Assembly: GCA_017400455.1 (NCBI GenBank)
Contig: JAFPTC010000089.1
Span: 1 to 60,223 of the forward strand
Direction of reading: 5' to 3'
Length of the DNA stretch: 60,223 nucleotides
Origin: Prevotella sp.
GTDB lineage: Bacteria > Bacteroidota > Bacteroidia > Bacteroidales > Bacteroidaceae
Made by a program: the position numbers and the translations under genes
Shown here: positions 1-60,223 of the stretch, piece by piece
Layout: every line of letters starts with the position of its first letter
Position numbering within the stretch: position 1 is the first letter of the stretch
The notes under the pieces: model-generated
Database searches by the model: none
What the model was told of the DNA's origin: nothing
The model's input: the letters and a program-made list of their open reading frames with translations, nothing else

Positions 1-2553
1 ACCCTTCCTACCTCAGTCACCCTTAGTGGCTTCAGAATCGATGAAGGCAACAGCGTGGACCTGAAAGACTTCTTGAACGTCAGTCCTGCTAATTCCCAGA
101 TACCTGATAATCTCCTCTGGTACGTTGGCGACAGCTACAATCAGCCAGGTAACTACGGGCAGTTTGCCACCATCAGTGGCAGCACACTGACCGCCGTAAA
201 GCCCAACCTGAGCAATGGCGAAAACCTGCCGATTCCTTATGGATTTGTCATCAATGGTGGCAACAACTCGCCACTACTCGTCAATGGCAACCCTGTTCAA
301 AACGCAACTTTCTACATCGAACGGCCTGTCAAGACCCTGACCATCGTCACCGAGGCATTCGAGGTGCAGGTGAACCAAACTGATGTGCTGACCGCCTTCA
401 TGCTCAACAATAACACCACCAAGGCCTACAGCACTGCCCCGGCGGAGACTACCGACAAGGTAAAGTGGGAAATTGAAGATGCCTCCTACATTCAGGAAGG
501 ACAGGGCACTTGGACTCCCATTAAGGGCGGCACCACCCGCATCCGTCCCTATGTTGAGCGCACTGAGGGCAACCTCTACCCTGAGGGCAACAAGTGGATT
601 ACGGTCACCATCATCGTGCCTGTCAGTGGAGCTCAGCTCAACTGGCCTATTGACGGCCAGACTCAAGAGTATGTCACCTTCAAGGTGAACGTGGGCGACC
701 AGAATATCTATCAGCGTCTGGCCAGTTTCGTGATCATCACGCCTGAAGAAGCTACCAACAAGACTTTCACCATGGAGAATGTCAGCCAAAGCCAAGGCAT
801 TATCAGCGTTGACGAGAGCAACAAGAACATCAGTGCCCTCCAGGCGGGCATTGGCAGGGTGAAGATTCAGCCTAGTGGCACCGGCGGCGAAAACCACCCC
901 GTCTACATCAACATTGAGGTATTCGACCCCCTCAAGGAGGTAAGCTTCACCCAGAATCCCCTGCTCTTCTCCTCGGGAGCCAACACGACACTCGATGTTG
1001 TCAATGCTGGCATCCGCCAGAACATCGTGTGGCAACAGACGGGCAAGACGCTTCAGGACGGAGCCATCACCATTGAGGGTGTTCTCACCGGTTCTGGTAC
1101 CATAGGCCCCAACGGCCCCATGCTGACCCTGACCAACACCGAGCTGCCCAAGGGTGAGAGCACCGTCACCGTCACCCTGGGATGGAATGACTACAGCAAC
1201 TACGTCGGTACTGATGGCTCCATCGCCAAGACATGGAACAACGGCCAGAGCTTCACGGTGAAGATTACGAAGGAGCTCGACCACTTTGTCATCACCGTCA
1301 CCCCCGACAACAATTATCCCACCACCGGCACCATCACCCTGACCCCCGTTCCCGCAGATGCCGACTTCAACTGGGCTGACTATGCTAACATCCTCTCCGT
1401 CACTAGTCAGAACTACGACAACTCCTGGCATACCTTCGACATGAAGTACGCCGGTGAGGGCAGCTACAGCTACATGGCTATTCTGCCTGGACTGTTCTCT
1501 GCCACCTGCGGACAAAACGAAACCGTGGAATTCGAGGTTCCCGCCAGGGTGACCTTTGAAAGCGGATGGCAGTGGAAGAGTAATCCTTACGGCAAAATGA
1601 GGTCGAACAAGAACCTCTACAATTACTTTGGCGATGACCTGGCTGAAGCGCGCACCTACGACAAGCTGCTCTTCAACGATCCTGAATGGGGCTACTGGGG
1701 CTCGCTTTACGAGAGCAGCGAAACTGCCATCGCTCAGGCTCAGATGTATAAGGTGAAGATGAGTGCCGAGCATCTGACCTGGCTCTCTGAGGGTCAGAAG
1801 GCAACGAAGAACGCCTACGCAGTAGCCCAGGGCTGGAACTGGATTGGCTCTCCCTACTTCTACCAGCGCACGCTGGTAAATGCCGTCAGTGAGCCCGTTG
1901 AAGGTATGGTCATCGTGGGCAAGACCGGCTCGGCTGAGTATAGCGGCAACGCCTGGAGCGGCGACCTGAAGACCATCGACCCCCAGCAGGGCTACTATGT
2001 CTACCTGCCGGCAACACCTCAGACGGGAGAGTTCGAACTGAACAGCGAGGTGAACGGCATGGCGCAGGGCGACGACACACCCGCCGGCGCCCGCATGATG
2101 AGCCAGAGCGTGTGGAGCTACGACCACTCCCGCTTTGCCAACAACATGACCATGGTGGCTGAGGTGAGCAACCTTGAACATCCTGAGCAGTACACCATCG
2201 GTGCTTTCGTGGGCGACGAGTGCCGCGGTGAGGGCATCTTCGAGCATGGCCTCGCCTTCATCACCGTCCACACCGACGGCGGTGAGCAGGTGAGCTTCCA
2301 GCTGCACAACGAGCTCACCAACGAGTACATCGGCATCGACCAGACCGTCAACTCGGGCAGCATGCGCCTCGGCTCGCTGAAGGCTCCCGTGCAGCTGACA
2401 GGCCAGCTCGTCGTCACGGGCATTAGCAACATTGAACGCACACCGCAGCACGCTGAACGTTACGACCTGAACGGTCGCACCGTGAACGCCGACCGGAAGG
2501 GTATGACCATTGAACGCATGGCCAACGGCACCTTCCGCAAGGTGGTCCGCTAA
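1..2553 (+). CDS. Large exported Ig-like surface protein with C-terminal sorting tail (5' end outside window)
   Basis: The reading frame is open from the first base, so this is the C-terminal ~850 residues of a longer protein. The body is Thr/Ser/Asn-rich and beta-rich, with repeated short blocks typical of bacterial Ig-like or adhesin modules (roughly the first 500 residues). A 'GWNWIGSPYF' block near residue 615 and an 'IGAFVGDECRG' block near residue 730 are modules I associate with Bacteroidetes surface proteins. The last ~35 residues contain 'YDLNGRTV' and end in a basic VVR, resembling type IX secretion sorting tails; this is inference. It is followed by a GC-rich palindrome and a barrel gene on the same strand, so it probably belongs to the envelope gene set that follows. 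No catalytic motif was seen. Confidence 0.7.
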   Translation, partial: TLPTSVTLSGFRIDEGNSVDLKDFLNVSPANSQIPDNLLWYVGDSYNQPGNYGQFATISGSTLTAVKPNLSNGENLPIPYGFVINGGNNSPLLVNGNPVQNATFYIERPVKTLTIVTEAFEVQVNQTDVLTAFMLNNNTTKAYSTAPAETTDKVKWEIEDASYIQEGQGTWTPIKGGTTRIRPYVERTEGNLYPEGNKWITVTIIVPVSGAQLNWPIDGQTQEYVTFKVNVGDQNIYQRLASFVIITPEEATNKTFTMENVSQSQGIISVDESNKNISALQAGIGRVKIQPSGTGGENHPVYINIEVFDPLKEVSFTQNPLLFSSGANTTLDVVNAGIRQNIVWQQTGKTLQDGAITIEGVLTGSGTIGPNGPMLTLTNTELPKGESTVTVTLGWNDYSNYVGTDGSIAKTWNNGQSFTVKITKELDHFVITVTPDNNYPTTGTITLTPVPADADFNWADYANILSVTSQNYDNSWHTFDMKYAGEGSYSYMAILPGLFSATCGQNETVEFEVPARVTFESGWQWKSNPYGKMRSNKNLYNYFGDDLAEARTYDKLLFNDPEWGYWGSLYESSETAIAQAQMYKVKMSAEHLTWLSEGQKATKNAYAVAQGWNWIGSPYFYQRTLVNAVSEPVEGMVIVGKTGSAEYSGNAWSGDLKTIDPQQGYYVYLPATPQTGEFELNSEVNGMAQGDDTPAGARMMSQSVWSYDHSRFANNMTMVAEVSNLEHPEQYTIGAFVGDECRGEGIFEHGLAFITVHTDGGEQVSFQLHNELTNEYIGIDQTVNSGSMRLGSLKAPVQLTGQLVVTGISNIERTPQHAERYDLNGRTVNADRKGMTIERMANGTFRKVVR

Positions 2554-2567
2554 ATACAAAAGTCTCT

Positions 2568-2610
2568 TCTCCCCTACCCCTCTCTCTCCATGGGAGGGGG
2601 CAAGGGGAGA
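2568..2610. repeat. GC-rich palindrome (family A) between two envelope genes
   Basis: A pyrimidine-rich arm of CCCC/CTCT blocks (2568-2589) faces a GGGAGGGGGCAAGGGG arm (2591-2610). It would fold into a hairpin in either strand. Related copies lie at about 2706-2742, 46897-46934 and, weaker, 54874-54907. Here it sits 15 bases after the stop codon of the upstream gene and could attenuate read-through or protect RNA 3' ends. Confidence 0.6.
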
Positions 2611-2641
2611 CCTGAATCTGAAATAAACTCAAATGGAACTC

Positions 2642-4426
2642 ATGATGAGCAGGAAACATTATAAGGTTCGCGCGTACATTAAATATGTTTTATGTATCGC
2701 CGCAATGCTGCCCCCCTGGCTTTGGAGGGGGCAGGGGGAGGCCTCGGCCCAGTCGGTGACGCTGGGACAGAACACCATCTCAAACATAGCCAAGAGCGAC
2801 CCGCTCATCATCACTGGCGCCATCGGCACACAGAACACCTACTACCACTCCTCCATAGGCGGTGGATACCGCTCGCCGTGGTCGAACTCGTTCTATGCCA
2901 ACCTGAACATCTCGCTCTATGGCATCTCCATGCCCTTTGCGTTCTACTACAGCAACAACAACTCGTCGTGGAGCTTCCCCCACATCTCGTTCCACATAGA
3001 CCCCACGTACAAGAACTGGCGCGGCCACTTCGGACGCTCCAGCATGGGCATGCACCCCTATCTGATGAGCATGTCGTTCAACGGCGTGGGCCTGGAGTAC
3101 AACGCTAAGAAAGTGCGCTTCGGCGCCTTCTACGGCGAGCTGCGCAATGCCATCAACGACGACCCAGAAAACCCCACTGCCCGCCAGCCACAATATTCGC
3201 GCCTGGGCTGGGGACTGAAGGCTGGCTATGGCAGCCAGCGCAACTATCTGGACCTGTACTTCCTGCGTGCCTACGACCGCATCAACTCTGTGGATGTGCG
3301 CTGGCGTGACAAGATTAATCCTCAGGACAACATTGCCGTGGCCGTCAAGGGCGGCCTCGGCATCACCCGCTGGCTATCGCTCCGTGGCAACCTGGCATGG
3401 AGCGCCTTCACGTCGGACAAGCGCGCCGGGCGGCTGCACACCGACCTCACCGACCGCTGGGACAAGGTGTTCGATGCCCGCTACACGTCGCTGATGCGCA
3501 TTGCCGGCGACATCTCAGCCACGCTCAACCTGAAGGGCCTCAGCACCACCCTGTTCTACCGCATGGTGCAGCCCGACTACACCACGCTAGGCCTCTACTA
3601 CACCTCGAACAACTACCAGTCACTGGGCATCAATGCCTCGACTACCCTATTCAAGAAAATCACCCTCTCGGCCTCGTTCAGCGGCCAGGAGGACAACATA
3701 ACGCGCCGCCAGCTCTATACCACGCGAGGCTTCGTCTACAACGCGTCGGCCTCCACCTCGCTCAGCGAGAACCTGAGCATCACCGCCGGATATAGTGGTT
3801 ACCGCCAGCTGCAGTCGGACTGCAAGGCGCACGTCAACGACACCACACGCGTGAACCGCGTCATGCACTCCATCTACCTGACGCCCTCCTACGTCATCGA
3901 CGGCGAGACAACCGAGAACGCTTTTTCGCTATCAGCCAGCTACACGCAGAACAAGGACCTGAACCGCTTTGCCACGGGCATCAGCGACGTAACGACACTT
4001 TCGGCGGGGCTCAGCCACTCCATCACGGTGAAGCCCTGGGAGACGTCGTTCTCAACGTCGCTATCACACCAGCAGTCGAAGGGCTATCAGACCCGCTACA
4101 CCTCCGACATTCTCAGCTTCTCCACGGGGCGCTCGTTCCTGAAAGAGAAAAACCTATATACCTCGGCCACTCTGTCGCTATGCTACAACGACATACGCAA
4201 CCAGCAGCGCAACCTCTCCATGGGTGCCGACATCTCTGCTGGCTACACACTGGCCAAGGTGCATCAGTTCTCCTTCTCGGCCGGCTTCAACAAATACAAC
4301 GACATCAACATCTCGACCGACCGCACTTCAATGGGAACCACCGAAATCAGCCTCTCGCTCAACTACAACTATACCTTCTCTCTGCTCCAGCTGAAGAGGA
4401 AGGCCGATGGCCTAAATGAGAAATGA
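2642..4426 (+). CDS. Predicted outer-membrane beta-barrel protein, unknown function
   Basis: About 594 residues. I place the start at one of the closely spaced ATGs at 2642/2645; an earlier ATG at 2633 is possible. A signal peptide is followed by 'EASAQS', the likely cleavage point. After residue ~45 the chain is dominated by alternating aromatic and polar residues in short strands (for example 'LSITAGYSGY', 'FSFSAGFNKY') with Asn/Gly turns, and it ends in a run of such strands, as expected for an outer-membrane barrel. I do not recognise a named family; it is longer than PorP/SprF proteins. It ends 10 bases before the 3,062-residue gene, so the two are probably co-transcribed, and a barrel that anchors or passes the giant protein is a reasonable inference. 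Oddity: the second half of the signal peptide is encoded by a GC-rich repeat. Confidence 0.65.
   Translation: MMSRKHYKVRAYIKYVLCIAAMLPPWLWRGQGEASAQSVTLGQNTISNIAKSDPLIITGAIGTQNTYYHSSIGGGYRSPWSNSFYANLNISLYGISMPFAFYYSNNNSSWSFPHISFHIDPTYKNWRGHFGRSSMGMHPYLMSMSFNGVGLEYNAKKVRFGAFYGELRNAINDDPENPTARQPQYSRLGWGLKAGYGSQRNYLDLYFLRAYDRINSVDVRWRDKINPQDNIAVAVKGGLGITRWLSLRGNLAWSAFTSDKRAGRLHTDLTDRWDKVFDARYTSLMRIAGDISATLNLKGLSTTLFYRMVQPDYTTLGLYYTSNNYQSLGINASTTLFKKITLSASFSGQEDNITRRQLYTTRGFVYNASASTSLSENLSITAGYSGYRQLQSDCKAHVNDTTRVNRVMHSIYLTPSYVIDGETTENAFSLSASYTQNKDLNRFATGISDVTTLSAGLSHSITVKPWETSFSTSLSHQQSKGYQTRYTSDILSFSTGRSFLKEKNLYTSATLSLCYNDIRNQQRNLSMGADISAGYTLAKVHQFSFSAGFNKYNDINISTDRTSMGTTEISLSLNYNYTFSLLQLKRKADGLNEK
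2706..2742. repeat. Family A GC-rich repeat inside a signal-peptide coding region
   Basis: The segment with CCCCCCTGG and GGAGGGGGCAGGGGG resembles the palindrome at 2568-2610 and the one at 46897-46934. It lies inside the barrel gene, where it encodes 'LPPWLWRGQGEA', between the hydrophobic core and the presumed cleavage site of the signal peptide. Confidence 0.5.
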
Positions 4427-4436
4427 AAAATGATAT

Positions 4437-7400
4437 ATGGCTATGAACAAGATGACAAACATAAAGAATCTCTGCCTAATGATGAAGAACAGCCGATGGA
4501 TGATGGTGATAACCCTGTCACTGCTCATCATTCATTTATCATTTAGCCCTGTAAAGGCACAGGACGTCACCCTCCAGGTGACACCCGTGCAGAGCGTGCT
4601 ACCACCGCAGGCCGGTAAGTACATCGACAACCTGGGACGCTACTTCCGGGTGACCGTCATCAACAACACCAGCGTGTCGCAAAGCCTCTATTTCGGCGTG
4701 CAGATTCAGCAGAAGTTCCCGTCTGACGTGCTATGGATGTCGACCAACGTGGAGACGATGCACATACCGCAACAGCCCATCGTACTAGCCCCCAACCAGC
4801 ACAAGACGCTGAACAGCATCGAGCTGAAACACCTCTTCGATCACTTCGGCTCACACGACATATTCATCCGCGAGGGCCGTTACAAGAACATCCTCGACTC
4901 GGAGTTCGGACTGCTCGACGAAGGCCAGTATGAGCTGCAGCTCACTGCCTACGAATGGAACACCCAGCTGACCTCGCCCGTGGTACTGACTAGCCCGCTG
5001 GACGGCGTGGCCACGTTCAACATCTGCTACGAAGCCGAGCCGCCCATGTTCACCTTCCCCATCCGTCCTGTGGTGACTGACGGTTTGAGCGACTTGGCCA
5101 TCACCAAGATTGACAAGAAGCAGGCACAGATTCGCTTCGAGTGGACACAGCCCACGCTGAACTGCAACGCCACGATGGTGAACTTCCGCTATCGCATCCG
5201 TTTCGTCGAGCTGGGCTCGATGATGCCCGATGAGGCCATGGAGGAAAACACCCCGACGTTCCTAGAGAAGCACGAACTGCTGACCAACAGCTACACGATT
5301 CCCACTTCCTACGTCACACAGATGATAGCCGACACCGCTGCCCACGGCAAGGTCTACGCCATGCAGGTAACGGCCTATACGCCCTACCAGAACAGCAACT
5401 CGCTCAATGTCGCCCTTGTCAAGAATGAGGGCAAGAGCGACATCTTCCTCTTCCAGCTCTATGACCCGGAGAAAGAAGACAAGGTCATCGCTTCCTTAGG
5501 CGATAATGAAATCTCAAAAGACGAGAGGGGTGAACCCTACATCTACGAGCAGCCCATCCTGACACACCCCGTCTTCAGCGACATGTTAGGGCGGTTCATC
5601 TACTCTGGCGACAGTATCAAGGCAGAATGGCGCCATCCGGCTATTGCCGGCGGCTGGGGTGAGAAACAAGACACCGTCAAATTCAAATATAACCTGGCCC
5701 TCTACATTGGCAATGCAGCAGACAATGTCAAAACAATCTTCAAGACTTCTAAACCTGTTTTCACCAAAGACGTCGGAGAAAAGGAAGAGTATACCATCAA
5801 ATGGGTCGACCTGCAGGATAAAGTGAGTCAGGGTGACTACCTGCTGCTACGTGTCACTGCCAAGTGCACCAACAACCCTGACTCCATTGTCAAGTTCAAG
5901 TCCGACTCGCTCAACTACACAGACTTCGCCCTCACCCGACATTTCGACGAGACCTACCAGTGCGGACGCAACACAGCCACGGTGGGTAATAAGGAACTCA
6001 TCAATGAGAAGCCCAAAGCCGGCACGAGGTACAAGATAGGCCAGTGGAACCTGGAGCTCATCGACGACGCATCGCGCCCGCTGGAGTTCGACAAGGACAA
6101 GAAGACGCTGAAAGGCTTCGGACGCATCGAATGGAGCGTCATGAAACCCAAGGCCTACATCGCCGTGAAGTTCGACAGTCTGAAAGTCAATACCGATGGT
6201 GTGGTCTTCGACGGTGTCTGCAAGACCTACTCCAAAAGCAGCCAAAAGGTGGAAGGCACCGAGTACACCGAAGAGCAAGTCATTGACTCGCTGTTCTCCA
6301 GTGCCAGCCTCGACAACATCTTCGGGGCCCTCTCTGTGCCTGAGAACGTGCGCAATGCCGTCACCGGCTATGCCAAGGATGAGGCCACCAATCTGGCCAA
6401 GAGCTACAACCTGGGCAAATACTACACCCAGTACAAGAAGGCAGAGAACACCTGGGAGAACTGGCAAAAGGGTGACCTCGGCGACCTCTACTTCCCCTTC
6501 GAGGCCCCCGACGAGATTAAGAAATACCTGCCCAAGGACTTCAGCCTGCAGATAGGCAACATAACGTTCTCACCATCCAATGCCGTGATGAACCTCATCG
6601 GTGCCATCACGCTGCCCAACAGCGACATCTTTGAAGACCAGAATGTGCTCGTCTTCGGCGCACCACGCCTATGCATCTCACCCGACCGTTTCTTCCCTGA
6701 GGACGGCGTGCTGGCCTTACTGAGCAACTTCGTCATCAACGACCCGTCGAGTGACTTCAAGCTCGTCTTCAAGGCACCCTCCGAGCCCCTCAACCCAACC
6801 CTGAGGGATGGATGCTTCATCAGGTGGGAGAATGACGAGTTCGACGCCCTCGGCATGGAGATTGCCATGACCATCCCCAACACCACGCGCGTCGTGGACG
6901 GTAAGCCACAGAAGGACGTACCCGCCCTGCTCGACCTCTGGACCACCATTGAGGCCGGAGGCAGCGCATGCGACTTCATAGCCGAAGGCACGATGACCTC
7001 CTTCCAGGTGAACGATCTGCCCGACTGGACTTTCACCGCGGGCAAGAAAATTGTCTTCGACCACCATCTGGACCGTAACGGCAAGAACATGCCCGACCTG
7101 AAGACCGTGGAGGGATGGACCAACAACGTCTACGACCTCAAGAAGGTGACCAACTACAATAGCTGGGAAGCCTGGCAAGGCGTCTTCATCGACGAGGTCA
7201 GCGTGCAGTTCCCCAAATGGGCCGTCATTGGCAACGGCGAGCAGGGCATCACCGTTGGAGGCCAAAACATGATTTTCGACGCTTCCGGCGCCACTGCCAA
7301 GTTCTTCGCCAAGGATGTGCTCGACGCCGAGACCGGCAGGTGCGGCGGCTGGAAGTTCTCCATCGAGGAGGCCAACGTGCAGATTGTGCAGAACAACTTC

Positions 7401-10400
7401 GACAACTGCACCTTCAAGGGCGGCATCGGGGTACCCTTGCTCGGAAAGGTAGCACAGGAAAAGGCCGGTGACAACTCTTCGAAGAAAGGCGACGGCAAGG
7501 GCGGCAGCGGCTCTAAGGACGGCGGCAAGAGTGGTAGCAACGGTAAGACCGGCGGCAAGGACGGCGGTAAGGACGGCGGCAAGGGTGCTGGCGATAAGAC
7601 TGATGAGGAGAGCCGCCAGGAAAGCGACATAGACTACTTCTGCCAGATTCGAAACATGACCGACCCCGAACTGACGGAGAAGTACTACACCTATGAGCAG
7701 AAGTATGATGGGGCGGGCAACCCCATTGAGGGCCAGTTCAACAAGATTGAGCACGAGCGCAAGAAATACTATAATGACAAGGCTCGCTACGGCTATGTCT
7801 TCACCACCGAGAATGCTAGCAACGCCAAGCTGGGGCTTAACTTCTTCATTGCCGACATGACGCTGCTGCCAGGACAGACCTACTTCCTGGTAGAGGCCAT
7901 CGACACTGAGAAAGATGGCGAGGAAGACGTCTACACACAGGTAGAGCTCTGTCTGGCCGGCGACATCACAATAGCCGGTATCGACAACACAAGGGGCGTG
8001 AAGAGCGACACCGAGAAGAGCAGTTTCGCCAAACGCGTGGAGGAAATCAACAACAGCCTGCCCCTGCCGCTGGTGCTGCCCGGCATCCACTTTGCCAAGA
8101 TGCGCCTGTCGAACAGGGCGCTGGATGACTGGAAGAACTTAGGCGTAGACCAAAAGAATCACCACGACGTAGGCTTAGCCAGCCAGGATGCCTGGTTGGT
8201 GAAGAACAAGGTCCTCTACACCTTCACCGAAGGTAAAGAGATAGAATTGGGCAAGGAATGCTATTTCAACTACGGCGAATGGTCGCTGGCTTCGGCCGAA
8301 AAGAAGCTGGGCCCCTTCACCTTCACTCTGAAGGAATTCAAACCCGACATGAAGGGTGACACCATCAGCCTCGACGTGGAAGGGCAGATAGGCCTCATGG
8401 ACGGGAAGTTTGCCGTGGGAGCCGGCATCAGGCTCTCGGCCCAGGCCCACACCCAAGGCTCCATCTCCGACTGGTACGTCGACGATGGCAAGGTGAATTT
8501 CAAGAGCTTCGAACTGAATGTAGACTGGGAGGTGTTCAAGTTCAAGGGCCGCCTTGAACTCGAAGACTCCAGCACTGACAAAGGCTATGGTGGCAACATC
8601 AACCTGGAGATTAAAGACCTCTTCAAACTCGACGTCGCCGGCGGCTACTACAACCACAAGGGCATCAGCGAGGAGGAGAAGACCAAGAAAATTGCCGATG
8701 CCAAGTTGCGGGCCAAGAACGAGGACGGCAGCGAAGCGAAATACAAGAAATACTATAATCCCGACGAGGACTTCTACTCATGGGGCTACTTCCTAGCCAC
8801 CGTTGGTGGGCAGGGCCTCCGCATTGACCCCATCGTCATCAACCGCATCACGGGTGGCTTCTACTACAACTGCCGCCCAGCCCCCGGCAAGAAGGACAAG
8901 GACGGCCACTACGAGCTGGGCGAGGCGAAGCCCACGGCTGCCTACGGCACCATCGGTGTGGTCTTCGGACTGGGCATCACCACCTCCGGCGGCGAAGAGA
9001 CCATCAAGGGCGACTTGGACATGGTGGTCATCTACGACAAGAAGAACTCGCGCATGAGCCATCTTGAGCTCAACGGCGAGCTGGAGGCCGTGGGCGGCAT
9101 CATCCACTCCAAAGCCAGCCTCATCTACGAGAATAACGATGCCGACCGCTACCTCTGCATGAACCTCACGGTGCACGCTGGACTGGACAGCGACGAGCTG
9201 GCCAACAACCTGACAGCATTCAGCAACGAGCTAAAGGCGATACAGGAGGAGCTGAACGAATTCCAAAGCCAGGTCGACGACTTTGTCATGAAGAAGCCAA
9301 GGGTCGACGAGATGAAGGCCAACATGGACAAGATGCAAAGTGAATACGAGAAGACGACATCAGAAGAAGACAAGGAGAAGTCCGAAAAAGAGGTCAGCGA
9401 CGGTGCCAAGAAGGCCAAAACAACCTATGGCACCACCGACATCTATGTGGAGTTCAAGGTAACCTACCGGGAAAAAGGCACTGACAAGTCACCAACCAAG
9501 TGGCACCTCTATCTCGGCGAGCCGCAGAAAGACAAGCGCTGCAAGTTCACCACCATCGATTACAAGGACGATTTAGACATCCTCTCGGTGAAAATTGAGT
9601 CCGACGCCTACCTCTGCATCGGCAACGAGCTGCCCGGCAACGGCCAGCTGCCCGCCATCCCGTCGGAGATTACCGAGTTCCTCAACGGACACAAGAATTC
9701 TGCAGTCTCCACTGGCGGCGACATGGAGAAGGTGAACAACGCCCGTTCGCAGGTCGTCAAGAAAATGCTGCAGAACGCTGGAACCAAGGGCGGCATCATG
9801 GTGGGAGCCTCCTCCGGCGGCTTCATCAACGTCGACCTCGGAATCTTCTATGGCTACATGAAGGCCCTGGGTGGCTTCGACGTCTCATTGGTGAAGTACG
9901 ACTCTCCGCAGTATTGCTCCAACTACGGTGACTACATGGGTTACAAAGGCTGGTATGCCATGGGGCAGCTCTACGCCTACCTCGCCGCGAAGCTCGGCCT
10001 CCACATCAAGTTGGGCAGCCTCATTGACGAGAAGGTCGACCTGGTGGATGCCGGCATCGGCGGACTGCTCTCCCTAGGTCTGCCCAAGCCCACCTGGATT
10101 GAGGGCCAGGCACGCGTGAAGGTGAACCTCCTGGGGGGACTGGTGAAGGTGGACAAGGGCTTCAACTTCTCCGCCGGCAGCAAGTGCGTGCCCTTCAAGG
10201 GGAATGCTCTCGATGATTTCTCGCTCTTTGGCGATGTCACCGTAGCCAGCGACAGCATCCTGGAGGGATGGGACGAGGCCAATGCCATCAGCCTGAAGGA
10301 TGCCAAGAACATCCAGTTCAGCACCTACGCCAACCTCGGCGAGCGCTACCGACTCTACGACCCCACCACGGGCGGCGACCTCAGCAAGGAAACTGGCTAC

Positions 10401-13400
10401 AGCGAAGAGCAGATGAGCCTCTATGCTTCGCGCACCTACATCTTCGACATCAACAAGGACCGTGTATTGACAGAGAACAGTGGTGCGACAACAAACATCG
10501 ACCTCGGAGCTAAGCTCTACGAGATACCGACAGACGCCACCATCATTGTCGACAATTACATGTATAAACTGGTATCTGAAGGAATATTAACTGGCACCAC
10601 CTCTTACAAAGCGAAACCGTTTGATGACAAATTTCTGAGGAATTTCTACAAGAAGGCTGACGGTTCAGGACTTTCGTGGAACAATGCCATCATGAGCAGA
10701 TGGATGGAAGAGAAAGACCTGACCAGCAGAGAGAAGGCATTCCCCGAGGAGTTCAAGAAGTCCGAGGATTTCAAGAAGTTAGACCAGGCATTGTTGAACG
10801 TAATCAGGTGGGAGGGATACGACCTTAAAAGGGAAAAAGAAAGTAGCTCTTGGATTGAACATGAGGATGGCGTGGGAGAGATAATCAAGCCCTACCTGGT
10901 TCCTGGCGGTGCCAAGATTAATGAAAGCACCGGGCGCAATTTCCACTTGACCCTGTCAGGCCTCAAGCCCGGTAAGCTCTACATCCTGGAACTCAACGGC
11001 CAAGCCTTTGAGGTGCTCAACGGCAAACGTGTGTGGACGAATATGACCGTGACAACCCACAAGAAGTCAGGAGAAGAAGAAAAGCACGATGAATACGTGC
11101 GCTGGGAGCAGAAGCGCCTGGTGTTCTTCCGCACGAAGACCGAAGAGGAGGAGCAGGAGGCCATCCCCGAGAACCTGACTGACATCCAGCCCTATGTGGC
11201 CCTGGCCTACCCCTCCGCGCCCGGCAACAAGCTCTTCCAGGATAAGGAGGACGGCGCGACGTACAAGGCCAACATCGTGGACATCCAGCGGCCTACCATC
11301 GCCCTGAACACCGACATCAGTTCGTCGTTCTCGAAAGGCAAGCTGGAATGGATTCTGCAGGGATACTCCACTGGCATGAAAGGCACGAAAGCCATCGCCA
11401 CACAAAAGATTGAGAATGAATTCGTGAGAAAGAACGGTGGCGTCAACATGCAGCCCAAGGAAGCCTTCGACCTCTCGAAGATACAGGAATCTAACACCGA
11501 GGACAACGACTACCAGATTCTCCTGAAGTACACCTATCCAGTCTACAAGAGGACGGCGAAAGTGGTGAAAGGCTACGAGGGTGCCGATGGTGCATTCGGC
11601 ATCGCCATGGTATACGCCTACACAAAGGGGATGGAAGCCACCTGGGATGCCCTCTTCACCTGGGCACGTCAATACGACGGCTGGGAGGTAATCGACGTCG
11701 ACAAAGAAGCCCTCATCGGTGAAATCGACAACGCAAAGAGTGAGCAGGAAAAAGGTGATGTAACTTATTATATGCTTGGTTTAATTACTGGGGAAAACAC
11801 CTCTGACTGCACCATTTCCGACGATTTCACACAGTACATGGCCAGCAAGTTGGGCTTGTCCATGGTGGATAAGGACATCTATGAAGACGCAACAGTCAAT
11901 CTGGCCAACATGTGGTTCCGCTGCAACGAAGAGCCTTCCTGGCACCTGGGCCGAAGGCCGCTGACGAGCTACGAGAAGCAGTTCGTGGGCATCCGCCCGG
12001 AAAATCTGCCCACCTTTGCCTTCAGTCTGAGCAGCGACGACAACAACTACACCAAGCTCGAGACGAAGCAAGACGGCCTGTTGATGAGGCTTGCCGACCC
12101 CTACCTCTACTTCGCCTACCTGTCGAAGTATGTGTTCATCAACGACGTGGCCCTCGACAATTACGACTTCGACGACGTCAACGTGCCGCATGCCAGCGAG
12201 TCGCTCACCTTCAGCTTCAACGGCCACGGCATCTCCGGCTCGCTCATCCCTGGCGATAACTACCGCAACAAGAAGCTCTACACGCTGCGCAACGAGATGT
12301 ACAGCACGTGGAAGAACGCCTGGTACTATACCAACTACGGTTATTACTCCGACCTGAAATGGCCGCTGCCGCTCTATGCCGACGAAGACCTGGGACTGAC
12401 GGCCAACAACCAGACGTTCATCTCGCAGCCCTACAACAAGTTCAACATTAAGTCCGACAGCTACTACGTGGGCAATACCCCCTTCAGCCAGTCCGACTTC
12501 AGCACGAAGGGCTATGCCGCAAAGTACCTGGCACAGCAGTTCACTGCCCCCTACTACATTGCCCAAGCACTGAGCGACCAAATGAAGAAGATAGCCACGC
12601 AGGTCTACAACATCACGAAGAGTTCGACAAGCGACAGCGAAGTGAACAAGGCGATGATTGACTGGCAGAACCTGCACCGTGGACAGTATCTGAGGGTGTC
12701 GAGCATGGGCTTCGAGGTGCAGGTGCCCTACTACCAGTTCCCGCTCATCTTGGGCGACTGCTTCGACGATGACGACCGCGCCTTCAAGAAGTCTATAGTG
12801 AGCAAAGTCAACGATATTATCACTACCGACCGCAACGACCGAAGGACTTCCAACCTGTACTTTTTCCGTCTGATGGGCGGCACGCCACTGGCGAAGTACG
12901 ACCCGAGGACCTACCCCGGCATCTACAACAGCAGTGGCAACGTGAACCAAGACTGGTTCAGCGCTGCATCGGCGCTCAAGATGGTGACGAAGTTCGACTA
13001 TCGTGCCTATCGCACCAACACCTACAACCTGTCGACGAACCGCTATGAGTACTCCGAAGGCATCGGCAACAACGGTCGGTACGGCAGCACCTACCCCAAC
13101 ACCAACTTCACGGGAACGCTCGTCAACACCAAAGACAGCAAGAATCCGGGCACCTACGCCAGCATGGACAAAGCGATGTCAACCATAGGCACGCCTGCGG
13201 TCTACATCAATGGTCTTATCCCCGTGCCCTTCGTAGACACGTCCACCCTTGAAGGCTTGATGATGGGAGGAGAAGCCATGAACCAGATGTTCATAACAAG
13301 CATCATTGCTCCCTGGATGCAGGACCACGAGCCCGACCTCTATGCCATCTACAAGGAGAGCAGCAACACCAAGAAAATCGGGATGCTGCAGGCATGGGCC

Positions 13401-13625
13401 GCTGCCAACGACCCGACGCTGACGGACTGGGCATCGAAGCAAAACAAAGGCCTCTGGTGGGTGCTGATATGGAAAAACGACCCAGCACTCATCAAAACCT
13501 GGAAAATGTCGAACTCGGTAAACAAGGCACTGGGCAAGCCCGCCACCTTCCCCGAGACAGAACCCACCTTCCAGCTACTGTTCTTCAAAGACATCATCTC
13601 ACATAAATATGGAATAATATGGTAA
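4437..13625 (+). CDS. Giant exported protein (3,062 residues), possibly a TANFOR-type protein
   Basis: A long N-terminal signal ends at 'SPVKAQD'; the start could be 4437, 4443 or 4479, since an ATG pair at 4479 gives a more ordinary signal peptide. Residues ~40-230 ('DNLGRYFRVTVINNT', 'EGQYELQLTAYEWN') resemble the N-terminal region of large Bacteroidales proteins annotated as TANFOR-domain proteins; this is from memory. A Gly/Lys/Asp/Ser-rich low-complexity linker spans ~1016-1062 and a charged coiled coil ~1586-1661. The remainder is mostly beta-rich with many Tyr/Asp/Lys, and no enzyme motif was seen. The stop codon overlaps the next gene by 7 bases, so translation of the two is coupled. 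It is probably exported and assembled on the cell surface or in the outer membrane with its neighbours. Confidence 0.7.
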   Translation: MAMNKMTNIKNLCLMMKNSRWMMVITLSLLIIHLSFSPVKAQDVTLQVTPVQSVLPPQAGKYIDNLGRYFRVTVINNTSVSQSLYFGVQIQQKFPSDVLWMSTNVETMHIPQQPIVLAPNQHKTLNSIELKHLFDHFGSHDIFIREGRYKNILDSEFGLLDEGQYELQLTAYEWNTQLTSPVVLTSPLDGVATFNICYEAEPPMFTFPIRPVVTDGLSDLAITKIDKKQAQIRFEWTQPTLNCNATMVNFRYRIRFVELGSMMPDEAMEENTPTFLEKHELLTNSYTIPTSYVTQMIADTAAHGKVYAMQVTAYTPYQNSNSLNVALVKNEGKSDIFLFQLYDPEKEDKVIASLGDNEISKDERGEPYIYEQPILTHPVFSDMLGRFIYSGDSIKAEWRHPAIAGGWGEKQDTVKFKYNLALYIGNAADNVKTIFKTSKPVFTKDVGEKEEYTIKWVDLQDKVSQGDYLLLRVTAKCTNNPDSIVKFKSDSLNYTDFALTRHFDETYQCGRNTATVGNKELINEKPKAGTRYKIGQWNLELIDDASRPLEFDKDKKTLKGFGRIEWSVMKPKAYIAVKFDSLKVNTDGVVFDGVCKTYSKSSQKVEGTEYTEEQVIDSLFSSASLDNIFGALSVPENVRNAVTGYAKDEATNLAKSYNLGKYYTQYKKAENTWENWQKGDLGDLYFPFEAPDEIKKYLPKDFSLQIGNITFSPSNAVMNLIGAITLPNSDIFEDQNVLVFGAPRLCISPDRFFPEDGVLALLSNFVINDPSSDFKLVFKAPSEPLNPTLRDGCFIRWENDEFDALGMEIAMTIPNTTRVVDGKPQKDVPALLDLWTTIEAGGSACDFIAEGTMTSFQVNDLPDWTFTAGKKIVFDHHLDRNGKNMPDLKTVEGWTNNVYDLKKVTNYNSWEAWQGVFIDEVSVQFPKWAVIGNGEQGITVGGQNMIFDASGATAKFFAKDVLDAETGRCGGWKFSIEEANVQIVQNNFDNCTFKGGIGVPLLGKVAQEKAGDNSSKKGDGKGGSGSKDGGKSGSNGKTGGKDGGKDGGKGAGDKTDEESRQESDIDYFCQIRNMTDPELTEKYYTYEQKYDGAGNPIEGQFNKIEHERKKYYNDKARYGYVFTTENASNAKLGLNFFIADMTLLPGQTYFLVEAIDTEKDGEEDVYTQVELCLAGDITIAGIDNTRGVKSDTEKSSFAKRVEEINNSLPLPLVLPGIHFAKMRLSNRALDDWKNLGVDQKNHHDVGLASQDAWLVKNKVLYTFTEGKEIELGKECYFNYGEWSLASAEKKLGPFTFTLKEFKPDMKGDTISLDVEGQIGLMDGKFAVGAGIRLSAQAHTQGSISDWYVDDGKVNFKSFELNVDWEVFKFKGRLELEDSSTDKGYGGNINLEIKDLFKLDVAGGYYNHKGISEEEKTKKIADAKLRAKNEDGSEAKYKKYYNPDEDFYSWGYFLATVGGQGLRIDPIVINRITGGFYYNCRPAPGKKDKDGHYELGEAKPTAAYGTIGVVFGLGITTSGGEETIKGDLDMVVIYDKKNSRMSHLELNGELEAVGGIIHSKASLIYENNDADRYLCMNLTVHAGLDSDELANNLTAFSNELKAIQEELNEFQSQVDDFVMKKPRVDEMKANMDKMQSEYEKTTSEEDKEKSEKEVSDGAKKAKTTYGTTDIYVEFKVTYREKGTDKSPTKWHLYLGEPQKDKRCKFTTIDYKDDLDILSVKIESDAYLCIGNELPGNGQLPAIPSEITEFLNGHKNSAVSTGGDMEKVNNARSQVVKKMLQNAGTKGGIMVGASSGGFINVDLGIFYGYMKALGGFDVSLVKYDSPQYCSNYGDYMGYKGWYAMGQLYAYLAAKLGLHIKLGSLIDEKVDLVDAGIGGLLSLGLPKPTWIEGQARVKVNLLGGLVKVDKGFNFSAGSKCVPFKGNALDDFSLFGDVTVASDSILEGWDEANAISLKDAKNIQFSTYANLGERYRLYDPTTGGDLSKETGYSEEQMSLYASRTYIFDINKDRVLTENSGATTNIDLGAKLYEIPTDATIIVDNYMYKLVSEGILTGTTSYKAKPFDDKFLRNFYKKADGSGLSWNNAIMSRWMEEKDLTSREKAFPEEFKKSEDFKKLDQALLNVIRWEGYDLKREKESSSWIEHEDGVGEIIKPYLVPGGAKINESTGRNFHLTLSGLKPGKLYILELNGQAFEVLNGKRVWTNMTVTTHKKSGEEEKHDEYVRWEQKRLVFFRTKTEEEEQEAIPENLTDIQPYVALAYPSAPGNKLFQDKEDGATYKANIVDIQRPTIALNTDISSSFSKGKLEWILQGYSTGMKGTKAIATQKIENEFVRKNGGVNMQPKEAFDLSKIQESNTEDNDYQILLKYTYPVYKRTAKVVKGYEGADGAFGIAMVYAYTKGMEATWDALFTWARQYDGWEVIDVDKEALIGEIDNAKSEQEKGDVTYYMLGLITGENTSDCTISDDFTQYMASKLGLSMVDKDIYEDATVNLANMWFRCNEEPSWHLGRRPLTSYEKQFVGIRPENLPTFAFSLSSDDNNYTKLETKQDGLLMRLADPYLYFAYLSKYVFINDVALDNYDFDDVNVPHASESLTFSFNGHGISGSLIPGDNYRNKKLYTLRNEMYSTWKNAWYYTNYGYYSDLKWPLPLYADEDLGLTANNQTFISQPYNKFNIKSDSYYVGNTPFSQSDFSTKGYAAKYLAQQFTAPYYIAQALSDQMKKIATQVYNITKSSTSDSEVNKAMIDWQNLHRGQYLRVSSMGFEVQVPYYQFPLILGDCFDDDDRAFKKSIVSKVNDIITTDRNDRRTSNLYFFRLMGGTPLAKYDPRTYPGIYNSSGNVNQDWFSAASALKMVTKFDYRAYRTNTYNLSTNRYEYSEGIGNNGRYGSTYPNTNFTGTLVNTKDSKNPGTYASMDKAMSTIGTPAVYINGLIPVPFVDTSTLEGLMMGGEAMNQMFITSIIAPWMQDHEPDLYAIYKESSNTKKIGMLQAWAAANDPTLTDWASKQNKGLWWVLIWKNDPALIKTWKMSNSVNKALGKPATFPETEPTFQLLFFKDIISHKYGIIW

Positions 13626-15895
13626 GCAATAAGAATATCCTCCTTGGGGCCATGCTGCTCATGAGCACTGCCACGGCCATGGCCCAGTCTCCCTCCGACA
13701 GCATCGCCGCCGGCCAGCCCCCAATGAGTGGCGACACCATCATCTATCAGGAGCCGACGCTCATCACCACGAAGATTCATGCCCAAGCCCGCACCTATGG
13801 TGACAGCATAGCCCTGCGCTGGGTGCCCGAGGACTACGTGTCGTGGAAATACCTCTGCCAGACGGGTGTCAACGTCCTTCGCACAGAGACCAACGCCGAG
13901 AACTTCGCCATCGACACGCTGGCCTACGCGCTGAAGCCCCTCAGCGAAGAGGGCTTCCGGGCAAAGTATGCACTCAATGACAGCAATGCCCTCGTGGCCC
14001 TGGGCGTGCTCTACGGTGAGGGGCGCATGGGATTGAACCAGACGCAGAACATGCCTGGCACGCTTGGCGCCAGCATGGAGCACAACAACGAGCAGGACCT
14101 GTCGTTTGCATTCGCCATGCTCGTGGCCGACTGGCGCCCCGACCTGGCACGCGACATGGCAGTGGGCTTCCTCGACCGCACGGCACAGCCCGGCAAGACC
14201 TACGACTACTACATCCAGCCCACCCGCTGGGAGACCGACGGCCGCCTCATCTTCGAGCCCGGCGTGGTGGAGCGCGTGAGGAATAATGAATACTGGCCTG
14301 GCATTTTTGACCCGCAGATGGTCGATTCGCTCTCCAGCCCACGCCGCCACGTGCTGGGCTGGTGGGACCACGAGTACTCCACCTACGAGCTCTACCGCCG
14401 CCAGGTGAGCGACGGCGACGGCAACGCCACCGACGGCGAGTGGGTGCACATCAACCCGAAGCCCTACCTCTCGGTCATCGAGCTGCCGCAGGGCGAGGAC
14501 TACAAGGCCTACTCCGACTCCGTGCCCAGCTTCGGTGTCTACGAGTATGTCGTGGCCGGCCACGATGCTTTCGGTGACGTCATCCCGTCGGCCCACCAGC
14601 TGAGGGTGAACGTCTACGACAACGAGCCGCCCACAGCTCCGCAGCTGAAGACCATCGTTGTGGACTATCCCGACAATGACATAAGGGGTCGCACGCGAGC
14701 CCGCATCATCTGGGAGAAGGACACGCTGGAGCGCGACCTGCAGGGCTACATTGTGAGATACTACAACGCAAAGATTAGCGGCGAGACGTGGATGGAGCTG
14801 AACGACCAGATTATTCCACCGGCGGACACCATGTTCGTGGCCGACGTCACCGGCCTGCGCACGGGCATGCTGCAAGTGGCGGCATACGACCGTTCGGGCA
14901 ACGAGGCAGTCTCGTTCTCGCAGCTCATCGAGCTACACGACTTCAAGGCCCCTGCAGCCCCCGACTCGCTGAGTGCACAGGTAATAGTGCCACAGCTGAC
15001 GCCTCTGGCCAGGGAGGACATGAAACGGGCCTACGTCATCCTGCGCTGGAAGCCCGACCCCACCGACGATGACATCATGCACTACGACATAGCCTTCGCC
15101 AACGATACCACGCACACATTCCAGCGCTTGAACGAGCTGGCCATCAATGAGACATGGTTCATTGACTCGCTGGCCCTCGACGTCAACCAGAAGTACATTT
15201 ACTATAAGGTGCGCGCCACCGACTACTCGACGAACGAGGGCGAGTGGAGCCCCTGGATTCAGGTGAAGCGTCCGCATATCACACCGCCCACACAGCCCCA
15301 TCTGGAGCGCTCGACAAGCAAAGACGAGGAGGGCATCCACATGGAGTGGATTGTCGGTACGGATGCCGACATGGACTATCACAACGCCTACCGCCGACTG
15401 GGCGAGGACGGCGACTGGGAGCTGATAGGCCGCTACGACCACGACTCGCTGACCGCCCATAACTACACCATCGTCATCGACGACCGTCCCACGTACAACC
15501 GCCAGCAACGCTACTACTACTATGTTGAGTCGTTCAACTCGTCGCCCTTCACCTCGAAGAGCCTCGCCGTGAGCTTCCTCTTCCAGGGCCCGAAGATATG
15601 GGACGTCAGCCTGAAGCTCATCGGCGACTACGACGAGAAGACGAAGCAGACGCGGCTGGTGTGGGACACGGGCAAGCTGCCCTTCGATGCCCCCTACTAC
15701 TACTGCATCTACCGGCGAGCCGCTGGCGAGGAGCGCTATGAATACATGGGCAACGTGCCGGCTGACACGCTGGAGTTCACCGACCAGCGCCTGAATCCGG
15801 GCGAGCAGGCTGAGTACTATGTGATGATACAGTGGCGCGACGGACGGCAGAGCACACTGTCGAACACCATCACCGTGAAGAGAAGTGAAAAGTGA
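13619..15895 (+). CDS. Exported fibronectin type III-like protein
   Basis: 758 residues with a clear signal peptide ending 'ATAMAQSPSD'. From about residue 330 onward, several ~100-residue segments show the fibronectin-III pattern: 'PPTAPQL' or 'PAAPDSL' openings, a Trp in strand B ('RIIWEKD', 'ILRWKPD', 'HMEWIVG'), and 'YYKVRATD' or 'YYYYVESF' near the end. No catalytic residues were recognised. The ATG lies within the end of the giant-protein gene (7-base overlap), so the two products are likely made together and may bind each other. The middle may hold a further Ig-like segment. Role in adhesion or scaffold assembly is inferred. Confidence 0.75.
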   Translation: MVSNKNILLGAMLLMSTATAMAQSPSDSIAAGQPPMSGDTIIYQEPTLITTKIHAQARTYGDSIALRWVPEDYVSWKYLCQTGVNVLRTETNAENFAIDTLAYALKPLSEEGFRAKYALNDSNALVALGVLYGEGRMGLNQTQNMPGTLGASMEHNNEQDLSFAFAMLVADWRPDLARDMAVGFLDRTAQPGKTYDYYIQPTRWETDGRLIFEPGVVERVRNNEYWPGIFDPQMVDSLSSPRRHVLGWWDHEYSTYELYRRQVSDGDGNATDGEWVHINPKPYLSVIELPQGEDYKAYSDSVPSFGVYEYVVAGHDAFGDVIPSAHQLRVNVYDNEPPTAPQLKTIVVDYPDNDIRGRTRARIIWEKDTLERDLQGYIVRYYNAKISGETWMELNDQIIPPADTMFVADVTGLRTGMLQVAAYDRSGNEAVSFSQLIELHDFKAPAAPDSLSAQVIVPQLTPLAREDMKRAYVILRWKPDPTDDDIMHYDIAFANDTTHTFQRLNELAINETWFIDSLALDVNQKYIYYKVRATDYSTNEGEWSPWIQVKRPHITPPTQPHLERSTSKDEEGIHMEWIVGTDADMDYHNAYRRLGEDGDWELIGRYDHDSLTAHNYTIVIDDRPTYNRQQRYYYYVESFNSSPFTSKSLAVSFLFQGPKIWDVSLKLIGDYDEKTKQTRLVWDTGKLPFDAPYYYCIYRRAAGEERYEYMGNVPADTLEFTDQRLNPGEQAEYYVMIQWRDGRQSTLSNTITVKRSEK

Positions 15896-15931
15896 ATATA
15901 ATCTGCTTCCGCTGAAAAAACGCAAAAGGAT

Positions 15932-16708
15932 ATGAAAAAGAGAATGTTTTGGCTTCAGAAGCGCTGGGCATCGTCACTCAGCCTGATAGCGATAAGTGCA
16001 TTGTTAACCGCCTGCGGCGAATACTGGGACGGCGGCGCCCCCGTGGCTGCCCGCAAGATGACGCTGGGGCGCAAGGTGATGAACCTGATGGTGGGTGACC
16101 GCTACGAGATACCCGTCATCTTCGAGCCCGACACGCTCTCAAACCGCTCGGTGTGGTGGCAGACGGAGAACAGCCGGATTGCCGTCATGGAGGAGAACAC
16201 CGTCGTAGCCCTCAGCGAGGGCCTGACGCTAGCCTACGCCCTGAGCGTCAGCGACCACCAGACGGACTCATGTTGGGTGAACGTGCTGCCGCCCATGTTT
16301 ATCAACCCGAGGCAATACCCCTACGACATGGTTATCTATGCCGATGTTGACATCCACGGCCACCACTACACGGCCGAGGATGAGGGCTCACTCATCATCG
16401 GAGCTTTCATCCACGATGAGCTTCGGGGCATCGGCAAGATGCGGCAGTGGGACGGTAAGGACTACATGGAGATACGCATCTGGAACGACGACATCGACGT
16501 TTATGACATCGCTGAAATAAGATGCTACTACATGGGAAAGGGACTCGCAGAGGTGTTCCCAGAATACTTCCCCTTTGACGGCAATGCCCATGGCACGCTG
16601 TCGAATAAGGTTAAGCTGTATCTCGACGACAATGCGCTGGAATACTTCCCCTGGGACAACATTGACAGACCAGCCGAGCCTTCGGATACCATCATCATCG
16701 ACGATTAA
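15932..16708 (+). CDS. Lipoprotein with Ig-like (BIG2-type) segment
   Basis: 258 residues. The N-terminus carries a hydrophobic segment and a lipobox-like 'LLTACGEY' (Cys near residue 28), so it should be lipid-anchored. Residues ~45-120 resemble a BIG2-like Ig fold: 'LMVGDRYEIPVIFEPD', then 'VWWQTENSRIAVM' and 'TVVALSEGLTLA'. The second half has 'IIGAFIHDELRGIGK', closely similar to 'TIGAFVGDECRGEGI' near the C-terminus of the first gene of this window, so the two share a module. It starts 36 bases after the fibronectin-type gene and lies 23 bases before the next lipoprotein gene, within the same run of genes. Confidence 0.7.
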   Translation: MKKRMFWLQKRWASSLSLIAISALLTACGEYWDGGAPVAARKMTLGRKVMNLMVGDRYEIPVIFEPDTLSNRSVWWQTENSRIAVMEENTVVALSEGLTLAYALSVSDHQTDSCWVNVLPPMFINPRQYPYDMVIYADVDIHGHHYTAEDEGSLIIGAFIHDELRGIGKMRQWDGKDYMEIRIWNDDIDVYDIAEIRCYYMGKGLAEVFPEYFPFDGNAHGTLSNKVKLYLDDNALEYFPWDNIDRPAEPSDTIIIDD

Positions 16709-16731
16709 TCAAAATAACACTCTGTTTGTTT

Positions 16732-19401
16732 ATGAAAACCAACATATCGCTTTTGGCACTCCTGGCATCGTTGACGCTGGCATCGTGCAACCTCTTTATT
16801 GAAGATGAAGAAGATGATCTGAGCAGGGGTATCGACCTGAACAAAAAGACGGTCTACACAGGCGACGGATGGTCAGAGCCCGTCACCGAAGTGGGCGACT
16901 GCTATAATATCACCTATCAGTATCAGGACAACGTCAAGTTACTGACTGAAGAGATCCAAAGCTACATCGTGTCGTTTGAAGTCGATGCAATGTATGGAGC
17001 ACTTGGCATCATCGACTTCCGCGAGGACACGCCTGAGCAGTTCCTGCCCCGCATCGGTGAGATGGTGACCAGCCGCAATACGAAACTGATGCCCGATGGA
17101 CTGGGTGCAGAGGTGATATGGGCAGGTTTTATCGATGGAGTCTATCGTGTCTGCACATGCGCCGTGACGCTCGACAAGATTTTCAAGAAGCTTGACGGCG
17201 AGTATGACCTCAGCCTTGCCGACATCGGCGACGTGGAGGCTAACCCCAGTATAGAATCAAACAACGCCACAACCCGTGCTGACGATGGAGAAGACATTTT
17301 TACCGTGGAGACCGACGGTGTCAAGCTGCATGAAGAAAAAGGTGATGACGGAAAGTATTTCCAGTTCAAACTTCCGATGAAGGCCAAGATATCAACCATC
17401 AAACTGCCTGAAGATAAAAACGAAGACACAAAATGGAAAACAGTCCATGTCGTTGACAAAAACGGACAAGTACACATGGCCGATGAAGAAAGCCGATACA
17501 CAGATGTAGTAAAACGCGGCGGGACGGGTTATCTGGAGATTCTCCCCACAGAAAGCTTCATGAAGCACAGGCTGAGAGTGAAGGTGTATCTTCTTGACGG
17601 CTCCGTGTGCCCTATCCTGGAAGTAAAGGATACGGTAGTAACCGATGCAACCCTGCACGTCAAGAATGGATTTGAAATCAGTAAATCGTGGAGCCGGACT
17701 GACGTCTTTCCTCAACTGAAGTTACAAGGAATTCTTAGTCTGAAACTTCTCATTGGCGCTTCCGTAGGCATAAGTGCTGGCATATTCGCAGATTGTTCCG
17801 TTAACGTCAAGGACAGCAGCTACGTGAACACCAAGATAGATATGATAGGGGCTTCAAAGTACTTCAACCCAGTATCCATATTACAAGCAATGGGCACCGA
17901 TGCATTCAAAGAGGAAGCTCTTTCCGAGGCCATCAAGGAGGCCGAGGCTAAGAACTACAGCAGGAGGTGGAGGGTTGATGGCAGCGTTGAGGGTAATATC
18001 AGCTTCAACGTCAAACTTTCTGTCGGAGGTGCAATATGGACAGAGAAGATTTCGGTCAGCGTTTTTGCCAACAACACGTTGCAAGCCATTCTCAAGTCCC
18101 CAAGCATGTTCAAGGACATCAATGGATCAGCGTGGGGACTGAGCATTTCCAAGAAGCCAGGATTTGAGCTGAAGGACAAAATAGACGTCGGCGTGTCACT
18201 TGGCTTAACGCTCAATATTTACGAGGTCATCAAAGGCATCCAGCAAGATGCCATCTCCATAGGCAAGTCCTTCTACAGCGATTTTTATAAAACTCTCATG
18301 ATAGAAATCGCATCAATAGCGAATGATTATGGTCTTAATGACATTCATCACCAATCACTTATGTCTGCTGCAGAAGCAGAACGGTTTTGGGAATGTATGG
18401 AAAATACACTTAAAAAACAGACCACTACAGTTGAAGACATATTAAAAGAGAAGAATCTGGATTTCAATAAAGATTTCACTTTGAAGACCTGGCATATACC
18501 TATTTTTAATCTTCCTTGGTTCCCATCGGTTAACTTCAAAAAGTACAAACAAAGACCTGTGAGCTTCAGTGAAAGCGGCGACACCTGGGAATTTCAGTGG
18601 AAATACAATGAATTAGGTCTTCTGGCTTGGGCTGGTTTCCGACCACTCCTGCCCTGCATATACATTGACGGTGGCAAAGATGACAAAGCCACGGGGCTCT
18701 ATTTCCCCAAGGACCACCCAGTCATCAACGACGAGACCGAGATAGAAAATGTCAACGTGACCGTCAAGGTATCGCAGCTGACACCCGACAAGACCTACCA
18801 GGCCTACCCCGCCCTAGCGCTCAGATTTAGCGACGATGAACCTTTTATGTTTGACACTCCACAGACCGTCACGTCAAAATCGGTTGATGTCACCCTCAAA
18901 TCGGTTGACGTCACGCCCTATTATCCTAGCGACCCTTCATTGGCAGATGCGGGGTATCACGGTTTTGAAATCACTGGCCACGTCTCGGTGCGGGGAGCTG
19001 CAAAAGTCTGCAGGTGGGGATTATTCTTCCGGCCTTTTGAGAATGCTGAAATGGTACAGAGTGACTTTCGGAATAGCAAAGTGACAGAGACCAACGACCA
19101 GCCTGTGACTTTCTACGTGTTGACAAAGAAGAAGGTTATCGATACCACCATGCATGGGGACTATGTACTATGGAAAACAAAAGAGGACGGTGAAAGGGAG
19201 GTTTCTGATGTCCTGCAGATGAACACGCTCCGAATCTATGGAGAATGGACCGATGGATTCGACTTTAGCGACAGCCGCCAGCGCGTTCTCCGGGGAAAGA
19301 CAACAGCCGCATGGCCAGAGAAAGTGAGGAAAAAGATGGACGACATCATCAAGAACCGCCCGTTCTACGATACATCGACCATCGTCATTGCTGGAGACTA
19401 A
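16732..19401 (+). CDS. Large lipoprotein, unknown function
   Basis: 889 residues from the ATG at 16732. The signal peptide ends in a lipobox-like 'LTLASCNLF', followed by an acidic 'EDEEDD' stretch typical of Bacteroidetes surface-exposed lipoproteins (lipoprotein export signal; inference). Two ATGs are close; the downstream one gives the better lipoprotein signal. The C-terminal third contains Ig-like strands ('VNVTVKVSQLTPDKTYQAYPAL'). A direct repeat 'TSKSVDVTLKSVDVT' is visible near residue 720. I recognise no catalytic motif. It is the last gene of the six-gene set; the next gene is on the opposite strand. Confidence 0.65.
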   Translation: MKTNISLLALLASLTLASCNLFIEDEEDDLSRGIDLNKKTVYTGDGWSEPVTEVGDCYNITYQYQDNVKLLTEEIQSYIVSFEVDAMYGALGIIDFREDTPEQFLPRIGEMVTSRNTKLMPDGLGAEVIWAGFIDGVYRVCTCAVTLDKIFKKLDGEYDLSLADIGDVEANPSIESNNATTRADDGEDIFTVETDGVKLHEEKGDDGKYFQFKLPMKAKISTIKLPEDKNEDTKWKTVHVVDKNGQVHMADEESRYTDVVKRGGTGYLEILPTESFMKHRLRVKVYLLDGSVCPILEVKDTVVTDATLHVKNGFEISKSWSRTDVFPQLKLQGILSLKLLIGASVGISAGIFADCSVNVKDSSYVNTKIDMIGASKYFNPVSILQAMGTDAFKEEALSEAIKEAEAKNYSRRWRVDGSVEGNISFNVKLSVGGAIWTEKISVSVFANNTLQAILKSPSMFKDINGSAWGLSISKKPGFELKDKIDVGVSLGLTLNIYEVIKGIQQDAISIGKSFYSDFYKTLMIEIASIANDYGLNDIHHQSLMSAAEAERFWECMENTLKKQTTTVEDILKEKNLDFNKDFTLKTWHIPIFNLPWFPSVNFKKYKQRPVSFSESGDTWEFQWKYNELGLLAWAGFRPLLPCIYIDGGKDDKATGLYFPKDHPVINDETEIENVNVTVKVSQLTPDKTYQAYPALALRFSDDEPFMFDTPQTVTSKSVDVTLKSVDVTPYYPSDPSLADAGYHGFEITGHVSVRGAAKVCRWGLFFRPFENAEMVQSDFRNSKVTETNDQPVTFYVLTKKKVIDTTMHGDYVLWKTKEDGEREVSDVLQMNTLRIYGEWTDGFDFSDSRQRVLRGKTTAAWPEKVRKKMDDIIKNRPFYDTSTIVIAGD

Positions 19402-19442
19402 AAGCCACGCCTCATCGAAGGCTGAAGGTAAACTCAGAAGTA

Positions 19443-19964
19443 TCAGCAGAGTTGGTGGTAAGGCAGTCCAAAGACATCGGCCACGGCCTTGAAGGTCACC
19501 TTACCCTCAACAATGTTGAGTCCCTTTGCCAGTGACGAGTCGTCCCTGCAGGCCTGCTGCCAGCCTTTGTCGGCCAGTGCCACGGCATAGCGCAGGGTGG
19601 CGTTGGTGAGCGCCATCGTCGAGGTGCTGGGCACGGCTCCTGGGATATTGGCCACACAGTAGTGCACAATACCGTCTTCGATGTAGACGGGGTCGCTGTA
19701 AGTCGTGGGATGCGATGTCTCGAAGCAGCCGCCCTGGTCGATGGCCACGTCGACGAGCACCGTTCCGGGCTCCATCAGTTTCAGCATCTCCTTGGTGATG
19801 AGGTGCGGAGTCTTATCGCCCGGCACGAGTACGCTGCCCACCACAATGTCGACCGTTGGCAACTGCTTGCGGATGTTGTGCTCCGACGAGTAGAGGGTGT
19901 GCACGTTGGCAGGCGTCTCAATGTCGAGCTGACGCAGACGGGGCAGGGATATTAGTGTTGCCAT
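19443..19964 (-). pseudogene. ald: Alanine dehydrogenase C-terminal fragment
   Basis: The 173 codons encode the second half of alanine dehydrogenase (L-alanine to pyruvate and ammonia, NAD-dependent): 'PANVHTLYSSEHNIR', 'VLVPGDKTPHLIT', 'VDVAIDQGGCFETS' and 'NIPGAVPSTSTMALTNATL' are family hallmarks. The normal protein is about 370 residues. The N-terminal catalytic domain and the GxGxxG turn of the Rossmann fold are missing, and the DNA before the ATG at 19964 is repeat-like, not coding for the missing part. It therefore cannot be a normal enzyme. No promoter box was seen directly upstream. I call it a remnant left by deletion or repeat-mediated recombination. Confidence 0.85.
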
Positions 19965-20019
19965 GTTGCTACATTAAAAATTAGTTTATGATAGGCAGCA
20001 CCTTGGCGCAATATATTAG

Positions 20020-20105
20020 GGGCAAAAAATTTGCAGGAAATTTGCAGGATTTTTTGGGCCGAAATGTGCAAAAATGTTGCAAAATGTGCCAAATTGTGCA
20101 CTGCC
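20020..20105. repeat. Degenerate TTTGCA/TGTGCA repeat tract
   Basis: Short degenerate repeats (AAATTTGCAGG twice, then several AAATGTGCAAA-like units) fill the space between the ald remnant and the tRNA gene. The tract lies at the break point of the truncated gene. No coding signal was seen. Confidence 0.5.
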
Positions 20106-20176
20106 GACGTTTTTTTTAATGTCCTGCAAAAACAAAGATTTTGATTATAAAATACTGACCTACAGCATATTAGAAG

Positions 20177-20264
20177 CGGAGAGAGCGAGATTCGAACTCG
20201 CGAACCGGTTTTGCCGGTCACACGCTTTCCAGGCGTGCCTCTTCAGCCACTCGAGCATCTCTCC
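20177..20264 (-). tRNA. tRNA-Ser (GGA anticodon)
   Basis: On the minus strand an 88-base class II tRNA can be folded. The acceptor stem pairs GGAGAGA (20258-20264) with TCTCTCC (20178-20184). The anticodon loop reads CTGGAAA with anticodon GGA, the long variable arm contains the pairing ACCGG/CCGGT, and the T arm reads GTTCGAATC. CCA is not encoded. A TAATTTTG box lies upstream at 20281-20288. Confidence 0.93.
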
Positions 20265-20280
20265 TTGCGCTAAGCGGGTG

Positions 20281-20288
20281 CAAAATTA
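20281..20288 (-). promoter_or_regulatory. -7 box of tRNA-Ser promoter
   Basis: TAATTTTG read on the minus strand matches the Bacteroidetes -7 consensus TAnnTTTG and stands 17 bases before the tRNA 5' end. Confidence 0.6.
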
Positions 20289-20337
20289 GTCTTTTTATTT
20301 GGTAAAACGCAAAAAAGGACGTGATTTTTAATTTTCT

Positions 20338-21129
20338 TTATAATTTCACGCCGAAAACGCGCTCCACATTCTGGTTGGTAGCGGCGCAGATGGCGTCGGG
20401 GCTGACCTGATAGGCCTCGGACAGGCGGGCTATGGCCTGGGCCACGAAGGCGCTCTCGTTGCGCTGGCCGCGATGAGGCACGGGGGCCATGTAGGGGGCG
20501 TCGGTCTCAAGCACCAGCCGACTGAGGGGCACCGCCTTAGGCAGCACCTGGGGCAGGGGGCTCTTCTTGAAGGTGAGCACGCCGCCTACGCCCAGCACGA
20601 AGCGGGGGAACTGCAGCAGCTCGGCGGCCTCGTGCTCGTTGCCCGTGAAGCAGTGGAACACGCCGCCGGGCAGCTTCTGCTCGTAGTGGCGCAGCAGGCG
20701 CACCATCTCGTTCTGGGCCTTCCGGCAGTGAATCATCAGGGGCAGCCGTGTCTCTATGGACCACTGCACCTGCTGCTCGAAGGCGGCAAGCTGCTCGTGC
20801 TCGTACTCGCGACTCCAGTAATAGTCGAGCCCTACCTCGCCAATGGCCACCAGGGGCGTGGGGCTTGGCGCCAGAAGGGGCTTGAGCAGGCTGAGCTGCT
20901 CGGGCCAGTCGGCACGCACCTCCTCGGGATGGAGGCCCGCCATGGGGAAGAGGTAGCCCGGGTGGCGGCGGCACAGCTGGAGGATGCTGTGCGAGGTGGC
21001 CAGGTCTATGGCTGGCAGGAAGATGGCCTTGCAGCCTGCCTCTTGTGCCCGCTGTATGACCTCTTCCCTATCCTGGGCAAACGCTTCTTCGTCCAAATGG
21101 GCATGTGTGTCTACAAAGCTTATCATCAC
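20338..21129 (-). CDS. TatD family metal-dependent deoxyribonuclease
   Basis: 263 residues, the usual size. The N-terminal 'DTHAHLDEE' gives the HxH metal ligands. Further family motifs follow: 'GEVGLDYYW', 'MIHCRKAQ', 'GGVFHCFTG' and 'LETDAPYMAP'. TatD proteins are cytoplasmic TIM-barrel hydrolases that act as DNA exonucleases. The gene lies downstream of the polyprenyl synthase gene on the same strand with about 65 bases between, most of it simple TTAACTC repeats. Two ATGs are adjacent at 21129 and 21126; either could be used. Confidence 0.92.
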   Translation of the reverse strand: MMISFVDTHAHLDEEAFAQDREEVIQRAQEAGCKAIFLPAIDLATSHSILQLCRRHPGYLFPMAGLHPEEVRADWPEQLSLLKPLLAPSPTPLVAIGEVGLDYYWSREYEHEQLAAFEQQVQWSIETRLPLMIHCRKAQNEMVRLLRHYEQKLPGGVFHCFTGNEHEAAELLQFPRFVLGVGGVLTFKKSPLPQVLPKAVPLSRLVLETDAPYMAPVPHRGQRNESAFVAQAIARLSEAYQVSPDAICAATNQNVERVFGVKL

Positions 21130-21149
21130 TCGCTCTTGTTTGAATACTG

Positions 21150-21192
21150 AATACCTCTTAACTCTTAACTCTTAATTCTTAACTCTTAACTC
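21150..21192. repeat. Simple TCTTAACTC repeat between genes
   Basis: Four to five near-identical TCTTAACTC/TCTTAATTC units fill the gap between the polyprenyl synthase stop codon and the TatD start codon. Similar tracts occur at 24062-24145 and 55380-55420. Confidence 0.6.
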
Positions 21193-21193
21193 A

Positions 21194-22171
21194 TCAGTAT
21201 TGCCGATTCATCATTTCGGCGGTGTAGCGTCTCAGCTGGTCCTTACGGCAGGACTCCACGCTGACCTGCTCAAGCAGGGCTTTGCCCCGCTGGAAGTAGA
21301 AATGAATTTTTTCCTCGCAGAGCTGGCGGATGCCTATCTCGTCGTAGAGGCGGGTGACGGCGGCTATCTTCTCCTGGCGGTCGAAATCCTTGGCCTCTAT
21401 CCATTTCATCAGCTCGTCGCGCTGCCCGGCATTGGCGCGGTTCACGGCATTAATGAGCATATAGGTCTTTTTGTTTGAGAGGATGTCGCCGCCAATGGCC
21501 TTGCCAAAGACCTTCGGGTCGCCATAGACGTCGAGCAGGTCGTCCTGCAGCTGGAAGGCGAGTCCTATCTGCTCGCCGAACCTGTAGAGCAGGTCGGCAT
21601 CCTGCTCAGAGGCGTCGCCCATGATGGCGCCAATCTTCAGCGCACAGGCCAGCAGCACGCTGGTCTTCAGGCGTATCATCTCGATATACTCGTCTTCGGT
21701 GACGTCGTTGCGGGTCTCGAAGTCCATGTCATACTGCTGTCCCTCGCCTATCTCCAGTGCCGTCTCGGTGAACAGCGCCATCACCTGGGGCAGGTGGCGG
21801 GGGTCGCACTGGAGCATGCGCTGATAGGCCAGCACCAGCATGGAGTCGCCCGAGAGGATGGCAGTGTTGGCATCCCATCGCTTGTGCACGGTCTGCTGTC
21901 CGCGTCTCAGGTCGGCATTGTCCATGAGGTCGTCGTGCAGCAGGGTGTAGTTATGATAGGTCTCCAGTCCCAGCGCCTGCATCATGATGTCGAAGGGATT
22001 GTCCTTGAAGAGGTTGTAGCCCAGAAGCATCAGCACGGGGCGTATGCGCTTGCCGCCGATGGAGAGTACATACTTCACTGGCTCATAGAGCGACGCCGGC
22101 TTGCGGTCGTAGGCCAGGTCGTCGAGTGCCTGGTTCACTTTGTTCAAAATCTCGTCTGCGTTGTACAACAT
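21194..22171 (-). CDS. Polyprenyl diphosphate synthase
   Basis: 325 residues. It carries both Asp-rich motifs of trans-prenyl chain elongation enzymes, 'DDLMD' at 80-84 followed by 'NADLRRG', and 'LQDDLLDVYGD' near residue 208, plus 'GGKRIRP' at 39-45. It condenses isopentenyl diphosphate onto an allylic diphosphate; product length (farnesyl/geranylgeranyl, or long chain for menaquinone or undecaprenyl) cannot be read safely, so no symbol is given. It follows a TonB-like gene on the same strand, separated by an AT-rich ATTTATC repeat, and precedes tatD. Confidence 0.9.
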   Translation of the reverse strand: MLYNADEILNKVNQALDDLAYDRKPASLYEPVKYVLSIGGKRIRPVLMLLGYNLFKDNPFDIMMQALGLETYHNYTLLHDDLMDNADLRRGQQTVHKRWDANTAILSGDSMLVLAYQRMLQCDPRHLPQVMALFTETALEIGEGQQYDMDFETRNDVTEDEYIEMIRLKTSVLLACALKIGAIMGDASEQDADLLYRFGEQIGLAFQLQDDLLDVYGDPKVFGKAIGGDILSNKKTYMLINAVNRANAGQRDELMKWIEAKDFDRQEKIAAVTRLYDEIGIRQLCEEKIHFYFQRGKALLEQVSVESCRKDQLRRYTAEMMNRQY

Positions 22172-22183
22172 ATTATATTTACT

Positions 22184-22217
22184 ATTTTTTATTTATCATT
22201 TATCATTTATCATTTAG
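22184..22217. repeat. AT-rich ATTTATC tandem repeat
   Basis: Three to four ATTTATC units lie in the 59-base gap between the TonB-like gene and the prenyl synthase gene. Its complement resembles AAATGATAAATGA tracts at 4413-4435 and inside the signal-peptide region at 4523-4545. Confidence 0.5.
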
Positions 22218-22230
22218 GCCGAAGGCCGCC

Positions 22231-22932
22231 TCAGATGCGGAACACCACGGGGATGCACACCTTGGTGCGGCAGGGCTGGTCGTTCTCAACGCCTGCCGTC
22301 CAGCGGGGCATCATCCTCAGCACCCGCAGCACCTCCTGGTCGCATTGCGGATGGAGCGAACTCACGATCTGCACGTCGGTCACCGACCCGTCCTTGTTGA
22401 CGATGAACTCGGCCACCACCTTGCCCTGCACCTTCTGCTGCTCCAGCTGCTTGGGATACTTCAGGTTGCGCGTCAGCCATTTCATAAATTCCACGGGGCC
22501 GCCTGGAAACTGGGGCAGCTCCTCCACCACGCGGAAGCTCACCACCTCGTCGTCCTCTGGTGCGGGCGGCTCTATCTCGTCTATCAGCTCATCGCTGGCG
22601 TTCATATCGTCGTCCATGTCGGTCTCCACGGGTTCCTCGTCCTGCTGCGGCTCGTCGGTGGTCTCAGCCTCGTCCACCACCACCAGCTTGGTGGTAGGCT
22701 CGGGTTCGGCCTTCGGGGCCAGCATCTGCTCATCCTCCTGTTGCAGCAGGGGGGGCAGTTCCATCTCGCTGTCGAGCATGGCCAGCAGCTCTGGGTCGTC
22801 CAGCGGGTCGTCGGGTTCGATAGAATATTCCAAGCCCACAAACAGACAGGCCAGCGCCACCACCAGTCCCAACAGCAAACGCTGGGTACGGCGGCCTTCC
22901 AAATCGGCTGTCTTGCTCTTCTTTATTTCCAT
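22231..22932 (-). CDS. TonB-family energy transducer
   Basis: 233 residues with typical TonB layout: short cytoplasmic N-terminus, one membrane segment at ~20-42 ('LLLGLVVALACLFVGLEY'), a long acidic and Pro/Glu-rich periplasmic stretch (~43-140), and a TonB C-terminal domain from ~145 ('FPGGPVEFMKWLTRNLKYP', 'GKVVAEFIVNKDGSV', 'PRWTAGVENDQPC', ending 'KVCIPVVFRI'). Such proteins transmit proton-motive force to outer-membrane receptors. No ExbB/ExbD genes are adjacent. The start at 22932 faces porQ across a divergent promoter region. Confidence 0.9.
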   Translation of the reverse strand: MEIKKSKTADLEGRRTQRLLLGLVVALACLFVGLEYSIEPDDPLDDPELLAMLDSEMELPPLLQQEDEQMLAPKAEPEPTTKLVVVDEAETTDEPQQDEEPVETDMDDDMNASDELIDEIEPPAPEDDEVVSFRVVEELPQFPGGPVEFMKWLTRNLKYPKQLEQQKVQGKVVAEFIVNKDGSVTDVQIVSSLHPQCDQEVLRVLRMMPRWTAGVENDQPCRTKVCIPVVFRI

Positions 22933-23017
22933 CTGTCAGTGCGCTCCAGGCATCATCTCCGCAGCTGTGGAAGCAATAATCTGCCTGTTTATTCGTTAAT
23001 ATTACGAAATCAGCATG

Positions 23018-23025
23018 CAAATTTA
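23018..23025 (-). promoter_or_regulatory. -7 box for the TonB-like gene
   Basis: TAAATTTG on the minus strand matches TAnnTTTG and is about 85 bases upstream of the TonB-like start codon. Confidence 0.5.
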
Positions 23026-23048
23026 GCACGGATATTTGAAAAAAGCCG

Positions 23049-23056
23049 TATCTTTG
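23049..23056 (+). promoter_or_regulatory. -7 box of porQ promoter
   Basis: TATCTTTG matches the -7 consensus and lies 22 bases before the porQ ATG; it forms a divergent pair with the minus-strand box at 23018-23025. Confidence 0.7.
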
Positions 23057-23078
23057 CAGCATATTTATGATTATTTAG

Positions 23079-24023
23079 ATGAAAAAGGTCTTTTTTGCCG
23101 TTTTCCTGTCTGCCTTTGTTCTCGTTTTGCGGGCGCAAGACAGCCGCACCGTGCTCAACTTCCTGCGGCTGCCGGTCAGTGCCCATGTGGCAGCACTGGG
23201 CGGCGACAATATCACTATTGGCGACGACGACGGCACACTGGTGTTCCACAACCCTGCCCTAATCAATGCAGCCAGCGACCGTCAGCTGTCGCTCGGCATG
23301 ATGACCTATATGCAAGGCTCGCTCACGGCCGCTGCCAGCTACCATCAGTATGTGGGCGAACGGGCCACATGGGGCGTCCAGGGTCGCTTCGTCAACTACG
23401 GCGAGATGAAGGAGACCACCCTGACGGGACAGCAGACGGGCACCTTCAGTGCCAAGGACATTGCCGTGGGCGGCACCTTTGCCTACGCCCTGAGCGACCG
23501 CATTGACGGAGGCATCACCGCCCGCATCGTCACCTCCTACATTGGCCAGTACAACTCGCTGGCCGCCGCCGTAGACCTGGGCCTGAACTATCACGACGCT
23601 GATCACGGATGGAGCATCTCGGCCGTGGCCCGCAACCTGGGCGGACAGCTCACGGCCTATGAGGACGACTTTGAGCGCATGCCGCTCGACCTGCAGCTGG
23701 GCGTGTCGAAACGCCTCATGGGATCGCCGCTGCGCTTCTCGGCCACGCTGGTACGCCTCAACGACTGGGAGTACGGCCTGGGCCGCCACCTGGTGCTGGG
23801 CGCCGACCTGCTGCTGGGCGAGCAGTTCTACCTGGCCGCCGGCTACAACCCCCTGCGAGCCAAGGAAATGAGCATCACCGCCGGCGAGGACGAGAGCAGC
23901 CACGGAGCAGCCCTCTCGCTGGGAGGAGGCATGCAGCTGCAACGGCTGAAGCTGCACGTGGCCTACGCCAAGCTGCACGTCAGCTCACCCTCGCTTTTGG
24001 TCAACCTTTCACTCAATCTGTAA
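23079..24023 (+). CDS. porQ: Type IX secretion system protein PorQ
   Basis: 314 residues with a signal peptide ('FAVFLSAFVLVLRAQD'). 'TVLNFLRLPVSAHVAALGG' directly after the signal and 'DDGTLVFHNPALIN' are characteristic of PorQ, an outer-membrane barrel of the PorV/FadL type needed for secretion of proteins with type IX sorting tails. The rest is regular beta-strand pattern ending in 'LLVNLSLNL'. It precedes cmk on the same strand, an arrangement I know from other Bacteroidetes. Its presence fits the sorting-like tails on the GH26, PL11 and first-gene products of this window. Confidence 0.85.
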   Translation: MKKVFFAVFLSAFVLVLRAQDSRTVLNFLRLPVSAHVAALGGDNITIGDDDGTLVFHNPALINAASDRQLSLGMMTYMQGSLTAAASYHQYVGERATWGVQGRFVNYGEMKETTLTGQQTGTFSAKDIAVGGTFAYALSDRIDGGITARIVTSYIGQYNSLAAAVDLGLNYHDADHGWSISAVARNLGGQLTAYEDDFERMPLDLQLGVSKRLMGSPLRFSATLVRLNDWEYGLGRHLVLGADLLLGEQFYLAAGYNPLRAKEMSITAGEDESSHGAALSLGGGMQLQRLKLHVAYAKLHVSSPSLLVNLSLNL

Positions 24024-24061
24024 TGAGTAATTAGTAATGAGTAATTAGTAATTATGATTAG

Positions 24062-24145
24062 ACTTTTAGCCGGTAAACTCATTAACTCAAAAACTCATAA
24101 ACTCATTAACTCAAAAACTCGAAAAAACTCATAAACTCAAAAACC
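24062..24145. repeat. Simple AACTCATAAACTC repeat tract before cmk
   Basis: About eight AACTCATAAACTC / AACTCAAAAACTC units sit between porQ and cmk, ending at the cmk start region, preceded by TAATGAGTAATTAG units at 24022-24055. The tract is rich in stop codons. Confidence 0.65.
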
Positions 24146-24147
24146 TC

Positions 24148-24840
24148 ATGAAGCAAATCACCATTGCCATCGACGGCCACTCCTCCTGTGGGAAGAGCAC
24201 CATGGCCAAGGAACTGGCCCGCCGCGTGGGCTATATCTATGTTGACACGGGTGCCATGTATCGCAGCGTCACCCTCTATGCCCTGCGCAACAAGCTCTTT
24301 CGCGAGGACGGCACCATCCTCACCGACCAACTGGAGGCCCAGATGCCCCAGATTCACATCACCTTCCAGCTGAACGCTGAGACGGGACGGCCCGACACCT
24401 ACCTCAACGGCGAATGTGTGGAACAGCAGATCCGCTCGCTCGAAGTGAGCAACCACGTCAGCCCCATCGCCGCCCTACCCTTCGTACGCACGGCCATGGT
24501 GACCCAGCAGCAGCAGATGGGCCAGGGTGGCGGCGTGGTCATGGACGGGCGCGACATCGGCACCGTGGTCTTCCCCCATGCCGAGCTGAAAGTCTTCGTC
24601 ACCGCCTCGGCCGAGGTGCGTGCCCAGCGCCGCTACGACGAGCTGCAACAAAAGGGCATGCCCGCCGACTATGCTGACATTCTGAAGAACGTTCAGGAGC
24701 GCGACTACATTGACTCCCACCGCGAGGTGTCGCCGCTGCGCCAGGCCGACGATGCCCTGCTGCTCGACAACAGCCACATGACCATTGCCGAGCAGAACGA
24801 GTGGCTCATGAAACGGTTTGAGGAGCGTTGCAAGGACTGA
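24148..24840 (+). CDS. cmk: Cytidylate kinase
   Basis: 230 residues. The P-loop '[15 protein letters not shown]' is at 10-24, followed by '[15 protein letters not shown]', '[13 protein letters not shown]' and '[32 protein letters not shown]', all standard for bacterial CMP kinase (CMP/dCMP + ATP to CDP/dCDP + ADP). It is cytoplasmic and essential in most bacteria. It lies downstream of porQ behind a simple repeat tract and converges with the PheC-like gene. Confidence 0.96.
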
Positions 24841-24857
24841 CTTCAGTCCCTGCGGCG

Positions 24858-25715
24858 TCAGTCGTCATAAGCATACACCAGCCCGTACTTCTCGTGAAGC
24901 AGGCGAAGGGTGCCGTCAGCCTTCATCTGCCTGATGGCGTTGTTCACCACCTGCAGCAGGTCCTCCTGTCCCTTCCGCATCAGCACCCCTATCTCGCCGT
25001 GAGTAAAAGGCTCGTTCAGCAGCGGCGCAGCCAGTCGGGTGTCGGTCTTCACATAATAGGGGGCCTCGGTAATCTCTGTTATCATCACGTCGGCCGCTCC
25101 CTCGGCAACGAGCGCAGGAATTTCCTCGTTCTTAGGGTGGACAATGATGGTGGCCTGCGTCAGATGCTCATTGGCAAACTTCTCGTTCAGTCCGCCCGGG
25201 TTCACCATCACGCTCACCTCAGGCTTGTCGATGTCGGCCAATGACTGGAAGCGGTCGGCATCCTCAGCCCTGCACAGGATGGTCTTGCCATTGGCCAGGT
25301 AGCCCTCGCTCATGAGCATGGTTTCCTTGCGGGCGTCAGTGATGGTAATTCCCCCGATGGCCAGGTCGAAGGCCTGAGGCTCGGCCAGCACATCGGCCGT
25401 CAGCGTGGGCCACGAGGTGGGCACGAAGGCGGTCGCTACGCCTAAGTAGCCGGCAATCTGCTGCGCCACCTCAATGCCAAAGCCCCAGTAGGTGCCGTCG
25501 GCCTCGACGAAGGATAGCGGGCGGTAGTCGCCGGTGGTGCCTACCATCAGCGTCCCGCGCTCCACAATCTCGGCCACCTTCCCGTCTGCGGGAACATCCG
25601 TTGCCGGATGGTCGCTATTTGTACACGAGGCCAGCACCGCAGGACTGTACAGGGCCAGCACCAGGGCCAATAGCCAGAGTTGCTTTCTAATCTTGTATAT
25701 CATCATTGTTCGCAT
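24858..25715 (-). CDS. Periplasmic substrate-binding-fold protein, PheC-like (cyclohexadienyl dehydratase?)
   Basis: 285 residues with a signal peptide and a lipobox-like 'VLASCTNSD' (Cys ~31). The body has the type II periplasmic binding fold of amino-acid receptors: 'RGTLMVGTTGDYRPLSFVEADG', 'GFGIEVAQQIA', 'DLAIGGITIT'. The segment 'NGKTILCR...VMVNPGGLNEKFA...IIVHPKN' is closer to PheC, the periplasmic prephenate/arogenate dehydratase, than to transport receptors as I remember them. No permease or ATPase gene is adjacent, which also argues against a transport role. A receptor function remains possible. A distant minus-strand promoter (26000-26007) and a CACAGAG hairpin lie upstream. Confidence 0.75.
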   Translation of the reverse strand: MRTMMIYKIRKQLWLLALVLALYSPAVLASCTNSDHPATDVPADGKVAEIVERGTLMVGTTGDYRPLSFVEADGTYWGFGIEVAQQIAGYLGVATAFVPTSWPTLTADVLAEPQAFDLAIGGITITDARKETMLMSEGYLANGKTILCRAEDADRFQSLADIDKPEVSVMVNPGGLNEKFANEHLTQATIIVHPKNEEIPALVAEGAADVMITEITEAPYYVKTDTRLAAPLLNEPFTHGEIGVLMRKGQEDLLQVVNNAIRQMKADGTLRLLHEKYGLVYAYDD

Positions 25716-25768
25716 TTAGACATTATTACGATTTAGTGATAATAAAAAAATAACGTGGGACGGTTTTG

Positions 25769-25842
25769 AAACACAGAGACACAGAGGTACAGAGTTTTTC
25801 TTATAAAAGAAAAAGGCTCTGTGTCTCTGTGTCTCTGTGTTT
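25769..25842. repeat. CACAGAG inverted repeat (family B)
   Basis: A 26-base arm (25769-25794) built of CACAGAG/TACAGAG units faces its near-perfect complement (25817-25842; two mismatches) across a 22-base loop. It would form a long hairpin in either strand. A second member lies at 36374-36446. It sits in the 637-base gap between the PheC-like and GH26 genes. Confidence 0.85.
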
Positions 25843-25984
25843 AATTCATCATCATTGTACCAACTTTTTTTACGGTTACTTAGGAACAGAGCACCGACTG
25901 CCAGTATCGGAAGGGGCGGAGCGGCTGTTTTATGTAGCATTTTGAGGTTTGAGATGGCAAACGGCAGGGATGCGGCCCATCTTC

Positions 25985-26007
25985 GCACGCTTTCGCGTGC
26001 AAATTTA
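25985..26007 (-). promoter_or_regulatory. Promoter with adjoining palindrome, reading left
   Basis: TAAATTTG on the minus strand (26000-26007) matches the -7 consensus and abuts a perfect palindrome, GCACGC-TTTC-GCGTGC (25985-26000), at the expected start of the transcript. It could drive the PheC-like gene with a ~280-base leader, or a small unlisted RNA. The same arrangement occurs at 54340-54362. Confidence 0.45.
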
Positions 26008-26108
26008 CTAAAAGTTTTCGAAATACCGCCCAAATCAGTGGGAAAAATCATAAAAGGCTGTTGAGGAACTGCTGCCGCATGGGGCCACGATGCTGCGGGG
26101 CCGAGATT

Positions 26109-26208
26109 TTTTTCTGGGAAGGCCTCTCGTGAAAAAATCTCACGTGAGAAATTTTTCTGGGAAGGCCTCCCGTGAAAAAATCTCACGTGAGAAATTTTTC
26201 TGGGAAGG
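26109..26208. repeat. 43-bp tandem repeat with CTCACGTGAG palindrome (family E)
   Basis: Two 43-base units (26109-26151 and 26152-26194; they differ by one base) and a partial third (to 26208) contain TTCTGGGAAGGCCT and CTCACGTGAG. An 18-base piece of the unit occurs inverted at 46854-46871. Apart from this repeat, the family B hairpin and the promoters, nothing else was found in the gap 25716-26352. Confidence 0.8.
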
Positions 26209-26318
26209 CTCCGCAGAAACAGGAGCGATGGCGGAGGGAAAATTATTCTGCTCAACAATTGCAAAGATAGTATCAGAAAAAGAGGCGGCGGGGCCTTGGA
26301 GGTGTGATGATAATTGAC

Positions 26319-26326
26319 TAATTTTG
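26319..26326 (+). promoter_or_regulatory. -7 box of the GH26 gene
   Basis: TAATTTTG lies 27 bases before the ATG at 26353. It supports that ATG over a more upstream in-frame start at 26314, which would precede the promoter. Confidence 0.65.
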
Positions 26327-26352
26327 TGGCCGAAACCAAAAACCATAGAACA

Positions 26353-27915
26353 ATGACCACACGACATTCGCTGCTGCTACTGCTGCTGGGCTGGCTGCTG
26401 CCCTGCATGGCACAGGCCCAGAAGCTGGAGGCTGAGCAAGCCCGCTACTCGGCCTGCCAGCTGATTAACGACAGCAAGTATTCGGGCGGGAAGGCACTGG
26501 AGCTGACCTTGGAGAACGCCCGCATCACCTTTACCTTCAACGCGGCCAAACGCGCCAAGTACACCATCTACGTGGGCCACGACACCCCCTACGGCGACAA
26601 GGTGGCCAACCTGAGTGTGAACGGCAGCGCCAGCTCGTTTCAGATGAAGGGCCACGGCGAGACGGCCACCGGCACACACATCATGAAGGAGGGCCAGAAC
26701 ACCATCGTCATCACGCCCAGCTGGACGTGGTTCCGCATTGACTACATCCGCTTGGAGGAGAGCACCGGCACGCTGCCCTTCGACATTGCACCGGCGCCCG
26801 TGGACCCGCAGGCCACGCCCAGCGCCCGCGAGCTGTACACCTTCCTGCTGGAGAACTTCGGGCGGAAGACCATCTCGGGCATGATGACGGGCGAGATGGG
26901 ATCGGCCAACGGCAACATCACCCAGCATGCTGACATGAGGGCCGTCTACCAGGCCTCGGGCAAGTACCCGGCGCTGGTGGGCTTCGACTTCATGAACGCC
27001 ACGGGCCGCGACGAGGCCAACGGCTGGATGCGCAGCTACACCCGCGAGGCCGTGGACCTGGCCAAGGACACGTGGCGGCGAGGCGGGCTGCCAGCCTTCA
27101 CCTGGCACTGGCGCGACCCCAGCCGGCTGTCGGGCGAATTCTACACGGCCGACTGCAAGGGGCGCATCTCGCAGGCGCTGAATGCCGACGGCTCGTGGAA
27201 CACGGGCTCGACGCTCTATAAAAACATCATCAAGGACATCCACACCGTGGCCGACTACCTGCTGGAACTGCAGCGCGAGGGCGTGGCCTGCATCTTCCGC
27301 CCGCTGCACGAGGCCAGCGGCGGATGGTTCTGGTGGGGATGCGAAGGGGCAGAGAAATGCGTGAAGCTCTTCCGGCTGGTCGTCGACGAGATGACCATGG
27401 TGAAGGGTGTCCACAACGTCATCTGGGTGTGGAACGCCGGCGACCACGACAGCGACTGGAACCCGGGCGACAACTACTTCGACGTGGTGTCGGCCGACAT
27501 CTACAATGCCGACTTCGACTATTCGAGCAACTACGTGAGCTTCGACAACCTGAAGGCGCTGACCCGTGGCAAGAAGCTGATTGCCCTGTCGGAGAACGGC
27601 CCCCTGCCCGACATTGACAAGGAGTTTGAGGACGAGGCCGTATGGTCGTGGTGGATGCCGTGGTACCAGACGTGGGGCGGCAACTTCGTGAACAAGACGA
27701 GCAAGGATGAGTGGAAGAAATGTATGAACGATGAGCGCGTCATCACCCTTGAAGACCATGCGGAAGGATGGCAACAGACGTCGGCAGTGAGCGCACCCAC
27801 TGCCGACGTCCGTCGCCCGGCTTCCAGCCTGTTCAACCTTCATGGGCAGCTGCTGACCACGACTCCCCACAAAGGCATTTACATTAAGGGCAATAAAAAG
27901 TTTATTGTACGCTGA
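26353..27915 (+). CDS. GH26 beta-mannanase with N-terminal carbohydrate-binding module and sorting tail
   Basis: 520 residues. A signal peptide ends 'MAQAQK'. Residues ~22-135 look like a CBM35-type module ('LEAEQARYSAC', 'YTIYVGHDTPYG', 'WFRIDYIRLEE'). The GH26 domain spans ~150-480, with 'RPLHEASGGWFWWG' carrying the acid/base Glu (~319) and 'ALSENGPLPD' carrying the nucleophile Glu (~413); these enzymes cleave beta-1,4-mannan. The last ~30 residues ('LFNLHGQLLTTTPHKGIYIKG...') look like a type IX secretion tail. The 3' end overlaps the convergent GH28 gene by 14 bases, so each stop codon lies in the other's coding region. Confidence 0.9.
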   Translation: MTTRHSLLLLLLGWLLPCMAQAQKLEAEQARYSACQLINDSKYSGGKALELTLENARITFTFNAAKRAKYTIYVGHDTPYGDKVANLSVNGSASSFQMKGHGETATGTHIMKEGQNTIVITPSWTWFRIDYIRLEESTGTLPFDIAPAPVDPQATPSARELYTFLLENFGRKTISGMMTGEMGSANGNITQHADMRAVYQASGKYPALVGFDFMNATGRDEANGWMRSYTREAVDLAKDTWRRGGLPAFTWHWRDPSRLSGEFYTADCKGRISQALNADGSWNTGSTLYKNIIKDIHTVADYLLELQREGVACIFRPLHEASGGWFWWGCEGAEKCVKLFRLVVDEMTMVKGVHNVIWVWNAGDHDSDWNPGDNYFDVVSADIYNADFDYSSNYVSFDNLKALTRGKKLIALSENGPLPDIDKEFEDEAVWSWWMPWYQTWGGNFVNKTSKDEWKKCMNDERVITLEDHAEGWQQTSAVSAPTADVRRPASSLFNLHGQLLTTTPHKGIYIKGNKKFIVR

Positions 27916-29386
27916 TGTCCTTACTGCGGAACGTTACTACCTTCTCGATGCCCGGCTCCAGCTGGGCATCGATGTTTCTGAGCGTGGCGCCATGCACATC
28001 GTCGAGCACCACGGCCGGTCTGAAGTCGGGCCGCTCGTAGCTGAAGGTCACATCGCTGACGTGCAGCCCCTCGGCATGACGGGCATAGAGTCCGTAGGCG
28101 GGCGTCCAGCCGGCAAACTTCGGCTCGGGATAGTTGGTACCCTGCTCGCGATAGTCCTTGTTCACCAGGTCTTTCGTGCCTCCGCCACGGAACTGCAGGC
28201 GGATGTTGCTGAGCCACACGTTGCGCACGGGCTCGTCCTTCATGCCCGTGACGATGATGGAGCAAAGCGAGTCGCAGTCGTCGGCCAGCACGTTGCTGAT
28301 CATGATGTCGCGGGCGCTCGACTGGCGCGTCACCTCCTTCGGACCACGATTGCGGCAGCCGGTGGTGATGTAGATGGGGTAATGATGGACGTGGCTCATG
28401 GTGATGTTCGACACGACGATGTTTTCCATGCGGCCCTGATCAACCTCCTCAAAGGCCAGGCCGCTGCTGTACATAAAGGTGCAGTTGGTGAGCGAGATGT
28501 TGCGATAGCCGCCGTTCGACTCGGTGCCCAGCTTGAAGCGGCCACACACCCACCCCACGGGCTCGGGCACATAGGTGCCGTCGAGCAGGGTGCCGCACTT
28601 GAAGCCCGTGATGTTGCAGTTGCTGATGGCGATGTGCTCGCAGAGTACGGGCCGCTTCAGGGCGTAGCTCGACTTCAGCACCAGGGCGTCGTCGCTGGGT
28701 GTGTTGATGCGGCAGTTGGTAATGGTCATATACTTGCAGCAGTCGATGTCGAAGCCGTCGCGATTGGTGTCGATGGTGACGTTGTCGATGGTCGAGAGGT
28801 CGCAGCCGGTCATGATGATGGCGAAATGACCGCCGCGATAGATGGTGATGTCGCGGATGGTGGTCTGTCGGCAGAGCTTCAGGGCAATGGCCTTGTCGCC
28901 CGTGCCAATGCTGCCGCCCTGCAGGTTGCCGGCTCGCTCGGTGTCACGGCGCGTCAACCCCTTGCCGTCGATCATGCCGTGGCCGGTGATGCTGACGTTG
29001 GTCTGCCCCTCGGCCCAGATGAGCGAGTTGTGGAAATAGGTGTGGCCGCCATCCTGGTATTCAGGGAATCCGCCAAACGACTCGCTGGCGTCGTAGGCGT
29101 TCATCTGGGCCGGCGCAGCCAGGATGGTGCAGCCGGCGGAGAGATGGAGGTCGATGTTCGACTTCAGGCGGATGCTGCCCGAGAGGTAGGTGCCGGCGGG
29201 CAGCAGCACCTGGCCTCCCCCGTCTTTGACGGCGGCCTCGATGGCCGCATTGATGGCGGGCGAGTCGAGCGTCTGGCCGTCGCCCTTGGCGCCGAAGTCG
29301 CGGACGTTATACACACCGGCTGCCTTCACGCCGCTGCCGAACATGCAAACAAAGATGAGCGTCAACAGGTGTTTCATTGTCATCAC
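27902..29386 (-). CDS. GH28 family polygalacturonase-like enzyme
   Basis: 494 residues with a signal peptide. 'VRDFGAKGDGQTLDSPAINAAIEAA' begins a right-handed beta-helix of the pectinase type. The GH28 active-site region appears as 'TNRDGFDIDCCKYMTI' and 'NTPSDDALVLKSSYA', giving the catalytic Asp cluster. Substrate is probably galacturonan or rhamnogalacturonan; the exact bond cannot be read. It directly follows the PL11 gene on the same strand: the PL11 stop is at 29387-29389 and this ATG at 29384-29386, so they form one transcript and probably act on the same pectin. Confidence 0.88.
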   Translation of the reverse strand: MMTMKHLLTLIFVCMFGSGVKAAGVYNVRDFGAKGDGQTLDSPAINAAIEAAVKDGGGQVLLPAGTYLSGSIRLKSNIDLHLSAGCTILAAPAQMNAYDASESFGGFPEYQDGGHTYFHNSLIWAEGQTNVSITGHGMIDGKGLTRRDTERAGNLQGGSIGTGDKAIALKLCRQTTIRDITIYRGGHFAIIMTGCDLSTIDNVTIDTNRDGFDIDCCKYMTITNCRINTPSDDALVLKSSYALKRPVLCEHIAISNCNITGFKCGTLLDGTYVPEPVGWVCGRFKLGTESNGGYRNISLTNCTFMYSSGLAFEEVDQGRMENIVVSNITMSHVHHYPIYITTGCRNRGPKEVTRQSSARDIMISNVLADDCDSLCSIIVTGMKDEPVRNVWLSNIRLQFRGGGTKDLVNKDYREQGTNYPEPKFAGWTPAYGLYARHAEGLHVSDVTFSYERPDFRPAVVLDDVHGATLRNIDAQLEPGIEKVVTFRSKDISVQ

Positions 29387-31498
29387 TTAATTCTTGAAAA
29401 ACTTTTTCCCATTCTGAATGAACAGGCCCTTGGCAGGTTGCTTCACGCGCCGGCCCATAAGATCGAAGACGGCGGTGGAAGGCTGGGCAACAGCAGGAAC
29501 GGAGCCAATGCCCGTTGGCACGCAGCCGGCGGCAAGCCAGGCCTCCAGGTCGCTTTTCAGGTCGGTACCCAGATAGTAGCTCAGATTGGTGGGCTGGTTG
29601 TAGCCAATGTTCTCGTTCAGACAGCTCAGCCAGTAGCAGTGGTCGGTCATGAGCCAAGGGAACTTGTGGGTCGTGGGATACCAGGTAGAAAAGATCTTCA
29701 GGTCGTGCAGGCGGGTGGCATCGGGCAGGATGACCTCCTCGCGCCAGTCGCCCACCAGGTCGCCATACCACGCGGGGTTCGACTTGGTTCCATTGATGAA
29801 GGTCTCGCTGTAGCGATACATGGTGAAGGTGCGTCCGTTGGCGGGCGAGTGGATGATGTTGTCCTCGATGAGCTGGCGCGACAGCGTGCCGTCGAACCAG
29901 ATGGCCATGCCGCAGCCGCCCTTCTGCCCCTTGGTGTTGATGGTGGTCTCGGTGCCGTCCTGCTGGATGTAGTTGCCCTGATAGTAGAAGAACTCGCAGC
30001 CGCTGAACTGGGGCAGGAAGTCGCCCACGAGGCAGCGGCCCATGTCGTTGGCGGTGGCGGCATCTTTCTTCCAGATGACGGAACCGTCGCGGGCGTCGTG
30101 CAGCGCCACCATCGTGCGGCCCGTCTCTAAGCAGTGGAACATCTGCAGCCCCTCGCGGCCGGGCAGGAATTTGCCCACGTGGTTGGCATCGCCATGGCCC
30201 AGCCGGGTGTTCCACAGGCCGATGCCGTCGTGGTCTACCGCCATGGAGCCATACATCACCTCGTCCAGCCCGTCGCCGTCGAGATCGGCCACATTCAGCG
30301 AGTGGTTGCCCTGGGCGGCGTAGGTGCTATGACGCTTGCCGTCGCGGCCGGTCTTGCCGTCGTTGGTGTCGAAGCGCCATTTGCGGGTGAGCTTGCCATG
30401 GCGATAGTCCCACGCCTCGATGACGGAGCGGGCATAGACGCCTCGGCCCAGCACGACGGAAGGCAGGCCCGTATCGTCGAAACAGCCCACGCCAACGCGG
30501 AAGGAGCAGGCCCGCTTCCAGTAGTCGTCGCCCCAGGAGGCTGAGGTCTCGCGGTGGATGAACTCGTCGCGAGCCAGCTCGCGGCCCGTCTTTCCGTCGA
30601 CGACGGAGATAAACTCAGGGCCGGCGGAGTTGTAGTGGTCAATCCAGCCCGGACTTTTGCTGTTGAGGTTACCCCAAGTGCGATAGTCTATGCGACCGTC
30701 GCCATCGGTATCGGCTATTTCCTGTCCGTCGCCAAAGACGGTGCCTTCGCAGGTGCGGATAATCATCTCGGCACAGCCATCGCCATCGAAATCGGCCACT
30801 GCGAACGCCGAGCTGTTGCCAAGGATGATGCCCGGGCCGCCCTTGACACGCCAAAGGAAGGTGCCGTCGAGCTTGTAGGCATCCCAGATGACGGCCCATA
30901 GGCAGTCCTGCTGGGAATAGCTGGCCCCCGAGCCGTCGCTGACGATGTTGCCGCTGGCATCCTTCACACTCTGGAGGCGCTTCACCACAATCTCAAATTC
31001 ACCATCGCCGTCAAGGTCGCCCACACTCACGTCGTTGGCCGTGTAGACAATCTTGTCGGTATTCTCATAGACATCTTTCGTGTCCTTAAGGGGTATGCTG
31101 ATGTAGGGAAGTCCGCCACTGACCTGCTGGCGGGTGAGGGTGAAGGCAGCAAGCGTGGAGTCGCTGTCGGCATAGGTCAGCCGATAGTGGTTGTCGCTGG
31201 TCTTGCTGGCTGAACCATCTTGGAAGCAAGTGCGATTCTTGATGTTTGTGGCAATGCGCTTCTCCGTTCCCGAGCCAATGATGCGGTAAAGGTCGAAGCC
31301 TGTGTCGGCGCCATCGCCAGGCAGCATGCGCCAGCTGACGAGCACCTTGCCTGTGTGCTGTTGGTAGTTGCCCAGCGAGGCGTCCTTCTTGCCATTGACA
31401 GAGGCCCAAAGGGCGCGGTCGCTGGGGTTGTTGGTCTGGGCTGTGACACTGTCACAGCATAGGAGACAGGCGAGCAAGAGGAGAGGTAGCTTCTTCAT
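29387..31498 (-). CDS. Rhamnogalacturonan lyase, PL11 family
   Basis: 703 residues with signal peptide ('LLLLACLLCCDSVTAQ'). The eight-bladed propeller of PL11 is indicated by repeated calcium-binding-like 'DLDGDGEFEIVVKR', 'DFDGDGCAEMIIRT', 'DTDGDGRIDYRT' and 'DLDGDGLDEVMYG', together with 'NEN..YNQPTNLSYYLGTD' near the end. These enzymes cleave rhamnogalacturonan I backbones by beta-elimination. The final ~25 residues ('VFDLMGRRVKQPAKGLFIQNGKK') match a type IX sorting tail, so surface display or secretion is likely. It starts one base after the stop codon of the multidomain esterase gene. Confidence 0.92.
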   Translation of the reverse strand: MKKLPLLLLACLLCCDSVTAQTNNPSDRALWASVNGKKDASLGNYQQHTGKVLVSWRMLPGDGADTGFDLYRIIGSGTEKRIATNIKNRTCFQDGSASKTSDNHYRLTYADSDSTLAAFTLTRQQVSGGLPYISIPLKDTKDVYENTDKIVYTANDVSVGDLDGDGEFEIVVKRLQSVKDASGNIVSDGSGASYSQQDCLWAVIWDAYKLDGTFLWRVKGGPGIILGNSSAFAVADFDGDGCAEMIIRTCEGTVFGDGQEIADTDGDGRIDYRTWGNLNSKSPGWIDHYNSAGPEFISVVDGKTGRELARDEFIHRETSASWGDDYWKRACSFRVGVGCFDDTGLPSVVLGRGVYARSVIEAWDYRHGKLTRKWRFDTNDGKTGRDGKRHSTYAAQGNHSLNVADLDGDGLDEVMYGSMAVDHDGIGLWNTRLGHGDANHVGKFLPGREGLQMFHCLETGRTMVALHDARDGSVIWKKDAATANDMGRCLVGDFLPQFSGCEFFYYQGNYIQQDGTETTINTKGQKGGCGMAIWFDGTLSRQLIEDNIIHSPANGRTFTMYRYSETFINGTKSNPAWYGDLVGDWREEVILPDATRLHDLKIFSTWYPTTHKFPWLMTDHCYWLSCLNENIGYNQPTNLSYYLGTDLKSDLEAWLAAGCVPTGIGSVPAVAQPSTAVFDLMGRRVKQPAKGLFIQNGKKFFKN

Positions 31499-31499
31499 C

Positions 31500-34070
31500 T
31501 TAATAGTGGGCCGCTAACTTATACTGATAGGGGAACTGGCGAGGCTTGCCCTTCCAAGATAGTTGCTCGTGCTCGTCGGGAGCGCCCATCACCAGCAGAT
31601 AGAGGTGGCTGAGCGGCTCGTCCTTGGGCAGGACGAAGGATTTTGCGCCCGCAGGGCTGTAGATGCTCTTGCCAGAGGTCGTGACGGCCACGAAGCCATA
31701 GCGCAACTGCTTGCCCTTGACCGTCAGGCTGACTTTCTTCAAGGGCTTTTCTGCTTGCAGCAGCTGGTCCAGGCGGATGGCGCTGAAGCCATATTCTTCC
31801 AGTGTGTCCTTCGGCTCCTGCCAACCGCCCGCCAACTCGCTCACCTCGGAGGAGAAAGTGCAGGCGTAGGGGCGGGTCTCGCGGCGTGCGTGCTGGAAGT
31901 CAAAGTTCAACAGGTGCTGATAGCCCAGGAACATCTCGTCGTTGAAAGCCTTCTGCGAAAGTCCGTAGATGCGCTTGTAGGTGATGACCGGGTCCTCGCC
32001 ACGCTTGCCGTTGTGGTAGAGGTTGCCGATGGAGGGCTTGCCGTGGAGGTCGCTCCACCACTGGATGACGTAGGGCGAATGATAGATGTTCTCGCCAGCC
32101 AGGTAAGCCTTGTGAGTGAGCTTCTTGAAAGCCTCGAAGTGGTAGTTCTCGTCGCGCAGCCAGTTTGGGTTCACCTGCCAGAGCATCCACTGCGAAGTCA
32201 TCTCGAAGAATCCGCTACCTCCCCAGCAGTCGCTCACCTTGTCGGCCATGTTCTGCAGCTGGAAGCAGTGGCCCAGCTCATGGGCCATGCAGTTCATCGT
32301 GCGATCCTGGATGCGGTTGGGAGCCACCCACAGGGCGCCGATGAAATCGTCGTAGGTGCCGCCATAGGCAGTGCCGTCGAGCGAGTAGTTCACCATGACC
32401 ATCATCTTATAGCGCTCGGCATTCGAACCGGGCTTGACAAACTGCAAGGTATCACGGAAGTAATCGTAGAAATCCTGTACGCGGCTGGTGAGCTGCTGCA
32501 AGTCGAACTTCATGGGCTTGCCCTCCAGGGCGGGAGGATTGCTGAGGTCGTTGCCAAAGCCCCGCTGCCACATCAGGATCAGGTCGTCGGTCTGAATGCT
32601 GCGCTTGAAGCTCCACAGCGAGGTGTCGCTCTCAAGATTCATCTTCTTCAAATCATCAGGAATATACACCTGCTTTTGCGGTTTCAGCACGTTGCGGATG
32701 GCCTCGGCCATCTTGCGGGCACCATTGGCGTTGGGGTGAATGCCGTCGCTGGTCATCAGCTTCGCATCGTTCACCACGGGATGGAGATCGATGACCTGGA
32801 GATGATTCCGCTCAGCCAGCTTCTGAATGGAAGGGATGACGCCCTCGGTAATGACCTTCTCAGTGATGCCCCAGCGGTCCTTGAAGGCACGGATGGGCGT
32901 ACAAAGATAGATGGTAGGCTTGCTGGGCAGCGACTGAAGCGTGTCGATCATGGCTTGATAGTCCTGCTCATACTGCTGCTGGTTCCACTGATAGTCTTTC
33001 GAGTCGTTGGTGCCCAGCTTGATGAGCACGATGTCAGGCTGGAAGGCCTTAGCGTCGCGCCATGCCTGCTCCTTCATGTAGGGATGGTCGCTGGTGCTCA
33101 TCATGCAGCGGGCACCCACACCAAAGTTCTTCACCACGAAATTGCGGCCCAGCAGCTGCTGCAACTGGGCAGGATAGCCCTTCGACTCCTGCATGTCAAT
33201 GCCCGAGCCATGGGTGATGCTGTTGCCAATGCAGGCCACGCGCTTGGCACCACGCGGATGCTGGGGCAGCGACTTCAACCAATTGGTGAGGTCGCTGAGC
33301 ATCTGGTCATGATAAGTATAACTGGGACGGAAACCGAAGCCATGGCCGCCCGAGGGATAGACGTAGAGCGAACAATGGTTGCCGGCGCGGCGCATGGCCG
33401 AGTAGTAGGCAATGCCATTGGTCACGGGCGGCACGGTGCCATCGTCGTTGGCGGTAAGGATGATGGCGGGGGGCGTCAGATGGCTCACCACCGCGTTCTG
33501 ACTCGACCATTCCTTCACCAGCCGCTCGTCCTTGGCGCCCTCGTCGCCCAGGAAGTTCACGCACGAGCCACGATGGCTGTCGCGCTGGTTCATGGAGATG
33601 ACGGGATAGAACAGGATGCTGAAGTTGGGACGGCTGTCGAACTCGCTGTGGGTGCTCACTGCCGACGCCAGATGTCCGCCGGCCGAGGAGCCCATGATGC
33701 CCACGTCGAGCGGGTTGATGCCCCACTGCAAGGATGAGTCGCGCACGGTGCGCAGGGCCTGACGAGCGTCGCTCAGCGGAATGTTGCGGTCGCCCTTGGG
33801 CATGCGATATTTCAAAACGAAGAGCGCAATGCCCTGTTCGTTGAAATAAGGAGCCCAGTCGGTGCCTTCGTGGGCCATGGCCAAGTGGCTGTAGCCGCCG
33901 CCGGGGCAGGCGACGACGGCCCGACCCGTGGGATGTTCGGGCAGGAAGGCCTGCAGGGTGGACTCGCCATCGGGCGTGATGTTCAGGGTGAACTGGCGCA
34001 TGGTCTGCGCCGCTGCTCCTGTGGCAATCAACAGCAGCAGCATGAATGAGCTTCTCAGAATCGTTCTCAT
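31500..34070 (-). CDS. Three-domain hydrolase: alpha/beta esterase + SGNH esterase + HELGH zincin-like domain
   Basis: 856 residues with signal peptide. Domain 1 (~25-270) is an acetyl-esterase-like alpha/beta hydrolase: oxyanion 'PGGGYSHL', nucleophile Ser129 in GSSAGG, Asp near 209, His243 in GGHGFG. Domain 2 (~276-465) is SGNH: 'GNSITHG' with Ser284, 'GTND' at 353-356, 'DGIHPN' with Asp442/His445. Domain 3 (~480-760) has 'MAHELGHCFQLQ' (HExxH at 597-601), as in metallopeptidase-like domains; I recall a DUF6055 family of this kind, uncertainly. All three sets of catalytic residues look intact. Sitting in an operon with PL11 and GH28, it probably removes acetyl or methyl groups from pectin; the zincin domain could bind or cleave a glycoprotein. 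Confidence 0.85.
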   Translation of the reverse strand: MRTILRSSFMLLLLIATGAAAQTMRQFTLNITPDGESTLQAFLPEHPTGRAVVACPGGGYSHLAMAHEGTDWAPYFNEQGIALFVLKYRMPKGDRNIPLSDARQALRTVRDSSLQWGINPLDVGIMGSSAGGHLASAVSTHSEFDSRPNFSILFYPVISMNQRDSHRGSCVNFLGDEGAKDERLVKEWSSQNAVVSHLTPPAIILTANDDGTVPPVTNGIAYYSAMRRAGNHCSLYVYPSGGHGFGFRPSYTYHDQMLSDLTNWLKSLPQHPRGAKRVACIGNSITHGSGIDMQESKGYPAQLQQLLGRNFVVKNFGVGARCMMSTSDHPYMKEQAWRDAKAFQPDIVLIKLGTNDSKDYQWNQQQYEQDYQAMIDTLQSLPSKPTIYLCTPIRAFKDRWGITEKVITEGVIPSIQKLAERNHLQVIDLHPVVNDAKLMTSDGIHPNANGARKMAEAIRNVLKPQKQVYIPDDLKKMNLESDTSLWSFKRSIQTDDLILMWQRGFGNDLSNPPALEGKPMKFDLQQLTSRVQDFYDYFRDTLQFVKPGSNAERYKMMVMVNYSLDGTAYGGTYDDFIGALWVAPNRIQDRTMNCMAHELGHCFQLQNMADKVSDCWGGSGFFEMTSQWMLWQVNPNWLRDENYHFEAFKKLTHKAYLAGENIYHSPYVIQWWSDLHGKPSIGNLYHNGKRGEDPVITYKRIYGLSQKAFNDEMFLGYQHLLNFDFQHARRETRPYACTFSSEVSELAGGWQEPKDTLEEYGFSAIRLDQLLQAEKPLKKVSLTVKGKQLRYGFVAVTTSGKSIYSPAGAKSFVLPKDEPLSHLYLLVMGAPDEHEQLSWKGKPRQFPYQYKLAAHY

Positions 34071-34100
34071 AGTTAGTCGTAAATATGGTAAATACGTTAG

Positions 34101-34856
34101 TTATTTGCGAATGATGACGCTGCCGCTGGCCTGGTGGGTGGCCAGGATGAGCACCTCGGCAATCTGCACATGCTCAGGGGCGTTGGCAGCATAGACGGCC
34201 ACGTCGGCAATGTCGTCGCCTGTCAGCGGCTTAATGCCTTTGTACACCGTGGCAGCACGGCCCTCGTCGCCATGGAAGCGCACATTGCTGAAGTTGGTCT
34301 CCACCAAGCCCGGCTTCAGGTTGGTCACGCGCAGCGCTGTATGAGCCACGTCGATGCGCAGTCCGTCGGTGATGGCCTTCACGGCTGCCTTCGTGGCGCA
34401 ATAGACATTGCCCCCTGCATAGGCAGCATCGCCAGCCACCGAACCAATGTTAATAATGTGTCCACTGTTGCGTGCCACCATCTTGGGCACGACGAGCCGC
34501 GTCATCAGCAGCAGACCCTTGATGTTGGTGTCTATCATCGTCTCCCAGTCGTCCACGCAGCCCTCGTACGCTGGCTCCAGGCCCAGGGCCAGTCCGGCAT
34601 TGTTCACCAGCACGTCAACGGAGGCCCATTCATCGGGCAGGCCCTCAATGGCAGCGGTGGCAGCCTCGCGGTTGCGCACGTCGAAAGCCAGCGCCAACAC
34701 CTCTGTTCCTTGCGCTGTCAGCTCTTGGCGAATCTGCTCCAGTTTTTCTTCGTTTCTGCCGGTAAGAATCAGACGGTCGCCATTGGCGGCAAACTTTCGG
34801 GCGCAGCCCAGTCCAATTCCGCTGGTGGCCCCTGTAATGAGTACAGTCTTGTTCAT
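34101..34856 (-). CDS. Short-chain dehydrogenase/reductase, YdfG-like
   Basis: 251 residues. The SDR hallmarks are all present: 'TGATSGIG' (dinucleotide-binding, residues 8-15), 'NNAG' near 90, catalytic Ser in 'NIGSVAGDAAY', and Tyr/Lys in 'YCATKAAV'. 'VEVLILATHQASGSVIIRK' at the C-terminus resembles YdfG-type 3-hydroxy acid (serine/threonine) dehydrogenases using NADP; substrate is inferred. It lies 30 bases upstream of the esterase gene on the same strand, so it may lead that operon. Its promoter box at 34901-34908 is divergent to that of the MFS gene. Confidence 0.9.
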   Translation of the reverse strand: MNKTVLITGATSGIGLGCARKFAANGDRLILTGRNEEKLEQIRQELTAQGTEVLALAFDVRNREAATAAIEGLPDEWASVDVLVNNAGLALGLEPAYEGCVDDWETMIDTNIKGLLLMTRLVVPKMVARNSGHIINIGSVAGDAAYAGGNVYCATKAAVKAITDGLRIDVAHTALRVTNLKPGLVETNFSNVRFHGDEGRAATVYKGIKPLTGDDIADVAVYAANAPEHVQIAEVLILATHQASGSVIIRK

Positions 34857-34900
34857 TTATGTGCTATTGTTTTAAGATGGTATCGTTAGTATTGCTGGTG

Positions 34901-34960
34901 CAAAGGTACGAATTATTTCTTAAACACGGATTACTTATTGCAAATAATTTCGTACCTTTG
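34901..34960. promoter_or_regulatory. Divergent promoter pair, SDR and MFS genes
   Basis: TACCTTTG occurs on the minus strand (34901-34908) and on the plus strand (34953-34960). The flanks are also mirrored: CAAAGGTACGAA and AAATTATTT-like bases on the left against AAATAATTTCGTACCTTTG on the right. The same extended form recurs at 41863-41917 and 44835-44889. Confidence 0.7.
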
Positions 34961-34967
34961 CAGCCAA

Positions 34968-36455
34968 ATGGAAAAAGGACGTCTCTGGAACCGCAACTAC
35001 TGCAAGGTGATGGCAGCCAACTTCATGCTGTTCTTCGCTTTCTACGTACTGACGCCGCTGCTGCCGCTCTACCTCAGCGAGCACTTCGGCGCCACGAAGG
35101 ATGTCATCGGTCTGATGCTGAGTGGCTACACCATCACGGCCCTTGTGGCCCGCCCGTTCAGCGGCTTCATCGTCGATAGTTTTCCCCGCAAGACGGTGCT
35201 CATGGTCAGCTTCGGGGCCTTCGCCATCTTCTTCGCCGGCTATCTGGCCGCCTCCACGCTGCTGCTGTTCACACTGGTGCGCACGCTGCATGGCGGTCCG
35301 TTCGGCGCGCTGACGGTGGCCAACTCCACGGTGGCCATCGACGTGCTGCCCAGCAGCCGGCGCACCGAGGGCATTGGCTACTATGGCCTGTCGAACAACC
35401 TGGCCATGGCCCTGGCGCCCACCATCGGCATCTGGCTCTACCAGCTCACCGCCAGCTTTGAACTGCTCTTCTGGGTGGCGCTGGCAGTGGCTTTCCTGGG
35501 ATGGGGAATTGACGCCACAGTACGTGTTTCAAGGGATGAGACGAGGGGTATGACGAGGTGCGAGGTGCGAGGTACGAGGTACGAGAATAGTGCAAGTGGC
35601 GAGACGAGGTGCGAGGTACGAGGTGCGAGGTACGAGAATAGTGCAAGTGGCGAGAATTGTCACGATAACGAAACTAACCTCGTACCTCGCACCTCGCACC
35701 TCGTACCTCGAAAAAAGAAGATATCGTTCGACCGTTTCTTCCTTCTTCGCGGCTGGCTCCTGGGGGCCAACATGGTGGCCTTCGGCTTCTGCTTCGGCGT
35801 GCTGAGCAACTATCTGGCCATCTACGGCAAGGAAACGCTGGGCATCACCGGCGGCACGGGCACCTACTTCATACTCTGCTCCATAGGCCTGATGCTGAGC
35901 CGACTGCAAGGAGCGCGGGCGCTGCGACGCGGACGGCTGACTCACAACGCCGCCAGCGGAATGGTCATCTCACTCGTGGGCTACACATTATTTATTTTAA
36001 TGCCCACGTTGCAGTCTGTTCTCCCCTCTCTCCACTCTCCTCTCACCACTTACATCGGCTATTACGGCTCGGCACTGCTCATAGGCCTGGGCAACGGGCA
36101 CATGTGGCCCGCCTTCCAGAACATGACCATCAGCGTGGCCCCCAACAGCCAACGCGGCACGGCCAACTCCACCATTCTCGTGTCGTGGGACGTGGGCATG
36201 GGCTTAGGCATCCTCTTGGGCGGCATCATTGCCGAGCACCTGGGCTACAGCGTTGCCTTCTGGACGGTGGCGCTGGTCAACGCCGTGGGCGTGGCCCTGT
36301 TCTTCGTGCGCACCCGCCGTTTTTTCCTTGAACGGAATCTGAACAACGATGTCAGGTATGTGATTATTGGGGGAAACACAGAGATACAGAGATACAGAGG
36401 CACAGAGGATATAATAAAAACTCTGTGTCTCTGTATCTCTGTGTTTCAATTATAA
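34968..36455 (+). CDS. Major facilitator superfamily transporter with repeat-derived central loop
   Basis: About 495 residues from the ATG at 34968, which lies 8 bases after the -7 box. Twelve hydrophobic segments can be counted, six on each side of a central loop; motif A-like 'GFIVDSFPRK' follows segment 2. It is a drug/sugar-efflux-like MFS protein of unknown substrate. Two parts come from repeats: residues ~195-248 in the central cytoplasmic loop are encoded by the CGAGGTACGAG palindrome (family C), and the last ~22 residues by the CACAGAG hairpin (family B), which also supplies the stop codon. The 3' end overlaps the convergent GH115 gene by 6 bases. Confidence 0.88.
   Translation: MEKGRLWNRNYCKVMAANFMLFFAFYVLTPLLPLYLSEHFGATKDVIGLMLSGYTITALVARPFSGFIVDSFPRKTVLMVSFGAFAIFFAGYLAASTLLLFTLVRTLHGGPFGALTVANSTVAIDVLPSSRRTEGIGYYGLSNNLAMALAPTIGIWLYQLTASFELLFWVALAVAFLGWGIDATVRVSRDETRGMTRCEVRGTRYENSASGETRCEVRGARYENSASGENCHDNETNLVPRTSHLVPRKKKISFDRFFLLRGWLLGANMVAFGFCFGVLSNYLAIYGKETLGITGGTGTYFILCSIGLMLSRLQGARALRRGRLTHNAASGMVISLVGYTLFILMPTLQSVLPSLHSPLTTYIGYYGSALLIGLGNGHMWPAFQNMTISVAPNSQRGTANSTILVSWDVGMGLGILLGGIIAEHLGYSVAFWTVALVNAVGVALFFVRTRRFFLERNLNNDVRYVIIGGNTEIQRYRGTEDIIKTLCLCISVFQL
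35552..35710. repeat. CGAGGTACGAG repeat element inside the MFS gene (family C)
   Basis: Two direct copies of a ~50-base unit (35552-35600, 35601-35651), each with four CGAGGTRCGAG blocks followed by AATAGTGCAAGTGGC, face an inverted copy of the blocks (35678-35710) across a 26-base spacer. The element is in frame with the transporter. Confidence 0.85.
36374..36446. repeat. CACAGAG inverted repeat (family B), MFS/GH115 junction
   Basis: Left arm from 36374 with CAGAGATA units, right arm 36421-36446 nearly perfectly complementary over 26 bases. It lies just before the overlapping stop codons of the convergent MFS and GH115 genes and could terminate both. It is translated as the C-terminal tail of the MFS protein. 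Confidence 0.85.
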
Positions 36456-38879
36456 CTTAACAGGAATCTCGTAGAACTGCGGATGGTCGTCGAGGTGTAT
36501 CATCCACTGGTCGAGCACGATGTGCTCGTCCAGTGCCTTGATGCTCAGGCGGTGCTGGCCCTGCCGTTCGCCGGATAAGCGAATGGGAATCTTCTTCAGC
36601 GCCTGACAGCGCAGCACGTTCAGTTTCCATTGTTCCGAACGGAAAGGCTCCTTCAACGAGACCACCGCAGGCTGACCGCCGTCGATGCTGACCTCGATGC
36701 GCAGGTCGCCACGGTCGCTGGGATGGGTGGGCACAAGGCCGACGAAGAGCGTGGCGTCGCCCTCCAGATTGCTGGTGAAGCTATACTGCAATGTGGCACC
36801 CTTGCACAGGGCCACCGCCTTCATGGAGTGGCCCAGCATGTCCACCAGGCTGACAGCTCCCTCATCGACGGCTTGGCGGTCGAAATCGCAGGCATTGCGG
36901 GCCACGACCAGCCCCACGGAGGGATGCTGCGGCAGCTGGGTGCTCACCTCGCCAAAGACGGGCAACTGGCGCGGTGCGGCCGACATCAGCCCGCGCCACT
37001 TGCCGCCGCCGAGGCTGTTATAGCGCTCGGTCAGCTGGCTTATCTCCTCGTAGGCCCGCCGACGTTCTGCCTTGTCGTTGTTGTTGAGCATCTTCCGCGT
37101 CATGGCGGCAGCGGCATGCACGGGGTAGAGCACATGGGCAAAATAGGCGTCGCGCTGCCTGTCGTTCAGTGCATTGGCATAGACATCGGCCGTGGCCTCA
37201 ATGCGGGCGAAGTCGTTCATGCGTCGCAGACTCTCCGTCCACGAGAACTCCGTCTTCTCCGGCACCGACTTGCCGCCAGGATATTTCTTCTTGTCCAGCT
37301 CCACCTGCGTCCAGCCCATGAACTCTGGCCGACGGATGGCGCAGAGCCGGTAGAACTCGCGCATTGATGGGGCAATGGCGCGCCCCACCACGCCGCCAAA
37401 CTGGGTCATGAGCCAGTGCTCTAAGTGGTCGGCCACGGTTTCATACGGTTTATTCTGGGGTTTCTGGGCATGGGTTGCCACGGTTTCATACGGTTTATTT
37501 CGGCTCCCCGTATTAAACCGTGTAAAACCGTGGCCAAAACCGTGGCTGAAACCGTGGCCAATACAATCGATGTCCCACGCCAAGTCAAGGAATAGCTCCA
37601 GCTGATAGGCCGCCACCTTCGGGTCGTGCACGTTGGCTATCCACAGCCGACGGCAGTTGTGGTCGTAGGCCGTCTTCATCTCGTGATAGATGAGTCCGGG
37701 CTGCGTGGTGGTAAGCCAGAGATAGTCGTGCGGGCGCCCCCAGTAGCTCAGGTGATAGTAGATGCCTCCCCCACCCCGTCGCTGCTGCTGTAGGCTGTCG
37801 GGCAGGCGCGTCAGGTAGCCGTAGTTGTCGTCACACCACATCAGCGTCACGTCGTCGGGCACGCGCAGGCCGCTCTCCATAATCTCCAGCACCTCCTTGT
37901 AGGGGATGAACACTTGGGGCACCTGCTCCACCCTCTTATCGTAATACTTGCGCAGCAGCTCGCGCTGGTCGTCGATGACCTGCTGCAAACTGCTGAGCTT
38001 CTCCTCTTTGGTCTTCACGCCCTCCATCGACCCGTCGTGAATGCCGCGCATGCCAATGGTAAAAAGCTCCTCACTGCCTCGTACCTGCTTCAGCCTCTCT
38101 GCCCAGTAGCGCTTCACCTCGTCGCGATTGGTCATGTAGTTATAGGGTCCGCGCTCCTTCACGTCCCATTCGGCCACGTTGTTCCTCAGCAGCGGCTCGC
38201 AGTGGCTGGTACCAATGACGATGGCGAAGGAGTCGGCCATCTCCTTATTTCCCCTGACGGTGAAGAAGCCCGGCGTACCCTCGTGCATAGCGGGCCAGAT
38301 GGTGTTGGCCCTGAGACGCAGCATCAGCTGGAACAGGGCCTTATAGGTCTTCGGGCCCATGGGCTGGCCCGGCTCGTAGGTCTTCGCCGACCACTCGCGC
38401 AGGCTCCAGTCCTCGTCGTTGATGAAGATGCCACGATAGTCCACCGACGGCACATGCTCCATCACGAAGTCGCTGCTGATGGTCAGGCGCGAGCGGCTGT
38501 AAGGCTTCACGTCGCCCCACCACACCCAGGGTGAGACGCCCGCCAGGCGGCTCAGCTCCAGCAGTCCGTAGGCTGTACCACGGGCGTTGTGGCCCTCCAC
38601 CAGTATTTTTCCGTTGCTCACGCTCAGACGGAAGCCGTCGTCGCTGCCACGTCCCTGGACTATTCTGATGGTTCCGTCCTTCGCCGCCACGGGAAGCCTG
38701 TTGGTCACCAGCTGCATGTCGGAGCAGAACATCCTCAACGCCTGCTCCACCACGGGGTCAACCTTCCCCACCACTTCATAGCTCACGGGATGCTCGCCGT
38801 CGAACCACTCAACGTTTTCGGCCGCCCCGACGGTAATGGCCGCCCATAGCCCCACAAGGAAAAACAGTGTTCTTTTCAT
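36450..38879 (-). CDS. GH115 family alpha-glucuronidase, with repeat-encoded insertion
   Basis: 809 residues with signal peptide ('LFFLVGLWAAITVGAAE'). 'RGTAYGLLELSRLAGVSPWVWWGD', 'DYRGIFINDEDWSLREW', 'LRANTIWPAMHEGTPGFF' and 'LMWCDDNYGYLTRLP' are GH115 signatures; these enzymes remove (methyl)glucuronic acid side chains from xylan. Residues ~440-482 ('GHGFSHGFGHGF...NKPYETVATHAQKPQNKPYETVA') are encoded by an ACGGTTT palindrome inserted between 'FLDLAWDID' and 'DHLEHWLMTQFGG', where the family normally continues without such a segment. The frame is kept, so the enzyme may still fold with the extra loop. The gene follows GH16 with a 40-base gap. Confidence 0.88.
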   Translation of the reverse strand: MKRTLFFLVGLWAAITVGAAENVEWFDGEHPVSYEVVGKVDPVVEQALRMFCSDMQLVTNRLPVAAKDGTIRIVQGRGSDDGFRLSVSNGKILVEGHNARGTAYGLLELSRLAGVSPWVWWGDVKPYSRSRLTISSDFVMEHVPSVDYRGIFINDEDWSLREWSAKTYEPGQPMGPKTYKALFQLMLRLRANTIWPAMHEGTPGFFTVRGNKEMADSFAIVIGTSHCEPLLRNNVAEWDVKERGPYNYMTNRDEVKRYWAERLKQVRGSEELFTIGMRGIHDGSMEGVKTKEEKLSSLQQVIDDQRELLRKYYDKRVEQVPQVFIPYKEVLEIMESGLRVPDDVTLMWCDDNYGYLTRLPDSLQQQRRGGGGIYYHLSYWGRPHDYLWLTTTQPGLIYHEMKTAYDHNCRRLWIANVHDPKVAAYQLELFLDLAWDIDCIGHGFSHGFGHGFTRFNTGSRNKPYETVATHAQKPQNKPYETVADHLEHWLMTQFGGVVGRAIAPSMREFYRLCAIRRPEFMGWTQVELDKKKYPGGKSVPEKTEFSWTESLRRMNDFARIEATADVYANALNDRQRDAYFAHVLYPVHAAAAMTRKMLNNNDKAERRRAYEEISQLTERYNSLGGGKWRGLMSAAPRQLPVFGEVSTQLPQHPSVGLVVARNACDFDRQAVDEGAVSLVDMLGHSMKAVALCKGATLQYSFTSNLEGDATLFVGLVPTHPSDRGDLRIEVSIDGGQPAVVSLKEPFRSEQWKLNVLRCQALKKIPIRLSGERQGQHRLSIKALDEHIVLDQWMIHLDDHPQFYEIPVKL
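37431..37560. repeat. ACGGTTT palindromic repeat inside the GH115 gene (family D)
   Basis: Two GCCACGGTTTCATACGG copies (37431-37454, 37477-37499) face two inverted AACCGTGGC copies (37511-37560). The same core, CGGTTTTACACGGTT, occurs in two non-coding units at 45941-46080 and 46195-46346. Confidence 0.85.
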
Positions 38880-38919
38880 ATTGCTCAGTTAATAGTTAGT
38901 GCTTTGCCTGCAAAAAAAC

Positions 38920-39807
38920 TCAGTCCTTCCGTTTGCTATAAACCCTGACGTAGTCAATCTCGTAGCGGCAAGGGAAGGGTGTGCCGGCCAGCGAACCGCC
39001 GTTCTGGCCGCCAAGGGCCAGGTTCAGCAGCAGGTAGTGGGGATGACAGAAGGGGTTGTAGCCCGCTTCGGGGAAGAAGTCGCACTGCGCATTCACCGTC
39101 TCGGAGAGCGGAATGCGGTTCAGCAGCTCGCCGTCGAGATAGAGGCTGATGGCCTCCTCCGTCCAGTCCATGCGCCACACGTGGAACCGCTGCGCCCAGT
39201 GGGGATCCTTCTCAAGGAAGTGGGTCATGGGCACACTGCGCGTGCTCCACGTGGCATCCCACTGCGAGCGCGCCCCACCCCAACAGGCATTGGCCAGGAT
39301 GTGGGGCCGCCCCTGCACCTGATAGAACTCCATCAGGTCAATCTCGCCGTTTCTGGGCCAGCCGTAGCGGCCACGGTCGTTCTGCCCCAGCGTCCAGATG
39401 GCGGGCCAACAACCGGTGTAGGCGGGAATGCGGGCACAAATCTCAAAGCGCCCGTAGGTCCAGGCATGGCGTCCGTTGGTGGTGACGCAGGCCGAGGTGT
39501 AGTCCACGTATTCGCGGTTGCGCCAGCCCTGCTGTCGCCCATACTGCGGATTCTTAAAACGCTCGCGACGCCCCTCGATGATGAGCAGTCCATCCTGGCA
39601 GAAGGCGTTGTCCTCCTGATACCACTGCGCCTCTTCATTGCGCACAAAGCCATGCTCGTAGGTCCAGTCGGCAGGATTCAGCCTGCCGTCAGCGTTGAAC
39701 TCGTCGGCCCACGCCAGCTCATAGCCCTCGTCGGCCGGCTGTGCAGCCAACTGCATGCTGCCGCCCATCGCCAGGGCTGCCAGCAGCAATAGTCTTGTCG
39801 TATTCAT
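38920..39807 (-). CDS. GH16 family endo-beta-glucanase-like enzyme
   Basis: 295 residues with signal peptide ('LLLAALAMGGSMQLAAQP'). The GH16 active site 'NGEIDLMEFY' supplies nucleophile and acid/base Glu. 'LAWADEFNADGRLNPADWTYEHG', 'YTSACVTTNGRHAWTYGRFEICARIP' and 'YEIDYVRVYSKR' complete a standard laminarinase-like jelly-roll. Likely substrates are beta-1,3 or mixed-linkage glucans; the exact one is not readable. First gene of a pair with GH115, with a TATTTTTG box at 39829-39836 upstream. Confidence 0.92.
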   Translation of the reverse strand: MNTTRLLLLAALAMGGSMQLAAQPADEGYELAWADEFNADGRLNPADWTYEHGFVRNEEAQWYQEDNAFCQDGLLIIEGRRERFKNPQYGRQQGWRNREYVDYTSACVTTNGRHAWTYGRFEICARIPAYTGCWPAIWTLGQNDRGRYGWPRNGEIDLMEFYQVQGRPHILANACWGGARSQWDATWSTRSVPMTHFLEKDPHWAQRFHVWRMDWTEEAISLYLDGELLNRIPLSETVNAQCDFFPEAGYNPFCHPHYLLLNLALGGQNGGSLAGTPFPCRYEIDYVRVYSKRKD

Positions 39808-39828
39808 GTTCAGCTTAGTTTAATGACG

Positions 39829-39836
39829 CAAAAATA
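39829..39836 (-). promoter_or_regulatory. -7 box of the GH16-GH115 pair
   Basis: TATTTTTG on the minus strand, 22 bases upstream of the GH16 ATG. Confidence 0.6.
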
Positions 39837-39955
39837 GGAATAAAAGATGAATCGGCCAAACATTCTGCACCAATTAACATTTCCATCAAGAAAGCCCGTC
39901 GTTCGAAAGAGCAAAAAAAGAAACAAATTTCCTTTGTTTTGCGCTCGACTTTTCG

Positions 39956-39963
39956 TAACTTTG
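39956..39963 (+). promoter_or_regulatory. -7 box of luxS
   Basis: TAACTTTG preceded by TTTTCG, in the extended form TTTCGTAACTTTGC seen at several genes here; 31 bases before the luxS ATG. Confidence 0.65.
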
Positions 39964-39994
39964 CAACACAAAACGCAAAGAAAAGGAAAAAGAC

Positions 39995-40489
39995 ATGGAA
40001 GTCATTCAAAGTTTTACTATTGATCACACCCGCCTGAAGCCAGGCATCTACGTTTCACGCGAGGACAAGGGATTCACCACCTTCGACCTGCGCATCACCG
40101 AACCCAACAAGGAGCCCGCCGTGGCTCCTGCCGCCATGCACAGCTTGGAACACCTCATGGCCACATGGTTCCGCAACAGCGAGGCCAAGGACGACGTGGT
40201 GTACGTCGGCCCGATGGGCTGCCTCACTGGCATGTATATCATCATGACGGGAACTTACAGCGTGGAGGACATGCGACAGCTGACCATCCGATGCCTCGAA
40301 TGGATTCTCACTCAGACGGCAGTGCCGGCCACGACGCCCGAGACCTGCGGCAACTGTCTGCTCCACGACCTGCCCATGTGCAAGTGGGAGAGCGCTCGCT
40401 ATCTCGACCGTCTGCAGCACGATTTCCACTGCGAATACAGCAAACTGCTGGTCACCCTCGACGACGGCAAGGTGTTTGCCGACGCGTAG
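39995..40489 (+). CDS. luxS: S-ribosylhomocysteine lyase
   Basis: 164 residues. The metal site is intact: 'MHSLEHLMATWF' (His49, Glu52, His53), the catalytic Cys76 in 'GPMGCLTGMYI', and Cys121 in 'TCGNCLLHDL'. LuxS cleaves S-ribosylhomocysteine to homocysteine and DPD, the precursor of autoinducer-2, in the activated methyl cycle. It converges with the O-acetylhomoserine sulfhydrylase gene 17 bases away, so two homocysteine-producing enzymes are paired. The upstream promoter is clear. Confidence 0.97.
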   Translation: MEVIQSFTIDHTRLKPGIYVSREDKGFTTFDLRITEPNKEPAVAPAAMHSLEHLMATWFRNSEAKDDVVYVGPMGCLTGMYIIMTGTYSVEDMRQLTIRCLEWILTQTAVPATTPETCGNCLLHDLPMCKWESARYLDRLQHDFHCEYSKLLVTLDDGKVFADA

Positions 40490-40506
40490 GCCCGCCAAGC
40501 GAGGGC

Positions 40507-41835
40507 TTACAGCTTGGCGAGTGCCTGGCGGATGTCGTCGAGAATATCCTCGACATCCTCGATGCCCACTGAGAGGCGGATGAGGTCGGGGGCCACGCCA
40601 GCCTGGCGCAACTGCTCGTCGCTGAGCTGACGGTGGGTATGGCTGGCGGGATGGAGCACGCAAGTGCGAGCATCGGCCACGTGGGTGACGATGTTGATCA
40701 TCTGCAGCGAGTCCATCCACTTGATGGCCGTCTCGCGGTCGCCCTTCAGACCGAAGGCGATGACGCCGCACGAGCCATTGGGCAGGTATTTCTGCGCCCG
40801 CTCGTAATAGGGATCGTCCTTCAATCCGCTATAGTGAACCCATGCCACCTGCGGACAGTCGTGCAGGAACTCGGCCACGCGCTGGGCATTCTTACAGTGC
40901 TGGGCCATGCGCAGGTGGAGCGTCTGCAGACCGATGTTCAGCAGGAACGAGTTTTGCGGAGCCGGTATGCTGCCCAGGTCGCGCATGAGCTGAGCCACCA
41001 GCTTCGTGGTGTAGCCCATGCGGCCGAAGGCTTTCACGTAAGTCAGCCCGTGGTAGGACTCATCGGGGGTGCAGAGCCCAGGGTACTTGACCACTCCCGG
41101 TCCCTCCGAAGGAGCGGTGACCGGCTGCGCCGTGTGGCTGCAAGTCATCCAGTCGAAGTTGCCGCTGTCGACGACGCAGCCGCCCACCTGAGTGGCAAAG
41201 CCGTCCATGTACTTCGTGGTAGAATGGGTCACGATGTCGGCGCCCCACTCGAAGGGCCGGCAGTTGATGGGCGTGGCAAAGGTATTGTCGATGATGAGGG
41301 GCACGCCGTTCTTGTGGGCTATGCGGGCAAACTTCTCAATGTCGAGCACGGCGCAGCCGGGGTTGGTGATGGTCTCGCCGAAAAGGGCCTTCGTGTTGGG
41401 GCGGAAGGCAGCCTGTATCTCCTCCTCGCTGGCTTCGGGATTGACGAAGGTGCAGTCGATGCCCAGTTTCTTCAGCGTGACGCCAAAAAGGTTGAAGGTT
41501 CCGCCATAAATCTCATTCGAGGTGACGAAATGGTCGCCGGCCTCGCAGATATTAAACAGTGCGTAGAAGTTGGCAGCCTGTCCCGACGAGGTGAGCACGG
41601 CCCCCACTCCGCCTTCCAAGGCAGCAATCTTGGCCGCCACGGCATCGTTGGTGGGGTTTTGCAGGCGGGTGTAGAAATAGCCCTCCTTTTTCAGGTCAAA
41701 CAACTGTGCCATCTCGTCCGAGTCGTCGTACTTGAACGTTGTCGACTGGATGATGGGCAACTCTATGGGTTCACCATTCTTTGGCTTGTAGCCGGCCTGC
41801 ACGCACAGCGTACCCTGCCTCATTTTCTTTTCCAT
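40507..41835 (-). CDS. O-acetylhomoserine aminocarboxypropyltransferase (sulfhydrylase)
   Basis: 442 residues, the usual length of MetY-type enzymes (longer than MetB/MetC). 'LTSSGQAANFYALFNICEAGDH', 'GETITNPGCAVLDIEKFA', 'DNTFATPINCRPFEWGADIVTHSTTKYMDGF' (the Lys carries PLP) and 'HPASHTHRQLSDEQL' are family motifs. It makes homocysteine from O-acetylhomoserine and sulfide, in the cytoplasm. It has a strong promoter box at 41864-41871 that is part of the 55-base inverted module. No methionine-responsive riboswitch was recognised in the short leader. Confidence 0.93.
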   Translation of the reverse strand: MEKKMRQGTLCVQAGYKPKNGEPIELPIIQSTTFKYDDSDEMAQLFDLKKEGYFYTRLQNPTNDAVAAKIAALEGGVGAVLTSSGQAANFYALFNICEAGDHFVTSNEIYGGTFNLFGVTLKKLGIDCTFVNPEASEEEIQAAFRPNTKALFGETITNPGCAVLDIEKFARIAHKNGVPLIIDNTFATPINCRPFEWGADIVTHSTTKYMDGFATQVGGCVVDSGNFDWMTCSHTAQPVTAPSEGPGVVKYPGLCTPDESYHGLTYVKAFGRMGYTTKLVAQLMRDLGSIPAPQNSFLLNIGLQTLHLRMAQHCKNAQRVAEFLHDCPQVAWVHYSGLKDDPYYERAQKYLPNGSCGVIAFGLKGDRETAIKWMDSLQMINIVTHVADARTCVLHPASHTHRQLSDEQLRQAGVAPDLIRLSVGIEDVEDILDDIRQALAKL

Positions 41836-41862
41836 ATTTCCTTATCTATTTGCAATTTTTCG

Positions 41863-41917
41863 GCAAAGGTACGAAATTATTCATAAATCACAATTCATAA
41901 TTCATAATTATTTTGTA
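41863..41917. repeat. Left copy of 55-bp inverted promoter module
   Basis: These 55 bases match the reverse complement of 44835-44889 with one mismatch. The left end is a TACCTTTG box on the minus strand (41864-41871, for the sulfhydrylase gene) and the right end is the start of a TAGTTTTG box on the plus strand (41916-41923, for the phosphoesterase gene). Between them are CATAATT repeats. Confidence 0.9.
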
Positions 41918-41937
41918 GTTTTGAACCCAGAAACAAT

Positions 41938-42762
41938 ATGAATACACACCGCTTATCACTTTCCTGCCTACTGACAGTCCTGACACTGGGCATGCTGCTC
42001 GTGTCGTGCGACGAGGCATTCGACATCCACCCCTACGACGTGGACTTCAAGGGCGACAGAGGCATCAACGCCCGCCAGATAGCCACCATTGAGCAGCGCT
42101 GCGCCTCGAAAGACACGCTGCGCATTGCCTTCATCAGCGACACCCACGGTTGGTACACCGACATGAAGGACGAGGTGGCTTCGCTGAACGAGCGCGATAA
42201 TCTTGACTTCGTGATCCACTGCGGCGACCTGACCGATACGGGCACCTCAAAAGAGTTTGAATGGAGCCGCGACATCCTCAACGGGCTGCACATGCCCTAC
42301 GTGGCCCTGGTGGGCAACCACGACTTTCTGGGTACGGGCAACCAGGCCTACGATGTGATGTTTGGCACGATGGACTTCTCGTTCATCGCCTCGCGGGTGA
42401 AGTTCGTCTGTCTGAACACCAACGCCACAGAGTATGACTACATGGCCGCCGTGCCCAACTTCGACTTCATGGAGCAAGAGGTGACCACCGGCACCGACCG
42501 CTTCGACCGCACGCTGCTCATCATGCACGCCCCACCCTACAGCGACCAGTTCAACAACAACGTGTGCAAAGCCTTCCGCCGCTATCTCGACCTGTTCCCC
42601 GGTTTGCTGTGCTGCATCTATGGGCACAACCACAACGACACGGTGGACGACATCTACCAGGACGGACTGCTCTTCTGGGGCATCGACTGTGCCGAGCATC
42701 GCAACTATCGTATCATGACCATAACCCCCGACGGCTATGAAATGGAACAGATTCACTTTTAG
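41938..42762 (+). CDS. Calcineurin-like metallophosphoesterase lipoprotein
   Basis: 274 residues. The signal peptide has a lipobox-like 'LLVSCDEAF' (Cys ~23). The phosphoesterase metal motifs are in order: 'ISDTHG' (~66), 'HCGDLTDTG', 'LVGNHDFLG', 'LIMHAPPYS', 'IYGHNHNDT'. The enzyme should hydrolyse a phosphoester outside the inner membrane; substrate unknown. It overlaps the next gene by 26 bases, so translation is probably coupled. The promoter box TAGTTTTG is 14 bases upstream. Confidence 0.88.
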   Translation: MNTHRLSLSCLLTVLTLGMLLVSCDEAFDIHPYDVDFKGDRGINARQIATIEQRCASKDTLRIAFISDTHGWYTDMKDEVASLNERDNLDFVIHCGDLTDTGTSKEFEWSRDILNGLHMPYVALVGNHDFLGTGNQAYDVMFGTMDFSFIASRVKFVCLNTNATEYDYMAAVPNFDFMEQEVTTGTDRFDRTLLIMHAPPYSDQFNNNVCKAFRRYLDLFPGLLCCIYGHNHNDTVDDIYQDGLLFWGIDCAEHRNYRIMTITPDGYEMEQIHF

Positions 42763-43462
42763 CCTGCTGCTCATGGGCCTGTCACTCGCCGCTCAGGCTG
42801 AAGACACCATCGGCACGAACGCCGCTCAGGCAGCCGACTCCATCAGCACAAAGTCAGGCCAGCCCTCACGCTACGATCGCTTTGTGGAGAAGCGCCACCA
42901 GCAATGGGACGCCCTCATACCCACCCAGTTTGTCATTCAGAACGCCGGCAACATGGGCCTGTTCTCGGCCGGTGCCGGATGGAGCTACGCCCACGGCCAC
43001 CTGGAAACGCACGTGCTCTTCGGCTACATACCGGCCCACCAGAGCACTCGCGGAAAGCTGACCACGACGGTGAAGGAGAACTACATTCCCTGGCGCCTGC
43101 CGTTGAGCAAAGGCCACGAGCCACAGGCCAACCCGCTCGCCAGGGGCTGGAGCGTCAGTCCGCTCACGGCCAGCATCTACCTGAACACCGTCTACGGCCA
43201 CGAGTTCTGGAAGAGCCAGCCCCGTCGCTATCCTAACAAATACTATGAGTTCATGTCGACGAAGTTCCGGCTGAACGTAGCGCTGGGGCAGAGCATCACC
43301 TGGCAGATTCCCCATGAGCACAGACGCAACGCCCAGAGCATCACCCTTTTCTACGAGCTTAGCTCGTGCGACCTCTACCTCCGCTCAAAGTTCATCGACC
43401 ACAACGTGCCGCTGAAAGACATCCTGGGACTCTCCATCGGCGTGAAGCTGCAGACGCAGTGA
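42737..43462 (+). CDS. Exported protein, possible small outer-membrane barrel, unknown function
   Basis: 241 residues with signal peptide ('FSLLLMGLSLAAQAEDT'). After ~residue 60 it shows short amphipathic strands: 'IQNAGNMGLFSAGAGWSYAHG', 'LETHVLFGYIP', 'ITLFYELSSCDLYLRSKFID', and an end 'GLSIGVKLQTQ' that fits a last barrel strand. I do not recognise the family. The 26-base overlap with the phosphoesterase gene suggests the two products work together at the envelope. Confidence 0.65.
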   Translation: MKWNRFTFSLLLMGLSLAAQAEDTIGTNAAQAADSISTKSGQPSRYDRFVEKRHQQWDALIPTQFVIQNAGNMGLFSAGAGWSYAHGHLETHVLFGYIPAHQSTRGKLTTTVKENYIPWRLPLSKGHEPQANPLARGWSVSPLTASIYLNTVYGHEFWKSQPRRYPNKYYEFMSTKFRLNVALGQSITWQIPHEHRRNAQSITLFYELSSCDLYLRSKFIDHNVPLKDILGLSIGVKLQTQ

Positions 43463-43481
43463 ACGGCTGGCGCCCACCGCC

Positions 43482-44780
43482 CTACTTGAAGTTCTTCAGC
43501 AGCCACTCCAGCTGCTGGCGATTGGTGGTGTCGCTGGTCCAGTGCTCGTTGATGGGGGTGACAAGACTTTCCTTCTGACATTTCAGCAGGTTCCACACGG
43601 CATAGCTGGTGGTAGGCGGACAGGTGTTGTCGTTATAGCCCCAGGTCATGTAGGTCTTGGCCTTGATGAAAGGGGCGAAGTTCACCACGTCGTAATAGGC
43701 CAGCGTCTGAATGGCGGCCGGGGTGAGCAGTTCGCGGCGGAAGTGTGGATAGCCGTGGGTCAGCCCAGGCTGGCTGGCAGCGGCCATGTCGCTCAGGGCC
43801 GGATGATTGGCCACGCAGAGCGTGACACGCTCGTCGAGGGCAGCTCCCACGAGGGCCAGCGCGCCCCCCTGGCTACCGCCCAGCGTGGCGACGTTGCGGC
43901 CGTCCCACTCGGGCAGCGACGTGAGCAGGTCGATGCAGCGCACCAGCCCCAGGTAGACGCGGCGCATGTAATACTCGTCGCGGCTCTCAAGCCCCATCTC
44001 CAGATAGTTGCCGAAGGCATGGCGCAGGTCGCTGAAGGTGGCATCGTCGAGCGTGGGATTCAGCCCGTGAATCTCGGTGACCAGACGGATGACGCCCTTC
44101 TCCTGGAAATACGTGCGCTCAAAGGCCTGCATGATGGTCTTCACGCCAGCCCCCGGCGGCGTGAGCACTACGGGGCACGAGCCGGGCTTGGCGCCACGGG
44201 GCTTCATCAGGTAGCCATAGAGCGAGTGGTGACGGCTGTCCAGGTTGAGCTTCACCAAGAAGGTCTCTACCTGTTCGTTAGTAAAGGGCAGATAAGGCTC
44301 GATGGTGTATTTCAGGGGATATTTCTTCGCCTCGTCCTTGGCCTGCTGCCAATACTGCTGGAAGTCCTTGGGCAGCTGGGTGAAGGGCTTTATCAGCTCG
44401 GGCGAGAAGCCCACCTTCACATGGTGGCTGTAGGTCTGGCCGTCTATGCGCAGCTTCAGCCGCAGGTCGCGGAAGCAGGGCTTCTTGGCCGTGCCCATCT
44501 TGATGGTGCACCGTCCATCCCTGAGTTGGACCGTGCCCTGCTGGTCGGCTTCCAGCAGATCGGTGCCAATGGCATACTCCAGCTCGCCGTCGCGAGGCAC
44601 GCCATATTTCAGGAACATCACCTCCACCTCGGCCTGCTGGCCCACGCGGTAGTTCCAGTCGGCATGATTGGGCACGGTCACCCACAGCGCGTCGCTCCTG
44701 TAAGGATAGTTCTCGGCCTTGGCAACCATGATCAGCGCCGCTGCCACCAGCAGGAAGAAAGAAAGCAGTTGTCGTTTCAT
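43482..44780 (-). CDS. Acetyl xylan esterase-like hydrolase (CE7 / AXE1 family)
   Basis: 432 residues with signal peptide ('FFLLVAAALIMVAKAE'). An N-terminal ~110-residue beta domain precedes the AXE1-type alpha/beta hydrolase: 'SLYGYLMKPRGAKPGSCPVVLTPPGAG', nucleophile Ser in 'GGSQGGALALV', acid Asp in 'GYNDNTCPPTTS', His in 'NEHWTS'. Family members deacetylate xylan and other acetylated sugars. It converges with the barrel-like gene (19 bases between stops) and is driven from the right-hand copy of the 55-base module through a TATTTTTG box at 44829-44836. Confidence 0.85.
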   Translation of the reverse strand: MKRQLLSFFLLVAAALIMVAKAENYPYRSDALWVTVPNHADWNYRVGQQAEVEVMFLKYGVPRDGELEYAIGTDLLEADQQGTVQLRDGRCTIKMGTAKKPCFRDLRLKLRIDGQTYSHHVKVGFSPELIKPFTQLPKDFQQYWQQAKDEAKKYPLKYTIEPYLPFTNEQVETFLVKLNLDSRHHSLYGYLMKPRGAKPGSCPVVLTPPGAGVKTIMQAFERTYFQEKGVIRLVTEIHGLNPTLDDATFSDLRHAFGNYLEMGLESRDEYYMRRVYLGLVRCIDLLTSLPEWDGRNVATLGGSQGGALALVGAALDERVTLCVANHPALSDMAAASQPGLTHGYPHFRRELLTPAAIQTLAYYDVVNFAPFIKAKTYMTWGYNDNTCPPTTSYAVWNLLKCQKESLVTPINEHWTSDTTNRQQLEWLLKNFK

Positions 44781-44828
44781 AAAGCAGTAAAGTTAAAGTG
44801 TAATGTAAAAGACTATTCGTTTCTCCTG

Positions 44829-44836
44829 CAAAAATA
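44829..44836 (-). promoter_or_regulatory. -7 box of the CE7 gene
   Basis: TATTTTTG on the minus strand; its last two bases lie inside the 55-base module. Confidence 0.6.
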
Positions 44837-44889
44837 CAAAATAATTATGAATTATGAATTGTGATTTATGAATTATTTCGTACCTTTGC
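44835..44889. repeat. Right copy of 55-bp inverted promoter module
   Basis: Reverse complement of 41863-41917 with a single mismatch. Its right end is the TACCTTTG box (44881-44888) for the GMP synthase gene, its left end the CE7 box. The two copies enclose 41918-44834, that is the phosphoesterase, barrel-like and CE7 genes. Confidence 0.9.
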
Positions 44890-44938
44890 ACTCATTATTA
44901 ATTATTTACGCCATTTTTTCTTAAAAAACTACATTCCT

Positions 44939-45922
44939 ATGGTAACATCCAACGTTCGTCCGGCCACAATGGAGCGTATCACTACGCCCGCCCTGGCCCA
45001 GCAGTTCATCGACCAGCAAACAGACTTGCTCCGTGCCCAGATTGGTGACAAGAAGGTGCTTCTCGCCCTCTCCGGGGGAGTCGACTCCTCCGTGGTGGCC
45101 GCCCTTCTCATCAAGGCCGTAGGCCAGCAGCTCGTTTCCGTCCACGTCAACCACGGCCTCCTGCGCCAGGGAGAGCCCGAGGAGGTAGTGCGCGTCTTCC
45201 GCGACCAGCTGAAGGCCAACCTCGTCTATGTCGATGCCACCGACCGCTTCCTCGACAAGCTCGCCGGCGTGGCCGACCCCGAGCAGAAGCGCAAGATCAT
45301 CGGTGCCGAGTTCATCCGCGTGTTTGAGGAGGAGGCCCGCAAGCAGGAGGGCATCAGCTTCCTTGCCCAAGGCACCATCTATCCCGACATCGTGGAGTCA
45401 GGCCCTGTGAAGTCCCATCACAACGTTGGCGGCCTGCCCGCCGACCTCCAGTTCGAGCTCGTCGAGCCCATCAAGCTGCTCTACAAGGACGAGGTGCGCG
45501 TGGTAGGCAAGCAGCTGGGCCTGCCCGACGGCATGGTGTTCCGCCAGCCCTTCCCCGGCCCCGGACTGGGTGTGCGCTGCACCGGCGCCATCACCCGCGA
45601 CCGCTTGGAGGCCCTGCGCCAGAGCGATGCCATCCTGCGCGAGGAGTTTGCCAAGAACGGCCTCGAAGGCAAGGTGTGGCAGTATTTCACCATCGTGCCC
45701 GACTATAAGTCCACCGGCGTACGCGATGACAAGCGCTCCTGGGACTGGCCCGTCATCATTCGTGCCGTGAACACCCGCGACGCCATGACCGCCACCATCG
45801 AGGAGATTCCCTACCCGCTGCTCCACCACATCACCCAGCGCATCATCAACGAGGTGCCGGGCGTCAACCGCGTGCTCTACGACCTCACCCCGAAACCCAC
45901 CGGCACCATCGAGTGGGAGTGA
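44939..45922 (+). CDS. GMP synthase ATP-pyrophosphatase domain protein (no glutaminase domain)
   Basis: 327 residues from the ATG at 44939; an upstream in-frame GTG at 44861 lies within the promoter repeat and is rejected. The PP-loop 'SGGVDSS' is at 45-51, followed by 'VNHGLLRQGE', 'GTIYPDIVESG', 'SHHNVGGLP', 'FRQPFPGPGLGVRC' and the C-terminal dimerisation segment ending 'TPKPTGTIEWE', all GuaA. The enzyme aminates XMP to GMP. The N-terminal glutamine amidotransferase domain of ordinary GuaA (~190 residues) is absent and is not encoded next door, so it either uses ammonia, pairs with a separate glutaminase as in archaea, or is a second copy. Confidence 0.88.
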   Translation: MVTSNVRPATMERITTPALAQQFIDQQTDLLRAQIGDKKVLLALSGGVDSSVVAALLIKAVGQQLVSVHVNHGLLRQGEPEEVVRVFRDQLKANLVYVDATDRFLDKLAGVADPEQKRKIIGAEFIRVFEEEARKQEGISFLAQGTIYPDIVESGPVKSHHNVGGLPADLQFELVEPIKLLYKDEVRVVGKQLGLPDGMVFRQPFPGPGLGVRCTGAITRDRLEALRQSDAILREEFAKNGLEGKVWQYFTIVPDYKSTGVRDDKRSWDWPVIIRAVNTRDAMTATIEEIPYPLLHHITQRIINEVPGVNRVLYDLTPKPTGTIEWE

Positions 45923-45940
45923 TGAGCTACTAAAGTTTCC

Positions 45941-46080
45941 CATCCCAACATAGCCTCGGTTTTACACGGTTCAACACAGTTTTTGCATATAGAAACGATA
46001 GCATCAAAGATGCTGCAGCATTCGTGGAAATACCGTATTGAACCGTGTAAAACCATGGTTATGTAGTTAAGTTCAATTAG
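45941..46080. repeat. ACGGTTTTACACGG palindromic unit, copy 1 (family D)
   Basis: Begins CATCCCAACATAGCC, then CGGTTTTACACGGTT; the right half has TTGAACCGTGTAAAACC. The flanks (TAGCC... and AAGTTCAAT.AG) are also shared with copy 2, so the repeat unit is longer than the palindrome itself. Confidence 0.8.
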
Positions 46081-46089
46081 TTGTCCAAA

Positions 46090-46136
46090 GTTGTCCTCTG
46101 TTGTCTTCTTTATTATAAACGACAACTGAGGACAAC
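46090..46136. repeat. GTTGTCCTC inverted repeat (family F)
   Basis: GTTGTCCTCTGTTGTC (46090-46105) faces GACAACTGAGGACAAC (46121-46136), one mismatch, 15-base loop. It lies between the two family D units. Confidence 0.8.
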
Positions 46137-46194
46137 ATTTTTTCTGTGAGCGCTCTGCATGCTGAAGGGACGCCTCTTCAGTGTTAATTAACCC

Positions 46195-46346
46195 CATCCT
46201 GACGTAGCCTCGGTTTTACACGGTTTTTACACAGTGCTATAAAAACCGTGTAAAACCGTTGTAATGCCTTGGTATTACCATGAACATTCGTGGAAATACC
46301 GTGTTGAACCGTGTAAAACCGTGGCTATGCGAGAAAGTTCAATGAG
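46195..46346. repeat. ACGGTTTTACACGG palindromic unit, copy 2 (family D)
   Basis: Same start (CATCC..ACGTAGCCTCGG) and end (AACCGTGGCTATG...AAGTTCAATGAG) as copy 1 with a longer middle holding an extra inverted pair. With copy 1 and the GTTGTCCTC hairpin it fills the 453-base gap after the GMP synthase gene; no coding region was found there. Confidence 0.8.
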
Positions 46347-46380
46347 TGATGAGTGAACGGTGCGTAAGCCACTCATCACT
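46345..46380. terminator. Hairpin overlapping the antitoxin gene end
   Basis: AGTGATGAGTG (46345-46355) and CACTCATCACT (46370-46380) are perfect complements with a 14-base loop. The antitoxin stop codon lies inside the right arm. No long T-run follows, so termination is uncertain. Confidence 0.45.
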
Positions 46381-46693
46381 TATCACTTCTGAAGGTCCCG
46401 CCACCATGCCTTTCATTCCTTGAGGCTCGAATCTCCGCATTGATTTCCTCCAGCGTCATCTCCGGCTCCTGACTGGCTTCTGCCACCCTGCGTTGCTGCA
46501 TAAACAGGTCAAGCGCACTGGGTGCCTCGGCCCTGGCAGCCCTGATGGAAAAGGGAATGCCCCTTGTTCTCACCACAGCATTTACAAAGATGTTGAATGC
46601 CGTGTTTGCACTCATGCCGAACTCCTCGCATAGCTTGTCAAACTGCGACTTCATTCCCGAGTCGATCCTCACCGTTATTGCCGATTGTGCCAT
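46376..46693 (-). CDS. RelB/DinJ-family antitoxin, apparently without a toxin partner
   Basis: 105 residues from ATG 46693. 'MAQSAITVRIDSGMKSQFDKLCEEFGMSANTAFNIFVNAVVR' is the ribbon-helix-helix N-terminus of RelB/DinJ antitoxins, followed by 'GIPFSI' and an acidic C-terminal region that would wrap a toxin. The usual RelE/YafQ toxin gene should follow on the minus strand; instead there is a hairpin and repeats, so the antitoxin is an orphan or the toxin was lost. A palindrome GGTGGCA-ACA-TGCCACC sits in the leader and is a likely self-repression operator. Confidence 0.85.
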   Translation of the reverse strand: MAQSAITVRIDSGMKSQFDKLCEEFGMSANTAFNIFVNAVVRTRGIPFSIRAARAEAPSALDLFMQQRRVAEASQEPEMTLEEINAEIRASRNERHGGGTFRSDK

Positions 46694-46720
46694 AATCCTA
46701 TTCTTTTTCCTTGCGTTCAC

Positions 46721-46755
46721 GGTGGCAACATGCCACCATTTCGGCAGCAAAGATA
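46721..46755 (-). promoter_or_regulatory. Antitoxin promoter and palindromic operator
   Basis: TATCTTTG (46748-46755, minus strand) is the -7 box. Ten bases downstream lies the perfect palindrome GGTGGCAACATGCCACC (46721-46737), 27 bases before the ATG. RHH antitoxins usually bind such sites. Confidence 0.6.
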
Positions 46756-46853
46756 CAACAATCATCCGACATTTGCAAGTTTTGAGGCAGAAATATTTTA
46801 CCTAAGCACATCGGCCTGCCCAAGCATGCTATCAGTCGAGGCCCATGGCCAGC

Positions 46854-46871
46854 AAAAATTTCTCACGTGAG
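46854..46871. repeat. Inverted partial copy of family E repeat
   Basis: An 18-base stretch with CTCACGTGAG is the reverse complement of part of the 43-base tandem unit at 26109-26194. Confidence 0.6.
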
Positions 46872-46896
46872 TTTTTTTTCTACGTCGTGTGTATAC

Positions 46897-46934
46897 TCTC
46901 CCCTCTCCTCAAGGGGAGGGGTTAGGGGGTGGGG
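46897..46934. repeat. GC-rich palindrome (family A)
   Basis: CTCTCCCCTCTCCTC faces AAGGGGAGGGGTTAGGGGG. The best-formed copy of the family in this window. It gives rise to a 91-codon open frame on the plus strand that I regard as spurious. Confidence 0.7.
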
Positions 46935-47113
46935 TCTGTATCTTTATTTCCTGCGCTTACAGTCCCGCCAAATTATCTCATGGGCGCAGCAAAATGACGA
47001 GAAAGATATCTATTATTAGTTCCATCCATAAACCAAAAGAGAAGCCTCCTATCTTCACAGACAAGAGGCTCCGAATCAAACAAATTTCCAAGTTAGTAAC
47101 AAACTCAGAAAAC

Positions 47114-47169
47114 CGGCAGCAGGTTATAGGAGTCCCCTGTCTGCCGATGGGGCTTGCTCATTGAGCAAG
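47114..47169. other. Two adjacent stem-loops downstream of the defence-like operon
   Basis: CGGCAG (47114-47119) pairs with CTGCCG (47141-47146), and CTTGCTC-ATT-GAGCAAG (47153-47169) is a perfect hairpin. They lie 30-90 bases past the stop codon of the last gene of the operon and may end its transcript, though there is no T-run. Between 46756 and 47200 I see only these and repeat pieces. Confidence 0.4.
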
Positions 47170-47200
47170 GAAACAACTTACACTCGGTTAGCATAAATAC

Positions 47201-48328
47201 TTATAACTCTTTCAGCTCATAGCTGCCATCATTGTATCTTTTCACTTCCAGCAGGCCGTGATAACATGTAGTCACCATTTTTTGCAGATCGCTGATGCGT
47301 AAAGCGCCAAAAGGCTTGTCTACCCACTGATTGCTTAGGAACATGGTTTCACCGTTCACTACAAATGGAGTATCAAACCATCGGGTAGATGTGCTGCGGC
47401 CATTCCTGTATTCCAGTTCTTCCTGTGTACATCTAATAAACATGCCAATGAGTTTGAAATCCCCTTCTTTCTCTACAGCAGTCAGTTGGTTGCGAACAAA
47501 ATAATGGCTTACCGATTCCAACTTATCTAAACTATACAATTGCTTTACCACCTCAAGTGCAAAAGAATTGGCTACGCGGCTTTTTATCAAACTGCCCTTT
47601 GATGGGGGCATGTTCTCTTGTACGCAGACTGCTGTTTCTTCTTCTACCATTTTCTCCTCGTCATCCCACTTAAACTTGATGCCTAATTGTGGTAGAAAAG
47701 CCCCCAACGACTCTAAGTCTTTCTTTTTCTGCTCATGACTCAGTTGGGTCATAATGAAAAAACCGTCCTCAAAGTCTTGCGGTGAAGCACCATCGCTTTC
47801 TCTTATAGTTTCTTCGCGTTCAACTACACAAACTTCCTTGTTTCCCACAGTATGCCAAGCCTCATGCCGGTTTCTATTGTCGTAAATGAGCTGTAAGCCT
47901 ATTTTCTTCAGGGCATCCTTCCACGTATCCACTCCCTTTAATCGGTGTATCATGGTGCCGTCGGCAAACGACACGCTGAAGCCCACTGACTTTCGTTTCT
48001 GCTTTCGTTCTCTTTTCTCTTCACTGTCGTTCTCCGTATCCACATTCTGATCATCCTCTTCCTGTTGCGCTGTATCTTCATTGTCCAGTTTCAGCCGATG
48101 ATAATCTATTTGCAGTTCCTTACCGGGTTGGTATTTAATAATAATATCCATTGGGCATTGCAACTTCTTCATTGTTTCTTCAATGCCTTGCCTGATAGCA
48201 GGAAACACTTTGTTGCAGACATACTCTTCTTCTGCCTCTTCAAGTGCTTTCTGTAGCTCTTCACCAAATGTTCTTCCCGTTGTGGTGAAATAGGCCTTTG
48301 TGCCGTAAAGTGAATCAAGATTATCCAT
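47201..48328 (-). CDS. Unknown protein of a defence-like operon
   Basis: 375 residues; I recognise no family. The middle (~82-115) is a highly charged, low-complexity linker ('EEDDQNVDTENDSEEKRERKQKRK') joining two apparently folded parts. The N-terminal part begins with 'LYGTKAYFTTTGRTFGEELQKALEEAEEE' (helical). The second part contains 'SFADGTMIHRLKGVDTWKDALKKIGLQLIYD', which resembles the segment preceding the catalytic part of some restriction-associated proteins only loosely. No membrane segment or signal peptide. It is the last gene of a four-gene operon, 33 bases after the helicase gene, and is AT-rich like its neighbours. A nuclease, effector or specificity role is possible but unproven. 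Confidence 0.6.
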   Translation of the reverse strand: MDNLDSLYGTKAYFTTTGRTFGEELQKALEEAEEEYVCNKVFPAIRQGIEETMKKLQCPMDIIIKYQPGKELQIDYHRLKLDNEDTAQQEEDDQNVDTENDSEEKRERKQKRKSVGFSVSFADGTMIHRLKGVDTWKDALKKIGLQLIYDNRNRHEAWHTVGNKEVCVVEREETIRESDGASPQDFEDGFFIMTQLSHEQKKKDLESLGAFLPQLGIKFKWDDEEKMVEEETAVCVQENMPPSKGSLIKSRVANSFALEVVKQLYSLDKLESVSHYFVRNQLTAVEKEGDFKLIGMFIRCTQEELEYRNGRSTSTRWFDTPFVVNGETMFLSNQWVDKPFGALRISDLQKMVTTCYHGLLEVKRYNDGSYELKEL

Positions 48329-48361
48329 TGTCCTTTTGTTTAAATGGTTCGTATTTGGTGG

Positions 48362-50050
48362 TTATTCTGTTTCCCAGAAGTCTTCGAAACGGTGATAGGA
48401 TTGTTGGTCGCCAAACCTAACAAGATTGTCCGTGAAGTCAATAATAAGACAGGATTCCGTTCCTCCAAACTCTGGCCCTCTCAGTCCTCTTCCGACGATC
48501 TGCTCATATAGAATATCACTGAAAATGGGACGACAGATAACAATATAGTTTGTCTTGGGAGCATCAAAGCCCGTAGTCAAGACACTATGATTCACCAGGA
48601 ATTCTATCTCGCCATTACGGAATCGTTCAATGTACAATAGTCGCTTCATACGCGACGTCGCTGCCGTGATAGCAACAGCCTTTCGCCCGTGAACTGTCAG
48701 TGCAGCCGCCAACAGTTCGGCATGCTCTACGTTGCAGGCATAGACTATCACCTGCCCGTCCTTGATGGCCAACAATCGCTGAAGTATCTTCTGGTTCCGC
48801 TCAATGTTCTGTGCCAGTTCTTTGCATCCTCTTCCTACCTCAAACTCCAGTTCTTCGAGTGACGGGTCAGGCTTTCCTGACGGAAACTCTATTGTATAGG
48901 TTGTACCAGTAGAGATAATTTCATGTATCGGCCGAGCCAAGTAGCGCTTGTCGCGGAAATAATTGACAGGCTTTGCCTGATACTTTGCAGGGAGTAATGG
49001 TGTGACAAGTCTATAGACAAAGAAACGTGTGAGCTGGGTGATGTCATCTGTCCTACCTGGCGTGGCTGTCAAGCCACAGACAGGAAACATCTTTTCTCCT
49101 CTGATTCGTTGGCTATATGCGTAGAAAGTGTTGTACATCATCGTTACGGCCCGGTGAGCTTCGTCAATAATGCATGCCCCGCAATTCTCTATCAACAAAC
49201 GAACCTCGTAGTTACCTCCTTTGATAGCATTGTAGAGCTTGTTGATGCTACAAACCACCACGCCACCACACATATCCTGTTCATGGAGCTGATGGTTGGA
49301 GTACAATCTGTATATACGCAGACTTTCAGTAAACTCCTTATGTTGCCAAATCTGCTGAAAGGTTGCCACAGCCTGTTCGCCCAGTTCTTCGCTTTGAGCT
49401 ATCCATATCAGATATTTGCCCTCAAAGAATCGTGGCCGAAGGTATTCCGTATAGGCCTCAACGGCTATCCTCGTCTTGCCGGCACCTGTTGGCAGACTGA
49501 TGAGACACTTTGCTTCATCCCCCCTTTCGGCCAGTGCTGCCTTCAACTCGTCCTTCAAGTGCAGTTGGTATTCTTTCAGCTGCGGCAAGCGTTTGTAGGG
49601 TTCAACATCCTCAAAGTCTTCATAGCTTACAGCATTGTTCTTCTTACCGCAAAATAACAGGTCTATCCCCGAAATCTCCATGAACGCCCTTGGCCATGAG
49701 GCCCCTCTGTGCCAGTTCATCTCAGCCAACCTGCCAGACTTTTGGCTGTTGCTCTTGGGTTCTGAGTTACAACGCCGTCTAAACTCGTCGTCTCTCACAT
49801 CTTCTGTCCAGCAGTCTATAATGCGTTTCCTCAGTTCCTTGGTACTTTTCTTGCTGCCCGCAAAGAAGTCAGAACCCTCTATACGTAACATTAGTTCCAG
49901 TTTGTCGTAAACAGACAGTCTGCGTTGTACCACGTTCAGCAGGTTGTCAATGTTGCGTTCCTCGGCAAGCATGTTGACGAACCTCGAAGACAACCCATAC
50001 TGGTCAATCAGCAGTCGTGCAGTATCCTTATATATATCTTTATCGGCCAT
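48362..50050 (-). CDS. SF2 DEAD/DEAH-box helicase/translocase of a defence-like operon
   Basis: 562 residues. A non-helicase N-terminal domain (~1-150) precedes the motor: Walker A 'PTGAGKT' at 187-193, DEAH at 296-299 in 'CIIDEAHRAV', 'GLTATPGRTD' at 326-335, and motif VI 'QIVGRGLRGPEFGG' from 517. The arrangement resembles the HsdR/UvrB-like helicase branch used by restriction and other defence systems. No nuclease motif was seen in it. The start lies 3 bases after the stop of the DUF262-HNH gene, so they are one transcript. It would use ATP to move along or open DNA. Confidence 0.88.
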   Translation of the reverse strand: MADKDIYKDTARLLIDQYGLSSRFVNMLAEERNIDNLLNVVQRRLSVYDKLELMLRIEGSDFFAGSKKSTKELRKRIIDCWTEDVRDDEFRRRCNSEPKSNSQKSGRLAEMNWHRGASWPRAFMEISGIDLLFCGKKNNAVSYEDFEDVEPYKRLPQLKEYQLHLKDELKAALAERGDEAKCLISLPTGAGKTRIAVEAYTEYLRPRFFEGKYLIWIAQSEELGEQAVATFQQIWQHKEFTESLRIYRLYSNHQLHEQDMCGGVVVCSINKLYNAIKGGNYEVRLLIENCGACIIDEAHRAVTMMYNTFYAYSQRIRGEKMFPVCGLTATPGRTDDITQLTRFFVYRLVTPLLPAKYQAKPVNYFRDKRYLARPIHEIISTGTTYTIEFPSGKPDPSLEELEFEVGRGCKELAQNIERNQKILQRLLAIKDGQVIVYACNVEHAELLAAALTVHGRKAVAITAATSRMKRLLYIERFRNGEIEFLVNHSVLTTGFDAPKTNYIVICRPIFSDILYEQIVGRGLRGPEFGGTESCLIIDFTDNLVRFGDQQSYHRFEDFWETE

Positions 50051-50053
50051 ACC

Positions 50054-51220
50054 TTATCTATTTCCTTTTGATCTGTTATGTGTCTTGCACAACATTTGGC
50101 AGTTATCAATACTTGTGGCGCCGTGATTACTCCATGCCGTCACGTGGTCGGCATCCATCTCGTTCAACTTCCAAATCTTTGTGCGGTTGGCCTCGTGTCC
50201 TAAGGCACATAGCGGGCAATTGCTTTCACCCTTAGCTGATGCAGCCTGAGTCTGCCGCCGGTAGACTATACGTTTGGTTGCCTCGTCAAAAACGCGAATA
50301 TCAAGCAGGCGCCTGTCTTGTTGACCGCCAAGGACGTACTCGAAGATGCCTTTGCGGTTTTTCACGTAAGGGTCGTCCATCAGTCGCTCAACAGCCTCGG
50401 TATGCTCCTGTTTCCTTGGCGGCTGAGAATGATATTTATCGTAGAGTCGGCCCCACGGTAGCCCACACATTTCTTTATATGTCTTTCCAAACTCGCTTTC
50501 TATCCAGCCGATGACGTCATTGAAGTGGTCACGCAACTCATCGATAGTGTAATCGTCGCGATGAGCCTCCATGTAGTCCTTCACGTGGCCATGGCTCACC
50601 CAGTCGAGAGCAGTAGCAAGGAAGTCCTGTCGCTTTACGTTGCCGCTGATGTAGGTGCTCCACTTCTGTACCTCAGAATTGCGGCTATTGCTAAACACCG
50701 TTTTGGCCAACGTAACAAACGTACCGCTATAGATGGCATTGAGTCTTTCCTGCTCACGCAACTCAATGCCGGCTATATTGATGATGTCAAACCATTTGCG
50801 AATCTCCATCTCACTGCCCTCACAGATGTACACCAGCAGTTCGGTGTCTTCTATCCTTCGTCGGAGCTTCTCGTCTTTGATGCGTGAGAACTTGTAAGGC
50901 ATACCGTCGATCTCATAGCTGAACTTGTCGGTGCAGAAACGGCCCAATGACGTAATGCGTTGTTGCCCGTCAAGCACCTCCAGCTGTCCGTCTTTACGCT
51001 TGTTGAAGTACATCACCCCCAACGGATAGCCCTTCACTACGGAGTCGATAACGGCCAGTTCCTTTTTACCGTCATCTTCGGCATAGAGGTAATTACGTTG
51101 GTACTCCGGCTGTATTGTCAAACGGCCTGCCAGACCATACAGGCCTTTCTCCTCCAGGCTATTATATACAAAGCCCTCGCAGAGCTGCTTCACAGTGTAA
51201 ATCTTGCGTTCGGTTTCCAT
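50054..51220 (-). CDS. DUF262 (GmrS-like) protein with C-terminal HNH nuclease
   Basis: 388 residues. The N-terminal DUF262/ParB-like domain shows 'IQPEYQRNYLY' and 'VLDGQQRITSLGRF' (DGQQR at 84-88), the nucleotide-hydrolysing motif of GmrSD-type proteins. The C-terminal ~55 residues form a zinc-finger HNH nuclease: CPLC at 335-338, 'DADHVTAWSNHG' (Asp358, His359, His366), 'DNCQMLCKTHN' (Cys378, His381, Asn382). All key residues are present. Proteins of this kind act as modification-sensitive or foreign-DNA nucleases. The start is 4 bases after the methyltransferase stop codon, and the helicase follows directly. Confidence 0.88.
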   Translation of the reverse strand: METERKIYTVKQLCEGFVYNSLEEKGLYGLAGRLTIQPEYQRNYLYAEDDGKKELAVIDSVVKGYPLGVMYFNKRKDGQLEVLDGQQRITSLGRFCTDKFSYEIDGMPYKFSRIKDEKLRRRIEDTELLVYICEGSEMEIRKWFDIINIAGIELREQERLNAIYSGTFVTLAKTVFSNSRNSEVQKWSTYISGNVKRQDFLATALDWVSHGHVKDYMEAHRDDYTIDELRDHFNDVIGWIESEFGKTYKEMCGLPWGRLYDKYHSQPPRKQEHTEAVERLMDDPYVKNRKGIFEYVLGGQQDRRLLDIRVFDEATKRIVYRRQTQAASAKGESNCPLCALGHEANRTKIWKLNEMDADHVTAWSNHGATSIDNCQMLCKTHNRSKGNR

Positions 51221-51224
51221 TTCG

Positions 51225-52364
51225 TTATTGTTTTTTGCGGATGAGTATCCTTTGATATACTTTTTCCCTTTTGTTGTCTACTATGATGACACCACTTGCA
51301 TTTAAATCGTATGTTCCTTTCTTATTGAACTTGTCAAAATAAGCTTGCTTACATTCTGCCGTAGAATAAACTTTCGTTTTCAGTCCATACAAATCTTCAT
51401 TCTCACACATCCCCAATATCTCAAATTGTTCTGGGCAATACTTATCAAGAAAAGATATGGGAACGCCCATAGTTCCCTCGTAGTCGGAAGGAATAGCGTC
51501 AGTATAAGGAACTTCTATGGCATCGTAGTTTTCATAGTGTCCATACGACTCTCTACCTCTAATCTCCTTATGCCGACTGTATTTCAAGTTGTCCCCCATC
51601 GTCATCAGTTGTAGAGGCTCGTGGCGGCGTCCGTGGTCAATATTAGTAATCCAGATGGAAGGTACGTTTTTCATGTTAACACCATTGATGACTTTATCCA
51701 CGTCATCTTCATTCATGGTTTTAAACCACATGCCACCAGCCCATTCCTTTCGACCTGACCACACTTTGTTGTCCTTTATATAAGGAAACATTTCTTTATA
51801 GGTAACACAGTTTTTGTTGCCAATCATTACAAATTGCTTGTCGCTATCCATTATCCAAGCAAAGAATTCTTTGAACAGCGAAAATGGCGGGTTGGTGACA
51901 ATGATGTCTGCTTCGTCACGCAGTTTCGTAACCTCCTCACTTCTAAAGTCACCATCCCCTTCAAGATAATCCCATTCTAAATCTGAGTGGTCTATGTGTC
52001 CGTCGCCAGTCTTGTCGTGAGTAAGCACAAAGATCTTTCCATTCGTCTGTGCCTTGACTGCGTCATACTGTGGAGCACCTGTTTCGAAGAGAGTCAATTG
52101 TATGGGATATTTATATTTCTTGCTCTCGGGCGCATAGCTGGTGGAGATGAGTTTCTTCAGTCCCAATGATTCGAAGTTCTGTGCAAAATAAAGAGTGAAG
52201 TTGCTCCATTCAGGATCGTCGCAGGGAAGCAGCACTGTCTTGCCACGGAACACATCAGGGTCGTACTCAAGGTACGCCTCCATCTCGCGCTCAATGTCGT
52301 AATACTGAGTGTAGAATTCGTCGTTCTTAGCCTCTTTGGCCTTTGCCAATGTCTCGTTTGCCAT
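51225..52364 (-). CDS. EcoRI-family adenine-specific DNA methyltransferase
   Basis: 379 residues, close to the length of EcoRI methylase. 'KNDEFYTQYYDIEREMEAYL' at 13-32 and 'VLLPCDDPEWSNFTLYF' at 44-60 form the S-adenosylmethionine site, and 'NPPF' at 158-161 is the catalytic motif of N6-adenine methyltransferases. It probably protects host DNA. No EcoRI-like endonuclease follows; the next genes encode DUF262-HNH and a helicase instead. It leads the operon, preceded by a ~330-base region holding a large inverted repeat and, at 52696-52703, the nearest good promoter box. Confidence 0.9.
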   Translation of the reverse strand: MANETLAKAKEAKNDEFYTQYYDIEREMEAYLEYDPDVFRGKTVLLPCDDPEWSNFTLYFAQNFESLGLKKLISTSYAPESKKYKYPIQLTLFETGAPQYDAVKAQTNGKIFVLTHDKTGDGHIDHSDLEWDYLEGDGDFRSEEVTKLRDEADIIVTNPPFSLFKEFFAWIMDSDKQFVMIGNKNCVTYKEMFPYIKDNKVWSGRKEWAGGMWFKTMNEDDVDKVINGVNMKNVPSIWITNIDHGRRHEPLQLMTMGDNLKYSRHKEIRGRESYGHYENYDAIEVPYTDAIPSDYEGTMGVPISFLDKYCPEQFEILGMCENEDLYGLKTKVYSTAECKQAYFDKFNKKGTYDLNASGVIIVDNKREKVYQRILIRKKQ

Positions 52365-52452
52365 GTTTTAGCCATTGATAGTTATTGGTTTCACTTGTCA
52401 GCACCTGACTATCAATCGCCGCCGCACAAAAAAGGCATGATGCCACTCTTAT

Positions 52453-52645
52453 GCGTTAAGCTGGGGCATGCGTAGGAACTGGAACCCCATCCACCTTTAA
52501 TAAGAATGTATCACGCCTGTTGGCGAGTATACATTGCTATCTAAAGGTGGAATGGAGATGCCGAATGATTCCAGCACCCCACAATCTCTATTACTTCCGA
52601 TCGTTTCTTATTCCAAACTGTTTCCTACGCATTTTGGCTTAACGC
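52453..52645 (-). ncRNA. Candidate structured RNA or small palindromic element upstream of the methyltransferase
   Basis: Outer arms GCGTTAAGC...ATGCGTAGGAA (52453-52478) and their complement (52622-52645) enclose an inner hairpin: CCACCTTTA..AATGTAT..CGCC (52491-52517) against 52522-52550, 27-29 bases per arm with a 4-base loop. On the minus strand a TAATTTTG box (52696-52703) lies about 50 bases upstream, and GGCATCATGCC followed by six T (near 52425-52437) could be a weak terminator. It may be a regulatory RNA, the leader of the defence-like operon, or a MITE-like element. The rest of 52365-52830 shows no gene. Confidence 0.5.
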
Positions 52646-52695
52646 GAAATAATAGCAAATGCTTCGTTAGTCCGGATTTCTCCCCGAACCGGCTA

Positions 52696-52703
52696 CAAAA
52701 TTA
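52696..52703 (-). promoter_or_regulatory. -7 box upstream of the structured element and methyltransferase operon
   Basis: TAATTTTG on the minus strand. It is the only good TAnnTTTG match I found upstream of the operon within 400 bases. Confidence 0.45.
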
Positions 52704-52830
52704 CAAATTTTATTTCTATTTCGACATCCGAAACAGAAAAAAGTTACGAAAAGTTTAGTAATTGCTTGGAAATCCTGGAAATAATGCCTATTCCTCGCAG
52801 CGTCAGAAGCAATGTCTTGGCGTAGAACAA

Positions 52831-52967
52831 TGATGCAAGGAGTAAGAGAACGCGGCTTACGAAAAAGGATAAGCCTTGCGAAAGGGGAAAAGGAGCCTGC
52901 AAACAGGGGATAAGATGCTGGGAAGCAGGGAGAAAGGGGCGTTCTGGCTCGTTGTGGCCGCCCGCCC
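52831..52967. repeat. 137-bp direct repeat, copy 1 (family G)
   Basis: Matches 54586-54722 with 5 mismatches. Starts TGATGCAAGGA and ends GGCCGCCCGCCC. It truncates the outer-membrane protein gene on its right. Confidence 0.92.
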
Positions 52968-53218
52968 ATCGTGGCGATGGCTTCAACGGAGAACAGGCGG
53001 CTCAGCTGATAGCCGCCGAAGACACCGAACTGAGCACCGACGTTGGTCTTGCTCTCGGTGATGCTGCGGAAGGTGGCCTGTCTGAAGGAGGTGCCGCCGC
53101 TGAGCCCTGCGTACCAGCCACGATTGTAGTCGCGGCTGTCGGTTTGGGTAAAGGCCGTCTGCACCCCTGCGGTCAGCATCGCCAGCAGCATGAGGATAGA
53201 AGTTGTTTTCTTCAGCAT
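52968..53218 (-). pseudogene. Outer-membrane protein N-terminal fragment, cut by repeat
   Basis: The first ~84 codons encode a signal peptide ('SILMLLAMLTAGVQTAFTQ') and the start of a small barrel ('GWYAGLSGGTSFRQATF', 'VGAQFGVFGGYQLSRLFSVEAIAT'), as in OmpA/OmpW-like proteins of ~200 residues. Coding similarity ends exactly at the 137-base repeat; the frame then runs on through repeat sequence to a stop at 52667, giving a tail with no barrel pattern. The product is therefore probably non-functional. Confidence 0.8.
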
Positions 53219-53367
53219 AATAAAAATTGGATTAGATATAGACAAAAAACAATGAGGCTTCCCATTGCAGAAAGCATGGAAAGCCGTATATTTTCACACG
53301 CACGAGCGCGAATTTTAATAAAGGTGGACTGGCTGTTAAGTACCTGAGAGAGTAGCAAAAATATCGG

Positions 53368-53390
53368 AATGACCAAATGTTTCGGTCATT
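53368..53390. terminator. Hairpin downstream of the GNAT gene
   Basis: AATGACC (53368-53374) pairs with GGTCATT (53384-53390), within a larger imperfect inverted repeat (GAGAG.AGCAAAA to TTTTCTGCTCTC). Candidate terminator for the GNAT gene ending at 53476. Nothing else was seen in 53219-53475. Confidence 0.4.
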
Positions 53391-53475
53391 TTCTGCTCTC
53401 GCTTAACATTATTTATTACAATCTCTCGGAGGTACATAAATTCTTGATGTATGGCGCGTTATGTCTGTAAGAATC

Positions 53476-54090
53476 TTACTCTTCAGTTACTTTAATCTTT
53501 AGTAGGTCAAAGTACATTAGACGGGTATTGAGAGGCAAACGACCAACACCAATACCCATATACTTGGCTTCGAGACGTTCGTCATCTATTAAATAGCGAA
53601 AACCGTTCTTTTCGTAATAGTAAAGTGTCTCAGGGCGGTTCAGCGCATCTACAATCAGGAAGCGGCAACCAGTGCGGTTGTTTGTGCGGAAGAGCACCTT
53701 GATGAAGTCCATGATGGCAGTGCCATAGCCTTGTCCAGCAAAGTCTTTGTTGGTTCCCAAACGACCAATCAACACGGCAGGGAAACGCTTTAACGATTTA
53801 TCGTGCAAGTTTGTATCATCAAGAAACTGCTCCTTATATTCGTCGGTGATACGGTTGGTCAGGCGTATGCTGTCATTTGATAGCGAGAAGGCGGTGACAA
53901 TGGTTTCCGGCTGCTCTTTAAGGCAAAACAGATAGGTCTTTCCAAGCAGACGACTTTGGTTGATAAGACAATCCTTGGCGAAAAACTCGTCAAGGTCACT
54001 TTCACCACAACTAAAAGGCTGACATTCAGCCAGCCTTTTCTCTGAAGCTCGGACAAGTTCACATCGTGCCAGCAGTTCTTCTACAGTCAT
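53476..54090 (-). CDS. GNAT acetyltransferase, toxin-like
   Basis: 204 residues. The acetyl-CoA-binding motif appears as 'LIGRLGTNKDFAGQGYGTAIMDFIK', preceded by 'FSCGESDLDEFFAKD' and followed by 'FLIVDALNRPETLYYYEKNGF'. This 'CGxxDLDxFF...LGRLA...GxGxG' layout is that of TacT/AtaT-like toxins that acetylate aminoacyl-tRNA, although ordinary protein acetyltransferases share it. The ATG overlaps the stop of a 52-codon gene (ATGA), the arrangement of toxin-antitoxin pairs. It lies between the two 137-base direct repeats. Confidence 0.8.
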   Translation of the reverse strand: MTVEELLARCELVRASEKRLAECQPFSCGESDLDEFFAKDCLINQSRLLGKTYLFCLKEQPETIVTAFSLSNDSIRLTNRITDEYKEQFLDDTNLHDKSLKRFPAVLIGRLGTNKDFAGQGYGTAIMDFIKVLFRTNNRTGCRFLIVDALNRPETLYYYEKNGFRYLIDDERLEAKYMGIGVGRLPLNTRLMYFDLLKIKVTEE

Positions 54091-54245
54091 AGCACGTTGG
54101 TAGTTTTAAGAAAGTCAGAAACAACTTTCGCCTCGTGGCGATAGTCCTGCGTACCTGGATTCTGTTCCGTTCGCTTTGCTTCGCTTTCAAACGACTTAGC
54201 AGTTTCGCCGTAGAGTGTCGGGATAGCTCTGATTGCTGTTGCCAT
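54087..54245 (-). CDS. Small protein translationally coupled to the GNAT gene, candidate antitoxin
   Basis: 52 residues, starting MATAIRAIPTLYGETAKSFE and ending 'VVSDFLKTTNVL'. The stop codon TGA shares its bases with the GNAT start codon (ATGA overlap at 54087-54090). The beginning 'TAIRAIPTLYGE' followed by a charged helix and a second short helix is what I would expect of a small antitoxin; it does not look like a ribbon-helix-helix TacA protein. A promoter box with palindrome lies ~95 bases upstream. It is too short for most gene finders. Confidence 0.7.
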   Translation of the reverse strand: MATAIRAIPTLYGETAKSFESEAKRTEQNPGTQDYRHEAKVVSDFLKTTNVL

Positions 54246-54339
54246 AGATATATATCTTTCGTATTATCAATTATAATGTTGACCGATACCAGCGAAAGGA
54301 GAAAAGCGCTTGCTCCATGCCTCCTGTCTTATCGCTTTT

Positions 54340-54362
54340 GCGGCGTTCACGCCGCGAAGGTA
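54340..54362 (-). promoter_or_regulatory. Promoter and palindrome of the GNAT operon
   Basis: TACCTTCG (54355-54362, minus strand) is one base off the -7 consensus and abuts the perfect palindrome GCGGCG-TTCA-CGCCGC (54340-54355), suited to an operator for self-repression. Confidence 0.5.
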
Positions 54363-54585
54363 CAACTTTTTTTTCAATTAACGATAAGATTTGTAGAGTT
54401 TAACGTGAATTTGTAGGCATTTTAGCACATTCCCATAAAATACGCACTGAAATAGTTACGAGCGGCATTAAGCAGAGCTGCGAAGTCTTCAGATTGTTCA
54501 CCACCCATACTAAAAATTCCCGTTTCGCCCTCTTAGAATGAAAGTCGGGAAGTGAGGCCAACAGTCTGAGCTGACGAACAAAATC

Positions 54586-54722
54586 TGATGCAAGGAATAA
54601 GAGAACGTGGCTTACGAAAAAGGATAAGCCTTGCGAAAGGGGAAAAGGAGCCTGCAAACAGGGGATAAGATGCTGGGAAACAGGGAGAAAGGGGCGTTCG
54701 GGCTCGTTGCGGCCGCCCGCCC
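54586..54722. repeat. 137-bp direct repeat, copy 2 (family G)
   Basis: About 96% identical to copy 1 at 52831-52967, same orientation. Together they bracket a 1.6-kb segment with the outer-membrane protein fragment and the GNAT pair. The gap 54246-54910 holds only this repeat, two hairpins and a weak GC-rich repeat at 54874-54907. Confidence 0.92.
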
Positions 54723-54730
54723 GCATGAAT

Positions 54731-54768
54731 AAGGGCGGGCGCCCTTATAACTTGGAGCGCCCGCCCTT
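54731..54768. terminator. Strong GC-rich hairpin after the direct repeat
   Basis: AAGGGCGGGCGC (54731-54742) and GCGCCCGCCCTT (54757-54768) are perfect 12-base arms; two more T follow on the plus strand and a short A-run precedes it. Confidence 0.6.
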
Positions 54769-54834
54769 TTATATTGGAGCGGCCGGCAGCATCCGGCTTT
54801 TATTCCTTGAAACTGTTTTTGGGGGGGGAAGTGA

Positions 54835-54862
54835 AAAGAGCCGCCTTAGTGGGCGGCTCTTT
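54835..54862. terminator. Bidirectional intrinsic terminator
   Basis: AAAGAGCCGCC (54835-54845) and GGCGGCTCTTT (54852-54862) are perfect arms with a 6-base loop, A-run on the left and T-run on the right. Suited to end the minus-strand transcript of the 157-codon gene. Confidence 0.7.
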
Positions 54863-54910
54863 CATGGTGCGAGGGCTCAGCCCCCCACCCCTCCGTTCAG
54901 GGGCGGGAAG

Positions 54911-55384
54911 TCACTCTGGCTGTGGTTTGTATTCCTTTCCGTCGAGGAAGAAGGTGTAGGTGTCCTCGATGTATTCCTTGTGGCTGCACTTGCCGGTGGT
55001 GGCGAGCTCCTTGCCGGTGGCATGGCGGTCGACGTAGCGGGGGTCGGTATCGTCGAAGCCGAAGATGGCGGAGAAGAGACCGAGGGCTTTCCAGGCGTCG
55101 CACACACGCTGGAAGAAGAAGTGGTTGTGGTATTGCAGCTTGTCGGGCTTGTGGCTGAAGTCGTGGAACATGCGCAGTCCCTTGGAGAAGAGGCCCGGGG
55201 CGGCGTTTTCCCTGACGTTGCGCTCCCTGTGCAGGGAGTGGCTCATGGCATAGAGCAGCTCGGCCAGGTTCTGCATGTGCTCGGTGTTGGTGCCTATGCC
55301 TGTGGGCACGGAGAATTTCAGGCCTTCCCTGACGACGAAATCGATGTTCTTGCTGGGCAGGCGACACCACCCCTCCCTCATCAC
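54911..55384 (-). CDS. Hypothetical protein, possibly a C-terminal remnant
   Basis: 157 residues; family not recognised. The codon pattern (strong third-position G/C) matches real genes nearby, and the sequence is ordered, not repeat-like: 'KNIDFVVREGLKFSVPTGIGTNTEHMQNLAELLYAMSHSLH', 'RMFHDFSHKPDKLQYHNHFFFQRVCDAW', 'SHKEYIEDTYTFFLDGKEYKPQPE'. His and Phe are unusually frequent. No signal peptide or membrane segment. The first ATG lies right against a CTCATCACTC simple repeat next to the hrpB stop, so the true N-terminus may be missing. It follows hrpB on the same strand. Confidence 0.55.
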   Translation of the reverse strand: MMREGWCRLPSKNIDFVVREGLKFSVPTGIGTNTEHMQNLAELLYAMSHSLHRERNVRENAAPGLFSKGLRMFHDFSHKPDKLQYHNHFFFQRVCDAWKALGLFSAIFGFDDTDPRYVDRHATGKELATTGKCSHKEYIEDTYTFFLDGKEYKPQPE

Positions 55385-55422
55385 TCATCACTCATCACTC
55401 TCAACTCTTAACTCTCAACTCA
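55376..55422. repeat. Simple CTCATCACTC / TCTTAACTC repeat at the hrpB 3' end
   Basis: CATCACT and CAACTCTTAACTCT units occupy the gap between hrpB and the next gene and include the hrpB stop codon. Confidence 0.6.
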
Positions 55423-57877
55423 CCTTGTCCGGCCAGGCGTGCTTGGGGTAGCGGCGGCGAAGCTCCTTGCGCACCTCGAAATAGGTGTTTTGCCAGAAGC
55501 TGCGCAGGTCGGACGTGAGCTGCACGGGCTTGAAGCCTGGCGAGAGCAGTTCCACCAGCACGGGGGCGCCATCGGCCAAGGGGGTGTCCATCATGCCGAA
55601 GCACTCTTGCAGCCGGACGCGCAGCACGGGAGCCTGGGCCCCCAGCCGATAGTCCAGCTGGACGCGACGGCCGGAGGGAACGGCAATGTGGGTGGGTGCC
55701 AGCTTGTCGAGCGACTGCTGCTGGTCGTAGGACAGGCGACTGAGGATGACGTCGCGAAGGTCGAGTTTCTTCAGCTCGGCGGCGGTGGAGGCCTTGCCAA
55801 GGAAGAAGGGAGCCCACTCGGGAGCACTCTGGCAGATAGCGTCGGCATCGACCGGGGGCAGCTCCAGCTCGGGATGACGGGCCGAGAGGAAGGCGATGCG
55901 CCGTTGAAGGTTCTGCACCTCGTCGGAGAAATGGAGCAGCGAAGGGCCGTTGCGGACAATGGCCTGACTGACCACCTGGGCTATGGCGTCGCGATGGTCG
56001 CCGGCCAGGGGCTTCGACTCAAGGAGCAGGGTGCCGATGCGGCGTTCGCGACGGGCCACTACGGTGCCGGTCTTGGCGTCCCAGAAGATGTTTTCACGAT
56101 CGGTGGCCAGGGGCAGCAGGTCGGAGGCATCGACAATGCTGGCCAGGAAGACCCGCCCGGTGCCGCCGGTCTTCTGGTGCATGGAGGCGGCCACTATCCA
56201 TGCTGCTCCGGCCAGCTCGTCGGTGGGCTCTACGCTCACCAGTTGGCCGCCAGCCAACTGGAACGTGGCGTCGCCCTCCTGCCAGGCCTTGCCGATGCGC
56301 TCGGGATAGGCCGAGGCCAGCAGCGCCCCCGCCTCGTAGGGGTTGACGGAGGCATTGTCTTCCCCCGCATGTATCATCTGCGCATATTGACTGGCCATGA
56401 CTGCCAGTCGGCCGTACTGGCCTGGGCGACGGCTGCTGCGCTCGCGGCGCATGGCATCCAGCCTGAGCGCCACCGAGGCACTGCCCTGGCCGGCCAGCGG
56501 GTCTTTCTCTTCCAGCAGCGCAGCCAAGTCGGCGGCCAGTGCTTTCTTTTCAGGGCTGTCGGCGGAGAGGAGCATCCTGGCCATGCGTGGATGACAGGGC
56601 AGTCGCCGCAGGGCTTTCCCTTGGGCGGTGGCCCGGCCCTCGGCATCTAAGGCACCTAACGACTGGAGCAGGGAGCGGGCGCGGGCAATAGATGACAGGG
56701 GCGGAGGCGTGAGCCAGGGCAGGCGCTCAACCTGACGCTCGCCCCAGAGGGCAGCATCGAGCACCAGCGAGGCAAGGTCGGCCTCGATGATCTCGGGCGT
56801 GCGCACCTCGGCCATGCGGGCCTCGGTGGCTGCCGTCCAGAGCCTATAGCACACGCCAGGAGCCACGCGTCCGGCTCGGCCCCGACGCTGGGTGGCCATA
56901 TCTAAAGAGATGCGCACCGTTTGCAGGCGGTTCAGCCCACTGCGGGCATCGAACACCATCTTGCGGCACAGCCCGCTGTCGATGACCACTCGCACGCCCT
57001 CAATGGTGAGCGAGGTCTCAGCAATGGGCGTGGCCAGCACCACCTTTCTTTCCCCCGCAGCACTGGGGGCGATGGCCCGCGCCTGCTGGTCGGTGGAAAG
57101 CAGTCCGTAAAGGGGGAATATCTTTGTGTCGCCGAGGCCGCCCGACGCCAGTTGCTCGGCCACGCGACGAATCTCGCCCTCGCCAGGCAGGAAGGCCAGG
57201 ATGTCGCCCTGATGCTGGCGATGGGCCTGCAATATGGTTCTGGCCATCAGCGGCACCACGTTTTGGGCATCGGCCTCGTCGGCGGTGTGGATCACCTCCA
57301 CGGGGAACATGCGGCCTTCGCTCTTCAGCACAGGACAGCGTAACAGTGCTGCCAGGGCCGACGTGTCGATAGTGGCCGACATGACCACCAGCCGCAAGTC
57401 GTCACGCAGCAGCTGCTGGCACTGGCGGGCCAGGGCAAAAGCCTCGTCGGCATTCAGGCTCCGTTCGTGAAACTCGTCGAACACAACCACGCCGATGCCT
57501 TCCAGGGCGGGATCGTCAAGGAGCATTCGGGTGAGCACGCCTTCGGTGACCACCTCAATGCGCGTGGCGGCTGACACCCGGCTCTCGAACCTCATCCGAT
57601 AGCCCACCGTCTGCCCCACGGCCTCGCCCAGCAGCCAGGCCATGCGCGACGCTATCTGGCGCGCCGCCACCCGCCTGGGCTCCAGCACCACTATCTTCCC
57701 CTCGGCCACGTCAAGCATGGTCAGCGGCAGCAGCGTGGACTTGCCCGCACCCGGCGCCGCCGTGACAATGGCCGCTGTCGAGGTGCGCAGTGTCTCGTTC
57801 AAGGCCTCGGCTATAGCCGTCACCGGCAGCCGGTCCAGTTCTGCTTTCAGCCGTTCGGGCGGCATCATCTTGCCCAT
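55415..57877 (-). CDS. hrpB: ATP-dependent helicase HrpB
   Basis: 820 residues, the normal size. DEAH-box motor: Walker A 'AAPGAGKST' near 41-49, 'FDEFHERSLNAD' with DEFH, 'VMSATID', 'ATPIAETSLTIEGVRVVIDSG', 'QRRGRAGRVAPGVCYRLW'. The C-terminal HrpB domain ends with 'LRSFWQNTYFEVRKELRRRYPKHAWPD', diagnostic for HrpB. A cytoplasmic RNA helicase-like protein of uncertain role. Divergent from bcp, with its own TATCTTTG box at 57918-57925. Confidence 0.95.
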   Translation of the reverse strand: MGKMMPPERLKAELDRLPVTAIAEALNETLRTSTAAIVTAAPGAGKSTLLPLTMLDVAEGKIVVLEPRRVAARQIASRMAWLLGEAVGQTVGYRMRFESRVSAATRIEVVTEGVLTRMLLDDPALEGIGVVVFDEFHERSLNADEAFALARQCQQLLRDDLRLVVMSATIDTSALAALLRCPVLKSEGRMFPVEVIHTADEADAQNVVPLMARTILQAHRQHQGDILAFLPGEGEIRRVAEQLASGGLGDTKIFPLYGLLSTDQQARAIAPSAAGERKVVLATPIAETSLTIEGVRVVIDSGLCRKMVFDARSGLNRLQTVRISLDMATQRRGRAGRVAPGVCYRLWTAATEARMAEVRTPEIIEADLASLVLDAALWGERQVERLPWLTPPPLSSIARARSLLQSLGALDAEGRATAQGKALRRLPCHPRMARMLLSADSPEKKALAADLAALLEEKDPLAGQGSASVALRLDAMRRERSSRRPGQYGRLAVMASQYAQMIHAGEDNASVNPYEAGALLASAYPERIGKAWQEGDATFQLAGGQLVSVEPTDELAGAAWIVAASMHQKTGGTGRVFLASIVDASDLLPLATDRENIFWDAKTGTVVARRERRIGTLLLESKPLAGDHRDAIAQVVSQAIVRNGPSLLHFSDEVQNLQRRIAFLSARHPELELPPVDADAICQSAPEWAPFFLGKASTAAELKKLDLRDVILSRLSYDQQQSLDKLAPTHIAVPSGRRVQLDYRLGAQAPVLRVRLQECFGMMDTPLADGAPVLVELLSPGFKPVQLTSDLRSFWQNTYFEVRKELRRRYPKHAWPDKVS

Positions 57878-57917
57878 CTTCCTTGGATTATTCTTAAATG
57901 ATGTGTAAAATTCGACG

Positions 57918-57954
57918 CAAAGATACTACTTTCAAGGGATTTTTGCTAACTTTG
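57918..57954. promoter_or_regulatory. Divergent promoters of hrpB and bcp
   Basis: TATCTTTG on the minus strand (57918-57925) serves hrpB; TAACTTTG on the plus strand (57947-57954) serves bcp. Confidence 0.65.
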
Positions 57955-57989
57955 CGCCATAGATTTAGGAACATTTATCAAAACAAGGC

Positions 57990-58448
57990 ATGATGATGAA
58001 CATTGGAGACAAGGCGCCCGAGATTCTGGGCAAGGACGAACAGGGGCGGGACATCCGCCTGAGTGACTATCGTGGACGCAAGCTGGTGCTCTACTTCTAC
58101 CCGAAGGACAACACCAGCGGCTGCACCAGCGAGGCTTGCAGCCTGCGAGACCACTACGAGGCGTTGCAGGCCGAGGGCTACGAAGTGGTGGGCGTGAGCA
58201 AGGACTCGGCAGCGTCGCACCAGAAGTTCAAGGAGAAGCACCAGTTGCCCTTCCCCCTTATTGCCGACGTGGACAAGACCCTCATGGAGGCCATGGGTGC
58301 CTGGGGTGAGAAGTCAATGTATGGCAAGAAGGTGATGGGCACCATCCGCACCACCTTCGTCATCAACGAGGAGGGCATCATCGAGCAGATTTTCCAGGGA
58401 AAACAAATCAAGACCAAGGAGCACGCTACTCAGATTCTGACGAAATGA
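57990..58448 (+). CDS. bcp: Thioredoxin-dependent peroxiredoxin (BCP/PrxQ)
   Basis: 152 residues. 'LVLYFYPKDNTSGCTSEACSLRD' holds the peroxidatic Cys45 and the resolving Cys50 five residues later, as in typical PrxQ. 'GVSKDSAASHQKFKEKHQLPFPLIAD' and 'TFVINEEGII' complete the thioredoxin-like fold. It reduces peroxides with thioredoxin in the cytoplasm. Three consecutive ATGs (57990-57998) leave the exact start open. The end overlaps the convergent MGMT-family gene by 23 bases. Confidence 0.94.
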   Translation: MMMNIGDKAPEILGKDEQGRDIRLSDYRGRKLVLYFYPKDNTSGCTSEACSLRDHYEALQAEGYEVVGVSKDSAASHQKFKEKHQLPFPLIADVDKTLMEAMGAWGEKSMYGKKVMGTIRTTFVINEEGIIEQIFQGKQIKTKEHATQILTK

Positions 58449-58779
58449 CGTCAGGCTCCCACAAGTGGCGAAGCATGTCCACATGGCCATTGGCTTTAAA
58501 CGTCACACCCTCTTCTTCGAGCAACGGCCGCTGACGGCTCCAGCCTGGAGCCGTGCGGCCTTCTTTGTTAACCACCCGATGGCAGGGCAACTGCTCAGCG
58601 CCGGGTGTATAGCGCAGCGTCCGGCCTACCATGCGCGAATGGCTCGGCCAGCCGGCCAGGGCCGCAATGATGCCATAGGTGGTCACCCGTCCTGGCGGAA
58701 TCTGGCTGACGATGTTCAGCACATCGTCACCAAAGGCCCGAGCCTGCTCGGGGGTCATTCGGTCGGGATAGTCTTTCAT
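58426..58779 (-). CDS. MGMT-family DNA alkyltransferase domain protein
   Basis: 117 residues from the ATG at 58779. It consists only of the C-terminal domain of O6-alkylguanine-DNA alkyltransferases: 'IPPGRVTTYGIIAALAG', 'SRMVGRTLRYTP', and the active-site 'LPCHRVVNKEG' with Cys66. Alkyltransferase-like proteins of this size usually have Trp in place of Cys; here Cys is kept, so transfer activity is possible. The ATG overlaps the stop of the DNA alkylation-repair gene (ATGA), so both are made together. Confidence 0.9.
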   Translation of the reverse strand: MKDYPDRMTPEQARAFGDDVLNIVSQIPPGRVTTYGIIAALAGWPSHSRMVGRTLRYTPGAEQLPCHRVVNKEGRTAPGWSRQRPLLEEEGVTFKANGHVDMLRHLWEPDVISSESE

Positions 58780-59540
58780 AGCTCTTTGACGGTCAACCAA
58801 TATCGCCGTTCCTCGTCTGACATCTTCTCAATGGCGTAGCGAAGGGCTGTGCGGGGCATCGTTGGGGCATGCTGGCGAAGGAAATCGCGAAGGAGGTCCA
58901 TCGAGCACCTCTTACCCATCTCGCGAAGCATCCAGCCAACGGCCTTATGCATCAGGTCGTGCGGATGGTGCAGATGAACGGCGGCATAGCGCAGGCACCA
59001 CGAGGCATCGCCCTGTTGCGACGTCTTCCATGTGCAGACTATGCTCATGCGTTGCCGCCAAAGGCACTGGCTCTGGGCTAACTCATCGAGCACTTTCAGC
59101 TTGTAGGCCCTGTCGCCCAGTCCGGAAGGCAGCAGCAGCCAATGGCCCAAAATCTTCGGAGCCGAGAGGTCCACCAAGTCCCAGTTGTTTGCCTGCTCGG
59201 CATGGTTCAGGTACATCGTCAGGATCTCGTCGCGTCCACGGATGGCGGCCGCGTCGTTCTGTAGCCGCTTCGTTGCCAGCCGCTCGAATTTCGCCACCAG
59301 CACCAGCAGTCCGCACAGCCTCACCTCGTGCCAGCGGCTCATCAGCAGCGTCGGCACCTCCTCCAGCGCAATGTCCTTGGCAGCCTGGACCACTTCTCTG
59401 GTCTGAGGCACCTTCAGGCCCAGGAACTCGTCGCCCTCGCCATACTCCCCCGGCCCAGTCTTGAAGAACCCCATGAGCACCCTGCGCTGCTCCTCATTGC
59501 GCAGCGACTCCATATAGTCGATGATTTCCCTTGCCGTCAT
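58776..59540 (-). CDS. DNA alkylation repair protein, AlkD-like
   Basis: 254 residues of HEAT-like helical repeats. 'FFKTGPGEYGEGDEFLGLKVPQTREV', 'HEVRLCGLLVLV', 'NNWDLVDLSAPKILG', 'DLMHKAVGWMLREMGKR' and 'MPRTALRYAIEKM' are AlkD/AlkC-type glycosylase motifs, including the Trp and Asp of the 'NWDLVD' site. It excises alkylated bases. Coupled to the MGMT-family gene by ATGA overlap, forming a two-gene alkylation-repair operon. Confidence 0.92.
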   Translation of the reverse strand: MTAREIIDYMESLRNEEQRRVLMGFFKTGPGEYGEGDEFLGLKVPQTREVVQAAKDIALEEVPTLLMSRWHEVRLCGLLVLVAKFERLATKRLQNDAAAIRGRDEILTMYLNHAEQANNWDLVDLSAPKILGHWLLLPSGLGDRAYKLKVLDELAQSQCLWRQRMSIVCTWKTSQQGDASWCLRYAAVHLHHPHDLMHKAVGWMLREMGKRCSMDLLRDFLRQHAPTMPRTALRYAIEKMSDEERRYWLTVKEL

Positions 59541-59576
59541 TGGTGAAACGCTTTACCTTCCATCATAGTCATTCCA

Positions 59577-59867
59577 TTACTTCGAAGCTATCTCCCTCAT
59601 TCTCCCTCTTAGCTCACGGTTGTCTTCGAGGAGGTTCCAGAGACCGTCTTCAGAGAGCACGCCGCGCTTGAGATTGGCAGGGAGACGTCCCGCCTCATCG
59701 TCGGCAAAGTCCTTTTTCCAGTTGTCACTGGCGTAATAGGCGCTGAGGGCATCAAGGTCGTCCGCCACTGCTGCATAGCGGTCGAGTGCAGCCGAGAGTT
59801 CCATCACAGCAGCCGAAGCCCGCTCCATGCGGCGCTCCATCTCATTGATTCTTGCTGTTTGTTCCAT
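59577..59867 (-). CDS. DUF4298 domain protein
   Basis: 96 residues, helical. 'RINEMERRMERASAAVMELSAALDRY', 'DLDALSAYYASDNWKKDFADDEAGRLP' and 'KRGVLSEDGLWNLLEDNRELRGRM' match the small DUF4298 family as I know it; function unknown. A promoter box TAACTTTG in the extended form TTTCGTAACTTTGC lies at 59888-59895, 21 bases upstream. It is separated by 36 bases from the AlkD-like gene, so it may lead that operon. Confidence 0.85.
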   Translation of the reverse strand: MEQTARINEMERRMERASAAVMELSAALDRYAAVADDLDALSAYYASDNWKKDFADDEAGRLPANLKRGVLSEDGLWNLLEDNRELRGRMREIASK

Positions 59868-59887
59868 AGTCTATTGCAATTTAGTGG

Positions 59888-59895
59888 CAAAGTTA
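59888..59895 (-). promoter_or_regulatory. -7 box of the DUF4298 gene
   Basis: TAACTTTG on the minus strand, preceded by TTTTTTCG. Confidence 0.65.
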
Positions 59896-60079
59896 CGAAA
59901 AAAAGTGGTCAAAACAAAAAAACGTTTCTCTTTTTAGCCGAGTGCCGAGTAAATAATCTATCGCTTTCCACATCTCACCGAACAAAACCGCTCCAAATAA
60001 CCGAACGAATCGTCCACAAATAACCGAATAAAATCGGGTTAAAAACCGTAAAGTGTTCGGTTTTTCAGCGAAAATTGAG

Positions 60080-60087
60080 TATCTTTG
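60080..60087 (+). promoter_or_regulatory. -7 box of the last, partial gene
   Basis: TATCTTTG, 10 bases before the ATG at 60098. The preceding bases hold degenerate AAATAACCGAA repeats and no gene. Confidence 0.6.
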
Positions 60088-60097
60088 CACCCGAATT

Positions 60098-60223
60098 ATG
60101 GCAAAGAGACTCTATACATATTTAATAATAGGTATAACCATCGTGCTGTCCATCGCGGCATGCACGAAGAATCACGGGGACAGGTTGAGTGTTTCAGCCG
60201 ACGCGTCGGCGAATCGTGAGCCT
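60098..60223 (+). CDS. Lipoprotein, N-terminal part (runs out of window)
   Basis: 42 codons are visible. A hydrophobic segment 'YLIIGITIVLSIAACTKNHG' contains a lipobox-like 'SIAAC', so the product should be lipidated and periplasmic or surface-bound. Nothing more can be said; possible relatives include histidine-kinase-type or binding lipoproteins, but no domain is visible. Confidence 0.75.
   Translation, partial: MAKRLYTYLIIGITIVLSIAACTKNHGDRLSVSADASANREP

Follow-up and report, generated by a model that had tools for sequence, protein, structure and literature searches.

Does the run of four closely spaced genes between positions 52364 and 47201 of a Prevotella sp. contig (JAFPTC010000089.1; the 60,223 nucleotides analysed are referred to as the window) encode one ATP-dependent defence system, or a simpler restriction-modification (R-M) pair with other genes behind it? 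A preliminary description had proposed a candidate new defence operon of four AT-rich genes, and for these the coordinates, strand and spacing all hold: MT, RE, HEL and U4, as we call them in reading order, are intact, lie on the minus strand and are separated by gaps of 4, 3 and 33 bases. The GC content of the set is 0.43–0.50 and its third-position GC 0.46–0.61; the latter lies below that of three nearby genes (0.80–0.83 in HrpB, an alpha/beta hydrolase and a GMP synthase-like gene), and by this contrast the four genes look acquired. To look for an empty site, we used the GMP synthase-like gene: it has one close relative (90%), and the part of the relative's contig that was opened resembles the window in that gene alone. 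A RelB antitoxin and a GNAT gene lie in the same region. Upstream of MT we sought a promoter and found none that was convincing. A pattern scan places a terminator-like hairpin of 14 pairs downstream of U4 (47041–47072, minus strand), a possible end of the transcription unit, and none on the same strand inside the three intergenic gaps; because such sites number 20 in the region and average 7.4 in shuffled sequence, the single hairpin behind U4 is weak evidence.

Judged by their protein families, MT and RE are a known kind of two-gene R-M system, in which EcoRI-type methylases of this sort ordinarily pair with a DUF262-HNH protein. MT (51225–52364, minus strand, 379 aa) is an EcoRI-family adenine-specific DNA methyltransferase by both Pfam (EcoRI_methylase, PF13651, 1.5e-115) and PADLOC (MTase_II, PDLC03297, 9.5e-81), and has its catalytic NPPF motif at residue 158 (51882–51893, minus strand). 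RE (50054–51220, minus strand, 388 aa) joins a DUF262 domain (GmrSD_N, PF03235, 4.8e-17) to a C-terminal HNH nuclease (PF01844, 2.2e-6) and is matched nearly end to end by the PADLOC model REase_II (PDLC03418, 2e-77, residues 18–387 of 388). Both its DGQQR motif (residue 84; 50957–50971, minus strand) and the HNH residues CPLC, DADHV, DNCQMLC and THN (residues 335–382; 50075–50218, minus strand) are intact, and DGQQR and the HNH C, H and N residues are invariant in 18 aligned RE sequences, an alignment that took in relatives from 17 of 30 loci. What one expects of such a type II system at the level of sequence is present here, namely an EcoRI-family methylase with its catalytic motif and, adjacent on the same strand, a full-length DUF262-HNH protein with intact motifs. 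The preliminary description had named both proteins correctly from their motifs, and its idea of a methylase that marks self beside an HNH nuclease is supported.

The pairing is conserved. Of 30 genome loci with an RE relative, 23 also have an MT relative; the record titles of the 30 name Bacillota, Bacteroidota, Chloroflexota and others, and their best-segment identity to RE is 48–67%. In the other direction, an RE relative accompanies MT in 19 of the 20 same-family MT loci opened out of 40 places listed (our own included, with two genes in two pieces each). On plasmids, MT and RE stand side by side in all three records opened out of the 90 that match RE. RE is the probable cognate endonuclease of MT.

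HEL (48362–50050, minus strand, 562 aa) is an SF2 helicase or translocase with a diverged N-terminal region of ~150 aa, as indicated by Pfam (ResIII, 3.8e-17; Helicase_C, 3.4e-13) and by a family alignment; it matches NCBIfam RadD at 1.1e-33, below that model's cut-off. The helicase with Walker A, DEAH and motif VI that had been described earlier is borne out, as these (49472–49486, 49154–49165 and 48476–48502, respectively, all minus strand) are intact and all motor motifs (GAGKT, DEAH, TATPGR, TTGFDAP and QIVGRGLRG) are present. The two closest relatives of HEL, at 41–42% identity (39.5 and 41.3% in the family alignment), are apparently solo genes from open reading frames read by eye, the visible stretches around them being free of U4, MT and RE relatives, and most other relatives opened lie in phosphorothioation-type operons. 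A HEL relative is found two genes behind a DUF262-like protein in one locus (L070), and a DUF262 gene is near another (L058). HEL matches 215 plasmid records, of which 12 were opened, and 1503 phage records, none of which covers 80% of it. Pattern scans of viral contigs for HEL and U4, which reach close relatives only, returned no relative.

U4 (47201–48328, minus strand, 375 aa) has no family above cut-off in Pfam, NCBIfam, PADLOC or PHROGs, and to that extent it is still the protein that the preliminary description could not place; relatives were found for both of its halves, however, and as these are restriction-linked by their own sequences and neighbours, U4 is no orphan. The N-terminal half, U4N (residues 1–222; 47663–48328, minus strand; delimited by alignment A1 and searches), belongs to a small family. 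Of 19 loci with a member, 6 have a same-strand type IIG methylase gene no more than 3 kb away, as against 0/20, 0/30 and 0/18 control stretches; in the other 13 of the 19 a type IIG methylase was not found. This count omitted three loci found through the C-terminal half (L041, L152 and L153) and a fourth (L043), a weak first hit whose U4N-like segment is fused to HSDR_N in one protein. Five of the six loci with a methylase, identified earlier by Pfam and PADLOC, also supplied the type IIG and SNF2 queries, which leaves L116 and the control zeros as the only results independent of that choice. The U4N gene lies near an SNF2 helicase and a type IIG methylase in L078, L115, L120 and L122, and 4 bases behind an HNH gene in L040.

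The C-terminal half, U4C (residues 250–375; 47204–47581, minus strand), resembles a stretch that precedes the AAA domain in the L041 and L152 proteins (BLASTP single-comparison E-values of 2e-11 and 1e-14), the AAA match of the former lying below the Pfam cut-off. Both loci have C5 methylases together with McrC- or LlaJI-like proteins, as in LlaJI/McrBC-like R-M systems. A genome search with U4 alone had first found the L041 protein through its U4C match, at E 6.0e-9; the A2 profile includes the L041 sequence, so that G255 is its top hit by construction. A third hit (L153, E 4.8e-5) was set aside as weak, and plasmids and phages gave no U4 match at E 0.01. By analogy with these relatives, U4C would be the DNA-recognition part, and U4 as a whole is a putative DNA-recognition or adaptor protein. 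The tie between U4 and restriction that the preliminary description had supposed finds backing in both sets of relatives, the LlaJI/McrBC-like AAA subunits for U4C and the type IIG neighbours (6/19) for U4N.

The four genes do not recur together in the stretches searched. A HEL or U4 relative appears in 0/30 stretches around RE loci and 0/20 around MT loci, a HEL relative in 0/23 stretches around U4 relatives, and a U4 relative in 0/18 around HEL relatives. The DNA behind RE was visible for at least 1.7 kb in 27/30 and 18/19 of the loci, and for at least 2.9 kb in 20 and 17. The conserved four-gene system implied by the preliminary description fails on these counts, and the check that it had proposed, co-occurrence in other genomes, reveals no other locus in the searched data where HEL or U4 adjoins MT and RE; since HEL and U4 are both rare, the set may still recur on rare occasions.

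The reading to which we lean, with slightly better than even confidence, is that MT and RE make up a self-sufficient type II-like R-M system to which HEL and U4 have been added as an ATP-dependent accessory. MT would methylate adenine within a short target in host DNA, and RE would cut that target wherever it lacks the methyl mark, its DUF262 part probably serving in nucleotide binding or recognition. HEL and U4 would have been added downstream of this pair, probably within one transcript, HEL, from the RadD/phosphorothioation-linked family, as a DNA motor powered by ATP, and U4 as the presumed recognition or adaptor protein. Perhaps in contact with each other or in cooperation with RE, they would most likely work on the DNA that RE attacks as it enters, either by remodelling it or by carrying the attack past a single cut, without being essential to the cutter.

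Arguing against a shared function is an antitoxin-like gene that ends 5 bases before RE in two loci of the same R-M family (L130 and L131); small gaps prove little here, because unrelated genes are nearly as tightly packed in that family. It is possible, if rather less than probable, that MT and RE stand alone and that HEL and U4 are unrelated cargo in a defence/toxin-antitoxin island, the gaps reflecting chance packing. Other intruders of this sort are the BRO-like genes of 283 aa between MT and RE and the recombinase-like gene 46 bases behind RE in L129 and L133 (these names, like that of the antitoxin-like gene, come from reading the sequence), and the same reading would account for the zero in 50 MT/RE stretches, the solo appearance of the two closest HEL relatives and the RelB and GNAT genes of the region. 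Weighing against cargo, the relatives of U4N and U4C alike are linked to restriction, the wider family of HEL sits in DNA-modification operons, and two defence-linked genes follow directly behind the R-M pair on one strand, with gaps that contain no terminator-like hairpin.

HEL, U4 and RE might instead form one ATP-driven complex, in which U4C would recognise the target as part of a free-standing subunit, U4N would be the restriction adaptor and HEL the motor, and the DUF262-HNH protein would be the recruited cutter. We think this unlikely; if true, CglI/NgoAVII would have a counterpart built on an HNH nuclease, and the locus would catch a type II system in the course of becoming motor-driven. 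A shade more doubtful is an obligate four-protein system in which U4 locates the target, HEL is the translocase, RE the cutter and MT the protector, parallel to CglI/NgoAVII with other families. The operon-like layout of the four genes and the DUF262-like genes near HEL relatives in L070 and L058 would suit it, as would the resemblance of U4C to the region before the AAA domain in subunits of LlaJI/McrBC-like loci, given that LlaJI R1 is described as the sole specificity subunit of its system (PMC1459862), and the precedent of CglI/NgoAVII, described as combining a methylase, a nuclease R-protein and a separate helicase (PMC4267653). Yet RE relatives have neither HEL nor U4 beside them in the stretches examined (0/50), so that under this reading RE must have become dependent on the other two. 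RE also keeps the conserved residues of these relatives. That RE is a modification-dependent, type IV-like nuclease for which the MT mark is the signal, or an unrelated protection, is improbable: the DUF262 proteins GmrSD, BrxU and SspE are described as acting upon modified DNA (PMC4619093, PMC10952713), but the nuclease part of RE is a PF01844 HNH and not the DUF1524 that GmrSD and BrxU combine with DUF262, and pairing with an adenine methylase (23/30 and 19/20 loci) is the usual sign of a modification-blocked enzyme.

If HEL and U4 do cooperate with RE, the locus would show how a simple two-gene R-M system gains an ATP-driven motor, a change that marks the divide between type II and type I/III-like enzymes. 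U4 joins a small family found near type IIG methylases to the N-terminal part of LlaJI/McrBC-like subunits, and this link suggests partners that can be tested for proteins that none of the four libraries searched assigns to a family. If HEL and U4 are only cargo, the locus counsels caution in inferring shared function from operon spacing in defence islands.

How does the locus compare with named systems? The preliminary description knew of none with this set, which stands as far as BREX and DISARM are concerned and does not stand for MT and RE, a known pair, nor entirely for the whole, which CglI/NgoAVII precede by gene kind. The BREX core is PglZ/BrxC and that of DISARM is DrmA/DrmB; among PADLOC hits to the four proteins, the only ones scanned, these core models are absent at E <= 1, and HEL matches DrmC at 0.0027. 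LlaJI-type R-M (R1 McrB-like, R2 nuclease) shares solely the U4C-like stretch with the locus, as U4 is without an AAA/GTPase domain and the set has neither a RE_LlaJI protein nor a C5 methylase. In type IIG methylase and SNF2 loci a U4N gene lies near a helicase and a methylase, as here, but the methylase, helicase and nuclease families differ, and the U4N proteins are of 209–230 aa with no U4C by profile search.

The helicase-GHKL-PLD operons near phosphorothioation-type genes contain a helicase homologous to HEL (29–36% identity over the core), and the two align along their full length, with the N-terminal region only weakly matched; the neighbours of HEL, however, are RE and U4, with no GHKL or PLD gene, and HEL is closer to its two solo relatives. 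A place for HEL in a phosphorothioation system of its own genome was considered and finds no backing in its neighbours, none of which is of that kind; searches of that genome, a 71%-complete assembly, with one GHKL and one PAPS-reductase-like query and no positive control were empty, and such genes may still lie elsewhere in it. CglI/NgoAVII resemble the locus by gene kind only, a methylase, a nuclease and a separate helicase-like ATPase being encoded together. Their R- and N-proteins are not known to share the families found here, and their cutting needs ATP hydrolysis, whereas relatives of RE occur without HEL. EcoRI-methylase and DUF262-HNH pairs consist of the same two families as MT and RE, usually with order and strand kept as well; what sets the present locus apart is the presence of HEL and U4, relatives of which are absent from the stretches viewed around MT and RE relatives (0/50).

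The four genes lie on the minus strand between 52364 and 47201 with gaps of 4, 3 and 33 bases, as the preliminary description had it: MT, an EcoRI-family adenine methylase (52364-51225; Pfam EcoRI_methylase, 1.5e-115), RE, a DUF262-HNH protein (51220-50054; Pfam GmrSD_N/DUF262 and HNH), HEL, an SF2 helicase (50050-48362; Pfam ResIII and Helicase_C), and U4, a protein of 375 aa (48328-47201). A motif check found the catalytic motifs of the locus proteins intact, and a terminator-like hairpin lies downstream of U4. Third-position GC is 0.46-0.61 in the four genes versus 0.80-0.83 in three nearby genes, a difference suggesting that the four were probably acquired. The host assembly comprises 160 contigs and is 71% complete.

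The surroundings contain several other features. Upstream of the operon, a GNAT acetyltransferase gene is flanked by a 137-base direct repeat (52831-52967 and 54586-54722, 96% identical), and a 63-base repeat (46019-46081 and 46285-46347, 86% identical) lies between a GMP synthase-like and a RelB antitoxin gene. The GMP synthase-like protein has 353 aa (44861-45922, plus strand); 12 of 13 other matches in the genus fall within 516-560-aa open frames, and the match in genome G793 is 90% identical and short as in the window, with a long copy also present in that genome. Four consecutive large ORFs of 832, 597, 3062 and 758 aa (55-15895, plus strand) have no Pfam match at E 0.001.

The MT+RE core pair is, judged by its profile matches, of a known kind. 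The methylase had been thought to lack the simple endonuclease partner usual for its family; against this speaks the match of RE to the PADLOC model REase_II (2e-77, residues 18-387 of 388) and of MT to MTase_II (9.5e-81), together with the recurrence of the pair in genomes and plasmids, so that RE most likely is that partner. With RE as query against GTDB genomes, 30 loci were obtained, and a methylase relative is present in 23 of these, or in 19 of the 21 having at least 1.2 kb upstream. Among the seven loci without a methylase, the RE match begins within 112 bases of a contig end in five; L024 and L028 have upstream room yet no methylase, and L028 holds only an RE fragment. Conversely, an EcoRI-type methylase occurs in 32 of 101 same-family genomes (own genome counted) and RE in 19 of the 20 methylase places opened there, the exception (L137) having its methylase at a contig end. 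At one of these 19 places (L141, 5467-7590) the order of the two genes is reversed. All three plasmid records opened for RE carry the pair, which in an Enterococcus faecium plasmid (L074) lies near annotated drug-resistance genes.

Joint occurrence of all four genes, expected if they formed the new defence operon first proposed, was not seen elsewhere: tblastn detected HEL or U4 relatives in 0 of 30 RE and 0 of 20 methylase stretches, and a profile search at E 0.01 of these and three plasmid stretches detected none, using profiles that recover the window's own genes. The DNA behind RE could be followed for 1.7 kb or more in 27 of the 30 RE loci and 18 of 19 same-family loci, and for 2.9 kb or more in 20 and 17, respectively. 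Neighbours of RE include a different helicase, ~2.3 kb downstream and separated from RE by a second DUF262 gene (L011), an antitoxin-like gene stopping 5 bases before RE (L130 and L131), and flanking BRO-like and recombinase-like genes (L129 and L133), the last three kinds named by reading. Since unrelated genes in this R-M family are spaced nearly as tightly as HEL, spacing alone is weak evidence for shared function. HEL and U4 are each rare in the few hundred genomes sampled, and the absence of joint relatives is thus compatible with a rare functional pair. Among the papers listed on DUF262 and EcoRI, mostly from outside subscription journals, no mention of the four-gene set came up.

HEL has every motor motif of an SF2 helicase by alignment and motif position, and its best sequence match among solved proteins is the repair helicase RadD (7.9e-19). 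Among the 394 other genomes sampled from the phylum, six have matches at E 1e-40, only one of which (L066, 42%) spans nearly the whole of HEL; full-length relatives are rare. Neither near L066 nor near a Bacillus badius plasmid relative (L048, 41%) were MT, RE or U4 relatives found, nor GHKL or PLD genes among the ORFs read in the stretches seen (the L066 contig is 7.2 kb). Eleven other opened plasmid records hold a cluster of helicase, ATP-binding (GHKL) and phospholipase D-like (PLD) genes, the partners being annotated as such in eight and assigned from sequence or size in three; for one record Pfam confirms GHKL, with the PLD match below cut-off. Each of these stretches has at least one of PAPS-reductase, cysteine desulfurase, aminotransferase V, DUF4007 and DndB genes, and ORF reading gave a similar make-up at five more phylum loci. 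A DUF262 gene lies near the HEL relative of L058, and a DUF262-like protein is encoded two genes upstream of that of L070. The L070 row (1676-12237, ORFs read) runs PAPS-reductase-like, DUF262-like, NERD-like, HEL-like, GHKL-like, PLD-like. One paper on phosphorothioation (PMC10853773) describes helicase-nuclease fusions in related systems, and neither GHKL nor PLD was found as a word in the passages available.

U4, which had resisted placement, indeed has no match above cut-off in Pfam, NCBIfam, PADLOC or PHROGs, and consists of two parts. Residues 1-222 (U4N) align with a small family of ~210-aa members that 14 of the 100 other same-family genomes encode, as do 2 of 394 others sampled from the phylum; U4 alone as query hit 5 of 294 other genomes of the order, some weakly and one through the other half. 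A type IIG Eco57I-like methylase lies no more than 3 kb away on the same strand in 6 of 19 U4N loci, a count that is not independent because five of the six positive loci, identified beforehand by Pfam and PADLOC, supplied the queries, though the contrast with controls holds: neither this methylase nor the SNF2-type helicase seen in 4 of the 19 occurs in 20 EcoRI-methylase, 30 RE or 18 HEL stretches. At the other 13 U4N loci no such methylase was seen; one (L124, 5245-13999) has three tandem U4N paralogs by a DndD/PbeC-like ATPase, a HerA-like ATPase and a type III-like helicase. At L043 a U4N-like stretch forms part of an HSDR_N protein. Residues 250-375 (U4C) have few matches (1 of 100 other family genomes; 2 of 294 order genomes, one weak) and resemble the region preceding the AAA domain in proteins at L041 (31% identity, pairwise E 2e-11) and L152 (32%, 1e-14). 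L041 encodes a C5 methylase, an HNH protein and a DUF2357-PDDEXK_7 protein, its AAA match being below cut-off, and L152 two C5 methylases, an AAA_5 protein and an RE_LlaJI match just above cut-off (3.7e-6). In LlaJI, R1 is the sole specificity subunit and its N-terminal half looked unique, as reported in PMC1459862. From this subunit and the pre-AAA resemblance we reason that U4 could be a recognition or adaptor protein.

We lean towards a stand-alone MT+RE R-M system, in which MT would shield host sites and RE would cut those left unprotected, with HEL and U4 probably carried in the same transcript and acting as an ATP-driven accessory on the same DNA. That HEL and U4 are pure cargo is possible if doubtful; it fits their absence from the other MT+RE stretches examined and the tight packing of unrelated genes. 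An obligate four-protein system, for which the close spacing might speak, is unlikely given how often the pair occurs by itself. A type IV-like RE, which overlaps with the other readings, is very improbable beside the regular pairing. A precedent is offered by CglI and NgoAVII, whose parts we take to belong to families other than those of this locus. In these, as described in PMC4267653, one system unites a methylase with a nuclease and a distinct helicase-like ATPase, and cutting needs ATP hydrolysis.
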